Assembly (NCBI GenBank): GCA_964036665.1
Contig: OZ038533.1
Coordinates: forward strand, 1,474,001 to 1,538,000
Length of the DNA: 64,000 bases
Direction: 5' to 3'
Source of the DNA: Gordius sp. MW1
Taxonomy: Eukaryota; Nematomorpha; Gordioida; Gordea; Gordiidae
The notes below the pieces were generated by a model. The model made no database searches, had not been told where the DNA came from, and saw nothing but the letters and a program-made list of their open reading frames with translations. Position numbers and translations under genes: made by a program. Below, in pieces: positions 1-64,000 of this stretch. The first letter of the stretch is position 1. Each line of letters opens with the position of its first letter.

Positions 1-633
1 TACTAAAGGTTGTCTTTCATAAGGTGTCCCATGAGTTGAATTTGATCTGAGGCATATTTCATGTTCTCCTGGTTCGGCAGAGGTATAAGCTATTTTACCA
101 AATGAGCTGTATAGTTTGGATAAAGCTACTCCTCTTTCAGGAGATGTTATTGACACGTGCATACCAATTCCAGCAGGAGAGGCAGTCAATTGTTGTGATT
201 GAGGGTCTGTTACTTCAATTTTGTATAGGACTGAACAAAACATACATATACACACATATATAACAATTAATATACAGTTAAAAACATATTAGTTATAATT
301 TATAAATAATAATTTACAATTTAGAGCTCTTTAGAATATTATCAACTTTTAACATTCATCATATGAATCAAATTAGTAGTGGTTATACATTTAAATGAAG
401 CAAGAAATGTGAACAATTATTTATAAAAAAGTCCAATATAAATAGATATATATTATAATTTATAAGAAATATATATAAACAAATGCACTTGTGATCAAAG
501 TATCTTCAGGAATTTCTTCCATAAAACATTTTTGCTCCGTATCAGACAAATAAAAATATACATCATTTTTACACAAAACTAATTTATAGATGAGAAATGT
601 AAGAAATAACGTTTTCATAGTTGTAAACGTCAT
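1..633 (-). CDS. p24/TMED4-TMED9-like GOLD-domain cargo receptor, 5' part only
   Basis: Two exons read on the minus strand. Exon 1 (633-489) starts at ATG 633, with an in-frame ATG at 618, and encodes a hydrophobic signal peptide followed by FYLSDTEQKCFMEEIPEDT. This matches the start of the TMED GOLD domain, where a Cys and the EEIP motif are typical. The intron (488-231) has a GT donor and an AG acceptor. Exon 2 (230 to the window edge) continues the GOLD domain and contains GIGMHVSITSPE and PGEHEICLRSNST; the second matches the conserved PGEH-IC-SNST block of TMED4/TMED9. The rest of the GOLD domain, the coiled coil, the transmembrane helix and the KKxx-type tail lie outside the window. 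The family cycles between ER and Golgi in COPI/COPII vesicles as a cargo receptor. Subfamily assignment (alpha p24) rests on the motif match only. The reading frame is intact in the visible part. Confidence 0.85.
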
Positions 634-1980
634 GTACAAAAAATGTGACTAAATGAATGTATCAGGCAATATTCAAATGACGCTAGGGACAAATTAGCCA
701 ACCAGCATATTTGTCTATTCTTTAGAGATTTTTGAGGTAGTTGCCTTGCAATATCCACTTTTATGTATTTTGACATTGAAACAAAGCGCGCTACAGAAGA
801 TCTCTTGCGGAGGATTCGATTATTAAATTTGAATGTGATTGCCAATCCTTTTTATGTAACGTCTAAATAACCAAATAGTAGAGTAAAATTGTTTAAAAGT
901 AGGGGAAAAGGGATTTACATACTTTGGGTTACAAGTGCCTATTTTTGAGAAAAAAAAGCACGGAAATAAGTTAAACAGAAATAATGTTTATATGTAAATG
1001 ATAGACAATTAAAAAGGTAAAACAATAGGCACTAAAAGCTGATAAGCAAAGGAAGGAGGAGAAGGAAAATAAGCGAAATGGTATCTGGATGCAAAAATGT
1101 AATTATTACAATTGGACTATTTTTTGCTTGTTTATTAATAAGAGCTCAAGATTTTTAAATAGTAATTAAAAATATATCCCTTACTAGCCGAGCCTGATGA
1201 TTAGTGTGGTGTACTTACACGATAGTTAAGGTTCCCAGCTTTTTCCCTTAGCGCATTTTACCCTAACTATTTATGACTAATTTCATTTTATTTATCTGTC
1301 ATATTGATCTTGTTGGTTTAAGGAAAAATTCATATAAACAATAAGCGTTGTTTACTTATTGATGGTCTCTAACTTGCGCTATATGTACTCACTGAATTTC
1401 CCCGCCCTCCCATGCGCAAGTTAACAACCACGCTAGGGTAAATTAACACATAAAAAATTGGAACAAATCGCCCTAACCGGCACAAACAAAATCCATGATA
1501 TAGATAAATCTAGATGGAACTATATATAAAAAACACCTGGTTTTTAAAATAACAAATACCTAACATAAGAAATACTAAAAATATAGTTAAAGAAATACAA
1601 AAATAACCGTACTGAAGTTCTGAAAAATATCTCTATAAAAATATTCTGATGGATACAAAAATGTCCGAAACGAAAATATCCTGATCGATACAAAAATATC
1701 CAAAATGAAAACATTTCAATATGTGAAAATTACCATCACGATACGAAAACAACCTAAATCTCAAAATAAAAAAATTGAAAAAATAGTATAATTAAACTTG
1801 AATTATGATTAAAAGAATGTAAATTTAATATGCACTTTAATTTAAAAATATAGCATTAAATTTTTAATTATAACTAATCAGAAAAGTTTTATATGGGAAA
1901 TCTTTGGTAATTAAGTGGATTTTTTAAATTGTACAAATAAGCCTAATGTTGTGAGACATGTTTATATTTTAACATGAGTG
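634..1980. other. Intergenic spacer upstream of the TMED-like gene
   Basis: No supported gene. The segment would hold the TMED promoter (minus strand). The only notable reading frame is a 26-codon plus-strand ORF at 1,078-1,158 starting MVSGCKNVIITIG, which looks like a bare signal peptide. It lacks a convincing splice donor before its stop, so I do not call it a gene. Confidence 0.4.
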
Positions 1981-1987
1981 TATTCGA

Positions 1988-2135
1988 ATTGAGATCTGCA
2001 ACGGGCCATTATTAAAAGGTCGGTCCGTACCCGTTTTGCAAACTACTAGGCCCGTCCGCGCCCGCCCATTAAGGCACTTCAAGCCCATCCGTACCCGCCA
2101 GACCGCGAGCCTCCCGTGCAGGTTTATAATTGGAA
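1988..2135. mobile_element. Relic of hAT-like non-autonomous element (GAGATCTGCA termini)
   Basis: A GC-rich island of about 150 bp begins GAGATCTGCAACGGGCC and ends CCCGTGCAGGT. These near-inverted termini resemble those of the 1.1-kb element at 30,449-31,580. The interior repeats cccg-type words such as gcccgtccgcgcccg. No target duplication is clear, and the right end is degraded. Confidence 0.5.
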
Positions 2136-2519
2136 TCGCAGATGTTGCCAGAAATGGCAAAGCAAGTAGGCGTCATGAATTTCTGCAAGAGCCAAGCCAG
2201 GCCCTAAATCGCTCAGTAAAACCGTAAATTATCTTCAAATGAAATTGATCAAATCAAAGTTTTAGTCATCTCGCATGACATCCATCACTTTAATTGTATA
2301 ACAAATAACTTTTTTAATATTCCCGGTATTAATAATTAAGATTAATTATTAAAAGAGATTATGCCTAGTTCAAAAGGTTATTTTGAAAACCATTAAGTAA
2401 CCACAATGAATCTGCCATTTTCATCTCATTTTTGTTAAGAATTATTAAATTATATTTCCAAATGCCTTGTTTTAGAAAATTATAAGATTTATGGACAAAA
2501 AAGATCCTAAAACTGAAAT

Positions 2520-3095
2520 TAATATCGTGTTCCTGCGGCGCGGAATAAATAAAAAAGAGATTCCGGGCGGAACATGATTTACAAATATTTGAAGGAAGAA
2601 TTATTAGGAATTAATTGGGGGAATTTAAAGGAAGGATAGGGGGAAATATTGTTGGGGTGATCATAAGGCATTTAATTGAGATGAATTTACAGAATAAATT
2701 GGGTGACGCCCCGGCGGTGTACAACAAGATTACACGTCTCCACCGCCTCAATATAAAGTCCTTTTATCGACTTAAGTACATCTTTTATTTGATTCAATCT
2801 CACATCAAAAATATATTAATTAATGAAATCAAAATTATCAATCCGATAACACGCGTATATCAAAATCACTGATGCGTATTGATACAAATAACAAACACGT
2901 ATAATCAGGGGGGGATAACATACGCGTGCTAGAAATTAAATGTAAAAGAATAATGGTCTACGCTATGAGTGTACAACGTGTAAGATCAAAAGAGTTGTAC
3001 CGCGTGTTGAACTCTTAACTTTTGAATAAGATGAGATGGGGGGGGGGGGGGGGTGTGGAAAGATATCTTCTTCTTCGTATCTCCAAATACGTTAA
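2520..3095. other. Non-coding segment present only in duplication copy A
   Basis: This stretch has no counterpart in copy B. It holds a short GC-rich hairpin-like piece at about 2,712-2,748 (gcggtgt...ccaccgc), a poly-G run at about 3,038-3,052 and an unrecognised 85-codon ORF (2,615-2,872) with no family resemblance. I see no gene. Confidence 0.4.
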
Positions 3096-3137
3096 TTAAC
3101 TAAAAATAACATATGGGTTATGGGACTGAAACTAATC

Positions 3138-5985
3138 TTCTCTTTTTTATCAGTTATTTGGTCCCACAGTGGTGGGGTTTGTTTTGATTAGTTTCTTCCA
3201 TCTAGATCGGGTGAGTGCCATTTCTTGACTATTCTAATAGTTTTCATTACTTATCGACTTGCCATTTCCACGTGACACGGGGTCGTCCTCTTCCTCTCTT
3301 GCCAGGTACTTCCTTTTACAGTTCTTTTCGATTTACGTTATTCGTGTCCCTTCTTAGTATATGCCCATACCACCTTAGTCGATTTTAATTAATCATGTCC
3401 GCCATAGGTTGAATACCCATTTTTGTCATGAGCAGGTCATTCGTCATATGGTCGAGCTTAGTATACCCCACCACCGTATCATTCTCATCTCGTGGTGTTT
3501 AATGCTTATGTTTCACTTCCATAGAGTAAAACCGGTCTTACGATGGATTTGTATGCTTTGCTCTTCAACCATATTGGCATTTTCTTGTCGCACATTACAC
3601 CGGATATACTTCGCCATTTAAGCCATCCTTTTTGGATCCGGGCATTGACTTCCGTTGCGCAACCTCCCTATTGATGTAGCATCGAGCCAAGATATGTAAA
3701 CCTGTCAGCGCTTTGACCCCATTCGGCTTCTTCTAATACTTTCTCCCTTGTTTCTTCGCATAGTACTATATCATCGTCATATAGCATACACCATGGCGAT
3801 GGCTTTTGAATGTCCCTCGTTATCGTGTCTATAATTATATTAAATAAAAATAAAACAGATCCTTGATGTAATCCAATTTTAACCCAAAAAGATTTAGAGT
3901 CTCCAACTGTCGTACTAACGCAAGAGTTTGAGGCTTCATAAATATTTTTCATAATGCGTCAGTGTTATTTTGTTTTCTTAGGCACCACCATATTAAATCG
4001 CGCGGGACCGAGTCATATGCTTCCTCAAGACCATGAGTAGCTCTTTCCTCTTTTCACCATACTTATCCATCATTTGTCTTAGTGCGAAGATTGGGTCGAT
4101 TTTGGATTTGCCGGCTACAAATCCAAATTGGTTAGCAGATATTTCCACCTCGTTTTTCAGCCATGTTATTAAGATCCTTTCCATAAGCTTCAAGGAGTGG
4201 CAAGTTAGCTTGATACCTCTGTAATTGCCATAGTCTTGAGGGTCTCCTCTGCCTTTAATAAGGGTATAATCGTGCTTGCTCTCCTTTGATTAGAAATTCG
4301 CTCTTCTACCAATATCTTGTTAAGAAGCTTCGTCATGTGACTCCTTCTTCACGACATCCGACCAATGCTTCCATAGGTATTCCATCTGGGCCATTTGCTT
4401 TTCCTTTTTGCATCTTGTTCATTGGTGTCCTAACTTCGTCCTCCTGAAAGAGTTCCACCATACTTATATTTGCTCAATTTTGGGAAGGGAATCCTTGTTA
4501 TTATCAATATTCATAAGATTCTTAAAATATCCTTTCCATCACTTCCTTAGGTTTGAATAAGGTTTGACCCTTTTCGTTTTTGACTATTTTTTCTCCCTTA
4601 TCTTGGCCAATTTGTACATGAGCCTATCACCCCCTTTATGATCCAGTTTGTTTGCCATCTCGGCGTAGGCGGCATTCTTCGCTATTGCAACGGCCCTCTT
4701 TGCGTCCCTATTCTCTTGATAATCCTTCGACTTTTTTGATTTATGCCACCGTCTATAGATTTTTTATTCTTTTAATGAGATCCCTAACCGATTTATCCCA
4801 CCACCATAGTTCCCTATTCATAGCTTTGCCTCCTTTGGTCTGTCCTAGAACACGAATCGCTGTTTCCTTTATGTCCTTAGATAGCGTCCCCAATAGTCGT
4901 CTACGTCCCTTTGCAACTTCCTTGCACCCAAAAGTGAGGATTTGATGATATTTTTCGCTTGTCAACGTATCTTTAGCCTTTTATATCGAATTCGAGGTTT
5001 ATAGACCTTTCTTCTTTCAGGAAATACTCATCTGTCAAGATCCATAACAAAGGGACGACGATGCCTGGCGATTTCTTTTCCCGGTATTACTTTGCAATCC
5101 TTGATACATAAGTTCTTTCGCCGTATAAGCAAATAGTCAATTTAACTAAAATGCTTCCCACTTCTATAGGTCACAATATGATCTTCACGTTTTTGAAAAT
5201 AGGTGTTAACGATCGCCATGTCATATGCTTGGAATACTTGAGAAGTTTTTCCCCTTCTTTGTTCTTTAGCGTTCATACCCGAGGCGATCTTTCCCTACGT
5301 GAGCGTTGAAATCTGCCCCAATAATTAGCCTTTCTTCCTGTCCGATTCCTTGTATTTCTTTTCCAATGAATCGAAAAATATACCTTTTTCTGATTCCGAA
5401 CACCCAATTTCGGGAGCATACGCGCACATAACGGTTAAGAGGCCCCCTTGATATGCAATCTTCACCCACTTTAGCCTGTCGGAACAACGCTTGACTTCCA
5501 CCACCTTGTCCTTGAACGATTCGTTTAGAACGATACCGACCCCGTTTCTACGATTTGGTGACCCACTGTAGAATAGTTTGTAGCCTTCTCCTAACTCCCG
5601 GGCTTTGATTCCGTTCCACCTCATCTCTTGTAGGCAGGTGATGTGTACCTTTTTTCTTTTTAGCATTTGTGCGACCTCGATGCTCTTCCTCGTCAACGTT
5701 CCCACATTCCAGCACGTTATTCGCATTCTTTCCACATCTAATTTCCTTAACCGCCTTCGTTGTGAGTTGGGCAGTATCCCAAGTGTATTTTTCACATTGC
5801 ACGGGGGGGGGCTATGCAATGCGCGTCGTTTGTGGAGGACGCCCTAGCATTCTGTTGTAAAATCTTGTTTTAAACTATCATGATTTTGGAGTTGGTTTTC
5901 ATAGCCGGTTTCCTACCTGACGCCAACCCTCCATTTTTTGCACACGGACTTGTGATCGTCGTAAATATAGTAACTTTACTCGCTT
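3138..5985 (-). pseudogene. Decayed RTE-clade LINE (endonuclease and reverse transcriptase fragments)
   Basis: Minus-strand fragments in family order. The 5' end has an APE-like endonuclease at 5,819-5,266: RITCWNVGTLT, ITCLQEMRWNG, RNGVGIVLNE, and GADFNAHVGKDRLGYER in a shifted frame. The linker at 4,965-4,753 has KGGKAMNRELWWWD. The reverse transcriptase follows: NQFGFVAGKS and FALRQMMDKYGEKR (4,193-3,993), then GLHQGSVLFLFNIII and PWCMLYDDDIVL (3,952-3,668), where FADD has become YDDD. Several frame changes and stops show it is dead. RTE LINEs encode APE plus RT in a single ORF. The limits come from comparison with the empty site in duplication copy B: similarity breaks just after 'actgaaactaa' and resumes at 'ataattaaaaatcc'. 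The element therefore entered after the duplication, or was lost from copy B. Confidence 0.85.
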
Positions 5986-6076
5986 ATATAATTAAAAATC
6001 CTTTCCATCTAATTTCAAACATATCTGTAAGATGCCTTAAATGTATTGAAACCAATCGAAAATTGTAGCATATATA

Positions 6077-8049
6077 GTTGTTAAATTGCTAAGTAGCTTC
6101 AACTAAAAATGCGAGCACGAACAGTAGCTGGGTAATATGCTAGTTTAACACAATGAGTGCTAGCTGCTCGGTGCAATAGTTTTAACAGTAGCACGTAAAA
6201 ATGCTCGAGAGGTTAGTCGAAGCAGCCAAATCTATTAAAAAATTTAGGAGGAGCTCGAGCAGTAAATTCGAGCAGATAGTAGAATGAATTGCTATCTGTT
6301 AAAATTACAATTTTAATCATATTATATATCATAAATAAATTAAGAACTTTGCCCCCCCCCCTTATTTTTTACCTTCTATCTTACCAGATGGGAGGGGGGG
6401 GGGGCCACCCCCCCCCTTATTTTTTACCCTCTTTCTTACCAGATGGGAGAGGGGGGGGGGGTTTTGCCCCCTCCCCTATTTTTTATCCTCTTTTTCACCA
6501 GAAGGGAGATGGGGGGGGGGGAGGGGGGAGAAGTGTTTTGCCCCCCCCCCCCCTTGTTTTTTATCCTCTTTCTCACCAGAGAGGAGATGGGGTTATTTTT
6601 TATCCTCTTTCTCACCAGAGGGGAGATGGGGGGGGGGGGGGGTGTTTTGCCCCCCCCCCCTTATTTTTTACTCTCTTTCTTACCAGATGGGAGAGGGGGG
6701 ATGTTTTGCCCCCCCCCCCTTATTTTTTATCCTCTTTCGAACCAGAGGAGAGATGGGGGGGGGGGGGTGTTTTGCCCCCCCCTCACTTTTTATCCTCTTT
6801 CTCACCAGAGGGAAGATGGGGCCTTGTTTTTTATCCTCTTTCTCACCAGAGAGGAGATGGGGTTATTTTTTATCCTCTTTCTCACCAGAGGGGAGATGGG
6901 GGAGGGGGGGGGGGGGGTGTTTTGCCCCCCCCCTTATTTTTTACCCTCTTTCTTACCAGATGGGAGAGGGGGGATGTTTTGCCCCCTCCCTTATTTTTTA
7001 TCCTCTTTCAAACCAGAGGGGAGATGGGGGGGGGGGTGTTTTGCCCCCCCCACCTTATTTTTTATCCTCTTTCTCACCAGAGGGAGATGGGGGGGGGTGT
7101 TTTGCCCCCCCCCCTTATTTTTTACCCTCTTTCTTACCAGATGGGAGAGGGGGGGGGGGGGGTTGCCCCCCCCCTTATTTTTTATTCTCTTTCTCACCAG
7201 AGGGGAGATGGAGGGGGGGGGGGTGTTTTGCCCCTCCCCTTATTTTTTATCCTCTTTCGAACCAGAGGGGAGATGGGGGGGGGGGTGTTTTGCCCCCCTT
7301 TTTTATCTGTCTTTTTCACTGGTGCCCCCCCCCCTGATAAAAAAAAGAGTATAAAATAAGGTTGGGGGCAAACACCCCTCCCCCCCTTTGGTAAGAAAGA
7401 GCATAAAAATAGGGGGGGGGGCAAAACACCACCCCCCCCCCCCATCTCCTCTCTGGTGAGAAAAGGATAAAAAATAAGGGGGGGGGGGCAAAACACCCCC
7501 CCCCCCCCCTCCATCTTGGTAAGAAAGAGGGTAAAAAATAAGGGGGGGGCAAAACACCCCCCCCCCCTTTGGTAAGAAAGAGGGTGAAAAATAAGGGGGG
7601 GGGGGCAAAACACCCCCCCCCCCCCCATCTCCCCTCTGGTTCGAAAGAGGATAAAAAAATAAAGGGGGCAAAACACCCCCCCCCCCCCCTTTGGTAAGAA
7701 AGAGGGTAAAAAATAAGGGCCCTCCCATCTGGTAAGAAAGAGGGTAAAAAATAAGGGGGGGGGGCAAAGTTCTTAATTTATTTATGATATATAGTATGAT
7801 TAAAATTGTAATTTTAACAGATAGCAATTCAGTCTACTATCTGCTCAAATTTACTGCTCGAGCTCCTCCTAAATTTTTTAACAGATTTGGCTGCTTCGAC
7901 TAACCTCACGAGCATTTTTACGTGCTACTGTTAAAACTATTGCACCGAGCAGCTAGCACTCATTGTGTTAAACTAGCATATTACCCAGCTACTGTTCGTG
8001 CTCGGGCATAGCACATAGTTAGCATTGCTAAAGTTAGCAATTTAACAAC
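6077..8049. mobile_element. 2-kb foldback element with about 270-bp terminal inverted repeats
   Basis: The left end (gttgttaaattgct...) is the reverse complement of the right end (...agcaatttaacaac). The inverted similarity runs through several specific blocks, including gagcacgaacagtagctggg, ttaacacaatgagtgctagc and gcaatagttttaacagtagc, then aactttgcccccc, where the arms enter a G/C-rich repeat core. The site is empty in duplication copy B (about 62,380), so this is an insertion. Possible direct-repeat flanks are 'tagcatatata' (left) and 'tagcatacatata' (right). No transposase is visible. It is a non-autonomous foldback or MITE-like element of unassigned superfamily. Confidence 0.85.
6345..7765. 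repeat. Inverted poly-G/poly-C minisatellite array (about 60-bp units)
   Basis: The left half contains about 16 tandem units of about 60 bp. Each reads C7-12, TTATTTTTTATCCTCTTTC, an ACCAGA(G/T)GGGAGATGG word, G6-16, TGTTTTG. From about 7,345 to 7,765 the same unit appears about eight times in reverse complement, so the whole array is an unequal palindrome with its turn near 7,300-7,345. Unit variants (cttaccagatggg, tttcgaaccagagg, ctcaccagaggag) recur in a higher-order order. The long ORFs crossing this array (up to 356 codons, rich in P, F, L and G) come from the repeat and are not genes. Confidence 0.9.
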
Positions 8050-9270
8050 ACTAGTAGCATACATATAAACAAGCAAGTTACAAAATTTGAATTGCGATGT
8101 GGCCTCTATTTCTTTTCAGGTTTAATATTTCGAAAATAATACTTTAATCCTATAGAAACCTATATATCAGAGACCAGAAGAGCCGGCCCAAGGGTCAACA
8201 CTCCGGCAATTAGGGCTTACTGAGGTTTTTTATATATTGTATTAATTTGTTTTTGTGTATTTTGTCACTTTTTTGATTGTATAAATATCTTATTGACGTT
8301 CTTCTTAGCCAAAAAATAATCGCAAGTTAAATTTTAAATTTTTACGAGTATATAACAGAATTACTAATGAAAGTTTAATAAATGATCATTTCGGGCCGGG
8401 CAGTTCTAACAATTCGAGCTTGGCCGGACGGACACTTAGAGGGGTTAAAGGCGGGCAATAGCTAAAATATCGGATCGGGCCGGGTTCGAGCATAAAAATT
8501 TGAACAAATCTGACCTCTGCTATATATTAAGCTCCTGAGCATAGCATTTAAAAATATCTAATATGCTACAAAAGTAGTTTACGCTTAAGTCATATGATAA
8601 ATTTAAACTCTTCATTACATTGATTTATACTTCTAATTCCCTATTAATAAGAAATTTAGTACAAAAGTAAAGCCTTTATTTTTTTACCTAAGCGTTATAA
8701 AGATGATTCAGAAGTAATAAATTAAATGATTATATAAGAATCTTAAAATTGACTAAAAAAAACCAAATTAAAATAAAATTTTAAGTAGCCAAAGCGATGC
8801 AGCAATAGAATTTAGTTGGAAATCCAAAAACAAATTTTGCCTATCCATAAGTCATCACCAATATTTTGTAGGGCTTTCTAATTTAAATTCAGACCAAGCC
8901 CATAACAATAAATATAATCATAAAAGTTAAATGTATCTTATTGACAATTAAAAAGTTTTACTTTAACAACCTTTTATTAAATTCTGGGATAACTTCAACA
9001 TCTCCCCAAACATACAAAAAAGGAAAATGTCCATTTGATATGTTACACATTATATAACCAATTAACATATACATTTTTAGATATTAAGAACATAATTTAC
9101 AAATATTTTCCACTTTAGCATCACAACAGTTTCATATTTTTCTATTAGTTTCGAGGCGCTTTTCCTTGTGTATATTGTGGAAAAACACCTAAAAATTTAT
9201 AAACAAAAACACAATTGTAAATTTTGCATTAAAAATATCAAGACATTTCAAAAAAAGGATTAAACGAAAA
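8050..9270. other. DROSHA downstream spacer with GC-rich MITE relics
   Basis: No gene. Two small GC-rich islands break the AT-rich sequence: about 8,180-8,225 (agagccggcccaagggt) and about 8,390-8,500 (cgggccggg, cggatcgggccgggtt). They resemble eroded hAT-like MITE ends. The part from about 8,750 on matches copy B downstream of its dsRBD exon. Confidence 0.4.
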
Positions 9271-9277
9271 ATGATTT

Positions 9278-9294
9278 GGGGTCATATTGACCCC
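9278..9294. promoter_or_regulatory. 17-bp palindrome at the DROSHA stop codon (GGGGTCATATTGACCCC)
   Basis: A near-perfect inverted repeat spans the last codons and stop of DROSHA copy A. The same word recurs 3' of the copy B stop at 63,248-63,264, and a close variant (GGGGTCAAAATGACCCC) lies in a DROSHA intron at 11,766-11,782. No known binding protein is implied by sequence alone. It could be a protein-binding palindrome, an RNA hairpin in the 3' UTR, or a repeat remnant. Confidence 0.4.
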
Positions 9295-12200
9295 AGATTT
9301 CTAAATAATTTTAAAATTTTACTTTTGTAAGTTTTAACAGCAAGCTGAGCCGCTTCCATTTCAGCTTGTTGTTTGCTTCTACCCCAAGCCACAGCTAAAC
9401 GATTTTCTCTAAAGTAAACGCCCACCTTAAATCTGCGTTCATTCGAAGGCCCCATACTATCAATGACCCTATTAAACAATTTTAAAAAAATTGCAAAAAA
9501 TTAAAATAAAAAAATACAAAGTTAAAATGATTTTTTCATAAATTGAAATTTACAGTTGTTTTTACAAGCATTCAGATCTTTTCGACCCTGTATTAGATTC
9601 AGGCGCATCAAATCAATAAGAAAAAGTTAGAGCTTATCCTTTCGAATGTTTTTGCACATAATAACTTGTAAAAATCAAAAAACGTTTGATAATTTTTTTT
9701 TCAAATGCAATTTATTAACCTTTTTCCCTCGATTTTAGTATTAAAAATGTCATAAAAAATAAAATCCTCCCCCAAAAACAGTCTAACAAAATATTGACCA
9801 ATATAAATTGTTTAAAAAATGATAGAGCGGCATTGAAATCTAACAATAAATAATCTTGCAAATAAAATAAAAACACTACAGGGTCAAATCCAACACGATT
9901 TCCATACACGGATCATCCGTTTAATTTTAGCGCGTTTTTGAAGTATTTTCGTCGTGAATAAAAATTTTTTATACCATTCTATTAATATATAAAAAAAAAT
10001 GTAACCAAATGTTCGAATAGTAAAAAAAACACTAATCAAATCATTCAAAAAAAGATAAACAAACAAAAAAATTAAGCTAAACGTAAAGTTTAATAAATTT
10101 ACTTGTATATAGGGACGTCAGGTTCTTTGCCATCCAAATTTCTAAGGGTTAGGCAACATTGTTGAAGCAGAGATTTAGGGTCATTCCAACTTTGATTTTC
10201 GATGAAATGATCGAGACGAGATACGAAACAAACCTGAAACAACACTTTGCAACTTTCTATTCCTTGATCCACGTATATTGCACCTATAAATATTTAACAA
10301 AAATTAATAATTTCCAAAATTTAAAATCCTTAATTCTAAATTCAAAATAACGATTTCATATCTTTCCTGATCTTTGAAATAATCTCTTTACTATAAAACT
10401 TACAACCTGCATAAATAAACAAAATTTTAGAAAGCAACCCTGCTTTCGTCAAAAAATTGACGTTTTAATAGCAAAATATAATTATAAATCTTTATCTGAC
10501 ACATGGCACTTGACGAATCCGATGAATAGTTTTTATTTATATTATATTATGCTCGTTTTTTGATCATTTTCACCTAGTAAAAGCATTTCCATTAAAAAAG
10601 AAATTATCATTAATATACTTTCTTGATTTTTAAAATAAATTAAGTATTATAAACACTATAACCTGCAAGATTGTAAAAATTTTTGGAACTTTCTCGTTAT
10701 ACAAAGCAAAGCCATTTAAAAATGATATAATAAATTTGAAAAAAAGCAATTATTTTATAATTGAGAATAAGAGTTATTATCTATGTTTTTCCAAAATGCA
10801 ATGATAAATATATGCACATATAAGGAATTTTTTTATATTTAGCAAAAAATCACAATGGAAATTGTAAAACCCAGTACATTATCAATCCATGGCTCTATGC
10901 CTGCTTATTAATGTAATATAATTTAGCATGCATGATACACAATTATTTGAAAATAAACTTCTATTAGCTAAAAACCAAAAAAATAATATATGTAATGTAT
11001 AAAACTTCTTTTTTTAGAGTAACCTATAAGAGATTCCAGGAGGTCAGCCCTGTCTTTAGTGGTCAATTCGATGTTTTCGTTGGATGAAATAATGTAGAGG
11101 GACAACCCTAAATCATTAGAAACTTCAGCTTGAGTTTGATTATTGACCAGGCAACTCCTCAATAACTAGCCAAAAAAAAATAAATATTTTATAAAATTAT
11201 AATGAAATTACATGTTTAAATTTGTTAAATTTTTAATAAATTAAAAAAAATAATTAGAAGTCTTGATTTATAGTTAATTTTGTATATATAAAGAATCCAC
11301 GTTACTTTAACCCATTTTTAACGAATTTTTTAAAATAAATTTACAAAAGTTGTTTAAAATTTAGCAGTAAAACGCTTTCAATATAGCACAATTTTTAAAA
11401 TACCCTTAAAAAACACACCAAAAGGTTTATAAATTTTTTTCATTATTTTTCAGTGTGGTGTCCTTACAGAAAGATGGCCCTCGTGGTGGGTAGGGAAATG
11501 GATGTAAAGGTATTCGGATGTAATCAATTGCAAAATAGTATCACCCAAAAATTCTAGTCTCTGATTGTGTCCCCTAAAATCAGTATTTAGATAGAATTCA
11601 TTCACAAAAATTTAAGAATAAAAAATTAAAATTTTTAATGATATGTTTTTATCGAAAATAATATATTGAATCACTTTCTTAATATTTAAGAAATTACTTT
11701 TATACCATTACTGTGCTTACATTATGACAAGATATTATATTTTTAAAACGAAAATATTGATATTTGGGGTCAAAATGACCCCATCTTAGAGTCGCACACA
11801 CCAACCCCCAAGTCTATTTAATGGCTAAAAATTATGATAAGTTTTCATCAACCGTTGTGCAATTTAAGAGCCGACCCTGGCTAGAATAAGTTACTGTCTG
11901 TCTCATAAACTAAGAGCTTGTATTAACTTCGAATTCACAGCAGATTTACATTACAGACGCATAACATAAAAGAGATTTTGTAAGATGCAAAATTTTTCGT
12001 AAGCTTAAATGTTATATGTTTTTAAATTTTAAGGTATCAACAAAGTTTGGATTTAATCTCAAGAGTTAAAATAAACAAAAAAAAACGTTTTTACCTATCA
12101 AAAAACAAAATAGTAATAATTACAACCGAGTTTGACCTATGAAATTGAATAGGATATTAATACAATCGCGCGATTTGAATCTGAATCCGATTTTAAGACA

Positions 12201-15200
12201 AGCCCTAATAAAGCAATGGACCGAAGAACAGTTAATTTGTGCATTGAAAATTAATTATTACTTAGTCCGCCATTTTGGGTGAGATTTTTTCCAAAATGCG
12301 CAATTGTGCAGCGCTAAATTACAAAAGATATGGACGAAAAAGTAGCGAGAACATTAGAAAATATTGGTTTAACATTTAGCTATCCAACAAACATGGCGCT
12401 CTTTACTTTTACTTAATCAACTGTTCGCCAATGGGACCCAACCCCGACCCGATATTGGGTTGAAAATTTTAAAATACTTTCGGGTCGGGTCGGGTTCGAG
12501 TTGAAAAAAAGTGACTTCGGAGTTCTCCAGTCCGTCCTGTCCAACTTGTGATTTTTAGATAATTTCTGTGGAAAATTAAGCTTCTTGGAAAAACTTTTAT
12601 TTTGCTTTCGCATATAGACTAGCTAATGACCACTGGTTAGCTTTAATTTTTAAATTCCATTTTTGTTTTTGTGCCCGACTAATTATAACCTTTTTAAATT
12701 ATTTTCTTTTGGCCACTCGTCTAATCAATATAAAAATTGCAATTAACCAAAACAAAGACTATTAAAAAGTTATAAAGAAATGTATATACAAAGTTAAATT
12801 GTTATGGCCCGTGTTTCTCAATGTAAAGGCCCTAGCTAGTAGGCGTATATGATTGAATCGCAATCCAGTTTGTTGTTCGAGTGTTGTAAATTTGCTTAGA
12901 ACGGGCACCTTTTCTATCCAATGCCTATCTCCGGCTGGTTCATCTTCCTAAAAAAAACCACAAATAAACTCGGCTCATATTTGAGTATTCATTTTTGCAG
13001 TTATTAACTTGAAATCGAAAAGTATATATTTGGTAGGTTAAAAGGTGTAAGCAAAATCTTATAACACACAATTGAGGCTTTATTTGAACATATGAATCTT
13101 TTTCTTTTTTACTTATAATAGATAAGAATAATTGAAATTTTTGAAAATTACAACAATTTTAATAAATAAATAAATTAAATAAAAACTTGTAAGGGGTGGC
13201 GAGATAGATTAGTCCAAACTTCGAAAAGCTTTTCATCGTCACCAAATAAGGAATTGGACAAAAAGGAATCAGCGGGCTGAATTCCTCCATCCAAAAACAT
13301 CGCACCTAACGATAATATTTTAATAAATAATTATTGCTACAAATCTTTAGAGATTGAATTAAAATGAAACATTATATCCGATAATGAATTCTATTAATTA
13401 ATTAATTAATTAATTACATGTGGAAAAAATAAAAATAAGATACAAGAATCAACATTAAACTTAGGTCAAAAGAGGAAATTAAGTTATTGGCTCCAAAATT
13501 ATTTTCCTACCAAAATTCAAAACGATATTTCTAACTATTTAAGGTCCAAAATGCTCTGACACCTAACCCCTTGAGATAAAATTTAATTAAATTATTGGGT
13601 AATAAATCATATTTCTAATCTTTTTTATAAGATTGACTATCATTATAAACATGCAAACTTAAAACCAAAAATAAATTATATGATAAAAAAAAACAATTTT
13701 TAATTATAAAGTATGCACCTAAGAGGGCTTCGAAAGCGTTTGACATAGCATGATTAAGGTCAGATTCGTGACAGAGATCGGGCCCGTGCGCGTATAATAT
13801 AAATTTCTCCAATTCTATACCCTAAAACGTAAAAAATCAAAAAAAAATATTAATTCGAAAAATATAATTTTAATAAAAATGTTTATTTTTAAAGTATAAA
13901 ATAAACTTTTGCTAGTTCAGCTAAATGATAATTTTGCACGAGGGCAGCTCTGTATACAGCAAGCCCGCCTTCTTCTATATAAGGAAAAGTGAAAAACAAA
14001 TGGACAGTGGTTAAAAATTCAAGGACGGCGTCTCCTAAAAATTCTAATCTTTCATTGTGCATCACTATATCTTTAGAGTTTGATTCCGAGTAGCCACCTA
14101 GCGGAAAATTACAAATTTATACATTATAAAAGAATTGTTTAAATATTATTTTTTTTTATATTGTATAAATTATACTTTACAAAATAAAAAGCAATTGGTC
14201 GCGTTAGTAAAATGAAGTTTGGATATTTTACGAAAATTTTAAAAGAATAATAAATCAAAAACAATATCAAATTAGACAAATAGTATTTTTAACTTATTTA
14301 TAATTTTTCGAATTTATAAACTTTATTTCACTTACCTGAATTGTCGTAATTAGCTTCACTTCTATCCCTTTCGTGTCCCTTAACCTTCATTATCCGATTC
14401 AACAGAACGATACCTAGCGAGAAAACATCAAAAAATTGCAATAATTTTAAAATCCAATATTTGAGTTTGGATGTGTATGATTCGAAAATACCCTTTTTTA
14501 CCCATACACAACACCTGCTTTTTGCATTAAAAACTATTAAGCAACATAGTCCTCCATGTTGGATGAGATCCAGTGTTGTAAAAACGGCTAGGTTTGGTTT
14601 GGTCGACCTTGCGTTTTAATCAAAGGTCTTTTGGTCTGTTTTTCTTAGTCGACCTCTAGGATTAGTCAAAAATCTGAAAAAGAGACCAGAATCGACCGTT
14701 AGTCTGTTAAACCAAAGTCGACCAAACAAAACCCAGCCGTTTCAACAACTCTATTTTACACCATTACTTAATCAAAAATAATAGCATCATTAGTCTATCA
14801 GATGCTTTCGTACCCCTTTTTCGATTCGAATTATTTTTGTGCACTTTGTCTCCGTAGTATGGATTTCTAAGGCCGCAATTAGTTAATACATTTCTAACGT
14901 GATCCGGGTTAGTCCCATACTTATCGCTATACGAGGGATGGGTCAATGCTTTCTAACGAACAAACATACAAACTTTATTTTACATTAAAATTTTTTAAAA
15001 ATATCATCTTTTAATCATATTATATTAAAAAATAACAAAAAGATATAGGATATTTGTAAAAATATATATTTATAACTACTTGTAGTAGCGATTTATCTTT
15101 GAAAACGTAGCCGATTCTAGTTTCTAGGTGGCGCAAAGAGCGATGAAACCTTAAGCGAGCTGTTAAAACTAGAAATTAATAAAAAAAAAGGTCTTATTTA

Positions 15201-17230
15201 ATGTTACCAGGTAAAATAGTGGCGTATTGAACTACGTCAATTTTGATCCCGGTCGTGTAATAGCCTAAGCTACTAACCGATATAGCTTGATATTTTTTCG
15301 TTTGACTACGATGCAAATAAAACAAAAAATCACAAATTCTCCCTTTTTATAATTAAATTTTTTATTTTTATCTCTAAATTTACAAATTTAATAATTAATT
15401 TCTACTATTTTTCTCGTGTTTCTCGTAATTCGCGCTCTTTTTCTCCCAACTTGGCCTTATCCTTTTTCGTTTGAATGGCTTTATGCACCAAAAGGTGTTT
15501 AAGTTTTTGATATTGTCTCAGCATTTTTTGATATCTTTCAAGTGTAAATTTATATTATGAAAAAATAAGTTTTTAAAAAGATTTTTTAAATTAAAGATTT
15601 ATAAAAAATTTATCTATATATTGATTACTTTGGGCAAGTAGAGTAATTAGAAGAGCTTTGACAGCTCATGTGAATCAAAATAGACTCTGACTTTTCTCGT
15701 GAATTATCATATTTCTCATCTGCTCTTTCTATTTGATCTAACCTAAAACTTCTTGGTTTCTAAAAAAATCATTTTTAATAAAAATAACAATTACAAAAGA
15801 GAAACACAAATAAATATTTAAATCCATATTTATTTAATAATTAAATTAAAATTAATATAACTTTGTTAGGGTTTGTCATAATGCTGTTTTTCCATCTGAA
15901 GATTAATTTATCCCTCTCTTCTTCGGTCATAGATTGGCTATCTTGTAAGTAAGAGTCAACCAATCTAAGATTACTCCTAAAATATTCTAAAACTTGTTCT
16001 GCAGGGAGTAAATCGCAATGTCCTAAAAAGGAGATATAATGTTAAATATATTTACAAAAAAAATCATTATTCTATTTACATAAATTAAGCTCTTATGATT
16101 TTAAAAATTAATCAAAGACCTTCTTTAATGCAATTTAAAAATGTTATTAACATATTACAAATAAGCATGATTAGTTTATTTAAACTTGAGAATTTCAAAT
16201 ATTTATAAATGATTAGGAATTTGCTTTTTTTAATGTTTATTCCAGGCAATCAGTCTAAAATCATTATGATTAAAATTATGGAAAAAATATGTTAGTTTTG
16301 AGATTTAACTTAATATTTTATAAAAAATTAATACATATTAACAAATTGAAGGACACAATTATTCATTACAATAATAATTTCTGGCCATTAAAGTGAAAAC
16401 AAAATATATTTTTATTACTTGATGATCTCCTTGCAAAAATTGGAATAAAATGGAACATTGTATTACAATATTCACCATTTGTATCATATTTAGGCAAGGA
16501 TTTATCAATCCTTATATCCCAATCCAAAAGTTCCAAGATATTTTTAAATAGATGATCTTCAAATCTATTCCAATCTTTCAAGACAATATTCTATTATAGT
16601 GTGTAATTAAAGTTTTATTAATTACCAATGAGCATGGTTGTTCTTTAATTGTTACAGAATGTGAAACATGGTATCTAGTAAATTTAAAATTTTCTATCTA
16701 ATACAAAAATAATGATCATTATGAGGATGTTATTAAACTGTGAATAACCTCCTCAATCTTATAATGAGAAAACAATGAAAATCCTTGAAATTCATAATCA
16801 ATTCCATCATGATGAATACGAGTTAGATCATTGTCCTTCATATAAATTATAAAAGTACAGAATGCCAATATTACCAAAATGTTAGTGATAGGATTCAGGT
16901 AAAGGGTATAATGATGTAAGTTGTGACAATTATTCTTTAAATTACACCTATTTGAAAACTCATAGGTGTTTTCTCCAACATAATAATTATGATTAATACC
17001 ATAACCTTTTGTTTTATTACTACATTTGCAATATTCCCCAGTATTTACCTGTTAATAATAATTAATAATAAAATATTAAACATACTCTTCCAAACTGGTT
17101 TGACAACAGATCCTTTACGTCTAACATTGTAAATTAAAATATGTATTATTGTAATCACCTTCTTGCACTGAGCCATCATCAAAAATTCCAATTATATTTG
17201 CCCAAGATGGGTTCATCAGATGGAAATCAG
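9282..17230 (-). CDS. DROSHA: DROSHA, class II ribonuclease III of the Microprocessor (N-terminus incomplete)
   Basis: Twenty-one exons with GT/AG borders join in one open frame of 873 codons: 17230-17159, 17120-17086, 17048-16875, 16835-16749, 16697-16626, 16590-16419, 16022-15862, 15759-15629, 15534-15406, 15305-15208, 15168-15080, 14952-14814, 14413-14336, 14097-13907, 13821-13719, 13305-13187, 12947-12790, 11573-11468, 11165-11024, 10283-10103, 9468-9282. In order: central domain ([43 protein letters not shown]); RNase IIIa ([49 protein letters not shown]); RNase IIIb ([43 protein letters not shown]); [18 protein letters not shown]; dsRBD ([31 protein letters not shown]). Both RNase III signatures keep their acidic residues. 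DROSHA with DGCR8/Pasha cuts pri-miRNA in the nucleus. Family members run near 1,370 aa, so a disordered N-terminal part upstream of 17,230 is unread or absent. Several introns are only 35-51 nt. Confidence 0.93.
12405..12555. mobile_element. GC-rich MITE relic inside a DROSHA intron
   Basis: A local GC-rich patch (ccaaccccgacccgatattggg, then cgggtcgggtcgggttcgag) sits in the intron between the exons at 11,573 and 12,790. It resembles the 'cccgagcccgaccc' interiors of the hAT-like elements at 44.6, 48.4 and 59.0 kb. No target duplication is discernible. Confidence 0.35.
13391..13414. repeat. (TTAA)n microsatellite in a DROSHA intron
   Basis: Six tandem 'attaatta'-type units in the intron between the exons ending at 13,305 and 13,719. 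Confidence 0.8.
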
Positions 17231-17900
17231 CTGTAAATTTTTTGGTTTAGCAACCGTCCGACACAAAGATAACACAATCAAAATCTTTTTAAGATAACCC
17301 AATCATGAGAGGCAAAATTACAAAATGAATCATGCTCAAAATATTGACAGTTCATAATATCGACAACTATAAGAAATTAGTTTTTAATATATTAAGTATG
17401 TATAAATTGCGTTAATATTATTACATATAGTTTATTATATATACTTAATTATATAGCACTCTTTACCAGATTAACTTGTATTTATTATTTATATAATTTA
17501 ATATTGAATATATTAAGTATGTATAAATTGCTTTTATACACTTAAAATTATATACCACCCGGTACTAAATAACTTTTATTAATTATATAATTTAGTGTTT
17601 AATATATTATAATAAATATGTAGAAATTGCTTATATATAATTCTATAAATTTATTAACAAGACATAAAAACTTACATTCTATGTTTACAATAAATAATAA
17701 TTATTTAAAGTTTTTTGAATAACAATTAACAATAAGTAATTTTTTTAGTTCAACATTATAATATTACTAATTATATATATATTAGCATCTAAGTTTAATT
17801 CATTTACTTCTCATATAATAAAACAAAATAATTAGTACTACCATAATTATGAGGGTTATTTCATAGCCACCATAAGAATGGGTTTAAATCTAATAGGAAC
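17231..17900. other. AT-rich spacer upstream of the readable DROSHA exons
   Basis: Extremely AT-rich. A minus-strand open stretch near 17,365-17,295 (VDIMNCQYFEHD, SHDWVILKRF) looks protein-like and sits directly upstream of the first confident exon, but its frame cannot be joined to that exon with a GT donor and it runs into a stop. Missing N-terminal DROSHA exons may lie here or further upstream. Imperfect repeats of 'atattaagtatgtataaattgc' occur at about 17,390 and 17,513. Confidence 0.35.
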
Positions 17901-17902
17901 AT

Positions 17903-18038
17903 TATATATACCTATCTCGCTAAGTGTGTGACTAGAAAATTAACTATGGCATACTGATGAGCTCTAATAAGAGCGAAAACGGTATATGTCTGTTATCAAT
18001 TTCGAAGTCACATGCTAAAAAAGATAGGGATATATATA
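17903..18038 (+). ncRNA. Hammerhead-ribozyme-like motif with long stem I
   Basis: The conserved hammerhead words are present in order: CTGATGA (17,954-17,960), a perfect stem II GCTCT-aata-AGAGC (17,961-17,974), GAAA (17,975-17,978) and GTC (17,988-17,990). The flanks pair as a long, interrupted stem I: tatatatacctatct with agatagggatatatata, tgtgact with agtcaca, aaatt with aattt, ata with tgt next to the core. Stem III is the weak point. The run is GAAAAC rather than GAAAC, so either a very short AC/GT stem with one extra A, or an alternative AACGG/CTGTT stem with a TTA site, must be assumed. Hammerheads of this kind occur in Penelope-like elements and small animal retroelements. It could be a degenerate copy. 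Confidence 0.55.
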
Positions 18039-18144
18039 GTTCAAATTAGTCTCTAATTAAAATCGCCGATAGATAGCGCGAAGGGGTAAACTTTAAAGTT
18101 AATTGCGGCACTCCTGAAAGGGTTTATTATTATCTTCTGATTAA

Positions 18145-18650
18145 TATGTTGATTTGTTAAAATATAATATATGTAACTAGGAATTGCAACAACAAAGGTT
18201 TAATTATTAGATTATTGACTTAATTGAACGTTTTTTACAAGTCTTATTAAATTTTAATGAATCGGGGTCAAAATAGCAGAAAAAAACAGCAGAATTGGTC
18301 AGAACTGGTCAGAACAAGATTCTAAATAATCAATATATTAGAATTAAATCTCAAATGGGGAGGAAATTTGATGTGCATCTAATCCTAACCCTGACCCTAA
18401 CCTAAAACGCTGACCTAAAACACTAACCCAAACCTTAATCCTCCTGACCAATCTTGATCTGACCAGTTCTGACCAATTCTGCTGTTTTTTTTCTGCTATT
18501 TTGACCCGGTCCCAATTTTAATACCATATAATTAAGTTATTTATTGGACAGTTGATGTATAATGCTGTAAACATGTTAAGATTTGTTAAAATATAATATA
18601 TGTAACTAGGAATTGCAACAACAAAGGTTTATTTATGTAAATTAAGTGAA
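18145..18650. repeat. About 160-bp tandem repeat, two units (first split by a MITE)
   Basis: The unit starts at gatttgttaaaatataatat, continues with aactaggaattgcaacaaca and ends with 'gtataatgctgtaaacatgttaa'. The first unit begins at about 18,153 and the second at about 18,576. Without the 255-bp MITE the period is about 160 bp. Further partial units are at 19,285-19,480. Confidence 0.75.
18259..18513. mobile_element. 255-bp MITE with long terminal inverted repeats and 9-bp target duplication
   Basis: The termini are inverted over about 60 bp: GGGGTCAAAATAGCAG, cagcagaattggtcagaact on the left and the reverse complement on the right. It is flanked by the perfect 9-bp repeat AATTTTAAT (18,250-18,258 and 18,514-18,522) and interrupts a tandem repeat unit whose empty form is seen at about 19,340. 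A 9-bp duplication is typical of Mutator-like elements. The centre contains telomere-like words (taaccctgaccctaaccta). Confidence 0.85.
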
Positions 18651-19284
18651 TTAATTTATTATTTAAAAGTTAACTATTAAAAGTTAGAAAAGATAAAATA
18701 TTACTTTTAACAATTATCGTGATTACGGTTTACGTTATTAATGATTTTATTTATTGATATTTTCTTACCTTATAATTTATTTATATCTCATGAATTTATC
18801 CTTTATTTAAATTAGAATTATGCCCAAGTAACCGCGCGAATTAGCGAAGAAAATTATATGAATATCTTAACGAAAAGAGAAAGACATGTATCAAGCGCGA
18901 ATTGAAATCATCTGATTAATATGAACAAAAGAATGCGAACAAAGAACGCGCATTGATTTATATATCATGTGATGTATATCTACGCGTAAATAATGATGGG
19001 AATACTCGCTGTGTATCATGTGATGTATTCCTACACGTAAATAAATCGCGTAGAGAACGATGGGGGGGGGGGGGGGGAGAGGGACTAACACGCACGTAAA
19101 TAAATCTGTATCGAAATTAATACACAGATGTTACACGGGATTTGTGTGTGTGTGAGTTCACAGAATCAATGCCCCGTACGCTCCTTCAAGCATAATTGCC
19201 TTGCCAGCGCAGCTGGTCTTACTATGCGTAATTAATCGTGGAGATAGATGAGGGTGGGGTAAGGAAATAATCGTGTAGTAGGCA
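18651..19284. other. Spacer with short direct repeat and poly-G run
   Basis: No gene. A direct repeat of about 50 bp (tatcatgtgatgtat...tac(g/a)cgtaaata) occurs at about 18,962 and 19,014, followed by a poly-G run at about 19,061-19,077. Confidence 0.5.
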
Positions 19285-19480
19285 ACTACAACAATTTATT
19301 AAATTATTCACTTAATTGAAAGGTTTTTACAAGTCTTATTAATTTTTAATACCATATAATTAAGTTATTTATTAAACAGTTATGTATAATGCTGAAAACC
19401 TGTTAAGATTTGTTAAAATATAATATATGTAACTAAAAATTGCAACAACAAAGGTTTAGTTATTAAATTATTCACTTAAT
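19285..19480. repeat. Further partial units of the 160-bp repeat
   Basis: The segment repeats cacttaattgaa-ggtttttac, agtcttattaat, taatgctgaaaacctgttaa and gatttgttaaaatataatat, as in 18,145-18,650. It provides the uninterrupted sequence (taatttttaataccatataa) for the 18,259 MITE insertion site. Confidence 0.7.
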
Positions 19481-19492
19481 ATATAAATTTTC

Positions 19493-19650
19493 GGGAGCCC
19501 TATCAACTCGCCGAAAACCATCTAGCCGAATTTAATGTCCCAGGGTAAAAAAATGTCCCCTAATTTAAAAATGTCCCCCATTCAACCAATCACAAAATGT
19601 CCCAGGGTGAATTCGGCGAGATGGTTTTCGGCAAGTTGACGGGCCACCAT
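19493..19650. mobile_element. Short MITE with GCCGAAAACCATCT inverted termini
   Basis: The left terminus has aactcgccgaaaaccatct and the right terminus agatggttttcggcaagtt, with outer GGGAGCCC/GGGCCACC. Flanking 'aattttc' on both sides suggests a 7-8 bp target duplication. The core repeats 'aatgtcccagggt' and 'aatgtcccc'. It has no coding capacity. Confidence 0.75.
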
Positions 19651-19654
19651 AATT

Positions 19655-20060
19655 TTCCAGTCTTGTATATATTTATAATTTGCTATCCAGAAGTTATTGA
19701 TATCAAACTAATATTATATGTAAACACACATATTAATAGTTACAAGACAGTTAATTCACTAAATCATATGCAAATAATAATTATAAATTACGCATTTTGA
19801 GATTGTTTTAGTGTATTTATAATTGTCAGCAATTTAAGGTATACTTGTAAGCATCTATACTATCAAATATTCATTGATATTAAACTAAATATTATATGTC
19901 AACACTCTTTGAGGCTTTAATACAGTTTAACACAATTAATTAAATTAAAAGTAATTGTATATAAAATACCGCATTTAGAGATGGTTTTAGTGTATTTATT
20001 AGTGTTGTCAAAACAGCTGGCTGGTTTTTCCCAGCGTGTTGTCAAGCTTGGTAATTGGTG
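19655..20060. repeat. About 180-bp diverged repeat units
   Basis: Successive segments share 'gtatttataat-gtcagcaat', 'tacttgtatatatttataat', 'gatatcaaactaatattatatgt' and 'gattgttttagtgtatttat'. A further unit lies at about 26,235-26,350. Origin unknown. Confidence 0.5.
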
Positions 20061-20074
20061 TATAAATTACGCCT

Positions 20075-20310
20075 AACCCTTTCAGTGTTAGGTGAATTTT
20101 TTTGGTTCCCCCTTGGCGTTTGGCGCTTTTGTAAAAAACACCCAAAGGGTATTGGGTGAAATATTTTGGTCGACCTTTGGCGTATGGCGTTTTTGTTGAA
20201 AAATACTATGAGGATGTTGGGTGAATTACTTTGGTCGACCTTTGGCGTTTGGCGTTTTTACAAAAAAAACACCCTTAGCGTTTAGGTGAATTATTTTAAT
20301 AACCTTTTGG
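20075..20310. repeat. About 65-bp tandem repeat with internal palindromes, 3-4 units
   Basis: Units share 'ttggtcgacctttggcgtt', 'tggcgtttttgt-aaaaaacac' and '(t/g)gggtgaattattt'. Parts of each unit are self-complementary (aaaaacacc/ggcgttttt). A diverged partial unit is at about 26,170-26,240 (cactgaaagggtttgggtga). Confidence 0.7.
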
Positions 20311-20445
20311 TTTGGTTTTGGTTGTTTTGGGTTGTGTATGGAAATATGTGAAGTTTTTATAATTTTTTTATTTAATAGTTATTTATTTTTGTAATAAACT
20401 TTTGGGAAATATGATATGCGTCACTAAGTGGAAAGTATCTGTGGT

Positions 20446-20640
20446 GTTTCCCCCTCCCTGAATTATTATTACTTATTTTTATTCAAAACACCGAGAAAGG
20501 AAATATAGTTCTAAATAGATTGATGGAATTTTTGAGATTATAAAGTAGAAATTTCGCGATAAATAAATTAACTGAAACATTGAAATTCCAGTAGAGATGT
20601 TTAATAAATATCCATTCGGCCAATGTTGGGATATATTAGT
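20446..20640. repeat. Dispersed repeat, uninterrupted copy
   Basis: 'gtggtgtttccccctccct', 'aattattattacttattttt', 'caccgagaaaggaaatatag' and 'taaataaattaactgaaa' recur in the same order at 21,578-22,180 plus 25,295-25,375. There the repeat is interrupted first by 476 bp (about 21,625-22,100) and then by the LINE-bearing segment. This copy supplies the empty sites for both insertions. Confidence 0.7.
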
Positions 20641-20666
20641 GGTGTCAGAAAATGTGGATCAATTGA

Positions 20667-20846
20667 ACCTTCGGCAACCAACTCCAAGACAAAATATTGG
20701 CAAAATTCTTCAGACGATTGAAAATCCCGAACCACTTAGCTATTCCGTTCGTTAATTCAGTGCAAGAAATATTATCAGACACGAATACACCTAACGAAAG
20801 GGAAAAATTCTTAAGCAAATACCCACCCAAACTGAAGCATACCTGA
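20667..20846 (+). other. Coding-like segment, unrecognised
   Basis: A 59-codon open stretch ending at TGA 20,844-20,846 has amphipathic, protein-like composition (LQDKILAKFFRRLKIPNH, PFVNSVQEILSD, EREKFLSKYPPKLKHT). It has no initiator ATG, and a possible acceptor (ttcttcag) lies inside it. It may be a transposase or host exon fragment. I do not recognise the family. Confidence 0.3.
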
Positions 20847-21177
20847 GGGTCAACAAATGAAAAATATATTCGCACCAATTATTCGATACTTAAATATTAT
20901 GTAAGATAGTATACTTGTTTTTTTTCACATATATTAATGATATGGCGATTGTATTGTTATTAACCAATATTAAACCAAACCCCCCGTTTTCTTTTATTAT
21001 TACTATTATTGGCGGTTTGCGCATGTTTTTATAAAGTTAGGAAGGGGTGGCGAGAGAAATGATAATGTATAAACTGACAATTGACAGTGTAGGTATAAAA
21101 TAAAAGTAAAACGGTACAGCCTTTTGATGATGATTTAGTATATATTGATTATAATTTTGGTTGAGGCTGTTGCCCAG

Positions 21178-21285
21178 TGATGCTTTATAAAGCTGGGACA
21201 ACGTCCAGTAGCCATGCGTATAGAGCTGGGACAACGTCCAGTAGCCATGCGTATAGAGCTGGGACGAAGTCCAGTAGCCATGAAG
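21178..21285. repeat. Three tandem 34-35-bp units
   Basis: The unit 'agctgggacaacgtccagta', 'gccatgcgtatag' occurs three times with few changes. Each contains a short palindrome (ctggga...gtccag). Confidence 0.85.
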
Positions 21286-21339
21286 TACCCCAATTGATTC
21301 ACAGTGCAGGATTTCCTCGAGTAAATCAGTTGCCATGAA

Positions 21340-22190
21340 TCAGTTCCGAGGGCAAAAGCAGAACGATAAATTAAATGAATGGGCTAGGTGTCAGCAATTG
21401 TTTAAAAATTATATTGTTTGTTATACCTATGATTTATTTGGACTTTGATTAAGAAATAAGGTAGATCGCCGCCTCGACCCTTAGGTTAACCCGCCTCGAC
21501 CTCGAACTAAAATTGTTACCCCTGTACCTTTATCGGATCGGCAGGACTTCAAGTCTTTGACTTCTCGATAAAGGAGAGGTGTGGTGTTTCCCCCTCCCTA
21601 AATTATTATTACTTATTTTTATTACTTTACGCGTAACACACGATTGTTTATTACTTATTTATTTTTGTTGGTTTGTTTATTCCCCTCCCCCCACACACAC
21701 GCATATAATTATACGCTATTGTGCCAAATCCCTCTACGATTAAAATAGATTTTATTACCCATTTTGATCGAGCGCTGTTTTGTGATCGAGCACTTTTAAT
21801 GGCCTTCGCGTTCGCGTTATATTAGTATAGAATCTAAAGCGTTTTTTATTATCATGAATTTGCAAGCGCTGGTTATTATTTTATTCGGTTGTTTTAAAAA
21901 GAAAAGGCATTCATGTTATTATTATTTTTATCGTAGTGCTATTATAAAAGAAGGAAAGCACATTCATCATTATTCATTTATTCATTCATTCTTCTTTCTT
22001 ATTTTTGTGTTTCGCGTAATTGAATAAAAATTATATATTCGGAAGTCTAAATTAAAAAAGGAAAAAGGTATTAGTCCTCCCTTTTTGGGGGAGGACCTTG
22101 AAACACCGAGAAAGGAATTATAGTTCTAAATAGATTGGTGGAATTTTTGAGATTATAAAGTAGAAATTCCGCGATAAATATATTTTTTTT
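21340..22190. other. Repeat copy with 476-bp insertion, no gene
   Basis: This stretch includes a GC-rich patch at about 21,465-21,580 (cgccgcctcgaccc; ctttatcg...cgataaag hairpin) and then the second copy of the 20,446 repeat. Inverted ends (ggtgtttccccctccc at 21,585; gggggaggaccttgaaacacc at about 22,087) suggest a short DNA element between them. Confidence 0.45.
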
Positions 22191-22394
22191 TTAGCTAATA
22201 ATATATAGTAAATTTAAAGCAAGCAGCGGGCAAAGGGTTTATTTTTTCTAACCTTTACCAAGCCTTTACGCCTATCAGAGGCAAAAATAAAAAAAACCAT
22301 TTAACAATATCTCCTAACAGTTATTTCCATGACAATCCTACTGTTGAATACCAAACATCAAAATAGCTGCCATTTTACTCTACTACAGGTTTAT

Positions 22395-25190
22395 CCCAAA
22401 TATCCATAATCCTTTTACATGAACAACACAAACTCCACAACCCAAACCGGAATCTGCCCAGTCTGCTACAGGTTAGCTTCAATTACCCTCTCTAATTTGA
22501 TTTACGTTCACGGTCCATTAAAACAGAGGTGCCCAGGCTCTGGAAAACATCCAGCAGCTACAGTCCCCAAGAGGTCTACCTCTACTCACAACTATTTATT
22601 GCATAATACCTACTCCCCGCTCAAAACCACCACCACCAATACATATTCAGACATTCCTCATTCTCCTGTTAACAGGATTCTAAAAAACATCCCTAAAGGT
22701 GCCAGACATCAAGTTCTAATTGCCCTTACTGATGCCATCTCAAACCTCTCTAAAGGACCCAAGCAGCACCCTCCATTGGGCCAACCTTTTTCAATTTACT
22801 TCCCGTGTCCTTTCAATACCACCATCAAATTACAAAGATACCCTCTCGAATTGGGTTAAACAAAACTCAGCAAAATGGGACGTTTCATCACCCCCCATTA
22901 TCTACGAGCCACACATCCATAAGATTACATCAGTTCAACAAAGAGCCAAACGGGTTTCCTCAAAACTCAACCACTTTAACATCCAGGGTGCCCTTCGCCT
23001 GGCCAATTCAGACTGCAAAATTTCCCCAGACACTCAAGAAACCTTCGAATCTTTACAATCTGAACACCCTGAAAGAAATTGCTCCCAATTTCCCCCTACA
23101 ATCAACTCCCCCTTCAGGGACTTCACATCGCCCGAAATTCTCGAGGCTAACGGTTCTTTTAAAAAATCCTCAATAGATTCTGGTTTAGACGGCTTCCGTG
23201 CTTCACATTTAATAGAATTAACAAGACCTCACATTGACAGGTCTGGCCACTTCACATCCACCCTAGCAACCTTCCTTAACCAGGTTATTAAAGGCTTAGT
23301 ACCTGACGCGATCTCTTCCTATTTTTTTGGGGCCACCTTAATATCTCTTACCAAACCTGATGGTAGCCTTCGTCCAATTGCCATATGTTCAATTTTTAGA
23401 CGCATATGCTGCAAACTTATGATTGCACGAGTAAAATCCGACATTGCAGATCAATTAGCTCCTATCCAACTAGGTTTCGGAACCAAGGGTGGTTGTGAAA
23501 TCGCCTCTCACGCTGTTCGCATAGCCCTAGCCCATCCCGATCATTCGATCCTAGATAAGATTGACTTCAAAAACGCATTTAACACGATCTACAGGTCACA
23601 CTTCTTAACCGAGGCTTACAAATCTCTTCCCGAGTACTCCATTTTCCTTAACGCATGCTACGCTCCTACTTCCATGCTCAACTTTAATTCCAAAATAATT
23701 GCATCGAGTGACGGCATTCAACAAGGAGACCCGCTAGGCCCCCTACTATTCTGCCTAGGTATAAAATCCCTGACTGAAGATCTAGCCTCTAAATATAATC
23801 TATCACTCAACTTGTGGTATTAGACGATGGTACCATCAAGGGAAATGCCGAAGACGTCAAAGAAGCCCTCTCTTATCTAGAAGTCGAGGCTTCAAAAATT
23901 GGTCTCCATCTAAGTCATAGCAAGACCGAGGTTTGCAAAAACAATACTGACTCTTTAAGCCTAGACCCATACTTTGACGCTTTCAAACATATTCACCCTA
24001 ACGAACTAACGCACTTAGGATCTCCCGTAGGTGGCTCACACCCTTGTAACAAGTCATTAACAGAGACAATACAAAAACTAGTAGAAATCAAACCCCTCCT
24101 TTCTTACTTGCCAGCCCACCAGGCTTTCTTTTTAATTAAAAACTGCTATTCTTTCCCTAAGATAAATCATATCTTCAGGTAATCCACCTCATTTTTAAAT
24201 CCTAATGCTCTATCTATATTCGACCAAAAACTCAAAGGTGTAGTCGAGGAAATCACAAACTTTTCTTTTACAGGGTCCCAATGGAAACAAGCGTGTCTCC
24301 CCACAAAATATGGTGGTTTGGGCCTGAGATCACCCCCTCTAGTAGCTTTGTCGGCCTTCATCTCGAGTCGACTTTCAGCCAAACCAATCATCGACAAAAT
24401 AATCGATCAACCAGATCCCTTTACCCAAATCGCTCTCGACATGTGGAGCTCTTTGTCCGACCCTAACACTCCATTTCCTACCATAAACTCTCAAAAAGTT
24501 GGAACACTCCTCTCTACGACCATGCCCTTAAAACTCTTATATCGGCGCTTCGTTAGAGGAGTTACCAGCTTTAAGAAGTTTTGCATCAAGGTCCGGCCAC
24601 GAGTGGTTGGAGGCCATCCCAAGTCGGACCCATGACCTTCAACTCTCCAACAACGAGTTCAGGATCGCAACAGGGCTCCGCCTAGGTTGTGATATAGTTG
24701 CCCCCCCCCATCAATGCAACTTATGTGGCTCATCTGTAGGTACAAAAGGTCATCACGGCCTACATTGCAAATTTAATAAGGCCAGATTTTTACGTCACAC
24801 CTCTGTTAATGCTCTTCTACAGAAGACATTCAATAAGGCTGGCTTTCCCTCCCAATTGGAGCCTAATGGTCTTTGCCTTAGCGACAAGAAGAGACCCGAT
24901 GGACAGACGACCCTCATCCCATGAGAAAAAGGGCTATGCCTAGCATGGGACTACACTTGTCCGGATGCCTTTGCACCCTCAAACCAAAACAAAGACCCCC
25001 TTGTCGATTTGGAAAGAATAAAGTCAGCTAAATACGCAGAACTTAATTCCTCACTCCTTTTCTGCCCTATAGTGACCACTACCCTTACAACAATAGGTCC
25101 TAAAACCCAAGCCCTCCTGAAAGAATTGGGGCGCCGTATAGCTGCCAATACCCTTGACAAAAGGGGAATTTTTTTTTAAAACAGAAAATC
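22395..25190 (+). pseudogene. LINE copy 1: zinc finger, reverse transcriptase, CCHC/endonuclease-like C-terminus; dead
   Basis: The frame begins near ATG 22,419. An N-terminal finger (CPVCYRLASI, then HGPLKQRCPGSGK) is followed by IPKGARHQVL. The reverse transcriptase has SSIDSGLDGFRASHL, PDGSLRPIAICSIFRRI, QLGFGTKGGCEIASHAVRI, KIDFKNAFNTI, IQQGDPLGPLLF and LWY|LDDGT, then LPTKYGGLGLRS. The C-terminus has a CNLCG-type knuckle (CNLCGSS...HHGLHC) and KRPDGQT/WDYTCPDAFAPSNQN, the position and style of a restriction-like endonuclease. Defects are frame changes near 22,800, at about 23,820 inside the YLDD catalytic motif and near 24,600, and stops at 24,180 and 24,922. The family is a non-LTR retrotransposon of the endonuclease-at-C-terminus type (R2/NeSL-like architecture); the exact clade is uncertain. 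It interrupts the repeat seen intact at 20,446-20,640. Confidence 0.82.
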
Positions 25191-25199
25191 GGAATTATA

Positions 25200-25430
25200 A
25201 TTTGTCATTTCAACGCGATCGCAATTTTTGAATGTTTACCTCGCATATAATTTTAGTAGTAGTATATAGTTTCATTTAATAAAAGATATTATTAGCTATA
25301 AATAAATTAACTGAAATGAAATTCCAATAGAGAAGTTTAATAAGTGTTGGGATTTATTAGTATCATACTTGCTACTTATAACGAACCTATAATTTGTTCA
25401 AATTGGTATGCTATGCATCATCTAGGCAGA
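25200..25430. other. Right flank of LINE copy 1 and resumption of the interrupted repeat
   Basis: Inverted words (tagctaataatat at about 22,192; atattattagct at about 25,285) bracket the LINE. The flanking 'ataaataaattaactgaaa' continues the repeat broken at about 22,180. Confidence 0.5.
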
Positions 25431-25440
25431 TCATTAAAAA

Positions 25441-25762
25441 CATGGGCGTAGCCAGGTTTTGAATTAGGGGAGGGGGCAGATTATTTTTAACAATTTTTTT
25501 TTGCTTGACTATCCAAAAATTTTCCTGCGACCAAAAAAACATGACTATCCAAAAATTTTCCTGAGAGCAAAAAAAAAGAAGCTTGACTAGGAACTTGCCT
25601 ATTCAAAATTTTCCTGCGAGCAAAAATAAATAAAAAAAAGCAACCCCCCGGCAAATTGGGGGGGGGGCAAAACATAATTTTTTTTAATTTTTAAGGGTTT
25701 TTGTATTGAAAGAAAATTTTTTTTTAATTATGGGGGGCGGGCACCACCTGGCTACGCCCATG
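25441..25762. mobile_element. MITE with CATGGGCGTAGCCAGG terminal inverted repeats
   Basis: The left end is CATGGGCGTAGCCAGG and the right end CCTGGCTACGCCCATG. 'attaaa' lies outside both ends as a possible target duplication. The inside is poly-G tracts, repeated 'gactatccaaaaattttcct' words and A/T homopolymers. Related elements occur at 51,966, 62,033, 62,277 and 62,487. Confidence 0.85.
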
Positions 25763-25799
25763 ATTAAAGGTGTATTATAAAAATATTTTTTTACCTATC

Positions 25800-26165
25800 T
25801 ATGACATGACACAGGTGACAAGTGTCAAAATCTTGAATATCTATTGAAATGTAAATTTTTTTTAAAAATTGGTTTATTATATGACTAAAACAAGTTTTAA
25901 ACTTGAAAAAAATATTTTTTTTCACCTTTTTAAGGTGACAAATGTCAAAATCTTCAATATCTATTGAAATGAATATTTTTTTTTGAAAATTGGTTTATTA
26001 TATGACTAAAACAAGTTTTAAACTTGTAAAAAAATATTTTTTCACCTTTTTAAGGTGACACAGGTGACAAATGTCAAAATCTTCAACATCTATTGAAATG
26101 AATATTTTTTTTCAAAATTGGTTTATTATATGACTAAAATAAGCTTTAAACTTGAAAAAAAATAA
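25800..26165. repeat. About 120-bp tandem repeat, three units
   Basis: The shared unit has ggtgacaaatgtcaaaatct, tcaatatctattgaaatg, ttggtttattatatgactaa and aacaagttttaaacttg. Units start near 25,803, 25,925 and 26,055. Several sub-words are palindromic (caagttttaaacttg, caatatctattg). Confidence 0.85.
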
Positions 26166-26349
26166 AAAAAAATCACATAACACTGAAAGGGTTTGGGTGA
26201 AAAAAACGCTAACCCTTGCAGGCGACCAATCTTAAACCTTGGTTTTTAATAGTATTTATAATCATTAGCAATCAAAGTGTACTTGTATATGTTTAAATTT
26301 GCTATCCATTTTTTTTATTAACGATAAACTAATATCATATGCAGACAGC

Positions 26350-27590
26350 AGACAGGCTATATTATTTGCAATTATTTATAAAATAATAGCTTATTCATTT
26401 GAATCTATGTTTAATTAATAATATTATTTATATCAGTTTTTAATTAGCTATTTAAAATTCTAATATTAGTTATTTGTCTAGTCTGCAAACTGGATTTTTT
26501 TTTGAATACCTTTCTTTTTGATATTGACCTAAAATGTTCTTTCGACAGACCTTGATATCAAATTCATTTTCAATTAGATATTACAAATAAAAACTCTTGA
26601 AAAAAAGAATCCTAATCTAATTACTCTTAAAATAGATTTTAAAAATACTTTATATGATTCATCAGATCTTTGTTTGTGGTAGAGATCTACTAAATTTTAT
26701 ATTTCCGGATTTTAGAACTTTATTAATATATTTTGCATAATAATCTAATTTTTAATATTATTTTATATTAGAGGAGTAAGGTTTCTTATATTATTTTGTT
26801 GTTGATAAGTTTATAAATACTCTATATAAATACCATCATACTAACTATTATTTTTAAGTTGAAAGCATATTATACTATTGAAATATAATACCGAATTTAA
26901 ATCTCTCGCTTGACATCAATAGGCAAATTCATAATTGCCTAAACTATTCTTTGCCCATTATTTTAAAAGAACCTAAATTACACCAAACTTTTTTGATGTT
27001 CCAAACGAGCAATTGATATGGCTGCTGTATTAATAAACTAGTTTTTTATCTTCAAAAATCTCTTATCTTAAGTAATTGTTAAAAGGTAAATCGCGTAAAT
27101 TACAAAATTCCAAAAAGCAGGGGCCTCTATAAGGGGGGGGGGGGGGGGGAGTTCAACAAAATTTGGAAAATAATACTATTAAACACAAATCAATTAAGAT
27201 TATTATATACCGAATTAAGAGGAGGGGGGGGAGAATTTGGTCTGAAAAATTTAGTCTAAATAAATTAAAATATAAATTCAATATCTACGATGGGTTTTTG
27301 GTGAAAAATGCATAAATAATATCTTCAAGGAGGCAAATGGCTAGGAGCTCCTTCCAATTTTTATGTTTGTGCTAATTCCAAACACATGCACGGGCCTTTT
27401 AGGCTTAATTTGTCCACCAGTAGCAAAAACTGTCCCAGTCCGGGAGAGTTAAAATGAAATTGTAGGCCCGAGCCCGCCCTGCTAATTTTCTACAAAGCAC
27501 GGTACTAGCCTACACCCTTCGCGAAAATTTTTATATATTCTGAAGCTTTTAAACAATTTTTGCCAATACTAAAGCAATCATTTATTTGAA
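26350..27590. other. AT-rich spacer
   Basis: No gene seen. It holds a poly-G run at about 27,136-27,149 and a second G-rich run at about 27,221-27,231. The GC-richer words at 27,390-27,480 (cgggccttttaggc, cagtccgggagag, aggcccgagcccgccct) resemble eroded hAT-like MITE sequence. Confidence 0.4.
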
Positions 27591-27593
27591 TAT

Positions 27594-27890
27594 TGTTGTA
27601 TAAAAACGGTGGGTTTGGGTTGATAACGTAAGTAGAGGGAAATGGAACGAAACATTTCGGGCATTTGCCCATCTTCAGGGAAAAAAATAAATAAACAAAA
27701 GGAGAAGATGAAGTTTCAAAAAATGAAAATGAAGTAAAGTTAGTATAAACACGATTATATAGAAATAAAAACAATAAAAAATTACAAAAACTGGGTTTTT
27801 TTCCTGAAGATGGGCATGTGCCCGAAATATTGCGTTCCATTTCCCTCTACTTACGTTATCAATCCAAACCCACCGTTTTTATACAACACT
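27594..27890. mobile_element. Inverted-repeat element with 87-bp arms
   Basis: The left arm (27,594-27,680: gttgtataaaaacggtgggt, aacgtaagtagagggaaatg) is the reverse complement of the right arm (27,802-27,890) with few mismatches. The spacer is AT-rich. The inner arm ends carry 'cctgaagatgggcatgtgcc' followed by cgaaat, a word style common beside Penelope-like elements, although no reverse transcriptase is present here. Confidence 0.75.
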
Positions 27891-27899
27891 CGCTGTGCC

Positions 27900-28415
27900 C
27901 GGCCAAGCGTTGCTTTGGCTTAGTCCTTTAGATAAATAAATTAGTATGAATTAATAAAACATTTATGAAAAATTTTGGGTCAATCGTTTATGATGTAAAA
28001 AAATATAGGGAAAGGCATACTTATTCATAATTAAATAGATTTATAATAGTTTAAAATACTTATAAGGTATTTGTTAATTTTATATGTTGAAAAGTGCGAT
28101 GTTAACGATAATATGCATAGTTGGGTAACAAAAATTTATAAACCATTGCACTGGCTAAGCCCATGGGTATATTAATTTTGATTGTAATTATACAGTTTTC
28201 ACTTTACATGAGTGATGTTAAGATATGCCCGACCTGTAGGGCCAGGTTCGGGCCTGTCTTCGGACGGCCGAAAGAAAACTATGCTTAAATTTACCTAAAG
28301 TTTGAATAAGAATAAAATTGGGAGATTGATATGGTTGGTGGGGAAGAAACATATTGGTATTAGTAGATAGGCTAAAATGAAGATATATACAGCTATACAG
28401 GTTATGGAGTTATAA
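27900..28415. other. Spacer, no gene seen
   Basis: AT-rich sequence with one GC-rich island at about 28,220-28,270 (gcccgacctgtagggccagg; cggacggccg) resembling MITE debris. Confidence 0.35.
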
Positions 28416-28418
28416 AAT

Positions 28419-29600
28419 TTAAAAATGCACGTGTCCAGTCAAAATCGTGGCATCTTCAACGTTGCACATCAAGCATTTAACAGCGAGACGTAAACCATTG
28501 CAAAGTTTTGGCTGACTGAAATTGCACATCGCGATACTTGGTACGCCAATTTTTAAATGCAAAATGTGAGGGGGAATCCCTGCCAGAATTAAAAAATTCG
28601 ATTGGATAATTTGCTCATCAATAACAAAAGCAGTGTCAACCGATTTGTAAGTAATTGAATGGCCTTGAATGTTAGACAGAATGAGATTGTTAAGCTCGTG
28701 GACGTCATTATTCTTGGGGGCGAGAATAGTTCGGACCCAAATGATAATGGGCGTTAATATTTGATAACACTTTATCAACAAAGTTTAGATGGAACAAAAT
28801 TGCAAATGTTGGTAGGAAAAGAAATCCGTCCTGAGCATATACCAACGTGCACGGTTCCCTTCCCAATTTCTAGCAATTAATGGGAGAATATCTCACATAC
28901 AAGATGATTTTGAAATACTACACGCATATTAGTAGTTAGATTTAATGTTTTGACATAAGACAACAAAATAGAATAACTTAGGCAGGCATTAATTTCTTCC
29001 ACAGGGGTGGATCGTAAGAGAATCGGTAAAGTTTGCCTGAAATCTCCTGCAAGCAATAACCTTGCGTTACCAACAGGTTTGAGGGTTCTTTGTAAATCTT
29101 GCGATTACCGATTAGAGCTTTGAACGATTTTTTATAATCCATTGTGCATTCATCCCAAACGATAAGCTTGCACTTCTGAAATACTCTACCCATTCCATAT
29201 GTTCTGGAAATGTTGCACATTAGAGTTTCACAGTAATAAGCATTTAAAGGCAATTTTTATGCTGAATGAGCAGTTTTTACCTGGTAATTATATGACAGCC
29301 CTTTCGGAAGACGCTAAAGCCACGGCCATATTAATTTGGGAACAAATAATTGCCAGAGCAATGTCAGTAGGAAAGTTTTACCAGTTCCTCCTCAAGCATC
29401 TAAGAAGAATTCTCCTTAAGCTTTATTAACAGCAAGCAAAATCTTTGTAATGGCTTTTTGTTGCGTCGCTCTCTTTGGAACATTAAATCGCATGAAAGAC
29501 AAAAGATCATTTTGGTTGTAATTTTGTTTAAGATGTAAGTCCATATAAATTGGAGCAGCAGCAGATCGACATAATGCAGGCATACCCTGTTGATTCATAG
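28419..29600 (-). pseudogene. Helitron PIF1-like helicase relic
   Basis: The order on the minus strand fits the helicase end of a Helitron RepHel protein. Near 29,440-29,385: FNVPKRATQQKAITKILLAVN, then a broken DA-GGTGKTFLL Walker A. Next are a degraded 'NMAVALASSERAVI' stretch and LPLNAYYCE-like sequence. At 29,253-28,978: KLIVWDECTMDYKKSFKAL (Walker B region) and LWKKLMPA. At 28,781-28,419: ILAPKNNDVHELNN, SITYKSVDTA, GIPPHILHLKIGVP, PKLCNGLRLAVKCLM and EDATILTG. Stops and frame changes separate these blocks, and the Rep domain is absent. Helitrons transpose by rolling circle; this copy is dead. Terminal TC/CTRR ends were not located. Confidence 0.85.
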
Positions 29601-29693
29601 CTTTGTTTCGAGTTTTTAAGCATAAATCTTATAATCTTGTAGTATTTGATCCATGTTTATATTGTGCGTTGTATACTTTTTGTAGCAAAAGAC

Positions 29694-29826
29694 AATCCAG
29701 GTTTTGGATTAGGGGGGGGGGCGTTTTAAGTTCGATTAGGGGGGAGGCAAAATATAAATTTTTAAGGGTTTTTGTATTTAAATTTTTTTTATCATTTAAG
29801 GGGGGGGGGCGCCTAAACCCAAGTAG
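29694..29826. mobile_element. Poly-G MITE of the CGTAGCCAGG group, degraded ends
   Basis: The pattern 'ccaggttttggattagg', G-run, 'gttcgattagggg', 'taagggtttttgtatt' and a second G-run matches the interiors of the elements at 25,441 and 62,487. The terminal repeats are eroded (aatccagg / gcgcctaaaccc). Confidence 0.55.
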
Positions 29827-30440
29827 TATCTACCTAGAACCATCCTCTGTTGATCTTCTTTTTTATAAAGGATACCCATCACTGCCTCTAATCTAACTAA
29901 TGTAGAGCAGACGTTCCGATTCAATTTTGGCTAACATATTGCATTGATGGAATAGGCGGCATTTTAAATATGTTCTTCGTGCTCTCGAAGCATTATTTTG
30001 TATGAATAATAGCTCATATAACTGCATTTCAAGTTTGTCGGTTAAACATTGTCTGCATTTATCAACTTACCGTTAAAGTAATCTTTTTGTACTTTTAATA
30101 TTAATAACCGAACTTCCTAAAAATAGCAAAAAAGCACGAAACTTGGGAATGTTTCGAAAAGCGTGCGTTATATTTATTTAAGAAAATGGTGATGTTTTAC
30201 GGTATCGAGAATATTTATTTGTTACAGCTTTATATATTGTAATAAAAACGGGCGTAGATGAGTAAAAAATTGAGACACAAATGACAAAGCAATTGTGGAA
30301 AAAAGTTTTAGGCAAAAAGTAGCACCATAACGATAAATAAGTACAAAAAACGTAGTATAAATAATCCGCTAGATGGCGGTATAGACTACCAAAAAACATG
30401 GTTCCCGCTGTCGCAGGTTGATAAAAAGTATCTATAAACC
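29827..30440. other. AT-rich spacer, no gene seen
   Basis: Only short unsupported ORFs and no repeat structure of note. Confidence 0.4.
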
Positions 30441-30448
30441 ATCTACAA

Positions 30449-31580
30449 TAGAGATCTGCACGGGGAGGCCCGGCCCGCGGACGGGCCTAAAAGCCCGTCC
30501 CGGACGGGCTTTGTATCATAAAAATTTCAACGGGCCGGGCCCGGACGGGCTTAACAATTAATGGAACGGGCTCGGACGGGCCTGAGATTTTTTTAACGTG
30601 CTTGAATGGGCCTGACGTTTTATAAACGTGCTTGAACGGGCCCGAGATTATACAAACGGTTATGGATTACAAAGGTTCCTAAAAGTCAGACAATTATATT
30701 AAAGTGTGTTTTATTAAGTAAATAGATTTTTAATTTCTCTATTTTTTTAACCTCTAATTTTTGTATATCCTGTACTGTTGCATTCATTTTTTTTCAAGCG
30801 CTAAATTTGACTCTAAATGATTTTTATTCTATTTGTTATATTTTGTTTACATAAGTTAAGATTATAGCTTCGTATATTCTTTTATAAGTAAATTCAATTA
30901 CTAGTTACAACGCACCAAAATTAAAATTTTCATTTTTAATTTTATCACAAATTTTACTGGCATAATTATTAGGGCTATATAATTTAATAATTATTTTTGT
31001 ATTAATCTAAAACTTAAGTGTATCAACTGCTATAAATTAATCAAATTAATGTAAACTGCTTATTTAAAGTTGAATATTCTCATGTAATTTTATTACAGTA
31101 TTTTAATTTAATGGTAATATTCTAACTTCTTAGGTGTCTTAACTTAAATTAATCAAATAAAATTAAATTGCTTAATTTTTTTTAAGTAATATAATGGTAG
31201 TACTATACTGAAATTTTTTAGTTGTATTAACTGCAGAAATAATTAATAATTTATTATTTTTACATGATGATTATTGATGTTTTTTTATGAATATGTCAAA
31301 AAATAAAATAAAATATTGTCAAATTTTTGATGGGGCCGGGCGCGGAGTTCTTTTAAAAAAATTTGAACGGGCTTGGGGGGCCTGACGTTTTTCTAAACGG
31401 GTACGAACGGGCCTGAAAAATTTACGGACGGGCTCGGACGGGCCTAAAAAATTTACGGACGGGCTCGGGCCGGCCTGAAGTGTTGTAAAAAAATTAAGGG
31501 CGGGCTCAGACGGGCCTTGAAGTTTTGAAAACGGGTACGGGCGGGGCGACCTTCTAAAAACGGCCCGTTGCAGATCTCTA
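30449..31580. mobile_element. Non-autonomous hAT element, 1,132 bp, with 8-bp target duplication
   Basis: It starts TAGAGATCTGCACGG and ends CCGTTGCAGATCTCTA. It is flanked by the perfect 8-bp direct repeat ATCTACAA (30,441-30,448 and 31,581-31,588). TAG...CTA ends with an 8-bp duplication are the hAT signature. Both subterminal regions are built from repeated 'gaacgggcctga'/'cggacgggct' words, while the middle is AT-rich and non-coding. No transposase ORF. Confidence 0.93.
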
Positions 31581-32070
31581 ATCTACAATGCTAAGGCAAT
31601 AATCTGACCAAATTTGGTGGCAATCGGTTGAGAACTCTAAAAGTTATTAGCGTTCAAAAAAAAGGCACTTAGATTTATATATATATAGATTATTCATTAT
31701 TTTTCAAGGATGGATTATCGGGATTTTTCGATGGTGTTAAAAAAATATTATAATTATTATAATATTTCGTTTTCATAGAAAACATCTTCAAAGTAAAATT
31801 AAGTTAAATAAAAGATTATTGAAATAATTTTGGTTGGCCGAAGCCGGCCCTATTTTTAGCTCCCAAGCTTGTTTTATTGCTATAATGCTCGTTTAAGCCT
31901 GATTAATTTTTTAACAGAAAGTGCATCCACACCCGGCTTTGGCAATGCCAACTTTATTTGCTTTAATCAAATTAGCTATAACCATAAACTACATAGACTG
32001 CTCATCACGGTATAAAATGTGTGTGTTTTTTTCCGCCATTTTGAATAACACTACCGTCCTATACCACATA

Positions 32071-32110
32071 ATGGCGTTTTGCGCTGTGCCGTTTTGTTCG
32101 AACAGGAGAG
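32071..32110 (+). pseudogene. THAP-domain-like first exon, left arm
   Basis: ATG at 32,071 reads MAFCAVPFCSNRR and ends at an AGAG|GTAAAA donor. The C-x(2-4)-C spacing followed by SNR is the beginning of a THAP zinc finger (C2CH), which in many THAP genes and P-element-like transposases is encoded by a short first exon. No downstream THAP exon was found, so it looks like an orphan captured piece. Confidence 0.5.
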
Positions 32111-32288
32111 GTAAAAAAAATGGTTTTGATTCCATAAATAAGTAAGATATTACAAAATATATGATATTTTTAAAAATTTTTAATATTATTACAGTTTTTA
32201 CATTTTTAATTTTTATGAAATGTGTCAATAATAACATATATTTTGTAATATCTTACTTATTTATGGAATCAAAACCTTTTTTCTTTAC

Positions 32289-32328
32289 CTCTCCTGTTCG
32301 AACAAAACGGTACAGCGCAAAACGCCAT
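32289..32328 (-). pseudogene. THAP-domain-like first exon, right arm
   Basis: Mirror copy of the left-arm exon. ATG at 32,328 reads the same 13 residues, with one silent change (gtg to gta), and ends at AGAG|GTAAAG. The following intron-like sequence runs into the palindrome loop, so this arm cannot continue as a gene. Confidence 0.5.
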
Positions 32329-32439
32329 TATGTGATATAGGACGGTAGTGTTATTCAAAATGGATGCAAATTTCACACACAATTTGCCATATGGAACATA
32401 TAACATGGGCAGTCTATGTAGTCTATGGCTATAACATGA

Positions 32440-33345
32440 ACATCAAAAAGTAGACTTGAGGAATTTTAATTTTTAGTTGGATTTTCACATCAATTTCTAC
32501 CGTAGAATTAGCACGCTCAATTTCTAAAGAAAAGAGTTGAAAGTATGTTCATACATGAATTAAATGTGCAAAATTATCATTTACAATGATAATATTTGTA
32601 TTTTATTATTATTCTATTTACCAGCAATTTCTAAGAATTAAATCTCTTCTTATTAGAAAACAGGCACATGGGACAGAAATTTTTTGCATTAATAATGATA
32701 GAATTAGTAGATTTTTATCTAAAATTAAATCTCAAATTAATTAAAATAATTTATAATTTATTTATGCGCATCACTAACAAGACTCTTATTAATATCATTA
32801 AGATTTTTCTAATAATTTTTCTTTTTTTTTGTCAATGGGGGGGGGGGGGGGGATGAGCCTTTTCTATGCTACTGCCAAAAAGTGGTTAATTAAGATATGA
32901 CATTTGTTTATTCTTTTAATAAAATGAGTTTTTATTAATAGTACATGTACAAACAGCTGCCAAGCAAAAAGCTTTCTAAGCATTATAAAATGATTTTTGC
33001 AATACCAATACATATATTTTAAAATATTATAAGACAAAAAATAACATCTTACAATATAGATTTATATCATTTAAAAAGAATCAATAGGTAATTATTAAGT
33101 GTAGAGTATGAGATCATTGGCTTCTAATTGAATTCCTTCTAGTAGAATATTCTAAGTTCATAAATTTTGACATTTTTTCCATGGAAATGTTCCAACTAAA
33201 ATGATGTGAATTCCTAAGATATCTATAAAATACTGATTTGTTATGTTTTACTAATTATCTGAATCTTCCAACTATTTACATGGCACTTTTGCATTCCCAT
33301 TTTGGTTTTGGTTCAAATCTTTAGTTCAAATTAAAATAACATAGA
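32440..33345. other. Spacer downstream of the FAM204A-like gene
   Basis: AT-rich with a poly-G run at about 32,838-32,852. No gene seen. The FAM204A 3' end would lie at the right side of this stretch; no canonical AATAAA is obvious close to the stop. Confidence 0.4.
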
Positions 33346-33350
33346 TTTAA

Positions 33351-34125
33351 TTACCCCCAACAAAATTTTTTCTTTTTCTTTTGAGCTGTTTTCTAAATAA
33401 ATTTATTTAAACATTGATTAAATTACTATACTTACAAGAAAATTACTAGCGGATAGGGCTCTTTTAATTTTAAATGTAGCCTTAAAAAATATTTTTTTAT
33501 ATAATCAAATAATCTTACCTGTTGATTTGATACCTTGTCACTTAATTGCTCTGCTTCATCAATTTTTCCCAATGAAATAAGATTTTCTATTCTATTTTCA
33601 AAATTGTCCTAACAAATAATTAATTTTAAATTTGGCATACACATAAGCTTTCAATTTTATATAAAAGATTTTAAATATCAATTTGTCCAACATTAAGAAT
33701 TTTGCAAAACCTTTTTGTATTAAGCATAGATCAATGATAAGTATACCTTATCTAAATTGGGATGTGAATCATCCCTAAATTTGTCAAATGCATCAATATG
33801 TGGTTTTATATCCTGCCATAATTTTTGATACTTTTCATTTCTTATGCCATTTTGTTTGTTACTAAAATTAAATGATTAGTTAATAAAGATAAAAACAAGT
33901 AAAAAGACAAAAAAGGTCTATTCAAACTATACCTTTCAAAGTCTGTAAATGCTTTTGCATAGATATTTGTAGACTTTACATTTCTTATGCATTGCTTCTC
34001 ATTTTGTTTTTCTTTGATATATTTAATCTTATTGATTTTCTAAAAGTAAATGATGAATATAAAAATAATTTTACTTTTATATGAGCTGCTTTTTCCTTCG
34101 GCAAAATCTGGATTTTAGGTTTCAT
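33351..34125 (-). CDS. FAM204A-like small basic protein, six exons, complete
   Basis: Exons on the minus strand: 34125-34075, 34039-33933, 33861-33747, 33608-33519, 33480-33436, 33392-33351. All introns are GT/AG (35, 71, 138, 38 and 43 nt), and the exons join in one frame of 149 codons to TAA. The lysine-rich N-terminal half (KINKIKYIKEKQNEKQ) leads to KLWQDIKPHIDAFDKF, then a helical FENRIENLISLGKIDEAEQL, then ATFKIKRALSASNFL, and ends KTAQKKKKKFCWG. This order matches vertebrate FAM204A (LEKRID...IEKAEELSNQLATRE, VKIAKAV--HNF, RKKKKLAWG), which is about 230 aa. This version lacks the long acidic N-terminus and most of the last exon. Function of the family is poorly known; the basic tail suggests nuclear localisation. 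The assignment is by motif order, not alignment software. Confidence 0.8.
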
Positions 34126-35490
34126 TTTGATGATAAAAGTCAAAGTAGCAAAATACATATGATTAACAAAAAGATTAAAATCATTCAGACACCAAAATAG
34201 CTGCCATATTGTAGGAAAAATTCAACAACAGGTATATTTATACTTCTCCACAATAAAATATTGAAGAAAATAAATAAGACTAATAACTTAATTTATAAAT
34301 CAAAAAAAATAAATAAATTAGAACAATATATTTTGCTGAATTCTATTGTTTGGTTGCAATTTCCCACAAAATGGCGCTTACTATATTTGCTGGAAAATTA
34401 TCAGCTGTTCGGCAGTCTATGGTTTTATTAGTTTATGCCATTAACTCATATATAAGTCTCCTTCATTATCATGTATTAGAATCCTCAGTGGAGGGGTTTG
34501 CTTTTATAATCCTCCACATATTTATATAACTTCTTAGTATCTTTGTCTACTCGTCCTTTACATTTTGTTACGCAGTATAGCGATATAATAACTGTTAAGT
34601 GCGGGATAGCGATATAGTAGCTCTCAAGCGCGGTAGAGGAATATAATGAATCCTAAAGACAGGTATATACACTAGACTTTGCGGTGATATATATTGGTTA
34701 CTAATTAAACTATAAACAATTACCGTATGTATACGTTAACTTTTTAATTTACACTATGGTGCATATCGGGGGAGCTGGTTTTTTTATCTATCCCCCAGAA
34801 CACTTTTAATACCAGATCTACATTAATGGCCTCACATTTGAGGGGAGCTGACCTTTTTCCCTCCCCCTAAACACTTTCTCTAGTACCGGCATAATGGTTA
34901 TCATCGTTAAAAATAATTAAATTCAGATTATTTTTGGGCACTAATTTCTCGAGCCACCACCAAATACGACACTGGCAAAAAAATCGAGATAACCAACAAT
35001 AAATCCTTCAACCTCATAATCTCGATCTAAACATGTCCCAACTGTGGGATGAACGTACCTATCTGGTTGCTAATACGATGACAATTTAAACGCCTTACTA
35101 CACTATCACCATTAAACTCTGCAACGTCTGCCGCCGACTATAATTGTCCACTGCTCCTCATGGCCACATTCAACCTCAACACCTACACGGCCCTATGAGC
35201 AAGGATTTAAACAATTTTGGGGACACAATGCATGACACAACACCTGCTATTACCAATTCTCACCACTACTGACCGTAACTGATGGCCAATTGCGATTCTA
35301 ATATATATGCGTCTGCTCGCTACAGGTATCTACTACATCTAGGATAGCACAACAACTTCACACATCACTCATACCTCGGCTACCACACTATTAACCACAC
35401 TTGCGGTATATAAGCATCAAGCTCACTTAATTCAAATTAACTTCACTAATTTACCTCAACAAACAAAACAACCACAAATTGGCAGCTGAG
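34126..35490. other. Spacer upstream of the FAM204A-like gene
   Basis: It contains the FAM204A promoter region and repeats with 'gggggagctg-ttttt' words at about 34,768 and 34,851, each followed by 'ccccc-(a)gaacacttt'-like sequence. From about 35,110 to 35,270 a plus-strand stretch resembles the N-terminal zinc finger of the LINE family at 22.4/45.3 kb (see next entry). No other gene seen. Confidence 0.4.
35110..35270 (+). pseudogene. Possible 5' fragment of the zinc-finger LINE family
   Basis: One frame reads CNVCRRL, a stop, then HGHIQPQHLHGPMSK, echoing the C-x2-C...HGP finger of the two larger LINE copies. No reverse transcriptase follows. It is a short, weak match and may be chance. 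Confidence 0.3.
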
Positions 35491-35494
35491 TAAT

Positions 35495-35850
35495 GTAACT
35501 TTCATTTTTAGCACTCCTTGCAAATAGGAGGGGAATTACATGGTACCCTTTTATGCAAATCACCTTATTTGAATATTATATGATACCTGTTTACTAATAT
35601 CATTTATTTTACTAATTTGAATATTTGATATCGCTCTTTTCACGCGCTCTATTCACGCTCCTCATTTGATTACACAATAATTGAATTTTAGATATTTGAA
35701 TACCTTACAATTTATTCAAATTAATAATTATTTTACGAGTATATAAAGACGAACTTTTAGCGATAATGTATTCCATTTTTTAGTTTTAATAAATTATGTT
35801 GTTTGCCTTTATTTAATTCCTTGTCTTATAGGGACGGCGGCAGTTACAAC
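35495..35850 (+). mobile_element. LTR-like segment (TGTAACT...AGTTACA)
   Basis: The segment starts TGTAACT at about 35,495 and ends AGTTACA at about 35,850. Between are a TATA-like 'gagtatataaagacg' at about 35,737 and 'taataaat' about 55 bp further on. These are the spacing and elements of a retroviral-type LTR. No clear primer-binding site, polypurine tract, gag/pol or target duplication was found, so it is at best a solo LTR. Alternative: a DNA element with short inverted ends. Confidence 0.4.
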
Positions 35851-35929
35851 ACTCATTATATGATGTTTGATATAAGTTCTCAACTTCCAGCTACGATAAT
35901 TTAATTATCATTTAAGGCATTACTACACA

Positions 35930-36345
35930 CTCTCTACACATGTGACACGAGGCATCCCCTTCATTTATTACCAACATTCCATGTTCTATACCTTTCGATT
36001 AACATCACATCTCTCTTCTTAGTATATGACAATATCCTTCGCCGTATTTCGTTAATCAAATCCGCCTTAGGTTGAATACCCATTTTTGCCCTGACATTGT
36101 CATTTGGCATATGGTCGAGCTAAATAAACCCTAAGTTCTACCTAATCACTCTCATGTCTGTGGTTTGCAATAACTTTTTGTGACGTTTAATGACCATGTT
36201 TTACTTTAAGTCACATTAAAAATATTATTTTCCCATTCCTATTTAATTCCAACGTATTCTTCTTCTTTATCAAGTATTTTGTAATATAGTCGTGGGGTTT
36301 GTTTTAATGAGTTTTTTCTGTCTACAACTTATGAAAAATATTAAT
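35930..36345 (-). pseudogene. 3' fragment of the RTE LINE family
   Basis: The sequence matches 3,250-3,540 of the first RTE relic: 'aggttgaatacccatttttg', 'catatggtcgagct', 'tcttcttagtatatg', 'gtggggtttgtttt'. It is on the same strand as that relic. Only the end of the RT/3' tail is present. The coding frame is lost. Confidence 0.75.
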
Positions 36346-36349
36346 GAAA

Positions 36350-37020
36350 CCTCAAATTTGTGAGTTAGGACGACAGTTAGACACTCTGAACCTTCTTCTC
36401 CAAGTTCTTTTTTATTTCATATAATTTAGGACGCGACATTTAGAAGGAATCGCCATGGTGTGCTTTATGCCGTTGAATTCTTTCTATGCGAAGAGATAAT
36501 AACGTATTCTAAGAAGCCAAAAAGTTGTCAAAACGTTTAGGTGGATATTCAACTTTTAAAATCGGTTTACTTGTAGATAAGCGTTACAGGCCATCGCTAA
36601 ATGACCATTGCCATACCTCGGTTTGATGATCAAGAGGGAGGTTGTGCGTTAATGCTTTTTCTAAGTACAAAGATAATGTTAAATCTAATACATTTTTATC
36701 AAAAACCCGTCGTATATTTCGATTTGTTTTAATAGGTTTTTATTCAATCGTATAATTTGTCATTTTTATTAAACCCCCCCCCCTTAGGCAATCCTGCCTA
36801 CACCACCGAAATGGTAAAAGTCAATAAAGAAACTTTTTGGGATTTAAATCTATAAAGTAAATTTATCATCTTCAAAATATGAATTAATCTTTAAGATCTC
36901 GATTGTGTTAAGTTCTAGTTTTCGGTAATTAATAAAGCAAGACAATAGCAAGAGCATCTATAATCTTCAATGCCCTTATCAAAGTTCTGAACCTAGTTAA
37001 TGTTAAATAACACGATTCAA
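36350..37020. other. Spacer, no gene seen
   Basis: AT-rich, with a short poly-C run at about 36,775-36,784. Nothing else recognised. Confidence 0.35.
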
Positions 37021-37025
37021 CAAGA

Positions 37026-37797
37026 AAAATCAACCGGCAAACTGTTTGCAGATTCTGGTAGAGGTTTTTACGGTGAACACAAATATGTTTTTAGTTTTTC
37101 CCCTATACGTCAAGTTTTTTAAATATTCGCTGTCAAAGTTGTCAAAAACGCGATTTTAGCGTTTTTTAAACGTCAATAACTTGCAAATTAGTGGGTAAAA
37201 CATTATTTAATAGTTTTAATTCGTAGATATAGGGGAGAGGAATGTGTTTGCAATTTTTTTTATCCTAGCATATTTACTTTTTAAATTATATTAAAATTAA
37301 CTATCCTTATCTTCTAAATTGACAAATTACCCCAGACTTGACGTCGCCCTCCCTTCTCTTTAATAATAGGAATTAAGTGCGTGTTGTTGTTTTGGTAGTA
37401 GTAGTAGTAGAGTAGATAAACAACAACACAAACAACAACACGCACTTAATTCCTAGTGTTGAAGAGAAGGGAAGGTGACGTCAAGTCTGGGGTAATTTGT
37501 CAATGTAAAAGATAGGGATAGTTGATTTTGTATATAATTTAAAAAGTAAATGTAGGATTTAAAAAAATTGTGAATACATTCCTCTCCCATATAACTACGA
37601 ATTAAATCTATTAAACAAAATTTTTACCGACTAATTTGCAAGTTATTGACGTTTGAAAAACGCCTAAATCGCGTTTTTGGCAACTTTGACAGCGAATATT
37701 TAAAAAACTTGACGTATAGGGAAAAAACTAAAAACATACTTGTGTTCACCGTGAAAAACTCTACTAGAATCTGCAAACATTTTGCAGGTTGATTTCA
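37026..37797. mobile_element. 770-bp palindromic foldback MITE, about 365-bp arms
   Basis: The arms are inverted copies along their full length: aaatcaacc-gcaaa...gtttgcagattct...ggtgaacacaa on the left and the reverse complement on the right. Inner blocks are also shared, including 'gacgtcaagtctggggtaat' and 'aggaattaagtgcgtgttgt'. The turn at about 37,390-37,440 is (gta)n plus 'caacaacac' repeats. No ORF and no clear target duplication. Confidence 0.88.
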
Positions 37798-37799
37798 CA

Positions 37800-38490
37800 C
37801 CATTATTTGTTGACCAGTGAATTAGTTTTTTAGTGCAAAATATTTATTGAAAGACATGCCAATATAATAATAACGTGCAGTGACATCCATCAAAGGCTTA
37901 AATAATAATCTGAACTCGTATAAATAACTGTCTTATTTTCACTTGTTGGGGGAATTCTTATTTGTAGGATGGGGATTGTCTTACTGTCTTATTTTCACGT
38001 TGGGGCTTAAGGGGACTGTTCTATTTATACGAAACGATGGATGTGATGGAATCTTAACCCTTCAGTTCTGTTATTCTCCAACTACGTTATTCAATATTTT
38101 ATTGTTTCCACTATTATACAGAATTCCGACGGATAATACTATAAGTTCGAGATAGGGAAATAAACGGCGTAACAAGGAAGTGATGTGGGGGGGGGATAAT
38201 TATAACACTGATACAAGAATTATTTTCACTACCAATCTAGACAACTATAATGTATACGGGGGTATATTTTTAAACGGGGACATAATCTCGAGAAATTCGG
38301 AAGGGGGTAAATTCAGGTTCTTGAGAAACGTTCGGAAAGACACATTCTGCTGTGTATCGATTTTTGTGGGGCTTATATAGGTTTTATTTTCTGGCTTGTG
38401 TTTTATCCTTGAAACTTCTTTGCTTTTTCGACCCATTTTTCCGTGCCAACCTTTGATGGATGGCCCTTCATTTCCAAGGATTTTGGAACA
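37800..38490. other. Spacer with short repeats
   Basis: 'actgtcttattttcac-ttgggg' occurs twice (about 37,927 and 37,980). A poly-G run is at about 38,186. No gene seen. Confidence 0.4.
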
Positions 38491-38497
38491 GTTCTAG

Positions 38498-38620
38498 TTC
38501 TCCGCTACGTTTCTCGGGCCAATTTAGTATTTATAGCCCTGTTTTGCTGTATCCTTACCTTTCTCTGCTACGTTTCTCGGGCCATCGTAATTTATAGCCT
38601 TGTTTTGCTGTATCCTTGCT
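38498..38620. repeat. Two tandem units of about 65 bp
   Basis: The unit 'ctacgtttctcgggcca', 'aatttatagcc-tgttttgctgt' and 'atcctt' appears twice in direct orientation. Confidence 0.8.
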
Positions 38621-38989
38621 TTATTTCCCTACCAACCCAATCTTCGGTAACCTTCTTCCGTCCTTAGCCCACTTTTCGGAGCCAATTATCGATCTAGCGC
38701 CCGCTGTTTCCTCATATCCCGTGCGCATTCCTAATTAGGGTCGGTATCCTTATTTGGATCGTTCATGTTATATACATGACAATAACATGGTGCCTTTTAA
38801 ACCATTTAAGTAAAATTATAGGATTTTTTGAATCTGGTGCATTTCGTAATATGTGGATTTCGTAATAAGTATTACATATTATCAAATAAATCACTAAATC
38901 TAACCCTAACCCTTGCCTATATTACATTTTGCCTAGATTACATAAAATTTACAAAATAAACGATAATAATATTTACAAAATAAAAGATA

Positions 38990-39190
38990 ATAATAGGCAA
39001 CAAATTATTTTGCATAGTTTTTTATTTAAAGTGCAAAGTTTTTTTTGCCCTTTTTCAAGTTTTTGATTCAATTTGCCAAGTTTTGAATAAAATGTTAAGT
39101 TTTTTATTAAATGTTCAGATTTTTATTAATTTGCTCAGAGATTAATTACACTTGCCAAGTTTTTTTATGCAAAGTGGTTTTAGTTTTTAA
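38990..39190. repeat. Degenerate 'aagttttt/tgctcag' repeats, candidate left terminal repeat of the MULE
   Basis: Runs of 'gccaagtttt-ttatgc', 'gttaagttttttatta', 'gttcagatttttattaattt' and 'gctcag' are, in reverse complement, the same type of array as 43,795-44,110. These two arrays bracket the Mutator-like transposase fragments in inverted orientation, as expected for long Mutator terminal repeats. Confidence 0.5.
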
Positions 39191-39202
39191 ATAAAACAGA
39201 TA

Positions 39203-39282
39203 GGTGGGGGGATTCGAACCTACGAGGTATTGAGATGTATTGACGCCGGTCACAAATACAATCCACTACGCCTCAAGACCTT
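39203..39282 (-). tRNA. tRNA-like sequence, probably a SINE head or tRNA pseudogene
   Basis: On the minus strand an A-box-like GGCGTAGTGGATTG and a perfect B box GGTTCGAATCC are correctly ordered within about 80 nt. The acceptor and T stems do not pair properly, and no clean anticodon arm forms. It is therefore more likely a tRNA-derived repeat than a working tRNA. Confidence 0.4.
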
Positions 39283-39297
39283 AAAATATTTCTTGGA

Positions 39298-39738
39298 TTG
39301 TATCACTTATATATAGCTGCACTTGTTAAAATTTATAAGCTACACTACACATACACAGTATTATATGAATCAATTTCTGATAGGGTTATAATATTTCGGT
39401 CAACTTCATCACATACACACGATGAACTTGATATTAAGGGTTCAAAATTTGACAGAAGCGAAATTAAAAAAATGGTTTCAATGGGCCTTAAACCAAAATC
39501 TTTATTCAAGAATCTTCAAAAATCAGAGCAAGTGCCATCTATAAATCATTTAAGGAATTACCTAAGTGGTTTAAAAAAAGAAAAATATGGCCCAACTTCT
39601 ATAAGCTTGGGAGAATTAGAGCATTGGCTCATTTTGAAATCCCCATTACCTGATGACAATGATATACCTTATATCGTTTCTTACAGAATATCCTATGAGA
39701 ACAGTACATTTAAGTTTTTTATATCAACAAAAAGGTAA
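39298..39738 (+). pseudogene. Mutator-like (MULE) transposase, N-terminal part
   Basis: A 146-codon frame with SHTHDELDI, KKMVSMGLKPKSLFKNLQ, INHLRNYLSGLKKEKYGPTS, LGELEHWLIL and SYRISYENSTFKFFIST has the layout of the region between the FLYWCH-type end and the DDE domain of MULE transposases found in animals. It stops exactly where a composite repeat begins (39,739). The catalytic domain resumes at 43,078 (see that entry). The start is uncertain because the first 30 residues may be intronic or non-coding. Confidence 0.65.
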
Positions 39739-40249
39739 TTAATTGCTATGCAATTTATGGGATCGTTTTTTGGTGTCCGTCGTCCGTCGTACGTCCGTCC
39801 GTCCGTCGTCCGTCGTCCGTTACCCTCCCTATCTATTTGCATTGGGTATATTAGGTTATCGCTTTTTTAAATTAATGGATGAGAAAGAGGTGCCCCACCC
39901 CTCATCTCTATCTCCCTCGCTGTGTTATTTTTTAAATTAATGCATAAGAGGTGCCCCACCCCTCATCTCTATCTCCCTCGGTGTGTTATATATAAGATTT
40001 GTTAAATTATCTATTATATAATAAACATAGATAAAAGTTGTGCTATGCAATTTAACTAGTTATATAATAAACATAAATAAAAGTTGTTTACTTTTAATTG
40101 CTATGCAATTTAACTAGTTTTGGTTATATAATAAATATTGATAAAAGTTGTTTACTTTAAATGCTATGCAATTTAACTATTTATAAATAAACATAAATAA
40201 AAGTTGTTTACTTTTTAATTGCTATGCAATTTAACTAGTTTTGGGGTTG

Positions 40250-41370
40250 GAATCCCGGAGTTTTTTTTGACTCTTATGATTGTTCTTGTTACTATCATTG
40301 ATAATAAGAATTTTTGGCCGTCCGCTGGCTGCTGACCAATGAAAAAAATGACCATTGGCCAAAATGTGAATCGAAATTATTTTTTTCGTTTTTTTTGACT
40401 ACTATAATTGTTCCTGTTTCTACCATTGCTATTATGACTTTTTGGCCGTCCGCTGGCTGCTGACCAATGTTATATAATAAACATAAATAAAAGTTGTTTA
40501 CTTTTAATTGCTATGCAATTTAACTAGTTTTTGGGTTAGAATCCCGGAGTTTTTTTTGACTTTTATGATTGTTCTTGTTACTATCATTGATAATAAGACT
40601 TTTTGGCCGTCCGTTGGCTGCTGACCAATGAAAAAAATGACCATTGGCCAAAATGTGAATCCGAGTTTATTTTTTCGTTTTTTTTGACTATTATGATTGT
40701 TCCTGTTACTACCATTGCTATTATGACTTTTTGGCCGTCCGCTGGCTCCTGACCGATGGAAAAAATGACCATTGGCCAAAATGTGAATCGAAATTATTTT
40801 TTTCGTTTTTTTTGACTATTATGATTGTTCCTGTTCCTACCATTGCTATTATGACTTTTTGGCCGTCCGCTGGCTGCTGACCAATGGAATAAAATGACCA
40901 TTGGCCAAAATGTGATTCGAAAACTTTTCTTTCGTTTTTTTTTGACTATTATGAATTTATATCCACTTTTACCGTGTCCTGGCTGCTGACCAATGAAAAA
41001 AAATGACCATTGGCCAAAATGTGATTCGAAAATTTTTTTTTCGTTTTTTTTACTCTTGTGAATTTATATCCACTTTTACCGTGTGCTGGCTGCTGACCAA
41101 TGGAAAAAAATGACCATTGGCCAAAATGTGAATCCGAGTTTATTTTTTCGTTTTTTTTGACTATTATGATTGTTCCTGTTACTACCATTGCTATTATGAC
41201 TTTTTGGCCGTCCGCTGGCTCCTGACCGATGGAAAAAATGACCATTGGCCAAAATGTGATTCGAAATTTTTTTTTTCGTTTTTTTTGACTTATGAATTTA
41301 TATCCACTTTTACCGTGTCCTGGCTGCTTACCAATGAAAAAAATGACCATTGGCCAAATTTTATATATAA
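40250..41370. repeat. Tandem array of about 125-bp 'ACCATTGGCC' units, about nine copies
   Basis: The unit has tgactattatgattgttcct, attatgactttttggccgtc, cgctggctgctgaccaatg, aaaaaatgaccattggcca and a T-rich stretch with 'tcg'. CCAATG and CATTGG form an internal hairpin. Two sub-types alternate, one with 'tatatccacttttaccgtgt'. ORFs across it are repeat-derived. Other arrays of the same unit are at 52,740-53,470 and 54,950-55,660. Confidence 0.9.
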
Positions 41371-41743
41371 CCTAAAAATTTATTATAGATGGTCTAACAG
41401 ACAGCCAACTATGTAATATATATTTTTAACCTTATAAATGCATATATTATTGGGTTAATATATTTCATTTAATTAGATTGTGATTTCATAGAAAACCTAA
41501 AAAGTAATATTTAAAAAAATAATATAGGTATTAGATTCTAATTTACGATAAAATATATCGATAGAAACTAACACAAAATTCGAAACCTCCTTCAAAGGTA
41601 TAAGCATAGCCCGTTATTTCTAATTAAATTGAATCTACTATTAAACTCAGACACGAATTGTACTTTATTAGATGGCGCGCGTAAGTTTATATAATTAGTA
41701 AAATTTTTCTACGTGTCATAGATATTACACCGCACGTGTGGCA

Positions 41744-41890
41744 GGGAAATGTCCGATATTTTTAAAATGAAAAGGTATTTTAGGAATCTGAAAAGGTTAT
41801 TTTACCCCCGGCCGCCCTGGGCACCTACGGGTAAAGTTTCGAGCGAATCGGGCTGGTAGTTTAAGAATTTAGCCCTTTTTTAAAACTAAA
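41744..41890. repeat. Conserved GC-rich block shared with 54,380-54,530
   Basis: The two blocks agree closely over about 150 bp, including 'ggaaatgtccgatattttta', 'ggccgccctgggcacctacg' and 'gggtaaagtttcgagcgaat'. This conservation stands out from the AT-rich, diverged surroundings. It is non-coding by inspection. Confidence 0.7.
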
Positions 41891-42081
41891 AAAAAACTTT
41901 TTTTTTAATTTTTTTTTTACATTAAATTAATATTTTGTTTTTGTTAATATCATTGATAATATGACTTTTTGACCGTCCGCTGGCTACTGACCGACGAAAT
42001 ATATTAATTTTCTAAACATAAAACACAACTTTATTATTTCATCATCTATATAAATAACATAATAACTTCTACTATTTTAAA

Positions 42082-42152
42082 GCCAGCATGGTATAGTGGT
42101 TATAGCGCCGGCTTGTGAACTGGAGGTGTGGGGTTCAAGTCTGGGAGGGGAC
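42082..42152 (+). tRNA. tRNA-like unit inside the composite repeat (SINE-type promoter)
   Basis: An A box 'TGGTATAGTGGTTA' and a B box 'GGTTCAAGTCT' are spaced as in a tRNA, starting GCCAGCATGG. The anticodon stem is imperfect (an 8-nt loop TTGTGAA-like is needed), so it is probably a tRNA-derived RNA polymerase III promoter. Downstream comes the same body that follows other B-box-like sites at 51,333, 51,650 and 58,126. Confidence 0.5.
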
Positions 42153-42714
42153 AAATTTTTTTTTTAAATTTTTTTAAATTAAATTAATATTTGTTCATGT
42201 TAATACCAATGATAATATGAATTTTTGACCGTCCGCTGGCTACTGACCAATAAAAAAATGACCATTGGCCAAATAAATCGAAATTTTTTTTCGTTTTTGA
42301 ATTGGTTAACATTGATAATTACCCTATGTCCTCCCCTACAAGGGCCTATAACTAATTAACTAATTATTTTGCATCTAATACCCCCTATAGGCATTCTCGC
42401 CCCTTCCCACCTTTCTCGCCCATAAATTGCATAGCAAATATGCTACGTTTATACGGAGTATAGAAGAGTTCCCCCTTCCCCTCTTCCCTTCCCCTCTTCC
42501 CTTCCCCTCTTCCCTTCCCCTACTCCCCTTCCCTTCTCCCCCTTCCCACGAGGGCCGAAGGCCCTCGTTTTATATATTGTGTCATATTAAATAAAATTAA
42601 TGTAGGCTGCTCTTAAATTCACAATTATCAAAATTGTTGCATGCTATGTTAATTTGTATACCAATAAGAATATTTTACTATAACACAAAGTATTAGTTGT
42701 TTATTATTATTATA

Positions 42715-42900
42715 ACTCACATAAGAAGATACAGATCACACAAGAATATTAAGTAAGTAATGATATGAAGATATAGATCACACAAGAATATTAGGTAAGT
42801 AATGATATGAAGATATAGATCACACAAGAATATTAGGTAAGTAATGATATGAAGATATAGATCACACAAGAATATTAAGTAAGTAATGATATGAATAGAG
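42715..42900. repeat. About 43-bp tandem repeat, four units
   Basis: The unit 'agatatagatcacacaagaa', 'tattaggtaagtaatgatatga' recurs four times with 1-2 changes each. Interestingly each unit contains 'aggtaagtaatg', a splice-donor-like word. The ORF across it is repetitive and not a gene. Confidence 0.9.
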
Positions 42901-43077
42901 TATGCTGGAATAATGTGATTGTGGTAGCGATTTTGGGAAGGAATTGGGATGATGAATTTATGTGATTGTGGTAGCGATTTTGGGAGAAGGAAGTAATTCA
43001 AAAACTGTAATTGTCAATTGGTTACCCTGCTCCTGGTTGCTTCATCTCGCCAATGTTTAAAACGCCACAATGCTAAT

Positions 43078-43496
43078 GCAACATACAAGATCACATGGCA
43101 AGGCTTTCCACTTTTATTAGAACAACAGATTTAGACAGGCACTTTCACCTTCTAGGAATTTGTCTGTGTATCAACGAGAAAGAAGAAGATGAATTTTTAT
43201 TTAAAAGTTTGGCTAGTGGTGTTAATATATTAGTTGATGTAGAGCCAACCTTTGAAGTATTAATAAATGATACGGCTAGTGCCATCCATAATGCTTTCAA
43301 AAGTGTCTATGGAAACAAAATGATTGTAGTGTGTTGGGCACACGTACGAAGAAATATGTCAAAAAATATTTATTTACAACTTAATTTATGGACCAGCAGC
43401 TACCAATGGGCTAATGAAAATAAAAATGTTATATCACTGGAAACCACAAACCATATTGAATATTATGTTCCTTCAGGCACCAATATTATAAGATGA
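43078..43496 (+). pseudogene. Mutator-like transposase, catalytic (DDE) part
   Basis: ATYKITWQGFPLLL in one frame is followed, after a frame change near 43,110, by TTDLDRHFHLLGICLC, a phenylalanine/leucine helix, then VLINDTASAIHNAFKSVYGN and MIVVCWAHVRRNM. These are the MULE motifs DATYK, GTTD---FHPIG, D-A-AI-N-F and CWAH. A downstream frame-shifted 'PAATNGLMK' corresponds to the P-TNN-LE block. The frame is broken at least twice, and the first catalytic D region is disrupted by the insertion upstream. Dead transposase. Confidence 0.82.
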
Positions 43497-43794
43497 TATT
43501 GAAATTAATAAACAAATTAATTACAGCTCTTTTGATGAATATACAAATTTGTTTGTTTTCAATAAACTTTGATTCAAATTAGGTACTTAATATAAACATT
43601 ATGTTTATTATACAAATTAAGAGTATTATTTTACAACGATTATAAAAGCTCTCAAAGGTTTCCATAGATAAAAATAATTTTTATAAATATACAATTTGAA
43701 TTAATAATTTATAACGATTATAAGAGCTCTAGTGTTTCCACAGCCCAATAATATGTTTTTAAACTTGCCTATAAGGCCTTTAAAACAATTAAAA

Positions 43795-44110
43795 TTTTAA
43801 TGCTGCAAAAAATATTGAACATTCTTCTGTTTAAAGTTTTTTTTAATAACAACTGAGCATATTTTGAAAAAAACTAAACATTTTTTGAAAAAAAAACTTA
43901 ATATTTTTTTAAAAACAACTGAATTTTTTCTGAAAAAAAACTTAACATTTTTTGAAGAAAAACTGAATATTTTTTGAAAAATTACTGAACATTTTTTTCC
44001 AAAAAAACTGAGCACTTTTTAATTAAAATCTGAGCATAAAGAACTGAACATTTTTAATTAAAAATCTGAGCAAATTGAATTAAAAACTGAGCACAAACAA
44101 CTGAGCATTA
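43795..44110. repeat. Degenerate 'aactgaacattttttgaaaa' array, candidate right MULE terminal repeat
   Basis: About a dozen approximate units of about 25 bp (a-ctgaacattttttgaaaa; aatctgagcaaattgaatta). It is inverted relative to 38,990-39,190 and ends in 'catt-tggaatttttcac...aaataacacccaa'. A fragment of the same end lies at about 56,333-56,390. Confidence 0.55.
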
Positions 44111-44595
44111 TGGAATTTTTCACTATGAATTTAAATAACACCCAAATAATAATATCAAGTAAATACTCTACTATATTGTAATAATAAATGTAAATGTATT
44201 ATATCGGTTTTGGCCATCTGTAACCCATTTTAATTTAGATTAACACATTCTATCCTTATCTTATACCACGCATGTAGTAGTAGCACAGCACCATACCATA
44301 TAACTCCCCTCCCCCCTTCTCTTTCCCTTCTCACACAACCCAGCTTATAATGCGAGCATGGGGATACCCTTGCTCCAAAATATTCACACTCAAAGAGCAA
44401 GGCTAGTCGCCTTGCTCCAACCCTGCTCTACTCCGGGCCATCCCTGCTCCCAACCCCGTTCCACCCTGCTCCAACCCAACATAACCCAAATATTATTTTG
44501 TATGGGAGGCGATGCGCTACTATGCTATGACGCATACATATCCATATGCATAAGTTTAGAGAGGGAGGGAGGGGTAGAGGATAGTCGTGCTGTGC

Positions 44596-47500
44596 TAGAG
44601 CCCTGCAAAATTGAATTTTATCGGCCCGAGCCCGACACGAGCCCGAAACCTTTTTTTATTTTTTGCCCGAGCCCGACCCGAGCCCGATTTATTTTTTTCA
44701 CTCAGGCCCGACCCGAGCCCGAGCCCGGCCCGACTTTTGTAAAAATGTAAATTTGTACCAATTTTATTTCAAAAATTTATTTATAAATATATTACGTATC
44801 GCGAATATTATGACGCATCGCCTAAAATGGCGGAAAAAAGGAAAACAACATAATCATCTTGGAATCTATACAAATTAGTATATATATCCCTCAAAGGATT
44901 TGGAAAAAGTTGCCGTTATCGGAAGTTCTGCACGAAAATTATATTAATTCTTATTATGCACTACAAACGGAATCCTCTACTATTTACCTAGAAATTCTTC
45001 ATGTATCACTTATCTATTAACATTGGTACATTACTTATCCCTATTTTATTAACATTCATAGTTCTTTTTACAATACATATTTAGGCCTAAATTTATATAC
45101 ATAAAAATAAATATTAAACATAAGTCCACATACAATGCAACAATCACCTTTTTCATACACATATTATCCTTAAAATGTTCAGAGGTTTTTTTATAAAACT
45201 AATATCTATATAATTTATATAATCTTAATAATGGTTCACCAAATGCTTTAATTCCTAAAATAAGTTAAAAATGGTTTCAACTAAATCCTTTTGTTATACA
45301 TGCAAAAAACTTATTAGCCTCAAAAAAAAATAACTGTTTTATAATACATGGCCACCCTTCTGCTCGTTGTATCTCCTCTGCGAAATTCCCACCTGCTAGC
45401 CCTCTTATTCCACCTCTTGCCTCCATAATAGAGGATGCTCCTCATAATGCCCCTTGCTCGTCCAACTCAGATACTCAATCCTTAGACAGCCCCATTATTA
45501 CCACTTCTTTGGACTATTCTTGGAGTGATTCTTTTTTAGCCTTAACCTTCCCCAATACTATTTCAAGAATCCCTAGGGGAGCTCGCCCGGCTTCTCAACA
45601 GTTTTTAATCAACCTTATAACTTCCATAACAAACTCTCCCTCAAATCTTACTAACTGGGATAAACTTTTCAGGTTTACCTTTCACACCTTATATGTAAGA
45701 GGACCCAACGCTGAAAAACTGTCCAAACATATTAAAGACTCCTTTTTAAATTTCAATATTGATAATATTTTTAAAAATACCCCCCAGCACAAACAATCCC
45801 CAAACTCCTCCACTGCCAAGCAAACTGCTAAACTAATTTCTAAAAAAATTGATAACTTTAACCCCAAAAGTGCTCTAAGAATATTTTATGACAATGACTC
45901 AATTGCTCCTTACTCCCTTGATTCATACCAACAACTCAAATCTAAACATCCCCCTCCTCATCGGCAAATCGACTCCCTACCTCAGCCTCTTCCATAAAAC
46001 TAGACTCATCCAACATTCGGGAAGCCATCAATTCCTTTCCCATCGACTCTGCAGCAGGCCTTGATGGTTTCCGCCCTGTTTATTTACAAGACCTGATTAA
46101 CCTCCAAAATGTGAGCGCTGCAATTTTACTCAACTCTATAACGTCCCTATGCAATTTAATTGTCAACGGTAATATTCCTACCGAAATAATCCCTATATTG
46201 TTCGGCGCTAAACTCATCGCTATCAAAAAACCTGATAATTCGGTGAGACCCATTGCTATTGGCAGTGTTTTTCGACGTATAATATCAAAACTCATTTGTA
46301 AGACAATCAAATCCAGTTTAAGCGACAAGTTAATTCCTCATCAATTAGGATTTGGGGTTAAAGGCGGCTGTGAGGCTGCCAGTCACGCTGCGCGGATAAG
46401 ACTAAAACAAATTCCCTCCAATCACTGCATGGTTAAACTGGACTTTGCCAATGCTTTTAATAATATTCGCCGAGAAACGATAATAAATACCTTCATTGAT
46501 GAGTTTCCAAAGTTTTCAAATTACATCAGTTTAAGTTACGGTTGTATATCAAAACTAAAGTTTGGGGACTTTTTAATTGATTCGGCAGAAGGTATTCAAC
46601 AGGGAGACCCCCTAGGTCCACCTCTGTTTTGTCTTGGGATCAATAATTTAACTGAATCCCTCTCAAACCAATGCTCATTATCATTAAACGTCTGGTACCT
46701 GGACGATGCTACCTTATGCGGCCCTCCTGAAGAAATTTCCAAGGCCATTCTTTTAATCCAACATTATGAAACCTCCCTATACTTGAGATTGAATATCTCT
46801 AAATGCGAGATATATCAGTGCCCGGATACAAACAAATTTCCCATTTTTAAGCCCTTTTTAAAAGTTGAATTGATGAGTTTTACTCATCTAGGCTCTCCAA
46901 TAGGTGGGCAAATCGCCTTAAAAGAATTTTTACATAGCCACTTATCAACTCTTATATCGAAGATGGATATTCTTAATACCCTCCCCAAACACCGCGCATT
47001 TTATATCATTAAAAACTATTTCAACATCTCAAAAATTCAACACTGCTTCCGGTCCTCTTCAGCCTTTTTATTGCCCGAGATTTTAAAAAGCTACGATAGC
47101 TTCATGAAGAATACTTTAGAAGCAATTCTTAATATCAAATTCAGCACTTCCTCGTGGCTCCAAGCCTCTTTACCTACTAAAGCTGGCGGCTTGGGCATAC
47201 GCCCAGCTACCTCAATTTCGTTAGTGCGTTTATCTCTTCTTATAAATCTGCCCAAGGATTGATCGACCGTTTAATCACAACAAATGAGGATCCGTCGTTT
47301 GTAGAAGCCCTAGACGTCTGGTCAGCCAACGTCAACCCAGGGACCCCCTTCCCCATAACCTCTAGACAAAAGGATTGGGATGCTGGCCTCGTATCGCGCT
47401 CCGTTGATTACCTCTTATCGAGTTGCGACGCCCGCCAGCACTTCAACCTTAAATCTTTAGTTTTTGACGGATCGGGCCATGAGTGGCTTGAAGCTTATCC

Positions 47501-48479
47501 TAGCTCACTTTCTGGATTGATGTTGGAGGACCCAGAGCTAGCATACGCCATCGCCCTCAGACTAGGAATTCCCTATTCAAAGGAATATTCCTGCCGCAAC
47601 TGCTCCCAGAGCATAGACATTTATGCAAGGCATCCCCTACACTGCCTTTACAATAAATTTAAATATTACATAAGGCACGAAAAGGTGAATAGCCTTATCC
47701 AAGCCGCTTTTAAAAAAGCCAACATTCCCTCCGTTTTAGAGCCGTCAGACCCTTCGTTGGAGGGAAGGATGCGACCAGACGGCTCTACCCTTATCCCTTG
47801 GCAAAATGGTCTACCCCTTAAATGGGATTTCACCTGCATAGACATTTTCGCCCCCTCTAACCAAAACTACTCCGCTCTGACTCTCGCCGAACACCGCAAA
47901 ACGGTTAAATACCAGGCCCTCCTACCATCTAATATCTTTACCCCTATCGTTGCCTAGTGTTCTGGGACTTTTGGTCCGGCCGCCATTAAGCTTTTTAAAG
48001 AAATCAGCCGTCGCTGCCCGCCCTCTAAATATTCCACTAATTTTTTACTTAAACAAAAAATTGGTATTTTTATAGCTAAGTACAATTTTAAATCCCTGGC
48101 CGACAGTTGGCCACTTTTACAAGATGACACATGCGACATTTTTGAATCATAATATTTTTATTTTGTTTTACATCCGCTATATTTTTCGAATTTTGACACT
48201 TCGTTTTTATAATGTTCTTACGTTCAAATAAACAATATATACATTAAAAAAAAAAAAAAAAAAATATGAATAATTATGGTAAATAATACTAACTCTATTG
48301 TTCAAAATAGCTACTATTATTTTTGCTTTTAAGCTTAATCTACACATTGTTGTTTTAAATATTTCATCATCACTCATAGTCAAAGTCATACATAGCATGG
48401 ATAGACCCACTCGGGCAAAAAATAAAAAAAGGTTTCGGGTCGGGCTCGGGCCGATAAAATTCAATTTTGCAGGGCTCTA
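44596..48479. mobile_element. hAT-like element with TAGAGCCCTGCAAAATTGAA termini, containing LINE copy 2
   Basis: The termini match over about 75 bp in inverted orientation: TAGAGCCCTGCAAAATTGAA, tttatcggcccgagcccga, then 'ccttttttttattttttgcccgag'. TAG/CTA ends fit hAT. No 8-bp duplication is clear, because both sides lie inside the outer palindrome. No transposase is visible; the interior is occupied by the LINE. Confidence 0.7.
45290..48264 (+). pseudogene. LINE copy 2: zinc finger, reverse transcriptase, CCHC/endonuclease-like C-terminus; dead, poly(A)-tailed
   Basis: Same family as copy 1. An N-terminal C-x2-C...H...C finger (CYTCKKL; IIHGHPSARC) has a frame break in the A-run. RIPRGARPASQQFL follows at about 45,565. 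The reverse transcriptase starts at about 46,015 with SAAGLDGFRPVYLQDL, then VRPIAIGSVFRRI, QLGFGVKGGCEAASHAARI, KLDFANAFNNI, IQQGDPLGPPLFCLGI and an intact WYLDDAT motif. The C-terminus has CRNCSQS...HPLHC, MRPDGSTLIPW and WDFTCIDIFAPSNQN, then GTFGPAAIKLFKEISRRCP. Frame breaks near 45,975 and 47,220 and a TAG at 47,955 disable it. A poly(A) tract (48,247-48,264) marks the 3' end. Less decayed than copy 1, because the catalytic block is open. Confidence 0.87.
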
Positions 48480-48689
48480 GTTGTGTTGTGTGAGAAGGGA
48501 AAGAGAAGGGGGGAGGGGAGTTATATGGTATGGTGCTGTGCTACTACTACATGCGTGGTATAAGATAAGGATAAAATGTGTTAATCTAAATTAAAATGGG
48601 TTACAGATGGCCAAAACCGATATAATACATTTACATTTATTATTACAATATAATAGAGTATTTACTTGATATTATTATTTTATATATTG

Positions 48690-49760
48690 ATATTAGGATA
48701 CAATATTATTTTAATTTATTTTTTAAATCAAAACAAATGATAATTAAGAAATTATTTTATAAATTGCTTAGTGACCGTCATTCAGCCGAAATATTAGGAT
48801 ATAAAAACCATACCTTATGAATGGAAACCCCAAGGTCTTCTCGGGGTTTTGCATTTCGTTCCGACCTAATGTTTTGGGCTAGAGTTTAAATCTTGCCCCA
48901 AAATTTTAGGTTGGGACGTTGGGGAACCCTTAGGTGGATGCAAAACCCTTGCTAAGCCTAAAAGGTTTTAGGTTAGGTTGGTTTAAAACCTCGAGGTTTT
49001 AAAACAACCTAACCTAAAACCTGACCTTGGGCGGACCTCGGGTCAGCCCCACCTAAGGTTTTCCCACCACTAGGTATTAGGTGAAAATTGAATTTTTAAT
49101 ATTAACAGCAAAGGAATTTAAAATTTCTCTTTTGCAATTAAATTAAATCCAAATAGGTAGCCGGGGAAGCAGGGATGGACCCCTCTACATCCAAAAATCT
49201 TAAATTTGCAATGAGTTTTTTCCCTAAAAATTATAGCATTGTTTTGCTCCTACCCTAAATCATCATTGCCCCCCTCGCATCTAATTTAAATAGGGTTGTG
49301 CATTATAACAAGCGGCCATTATTCGTCTTGAGAAAAACGAAGGAGGGCTAAAAATTTTGAAGTATTATATTGGCCCGAGAACAAAAAATGCAAAACCTCC
49401 TTAATTTTTTACCTTTACTTGGACCCTCTTTATAATTAAGATAACCGTCCTCTTCTAATATGAGTACCACCCCAATTAATATTGTAAATTACTTAAAATG
49501 TTTTCCCATATAAAATCAATCGCTTTTATTGATTTACCGCCAATAACTAATTTAAAAAGCTAGTTATCTCAATAGTAGCCTTAATCGCATTTGTTCCATG
49601 AGTTCAATTACAATCCTGTATGGGGAATTTAAATTCCCACCTGAATAGGTTATAATTAAAAGTTTGTTTCCAGCCATCTCCTTGTAATTGCTGGACTAGT
49701 GTTCGAAAAATAAAAATCCATCATTTCTCTAATTATAGAATTTCTAATTTATACCTCGTT
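48690..49760. other. Spacer with a strong palindrome
   Basis: No gene. From 48,963 to 49,022 a hairpin of about 28 bp per arm reads aggttttaggttaggttg...aacctaacctaaaacct around CTCGAG. Surrounding sequence repeats 'ggttttaggtt', 'ggggttttgcat' and 'acctaaggtt' words, apparently from a MITE. Confidence 0.5.
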
Positions 49761-49764
49761 TTTA

Positions 49765-50850
49765 CGCCTCTGGATTTCAAATCGAATCGAATCGAATATT
49801 TTCCAACTTTTAAGGCAAATTATCTTCCTAACACTTTTTTCCTTAAACGATTGCTTGTGTTTGGCAATAAATTGTTCCGATTGAAAATATTCATTCGCAA
49901 AAGGTAAATGGTCCAGGCAGAGAAAGAAGATTCTTTGCCAATTTTTGGATGGCTAGAAAACCACGTTGATTCGATTTTCACCATTGTCAACATTGGAGGC
50001 CACGGTTTGTGCAAAAATGTCTCCAATGGAGACTTCGCCTTGTCGCTCTTGATAGACGATCCAGTGTTGATACCTCGCTACTTGATATAAAATCGGGCTG
50101 ACTTCCTGTAACAGTTTCCAATTCATCTTTAATTTTTCTATAGGATATGCCATGTACTGGTGATAAACACTCAAATTGAACCTTAAATCGACGACACTCA
50201 CTAATAAGACTATCTTCTTATTGAATGCCATTATCTTCAATTTTCTGTATGGCCCTTTTGACAGCATGATCTTCTGTGATGGTTGATAATTTACCGGTAA
50301 TACCAAGTTCTAGGATTCGTCCCCCGGATATTAAATTAGTTGCACTGTAAAAGGGAAAAAGTATCAATTTAACCTTTACAATTTGTTCCCATTCAATGTT
50401 GGATGAAAGGCTTAATCCAATGCCTGCCTTACTAAAATAGCCTTTTCTATCATTATATAGGTGCTATTCCATCTAACTACATAAGTTTTGCCTTTATGTA
50501 ATTAATTGGTGGGTCAAATTTTATTTACATATAGCCTTTAATCGTGAAATATTTTTGGGCTGTCTTGCAATTTTATTAAAGTTCATATTTGGATTAAGTT
50601 GTGATCCTCGTTCTCTATAACTTATGTAAGTTTAATTTTATAAACTTTTGTAGCAGGAAAAATAACTAATGCATGCGGTAAGATAAAAATATCTAATATC
50701 TGCGTAGCGCCTATTTAAATTAAACCCTAAAATAAAATTAAATTTTTTCAAGGATTCGATTCGGATTTTCGAATCTTAGCAGCGTAAATATTCAATTCGT
50801 TCGAATCCGAATTCGAATCGAATCTCGAATATTTCCCAGAGGCGTACTCG
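49765..50850. mobile_element. DNA element with ACGCCTCTGG termini and GAATCGAATCGAATA subterminal repeats
   Basis: The left end 'tacgcctctgg...aaatcgaatcgaatcgaat' and the right end '...gaattcgaatcgaatctcga...ccagaggcgta' are inverted. Minus-strand coding-like stretches inside are NEYFQSEQFIAKHKQSFKEK, SVYHQYMAYPIEKLKMNWK and YQHWIVYQERQGEVSIGDIF. They lie in different frames and I do not recognise the family. Likely a decayed cut-and-paste transposon. Confidence 0.5.
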
Positions 50851-50987
50851 TTTTGAAGTTAAACCCATTAGATTTTAAAGCAAATCATTGTAAATATTAT
50901 AAGGGAATGGTTGTAAATTAGTCGAAATAACAATAATCCCACTAAAATAATAATAACAATGAGTACTGAGACAACTATTAACTAAAT

Positions 50988-51800
50988 CAATTGCTATGCA
51001 ATTTATGGGCTCGCTTTTTGGTGTCCGTCCGTCCGTCCGTTACCTATTTTCGTTTCAACTTTCTGGTTCAATTTTCGGAGAGGACAAAAAATTTTTTTTT
51101 TAAATTAAGTTAATATTTTGTTCTTGTTAATACCATTGATAATATGACTTTTTGACCGTCCGCTGGCCACTGACCAATGAAAACAATGACCATTGGCCAA
51201 ATTGTAATTCGAAGTTTTTTTTTCGTTTTTGAGTTGGTATATTAGGTTCCCCTACAAGGGCCTATGCCTCTTCTGATATGAGTCCCTGTGCCCCCCCCCT
51301 CCTACAAAAGCCTATGCCTCTACTTATGTGGGTTTGAATCCCGGCGAGGGAAAATTCTTAATTTCTGTTTCAATACCCGGAGAGGGCAAAATTTTTGTTT
51401 TTTTTTTAAATTAAATTAATATATTGTTCCTGTTAATACCATTGATAATGTGACTTTTTGACCGTGTCCTGGCTACTGACCAATTAAAAAAATGACCATT
51501 GGCCAAAGTATAAATCGAATTTTTTTTCGTTTTTGAATTGGTATATTAGGTTAACATTGACAATTACCCTATGCCCTCCCCTACAAAGGCCTATGCCTCT
51601 ACTCATATGGGTCCCTGTGCCCCTACAAAGGCTTATGCCTTTACTGATGTGGGTTCGAATCCCGGAGAGGGCAAATTCTTTTAATTTTTATTATTTAATT
51701 AATATATTGTTCTTGTTAATACCATTGATAATATGACTTTTTGACCGTGTCCTGGCTACTGACCAATGAAAAAATGGCCATTGGCCATATTGTATTTATT
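50988..51800. mobile_element. Composite repeat copy 2 (left end plus SINE-like units)
   Basis: 'attgctatgcaatttatggg' and 'tccgtccgtccgtccg' open the copy at about 50,990. It contains three CCATTGG-type units and B-box-like 'ggttcgaatcccgg(c/a)gaggg' at about 51,333 and 51,650. The C/T-rich hairpin right end is missing. Confidence 0.7.
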
Positions 51801-51965
51801 TCGTTGATTAGGGCGGCATCTAATGAGTCATAAAAGAAATTTATGAGCAGGAAACTTAGTTACTAATGGTAAACATTTTTTGATTCCCTTGTCATATGTC
51901 AATAAGAAATCAATTTAAATTCCATGAAAATATATTTTGTAATTTATCAAAAAACTATGCTTCTA

Positions 51966-52146
51966 AAATGCATGGGCCTAGCCAGGGGGGGCAGGGAGGA
52001 GCATCTGCCCTCCCCCTTTTAATCTAAAAATTAGTTAATATTTAATATATAGTTATAGGTAACTTTTCAAAAAGTTATTTTTTGCCCCTCTTTAAAACAT
52101 TATTGCCCCTCCCCCTCTCTAGTTCCAATTCTGGCTCCGCCCATGT
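51966..52146. mobile_element. MITE of the GGGCGTAGCCAGG group
   Basis: The ends are 'catgggcctagccagg' and 'ctggctccgcccatg', with an interior rich in 'ggggg(c)aggg' and 'cctccccc'. The element is 'atg'-flanked at both ends; no longer target duplication is clear. Confidence 0.65.
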
Positions 52147-52419
52147 TAAAATGTATAAATTGCTATGTTTTAAATTATTAACGATTTTAAAATGACATTC
52201 TAATATCTTATATTTGAAAATAAATTAATAAATTGTTTTTTAAGATTTTAATGAAGATACTTTTAGGTTAATTGCGGCACTCCTACATGAGTTTTTCAAA
52301 ATTAAACAATCTATAGGGAAGTGAGCATGTTCAAAAATTGACGATCCATCACGACTAGATAACCTCTCCCCCCTCTCCCTATAAAATCAAAAGTTTTTTA
52401 CACGCACGGGGTAATATTA

Positions 52420-53913
52420 ATTGCTATGCAATTTATGGGCTCGTTTTTTGGTTGTCCGTTGTCCGTCCGTTGTCCGTTGTCTACCCTATCTATTTGCATT
52501 GGGTATATTAGGTTATCGATTTTTTAAATTAATGCATGAGAAAGAGGTGCCCCACCCCTCATCTCTATTTCCCTCGCTGTGTTATTTTTTAAATTAATGC
52601 ATAAGAGGTGCCCCACCCCTCATCTTTATCTCCCTCGGTGTGTTATATATAAGATTTGTTAGAAAATCTATTATATAATAAACATAAATAAAAGTTGTTT
52701 ACTTTTAATTGCTATGCAATTTAACTAGTTTTTTAGTTAGAATCCCTGAGTTTTTTTTTTGACTCTTATGATTGTTCTTGTTACTAACATTGATACTAAG
52801 AATTTTTGGCCGTCCGCTGGCTCCTGACCGATGGAAAAAATTACCATTGGCCAAAATGTGAATCGAAATTATTTTTTTCATTTTTTTTGACTATTATGAT
52901 TGTTCCTGTTCCTACCATTGCTATTATGACTTTTTGGCCGTCCGCTGGCTGCTGACCGATGTTATATAATAAACATAAATAAAAGTTGTTTACTTTTAAT
53001 TGCTATGCAATTTAACTAGTTTTTGGGTTAGAACCCGGAGTTTTTTTTGACTCTTATGATTGTTCTTGTTACTATCATTGATAATAAGAATTTTTGGCCG
53101 TCCGCTGGCTCCTGACCGATGAAAAAAATGACCATTGGCCAAAATGTGATTCGAAATTTTTTTTTTGTTTTTTTTACTATTATGATTGTTCCTGTTCCTA
53201 CCATTGCTATTATGACTTTTTGGCCGTCCGCTGGCTGCTGACCAATGGAATAAAATGATCATTGGCCAAAATGTGATTCGAAAATTTTTTTTTCGTTATT
53301 TTTGACTATTATGAATTTATATCCACTTTTACCGTGTGCTGTCTGCTGACCAATGGAAAAAAATGACCATTGGCCAAAGTGAGCATCAAAATTTTTTTTC
53401 CGTTTTTTTGGCTATCATTGACTTATAGAGTATCTGTTAGTACTGACCAATGGAGAAAAAATGACCATTGGCTAAATTTTTGATTTTTTTAATTAAAAAT
53501 TGTTCAAATTTAACAAAAAATTTCTCCCAACAATTCTGCAAATTCTTAACATTGTGATGTTTTATAATATAATGTTTGTTAGACCCATAATCACTAAAGG
53601 CCATAAAAACTAATGTAATACGCAACTAGATGCAAACACTGAATCTAACCCTAACCCTTGCCTCTATTACATTTTGCCTATATTAAATTTTGCCTATAAA
53701 TGGAAAATTTGTATAAATAATTAATTAATCATTAGGCATTTAATACCCCCCTATAGGCATTCTCGCCCCTTCCCACCTTTCTCGCTCATAAATTGCATAG
53801 CAAATATGATACATTTATACGGAGTATAGATGAGTCGTCCCCCCTTCCCTTCCCCTCCTCCCCTTCCCCCTCCCTTCTCCCCCTTCCCACGAGGGCCGAA
53901 GGCCCGAGTTTTA
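52420..53913. mobile_element. Composite repeat copy 3, both ends present
   Basis: The left end is 'aattgctatgcaatttatgg' at about 52,420. The right side has 'ctcataaattgcatagcaaa' (about 53,787), the C/T-rich tract and the 'cgagggccgaaggcccgag' hairpin plus T-run ending near 53,913. The interior has the CCATTGG array (52,740-53,470) and an 'aatctaaccctaacccttgcc' segment shared with 38,890. Confidence 0.75.
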
Positions 53914-53939
53914 TTTTAATCTAACCGAATTATTGATTT

Positions 53940-56900
53940 TTAATTGCTATGCAATTTATGGGCTCGTTTTTGGTTGTCGGTTGATGTCTGTCCGTTGTCC
54001 GTTGTCCGTTGATGTCCGTCCGTTTACCATCCAATGTATATATTTAATTAAATAAATATTTTGTTCTTGTTAATACCAATGATAATATGACTTTTTGACC
54101 GTCCGCAGGCTACTGACCATTGAAAAAATGACAATTGGCCAAATAAATCGAAATTTTTTTTCGTTTTTGAATAGGTTAACATTGATAATTACCCTATGCC
54201 CTCCGCTACAAGGGCCTATGCATCTACTGATATGGGTCTCTGTGCCCCTATTTAAATTAAATTAATATTTTGTTCTTGTTAATATCATTGATACTATGAC
54301 TTTTTGACCGTCCGCTGGCTATTGACCAATTAAAAAATGACCATTGGCCAAATAAATCGAATTTTTTTATGAAACTGCCCGGGAAATGTCCGATATTTTT
54401 AAAACGAAAAGGTATTTTAGGAATTTGAAAAAGCTATTTTACCCCTGGCCGCCCTGGGCACCTACGGGTAAAGTTTCGAGCGAATTGAGCCTGTAGTTTC
54501 AGAATTTAGCCCTTTTTTAAACTAAAAGGAATTTTAGGATCCTGCAAGAGCTATTACTTTAAATTTTATTTATTTAATTTAAATAGTTTGTTAAACCCCA
54601 ATAATTTTGACTGTATACTGTAACATTGATAATTTGACTTTTTGACCGTCCGCTGGCTACTGACCATTGAAAAAAATGACCATTGGCCAAATAAATCGAA
54701 ATTATTTTTTCGTTTTCGAATAGGTTAACATTGATAATTACCCTATATCCTTTCCTACAAAAGCCTATGCCTCTACTGATATGGGTCCCTGTGCCCCTAC
54801 AAAAGTTTTAATTGCTATGCAATTTATGGGCTCACTTTCCATTTTGTTTGTCCGCCTATTCGGCGTGCTACACCGCATGTCTTGTCACGCACCGAATGTC
54901 TTGTTTTGTTTACTTTTAATTTTTGTTAATTTAACTAGTTTTGGGGTTCGAATACCGGAGTTTTTTTTGACTCTTATGATTGTTCTTGTTAATACCGTTG
55001 ATAATAAGATTTTTTGGCCGTCCGTTGGCTGCTGACCAATGAAAAAAATGACCATTGGCCAAAATGAGAATCGCAACTATTTTTTTCGTTTTTTTGATTA
55101 TTATGATTGTTCTTGTTAATACCATTGATAATATGGCTTTTAGGCCGTCCGTTGGCTGCTGACTAATGGAAAAAAATGACCATTGGCCAAAATGGGAATC
55201 GCAACTATTTTTTTCGTTTTTTTTGACTATTATGATTGTTCTTGTTAATACCATTGATAATATGGCTTTTAGGCCGTCCGTTGGCTGCTGACCAAAGGAA
55301 AAAAATGACCATTGGCTAAAATGTGATTCAAAAATTTTTTTTTCGTTTTTTTTGACTCTTATGAATTTATATCCACTTTTACCGTGTCCTGACTGCTGAC
55401 CAATGGAAAAAAATGACCATTGGCCAAAATGTAATTCGAAAATTTTTTTTCGTTTTTTTTTGACTCTTATGAATTTATATCCACTTTTACCGTGTCCTGT
55501 CGACCAATGGAAAAAAATGACCATTGGCCAAAATGTGATTCGAAAATTTTTTTCGTTTTTTTTGACTCTTATGAATTTATATCCACTTTTACCGTGTCCT
55601 GGCTGCTGACCAATGCAAAAAATGACCTTTGGCCAAAATGAGCATCAAAAATTTTTTGGCCAAATTTTACATATAACCTAAAAATTTATTATAGATGGTC
55701 TAACAGACAGCCAACTATGTAATATATTTTTAACCTTATAAATGCATATATATATGTTTTTATTGGTTTAATATATTTCATTTAATTAGATTGTGATTTC
55801 ATAGAAAACCTTAAAAGTAATAGTTAAAAAAATATAGGTATTAGATTCTAATTTACGATACAATATATTGATAGAAACTAACACACAATTTGACCCGAAA
55901 CCCGATCAATTTTCTATTAATTATGCTTTAATTTAACTTATCATTTTATATTCTTTTAAATTAAATCTTTCTATAGAAAGTGGGATAATTATTCTATGAA
56001 AGAGTTTTCTAAAAATTTAAAAATCAATAATCCTCCATCTATAGATGATTCTATTCCTAACATTTAAATAGCTTAATTTGAAGATAGTTATATTATATTT
56101 TAATTTTTAATTTGCTATTTGTTTATTTGAAGGGAGAGAAGGGATGACTTAAAGGGAAAAAATTTAAGACATTAAGATACCTTATAAACTTTAAAAATTT
56201 AACAATCAGGTCTCCAATCTATTTAATTTAGCCAAAAAAAAACTATTTCAATTTCCACACTCTCAATTTAACTTTATTTTTACAAAATATTAGTGCTAAA
56301 TAGATTAAGATCATGTATTATTTATTAAAATTACTGAGCATTTTTGATTTTTTAATGAGCATCTAAATAACATCCACTTTGTAATATAAATATGCTTTAA
56401 AAGGTCTATTTGCAAGGATAAAATATCTAATTCACTTTTCAACTTATGCAATATCATGCATAGCTTCCAAAAATATCGATTTCTCCCTCGCTGTGTTAGA
56501 ATAGTAATACATACGCGTGTCTCCTCCCCACATCATCTCTCTCTCTTGTTATCGATTTTTTAGGCGGGGCCGGGTTTTAATTGCTATGTTAAATTAATGC
56601 ATAAGAGGTGCCCCACCCCTCATCTCTATCTCCCTCTTTTCCCCCCATAGTAAAATTAGTATTATTTTTAATTTATTAATATAGGAGTGGGGGGTGTGGT
56701 AGATGTATTGAACAGAAGTTATTAATTGAGGGAGGAGGGTTGGAAATATTTTATTTGTTAAAAGGGTCAATTTTCAAAATGCTTCTCCCAAAATCATTAT
56801 AAAATATGAAACAAATTCTTGAATTTTTTGCTAATTAGTTATTAATTTGATGATCAAAAAAAGCCTATTGCTGAAGTTTTTAACGGCTATATCCCCTAAC

Positions 56901-57625
56901 TAATTTTTTGTTTCTTTGCTTAATAAACTTGATTTTTCTTTTCATGGGAAAGGCACAAATTAAACTACTAACTATAGAATATTCACAAACTCAATTGGCG
57001 AATTAGAAAGGCGGCCTAAAAAGTATTAATTGAAGTTGCAGCCATACTAAAGATGCAGCTATGGGCAGGCACTAGTTCCAAGAATCTACTTTTTGAGGCA
57101 TTTATCACCTTCCATTTTGATTAACCCATGTTACAAACCCAATTCGAATATTTGTTATTTTTAACAAATACCTTGGCATTACAAATATTGCAAATAAATT
57201 AATGAAAAAGAACGCTATCCTTTTGGCAGGCCGATTTGTATTTTATTTAAATTAAATTAATATTTTGTTCTTGTTAATACCATTGATAATATGACTTTTT
57301 GGCCGTCCGCTGGCTACTGACCAATGAAAAAAATGACCATTAGCCAAATAAATTGAATTTTTTTTTGCTTATAATTATAGGCTAGTTATTTGACTGTCTG
57401 CTAACCATTAGAATAGATTATTACTGGCCAAATTAATTAATCATTAGGCATTTAATACCCCCTATAGGCATTCTCGCCGCTTCCCACCTTTCTCGCCCAT
57501 AAATTGCATAGCAAATATGATACATTTATACGGAGTATAGATGAGTCGTCCCCCCTTCCCTTCCCCTCCTCCCCTTCCCCTTCCCTTCTCCCCCTTCCCA
57601 CGAGGGCCGAAGGCCCGAGTTTTTT
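53940..57625. mobile_element. Composite repeat copy 4, enlarged or nested
   Basis: The left end is at about 53,943 and an internal extra left end at about 54,809. The CCATTGG array spans 54,950-55,660, followed by the block shared with 41,368-41,580 (55,674-55,890). The right-end hairpin 'cgagggccgaaggcccgag' is at about 57,602. Between 55,900 and 57,240 lies unrelated AT-rich DNA, including a MULE-end fragment (56,333-56,390). This could be one copy with inserts or two overlapping copies. Confidence 0.55.
55900..57240. other. AT-rich stretch inside or between composite repeats, no gene
   Basis: No supported coding sequence. It contains a MULE terminal fragment at about 56,333, a lone 'ttttaattgctatg' repeat scrap at about 56,575, and 'aggtgccccacccctcatctctatctcc', which also occurs at about 39,890, 39,950, 52,546 and 52,608. 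Confidence 0.4.
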
Positions 57626-57729
57626 TAATTCCTATGTAAATAGTCAAGTTTGATTTTATGATTTGAAAAGTTGGACAAACCCCGAAATAACTAAGTTTTA
57701 TAATTCGTTTTTTAGAAAACCGATGATTT

Positions 57730-58540
57730 TAATTGCTATGCAATTTATGGGCTCGCTTTTTGGTGTCCGTTGTCCGTTGTCCTTCCTTTCAAGTTCTGAC
57801 TTGCTGGTTCGATACACCGGAGAGGACAAATCTTCGTTTTTTTAATTGCTATGCAATTTATGGGCTCGTTTTTTAATTAAATTAATATATTATTCTTGTT
57901 AATACCATTGGTAATATGACTTTTTGACCGTGTCCTGGCTACTGACCAATAAAAAAAATGACCATTGGCCAAATTGTGATTTGAAATTTTTTTTCGTTTT
58001 TGAATTGGTATAATAGGTTAACATTGATAATTACCCTATGCCCTCCCCTACAAGGACCTATGCCTCTACTGATATGGGTCCCTGTGCCCTCCCCCCTACA
58101 AAAGCTTATGCCTCTATTAATGTGGGTTCAAATCCCTGAGAGGGCAAATTTTTTTTAATTTTTATTATTTAATTAATATATTGTTCTTGTTAATATCATT
58201 AAAATATGACATTTTGACCGTGTCCTGACTACTGACCAATAAAAAAAATGACCACTGGCCAAAGTGAGAAATCGATTTTTTTAGATTATAATAACAGGCT
58301 AGTTATATGGCTGTCTGCTAATCATTAGAAAAGATCACCACTGGCCAAAGTGATGAAAAATTTGTATAAATAATAGCAATTAATTAACTAATCATTTTGC
58401 ATTTAATACCCCCCTATAGGCATTCTCGCCCTTCCCACTTTTCTCGCCATAAATTGCATAGCAAATATGCTAATTTTATACGGAGTATAGATGAGTTTCG
58501 TTCCCCCTTCCCTTCCCCCCCCCCCTGTAATATAGTTAAA
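57730..58540. mobile_element. Composite repeat copy 5
   Basis: Two left ends ('aattgctatgcaatttatgg' at about 57,733 and 57,845) are followed by two CCATTGG-type units with a B-box-like 'ggttcaaatccctgagaggg' at about 58,126. The right end 'ccataaattgcatagcaaat' is at about 58,449. The C-rich tail breaks off without the hairpin. Confidence 0.65.
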
Positions 58541-58637
58541 TTTTACATAATACCAATTGAAAAATGGGTCAAGATGACAACCTGACTTATGTACACATGA
58601 TAACAGACTCTGCTATGAAAATCTCGTTAATAAGTTA

Positions 58638-58754
58638 TTAACTCAAAAGGCACCATTTGCGGTTCGGCGAACCAATTTCTACGAATTTTTTCAAGGTCAT
58701 CTCAGTATACTCTGGATAGCCAAATAATTGAAACATTTTGGAAAAATTTCCTAT
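58638..58754 (-). other. Candidate orphan last exon, unrecognised
   Basis: After a good acceptor (tttatttccgcag) the minus strand is open for 38 codons to TAA, with protein-like content: MFQLFGYPEYTEMTLKKF, then EIGSPNRKWCL. No upstream exon in the same frame is evident and I do not recognise it. It could be a host exon fragment or chance. Confidence 0.3.
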
Positions 58755-59005
58755 CTGCGGAAATAAAGCATATAAAACTTTCATAATCCCAAAATATGAA
58801 AGTAAAACAAAGAGGTGCGAATTACAAAATTTTACAAAAGCTACTAACCGCCCAAAAAACGTTACTCCTCTATAAAGCTTGCTTATTTGCTTTATTATTA
58901 ATACTTTTATGACAAAATACATGTAAATTTAAACTTTTAATCATTTTGTTTAAAAATATTTTACAAAATAAAGTAATATCGGTCTACTATTAGTCCCCCC
59001 CTACA
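58755..59005. other. AT-rich spacer
   Basis: Nothing recognised. Confidence 0.35.
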
Positions 59006-59009
59006 CCTA

Positions 59010-59650
59010 GAGCCCCGTGAAATTTCTTCTGCCCGAGCTCGGTCCCCCGACTTCTCAAATTTTATTTAGCCCGAGCGCGGCCTGAACCCGAAAAACTTTT
59101 TATTTTTTGCTGACCCGAGCCCGACCCGAATTTTCAAATAAAATTTTTAAAAAATTATATTTTTGATAACTATTTCAACTTCTAAATATAAAATGCATTA
59201 GATTGTTATTAATCTCAATTTACAAGGATAAGCTTGTAAGAAATCCATTTTCACTAAATTTATTCAGCTAATAATTTTAAACTAAAAGTCTAACTTTATA
59301 AAATATATTTTTAACAGTTTCAAATAAAAAACTGTTTGAAATATTTACCTATATTATTTTCAAAGTTCTAACAGCTACTATGAATCTATTTAAATACTAG
59401 AATAAAATTTGCAATTCTGGTCACTTAAATTATAATAGACAGGAGAAAAAGCTGGTTTGGAAGCTATATTATGTGCTAAGATAACTATTTAATATCGAGT
59501 TAAGTTTATTTAAATCTTGTTTTATAATAATTTCATTTCGAGCCAGCCTTGTGTCGAGCCCCCTCATCAGGCCCCACCGAGCCCGAGACCCGAATTTTAT
59601 CAAATTCTGCTCGGGCCGGGAGGCTTTGAGTGGTCCGTGCAGGTCTCTAA
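59010..59650. mobile_element. hAT-like non-autonomous element, ends TAGAG...CTCTA
   Basis: It starts 'tagagccccgtgaaatttct' and ends 'gtccgtgcaggtctcta'. Subterminal 'gcccgag', 'cgagcccgacccga' and 'cgagcccgagacccga' words match the elements at 30,449 and 44,596. Target duplications do not match, so the two ends may belong to different insertions. Confidence 0.55.
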
Positions 59651-59974
59651 TTAGACATGATAAGCTAATTAACTTAATTATTGATTATGAAATCGAATAA
59701 AAACAAATGATTAAGCACCAATATGAATTGAATATTAAATAGCTTCAAAATATAGTGAAACATTATTTAAACACAAAATGTTTGAAATATTATTATAACA
59801 AGATAAAGGGAAATTACAGGAAATTTGAACAAAGTTCAGAAAATTACCCTATTGTACCTACCATCTCTATCCAGAAAAGACAAAGGTTATATATTTAAGC
59901 CTCTGTGTATATACAAATTTAAAAATTTAATTTTCTATGAACACTTTTTGAATCATAAAGTTACATTGGTAGCT

Positions 59975-60080
59975 CACTCGAGTTGGTTTGAGCCGGCTAA
60001 AACCGCAAGTTGGGCTGGCCCATTTGGCCCCATTATTTTTCGGGCCTTGAGCGAACCGTGCAGGGCTATACCTACATTGA
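59975..60080. mobile_element. Eroded hAT-like MITE end
   Basis: A GC-rich patch 'gagccggctaaaacc', 'gggctggcccatttggcccc', 'cgggccttgagcgaaccgtg', 'cagggcta' ends like the TIRs of the family. The left end is indistinct. Confidence 0.45.
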
Positions 60081-60347
60081 CCCTCCCCCCAGTTAAGCCA
60101 TCGCTGCCTTTATCATCATAGGTCCCTTTAGCCGCTTAGATATAACTATCCGGCGGGCAATATTTTTACACTTTACCCAAATTTATAAATTTTATTAACT
60201 AATTTATACATTCATAGGCTTAATTAATTGCTATGCAATTTTTTGTTTGCCATATGTAATCATATACACAAGGACTTTAAAAAGAACTGAACCTCAAATA
60301 CTAAAGATTATTAATGTGTTAGTATTAAAACTAAATAAGGCGAAAGG

Positions 60348-60645
60348 TACATGATGTATTTTGTAAAACCATCTAATAACATTTTATTTTATAAAGGTGA
60401 GCGTTTTCGTGTTTGAAAAGCAATAACAAGAGCTATAAGATGGTGAACATGTATGTTATATTCAGCTTATTTCTCAAAATTTGATTGATAGCGAAATGAT
60501 GTACTTTGTTAAACCATCTTATAACATTTTATTTTATAAAGGTAAGCGTTTTCGTGTTTGAAAAACAATAACAAGAGCTATAAGATGGTGAACATATGTA
60601 TGTTATATTCAGCTTATTTCTCAAAATTTGATTAATATCAAAGCC
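60348..60645. repeat. Two tandem units of about 145 bp
   Basis: 'tgtattttgtaaaaccatct', 'cgttttcgtgtttgaaaa-g', 'gagctataagatggtgaaca' and 'ttctcaaaatttgatt' occur twice in direct order, with few differences. Confidence 0.85.
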
Positions 60646-60659
60646 ATGTTTTGTAATAA

Positions 60660-60965
60660 CAAGCTAACTACAACGTTGAACCTGAGTTCATTTTGTATTC
60701 TCTATTAATTAATTAGTTTCTATTAATTTATATAGTACGTAAATAACAAATTTTGTGAAAAACAAGGTACCTACCTAGGTACAACGAACTTGAGTTCAAT
60801 ATAAAATCTTTATTATTTAATTTGTTTTTACTAAATTATATGATTCATATAGATAACAAGTTTTGCGAAAAACAAGGAACCTGGCTAAAATGAACTCGAG
60901 TTCATCATATATTCTTTTAAATATTCAATTTGTTTCTACGAATTTATATGATTCATAGATACTTT
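60660..60965. repeat. Three diverged tandem units of about 100 bp
   Basis: Each has 'aacaa(a/g)ttttg(t/c)gaaaaac', 'aaggtacct', 'gaacttgagttca' and 'tttgttt(c/t)tac-aatttatat'. Divergence between units is higher than in the preceding array. Confidence 0.7.
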
Positions 60966-61725
60966 GAATTTACATTTTCTATCAAAATTATATTTTTCCC
61001 ACACAATTAAAACATTTCAGCAATGCACCTCTTCTTCAGTTAAATATTAATAAATAAGTATTAAGTTAGTGAAAGATCTAATGAAACTAAGTTGTGAAAC
61101 AATTTGTCGAAACTATTTATAATAAATAGGGGCTTATATCTTAAACTAATAAATATAACCTCATGAAAATTTTGAAAAATGTAAAGGAGGTGGAACGGGC
61201 TTCAAGATCGCCAAAGAGTTTTCCCAAAGTTCCATAAAAAATTTGATACCTTCCATTTAAAATTTTTTCCTAGAAAAAAATAACTTCTTTAAATTTTATA
61301 CTGAACACTCTTGCTAAGTAACTCAAAAAAGTGATTTACAGAATCGCTTTTTCTATTTTGATATGAACTACGATTTAAATATTATAAGTTAAGATAGCAA
61401 AATGATCATGTAGAGTGTAGATTAAATATTCCACAAAGACAAAATAAATTTAATAAAAAAATACTATTAAGCCCAAATAGCCCGAAACGTGTTGCGTGTA
61501 TTATTAGATTTCTGTGCCTTTATCGATCACCATTAAATATTTTATATACCGTCTCCCCAATCGCCATTCCGTCCCCCCTTCTGCTCTAATCAGTTCCAAA
61601 TCATTTCTCCTTTTGTATTATCTCTTATGCTTTTTGTTGTCGTTGGTTGTCCATATAAATTTGCTCTTTCATTTTAAATAACTCGGTCGATTATAACTAT
61701 CAAAAGCTAAGGGGTAAACTATCAT
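60966..61725. other. Spacer, no gene seen
   Basis: AT-rich. A pyrimidine-rich patch at 61,550-61,630. It lies between the repeat arrays and the start of detectable duplication copy B. Confidence 0.35.
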
Positions 61726-62032
61726 CATCAATGTTTTAGTCGTCACGTATGATGACACCCACACTCTAATTGCAGTCTCATATAATTTTTTAAGATTCGG
61801 GTGCATGGTGATTATTAATAATCACTATTAATTGTTAAAAACAAATATGCGCAGTTCAAAAATATTAATTGAAAAACGATGAAGTAACCACAATAGGGTT
61901 GACTTTTGACATCCCACACTTTTTAGGTATCATAGAATCATAATTTCGAAACTCCCTGTTTTCAAAAATATTAAGATTCATGGACAAAAAAAGATCCTAA
62001 ACCCAAATTTAACTAAAAATAGGCTATGGGCA

Positions 62033-62180
62033 GGCGCGTAGCCAGGATTTTCTCCGGGGGGGAAATTTTTAAACTTTTTTCTAACATTATTATTTCAACA
62101 TAAAAAAACAAAATAAACATTAGATATTTTTTTTCGGGGGGGGGGGGGAATTTCCCGTCCCCCCCCTGGCTACGCCACTG
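62033..62180. mobile_element. MITE with GCGTAGCCAGG / CCTGGCTACGCC ends
   Basis: The left end is 'caggcgcgtagccagg' and the right end 'cctggctacgccactg', with two poly-G runs and poly-C inside. The empty site in copy A (about 3,110: tatgggttatggg) confirms a recent insertion. Confidence 0.8.
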
Positions 62181-62274
62181 GTTTTGGGTCATAGAACTGA
62201 AACTAACAAAGCAACTCTAAATAATTAAAAATCCTTTCCATCTAATTTCAAAAGTATCTGTAAGATGCCTGAAA

Positions 62275-62340
62275 TGCAGTGGCGTAGCCAGCGGGGGGGG
62301 GGGGGGGGGGGGGAAATATTTAATGTTATTTTTTTTGATT
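62275..62340. mobile_element. Truncated MITE: CAGTGGCGTAGCCAGC plus a G-run of about 22
   Basis: It starts CAGTGGCGTAGCCAGC, then a long G homopolymer. 'gaaatg' flanks both sides as a possible short duplication. Copy A lacks it (about 6,034). The right terminal repeat is absent. Confidence 0.65.
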
Positions 62341-62486
62341 GAAATGTATTTAAACTAATTGGAAATTGTAACACACATAGGAACACAAAATTTATATTGT
62401 CATGTGGGCTCTATTTCTTTCCACTTTACATAATCAGAAATATTTAATATGCTATAACAAATAGTTATAAATGACAAATATAAATT

Positions 62487-62645
62487 ATATGGCATAGCCT
62501 GTTTTTAAATTAGGGGGGGGGCGAAAATGATTTAAGTTTAATTAGGGGGTGGGGCAAAACATAATTTTTTTTTATTTTTAAAGGTTTTATATTGAAAGTT
62601 TTTTGTCATTTAGGGGGGGGGGGACCGCCCCCCTGGCTACGCTCA
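62487..62645. mobile_element. MITE of the same poly-G group
   Basis: The ends are 'atggcatagcctg' and 'cctggctacgctcat'. The interior 'taaattagggggg', 'gtttaattaggggg', 'ggggcaaaacataatttt' and 'aggttttatattgaaag' closely follows the element at 25,441. Confidence 0.75.
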
Positions 62646-63287
62646 TATTTATTTATATTTTAATTCGAAATTCATTAAGAAAATTAGTAAAAAATGAAGC
62701 CAAATATATTAATTTTTCCAATTAAAAGTAATAAAGAAGATTAGAATTAATAAAAATTATAGATCATACAATACTCTCAAAAAGCGAAAATGAAAATAAA
62801 CCTATTAATAGCCAAGTCGATGCAGCAATAGAAAATCTTAATAAAAATATTTTGCCTGTCAATCGTCACAAAAATTTTGTACGGCCTTCTATGGCACATA
62901 ACAATAAATAAAATCATAAAAATTCGATATATCTAATTGGCAATAAAAAAGTTTTACTTAACAACTTTGTATTAAATTATGGCATAATTTCAACATATCT
63001 CCAAGTCCAAACATACAAAAAGGGGCAATGTCCATTTTATATGTTACACATTAAAAAACAAATTAATTATCAACAATTTCCTATTTTTCTATTAGTTATG
63101 AGGCGCTCTTCCTTGAGTATATTGCGGAAAAACACCAAAAATATAAAAACAAAAATACAATTGTAATATAACTAATAGCATTAAAATTATCAAAACATTT
63201 TAAGAATCCTTATATATATATATATAAGGTTAAACATGGTATAATTTGGGGTCATATTGACCCCATATTTTAAAATATGTTTAAAAT

Positions 63288-63438
63288 TTAACTTTTGTAA
63301 GTTTTAACAGCGAGCTGAGCTGATTCCATTTCAGCCTGTTGTTTGCTTCGACCCCAAGCTACAGCTAAACTATTTTCTCTAAAGTAAATGCCAACCTTAA
63401 ATCTGCGTTCGTGCGAAGGGCCCATGCTATCAATAACC
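63288..63438 (-). CDS. Second DROSHA copy, C-terminal dsRBD exon
   Basis: The exon begins after an AG acceptor at 63,439-63,440 in the same phase as copy A and reads [48 protein letters not shown], then TAA. It shares 45 of 49 residues with the dsRBD exon at 9,468-9,282. By eye there are about 14 nucleotide changes, of which about 10 look silent. The stop falls 12 residues earlier than in copy A. The frame is intact and changes are mostly synonymous, which argues for a selected paralogue rather than an old pseudogene, but the rest of the gene lies outside the window. It could be a partial gene duplicate. Confidence 0.8.
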
Positions 63439-64000
63439 CTATTAAACAATTTTAAACAAATTGCAAAAAATTAAAATAAAAAAATACCAAGTTAAAATAA
63501 CTTTTTTTATTAAATTTACAGTTGTTTTCACAAGCATTATTAAATTCCGCCGCAGCAAATCTGGAAAATAGTTAGGAATAAATATTTCCGAATTAAAAGC
63601 TTATCTTTTCGAATGTTTTTTCAAATAATACATGGCAAAAATAAAAAAAAACGTTTGATAAATTTTTTCAATGCAATTTTTTAACTTTTCCCCTCGATTT
63701 TAATATATAAAATTCCATAAAAATATAAAATCTCCCAAATAAACAACTCACCGAAAAGAACCAATATAAATTGTTACAAAAAATGGTAAAGCGACATTGA
63801 AATCAACAATAAATAATTTACAGATAAAATAAAAACATTTCAGGGTTAAATCCAATACGATTTCCATACACGGATCAATGCCGTTGGTTTAGTTTTAGCG
63901 CGTTTTTATCGTTTTTTAGTCGTGAATATTGCTATGCTATTCTATTAATATATGCAAAAAATGTAACCAAATGTTCCAATAGTAATAAAAGCACTAATGA

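Follow-up and report, generated by a model that had tools for sequence, protein, structure and literature searches.

The element inserted at positions 6073 to 8053 of a 64-kb stretch of the Gordius sp. MW1 genome is a copy of an abundant transposon family that may be undescribed, and its inverted G/C minisatellite core is shared with transposons that carry other ends. We consider it probable that the element is a non-autonomous, hAT-like foldback DNA transposon whose core has been resized and exchanged as a block. Foldback elements are usually explained family by family, through repeat expansion inside their arms. Here, the interior has a centre of its own by which it can be recognised and followed independently from one set of ends to another. 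It thus becomes testable whether unrelated transposons exchange their interiors in the course of evolution and whether a palindromic array promotes such exchange. Core exchange would also explain the thousands of copies of the minisatellite unit scattered over the 212-Mb genome.

Structure and insertion site of the element

The window, that is, the whole 64-kb stretch of DNA that was analysed (G000:C7:1474001-1538000), comes from an assembly of 211.8 Mb in 12 contigs. A preliminary description had placed a foldback element at 6077-8049; the element is there, but its exact limits lie a few bases further out, at 6073 and 8053, which gives a length of 1981 bp. It is flanked by an 8-bp target-site duplication (TSD), GTAGCATA, at 6065 to 6072 and again at 8054 to 8061. 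The left arm, with the left-type tip TATAGTTGTTAAATTGCTAAGTAGC, occupies 6073 to 6351 on the plus strand (inner limit judged by eye), and the right arm, whose right-type tip reads TAGTGTTGTTAAATTGCTAACTTTAGC from the outside in, occupies 7765 to 8053 on the minus strand. As in the preliminary description, which gave terminal inverted repeats of about 270 bp, the arms are long: they measure about 280 bp and are 98% complementary across 285 nt (6112-6396 versus 7720-8004). The longest exact inverted match within 6000-8100 was 96 nt, compared to a maximum of 18 among 50 dinucleotide shuffles.

Between the arms lies the core (6352 to 7764, limits judged by eye), an inverted G/C minisatellite of ∼60-bp units, in which Tandem Repeats Finder (TRF) reported ∼60-bp arrays from 6348 to 7298 and, at 7454-7719, an array with a 117-bp (two-unit) period. 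The unit length had been read correctly from the outset, but the number of units, put at about 24, falls to 22 marks (15 forward, then 7 reversed), or 21 under a stricter module. These units aim inwards and switch direction once; the flip had been located in the middle of the element, whereas it lies off centre, near 7310-7350, where a junction common to most copies (7310 to 7350) reads TTTTTCACTGGTG, a C-run and then TGATAAAAAAAAG. The core contains 19 G-runs of 6 to 15 and 18 C-runs of 6 to 14. Every unit had been thought to carry both kinds of run, at lengths of 6 to 16, but some units of 38 to 41 bp have short runs only. The preliminary description had thought a kilobase-scale hairpin or many G-quadruplexes possible; by motif count, classical G-quadruplex motifs number nine on one strand and one on the other.

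An empty site, recognised already in the preliminary description, lies at 62336 to 62425, beside the second of two DROSHA-like copies: the joined flanks of the element align there, with a single, slightly diverged copy of the target, GTAACACA. Long terminal inverted repeats holding tandem repeats, the architecture of a foldback element, are thus combined at 6073-8053 with the marks of transposition, namely target duplications, dispersed copies and an empty site, and the reading as an inserted mobile element is borne out.

The DROSHA-like copies (9285-16500 and 62647-64000, both on the minus strand) lie ∼54 kb apart, the second running past the end of the window; they are so labelled because of matches to Ribonuclease 3/Drosha chains, the best having E values of 1.5e-31 (13892-14116) and 7.6e-06 (63291-63470). 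Just outside the empty site, the paralogous flank has an insertion of its own at 62276-62330, GTGGCGTAGCCAGC followed by ∼21 G, which the first copy does not have.

Family A in the genome

Querying the genome with the left-arm DNA gave 41 matches, 40 at 93 to 100% identity and one at 80% (40 of 1248 candidates scored). With up to 3 mismatches, the left tip was found at 455 sites in the genome and the right tip at 141, with 100 places from each search among the matches listed; the reversed patterns matched nowhere. Besides the window copy, 20 loci were fetched, and 18 copies in total had both ends inside the fetched stretch. They span 958 to 3068 bp. Their TSDs match at 8 of 8 positions in 15 copies (in L021 after a 3-bp shift) and at 7 of 8 in the other 3. 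Only the left end was present in L011, whose right-tip match falls immediately beyond the fetched stretch, in L016, which runs into other sequence, and in L026, whose core is interrupted. Each of the 18 two-ended copies has asymmetric tips, with TATAGTTGTTAAATTGCTAAGTAGC on the left and, on the right, TAGAG (TAGTG in the window copy) followed by TTGTTAAATTGCTAACTTTAGC. The 19 clean TSDs tend weakly to GTnnnnAC (G1 in 10, T2 in 7, A7 in 10 and C8 in 11).

The preliminary description had allowed for the palindrome being an artefact of assembly, and long palindromes and homopolymer runs are generally error prone in assembly. The run lengths may indeed be wrong. Against a false palindrome, however, stand the 8/8 or 7/8 TSDs of the 18 two-ended copies, 17 of which lie elsewhere in the genome, the single target at the empty site and the difference between the two arm tips in every one of these copies. 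These results clear the structure, run lengths in raw reads apart, and we regard an artefact as hardly conceivable. Copy number and target duplications, which the preliminary description had singled out for checking, come out as expected of a mobile family.

The two arms of a copy diverge from each other by 3.6%, versus 4.6% between copies, and 0 of 20,000 permutations reach the value within copies. This divergence is compatible with conversion between arms, but subfamily ancestry fits it too.

Probable origin and resizing of the G/C core

The unit module TTATTTTTTAYCCTCTTTCTYACCAG (at most 1 mismatch) has 4050 matches in the genome, and its reversed control has none. In the 18 two-ended copies the units face inwards with one main switch, an isolated contrary mark being present in L021, L024 and L025. 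At this switch, TTTTCACTGGTG, a pyrimidine run and TGGTAARAAAAAG (at most 2 substitutions per side) were found in 15 of 18 copies versus 0 of 360 mononucleotide shuffles. The pattern fails in L019, L022 and L027, of which L022 resembles a degenerate form; beyond these copies, its strict form is also absent from L047, a copy of family C (see below), both copies of family B, two older copies and L038. The number of units on either side of the junction varies, but the junction itself is common to most copies. Since 15 of 18 copies have one junction, a single origin of the foldback is most likely, with later changes in the length of its arrays. One ancestral inverted duplication would have generated the foldback, and slippage or unequal exchange could have resized the arrays. 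In L014 and L024 the junction is reversed relative to the copy's own tips, as would be expected from recombination between the inverted arms.

Long runs are fewer in two older relatives, which lie as second copies in L020 and L023: among their runs of at least four, 2 of 15 and 1 of 6 reach nine. In the window copy 29 of 55 do so, and the lowest value among the 18 young copies is 9 of 25. This contrast fits either later growth of the homopolymers or their age-related decay.

Probable exchange of cores between transposons

Ends and core proved to be separable. Five loci (L029-L033) carry the left tip AAGCAG in place of AAGTAG, behind which the arms are the same as those of family A at 88 to 91% identity. 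All five have inverted self-matches, of 392 to 1140 nt, and their TSDs are a perfect 8 bp in four and 7 bp in L032 (by eye). At L029 and L032, the two loci where it was resolved with TRF, the repeat is a 129-bp unit unrelated to the G/C core; a stretch of this unit has 920 matches in the genome, with places within L031, L032 and L033 among the matches listed.

Conversely, the G/C core was found behind other tips when seven G/C clusters without a listed family A left tip were fetched. Two of them (L043 and L048) define family B, with tips TAGTGTTGTTAAAATGCC, the left one occurring at 93 sites; L043 has the 8-bp TSD ATGTGCAG (by eye), and one end of L048 was fetched. A BLAST comparison of family B with the A arm gave no match, and neither B copy has the flip junction. 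The remaining five belong to family C: L044, L045, L047 and L049 match both of its arms, and the C right arm lies on both sides of L046. Tip counts for family C are 97 on the GGTGTAATATTGGAG side and 118 on the GGTGTAGCGTACAG side. Its left tip reads CCGGTGTA in 8 of 9 and its right tip TACACCGG in 9 of 9 paired copies, although the search patterns already required part of these. A shared 8-bp stretch was present at the expected place in 0 of these 9 copies; a CCGG duplication and the absence of any duplication fit alike.

Four of the five C copies, the exception being L047, contain the A flip junction. Moreover, in L044, L047 and L049 the 47 to 51 bp adjacent to the core match the A inner arm at 88 to 98% identity and then diverge. 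Judged by eye, this inner arm is the shortened form of young A copies, unlike that of the two older relatives, and from this we infer that family C probably acquired its core from family A.

The same sharing is visible in a tally of tips along C1:1-19.54 Mb, the region where exact units were listed, with A tips at 0 to 1 mismatch only. Within 2.5 kb inside the left tip, a unit was present at 7 of 8 A(AAGTAG), 1 of 5 A(AAGCAG), 7 of 8 B and 4 of 5 C tips, compared to 0.6% by chance. As many as 15 of 36 unit clusters lie near no listed tip, including those of L046 and L047, both of family C by their arms; the host transposons of the core are therefore only partly known.

We conclude that sharing of the G/C core among transposons is real. 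Apparently the core originated a single time and is passed as a block from one transposon to another, which could happen by recombination, conversion or nested insertion. More tentatively, the inverted G/C minisatellite may be a cassette in its own right, with a single origin and a conserved centre. It would pass between mechanistically different transposons (TATAG/TAGWG tips with 8-bp duplications; CCGGTGTA...TACACCGG tips without an 8-bp duplication) and ride whichever is active, while an old host takes up another repeat core.

Could the core instead be a selected functional device, supplying extra transposase-binding sites, an array of splice sites or a hairpin RNA? Its 26-bp module is near-identical across families A, B and C and reads like a putative 3' splice site inwards and GTRAG outwards. 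Tandem repeats in the terminal inverted repeats (TIRs) of Galileo, according to the available parts of PMC3573991, hold secondary transposase-binding sites. However, the same arms have spread with the unrelated 129-bp core, and the tips of A and C differ, making one transposase that uses both unlikely. The diagnostic splice base is not kept in family B (G in 25 of 81 units). Only one of three folded stretches of about one unit stands out (z of -2.84, -0.95 and -1.33), and a search of Rfam at the gathering threshold gave no match. We thus find a functional core improbable. A splice trap, with the unit acting as a 3' splice site when read inwards and as a 5' site when read outwards, was rejected both for the unconserved base in B and because this order of sites would include, not remove, sequence in the transcript. 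Most likely, the G/C runs are a side effect of unstable repeats and not a structure under selection.

Superfamily and candidate partners

The assignment to a hAT-like superfamily draws on the ends. The family has 8-bp TSDs, as hAT elements do, and its weak target preference recalls the GTnnnnAC preference of some hAT elements. At L041, a 573-aa frame that matches the hAT models PF05699 and PF14372 (E values of 1.1e-22 and 6.8e-07) is flanked by TAGTG...CACTA tips and the 8-bp duplication TAAATTGC, and the window copy agrees with this element in its right tip, TAGTG, and in the length of its duplication. Neither the left tip, TATAG, nor TAGAG, the right tip of most copies, is identical to TAGTG. 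Short tips of hAT type have A2 and G5, a weak criterion which TATAG and TAGAG or TAGTG fit. The long arms, on the other hand, are unusual for hAT. No transposase gene was found between the family's own tips in the copies opened, the left-tip search having listed 100 of its 455 sites. Given the TSD length, the TAGTG tip and the lean of the TSDs, but no transposase of its own, we call the family hAT-like with moderate confidence. A transposase supplied in trans would recognise the tips and arms, and movement would be by cut and paste.

The same kind of foldback might have been moved by a Mutator-like (MULE) transposase, as was suggested for Tetris and proposed for Tm1. Mutator elements generate TSDs of 9 bp (8 to 11), with 8 bp at the edge of the range. 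Their long arms agree with those seen here, and the genome holds many dispersed frames that we take to be MULE-like. Moreover, the accessible text of PMC4079207 counts most foldbacks as Mutator elements, and the duplications are 8 to 10 bp in Tetris (PMC4079207) and, in the part available of PMC3169594, mostly 9 bp in Tm1. Nevertheless, the TSDs found here are 8 bp and not 9, and none of these MULE-like frames lies between the family's tips as its own gene. The presumed MULE-like frames had no MULE match in Pfam or NCBIfam, and a frame in the window at 43077-43493 matches MULE at an E value of 0.011, below the cut-off. A Mutator-like origin therefore appears less likely, and the hAT-like reading is preferred. 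The 7-bp TSD of Galileo was not found in this family, whose TSDs are 8 bp.

Several candidates for an autonomous partner were rejected. The C-terminal transposase-like frames of L029, which we presume to be MULE-like, belong to a nested 1.64-kb dispersed repeat, also at L034-L037 (95 to 99% identical, none with the family's ends). The hAT dimerisation domain of L038 sits likewise in a nested 1.1-kb dispersed repeat (L039 and L040, 98%). L041 consists of two inverted hAT elements, L042 is a palindrome with other tips, and at L050, picked for a hAT match 3 kb inwards from the left tip of family B, the end is cut off and other repeats are present. Both dispersed repeats (1.64 kb in L029 and L034-L037, 1.1 kb in L038-L040) carry only C-terminal transposase-like frames, their copies being 95 to 99% identical.

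Other palindromes and repeats were observed along the way. The two hAT elements of L041 (G000:C6:5653000-5660500) each have the same open 573-aa frame and are 99.6% identical over 3.37 kb; the centre between them holds a minisatellite region resembling the window's. Related minisatellite-bearing repeats with periods of 108, 128 and 289 bp, found in the L041 centre as well, lie in the window at 39738-41358, 52416-53415 and 54906-55657. At 734-6703 of L042 (G000:C4:10866000-10873500) lies a palindrome of 5.97 kb that is 99.7% self-complementary. Both of its arms contain one and the same 194-aa frame; we take this frame to be MULE-like, and it had no Pfam or NCBIfam match. Comparable pairs of inverted frames occur at other loci. 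In the window, imperfect palindromes lie at 32014-32385 and 37027-37795 (86% and 88% self-complementary), and there is a reverse-transcriptase frame at 45946-47262; its five best matches in the database all come from Gordionus sp. (Nematomorpha), at 41 to 47% identity.

Comparison with known foldback systems

As in the present element, the inverted repeats of FB of Drosophila and TU of sea urchin are long and consist of short direct repeats. Within the limited open-access literature we found no report of one inverted core common to transposons with different tips, which by itself says little. The architecture as such, for which the preliminary description knew of no described family, has precedents: in the parts of the reports available, Tetris (PMC4079207) and Tm1 (PMC3169594) are foldbacks whose terminal inverted repeats are composite and contain tandem repeats, and in Galileo (PMC3573991) the TIRs likewise include tandem repeats and some copies are chimeric.

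Tetris of Drosophila virilis, likened here by its description in the accessible text of PMC4079207, is similarly non-autonomous, with a flanking domain and tandem repeats inside inverted arms, duplications of 8 to 10 bp, a variable number of repeats and further arrays of these repeats outside the element. In contrast to the present family, its unit is ∼220 bp and has no G/C runs, only three structurally complete copies are described, and its authors place it in Mutator. Tm1, a Mutator/Foldback element of root-knot nematodes, resembles the present family, by its description in the available sections of PMC3169594, in its composite arms, variable numbers of tandem repeats, target duplications, asymmetric short motifs at the outer tips and differing classes of interior behind similar ends. 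It differs in its 13- to 15-bp unit, its mostly 9-bp duplications and a putative transposase in some members. Galileo of Drosophila, as far as the available text of PMC3573991 describes it, belongs to the P superfamily and has 7-bp duplications, unlike the family described here, but it shares the long arms with tandem repeats and forms chimeras with the arms of one subfamily and the interior of another. Those swaps are described for subfamilies of one transposon, whereas the G/C core is found across transposons with different tips.
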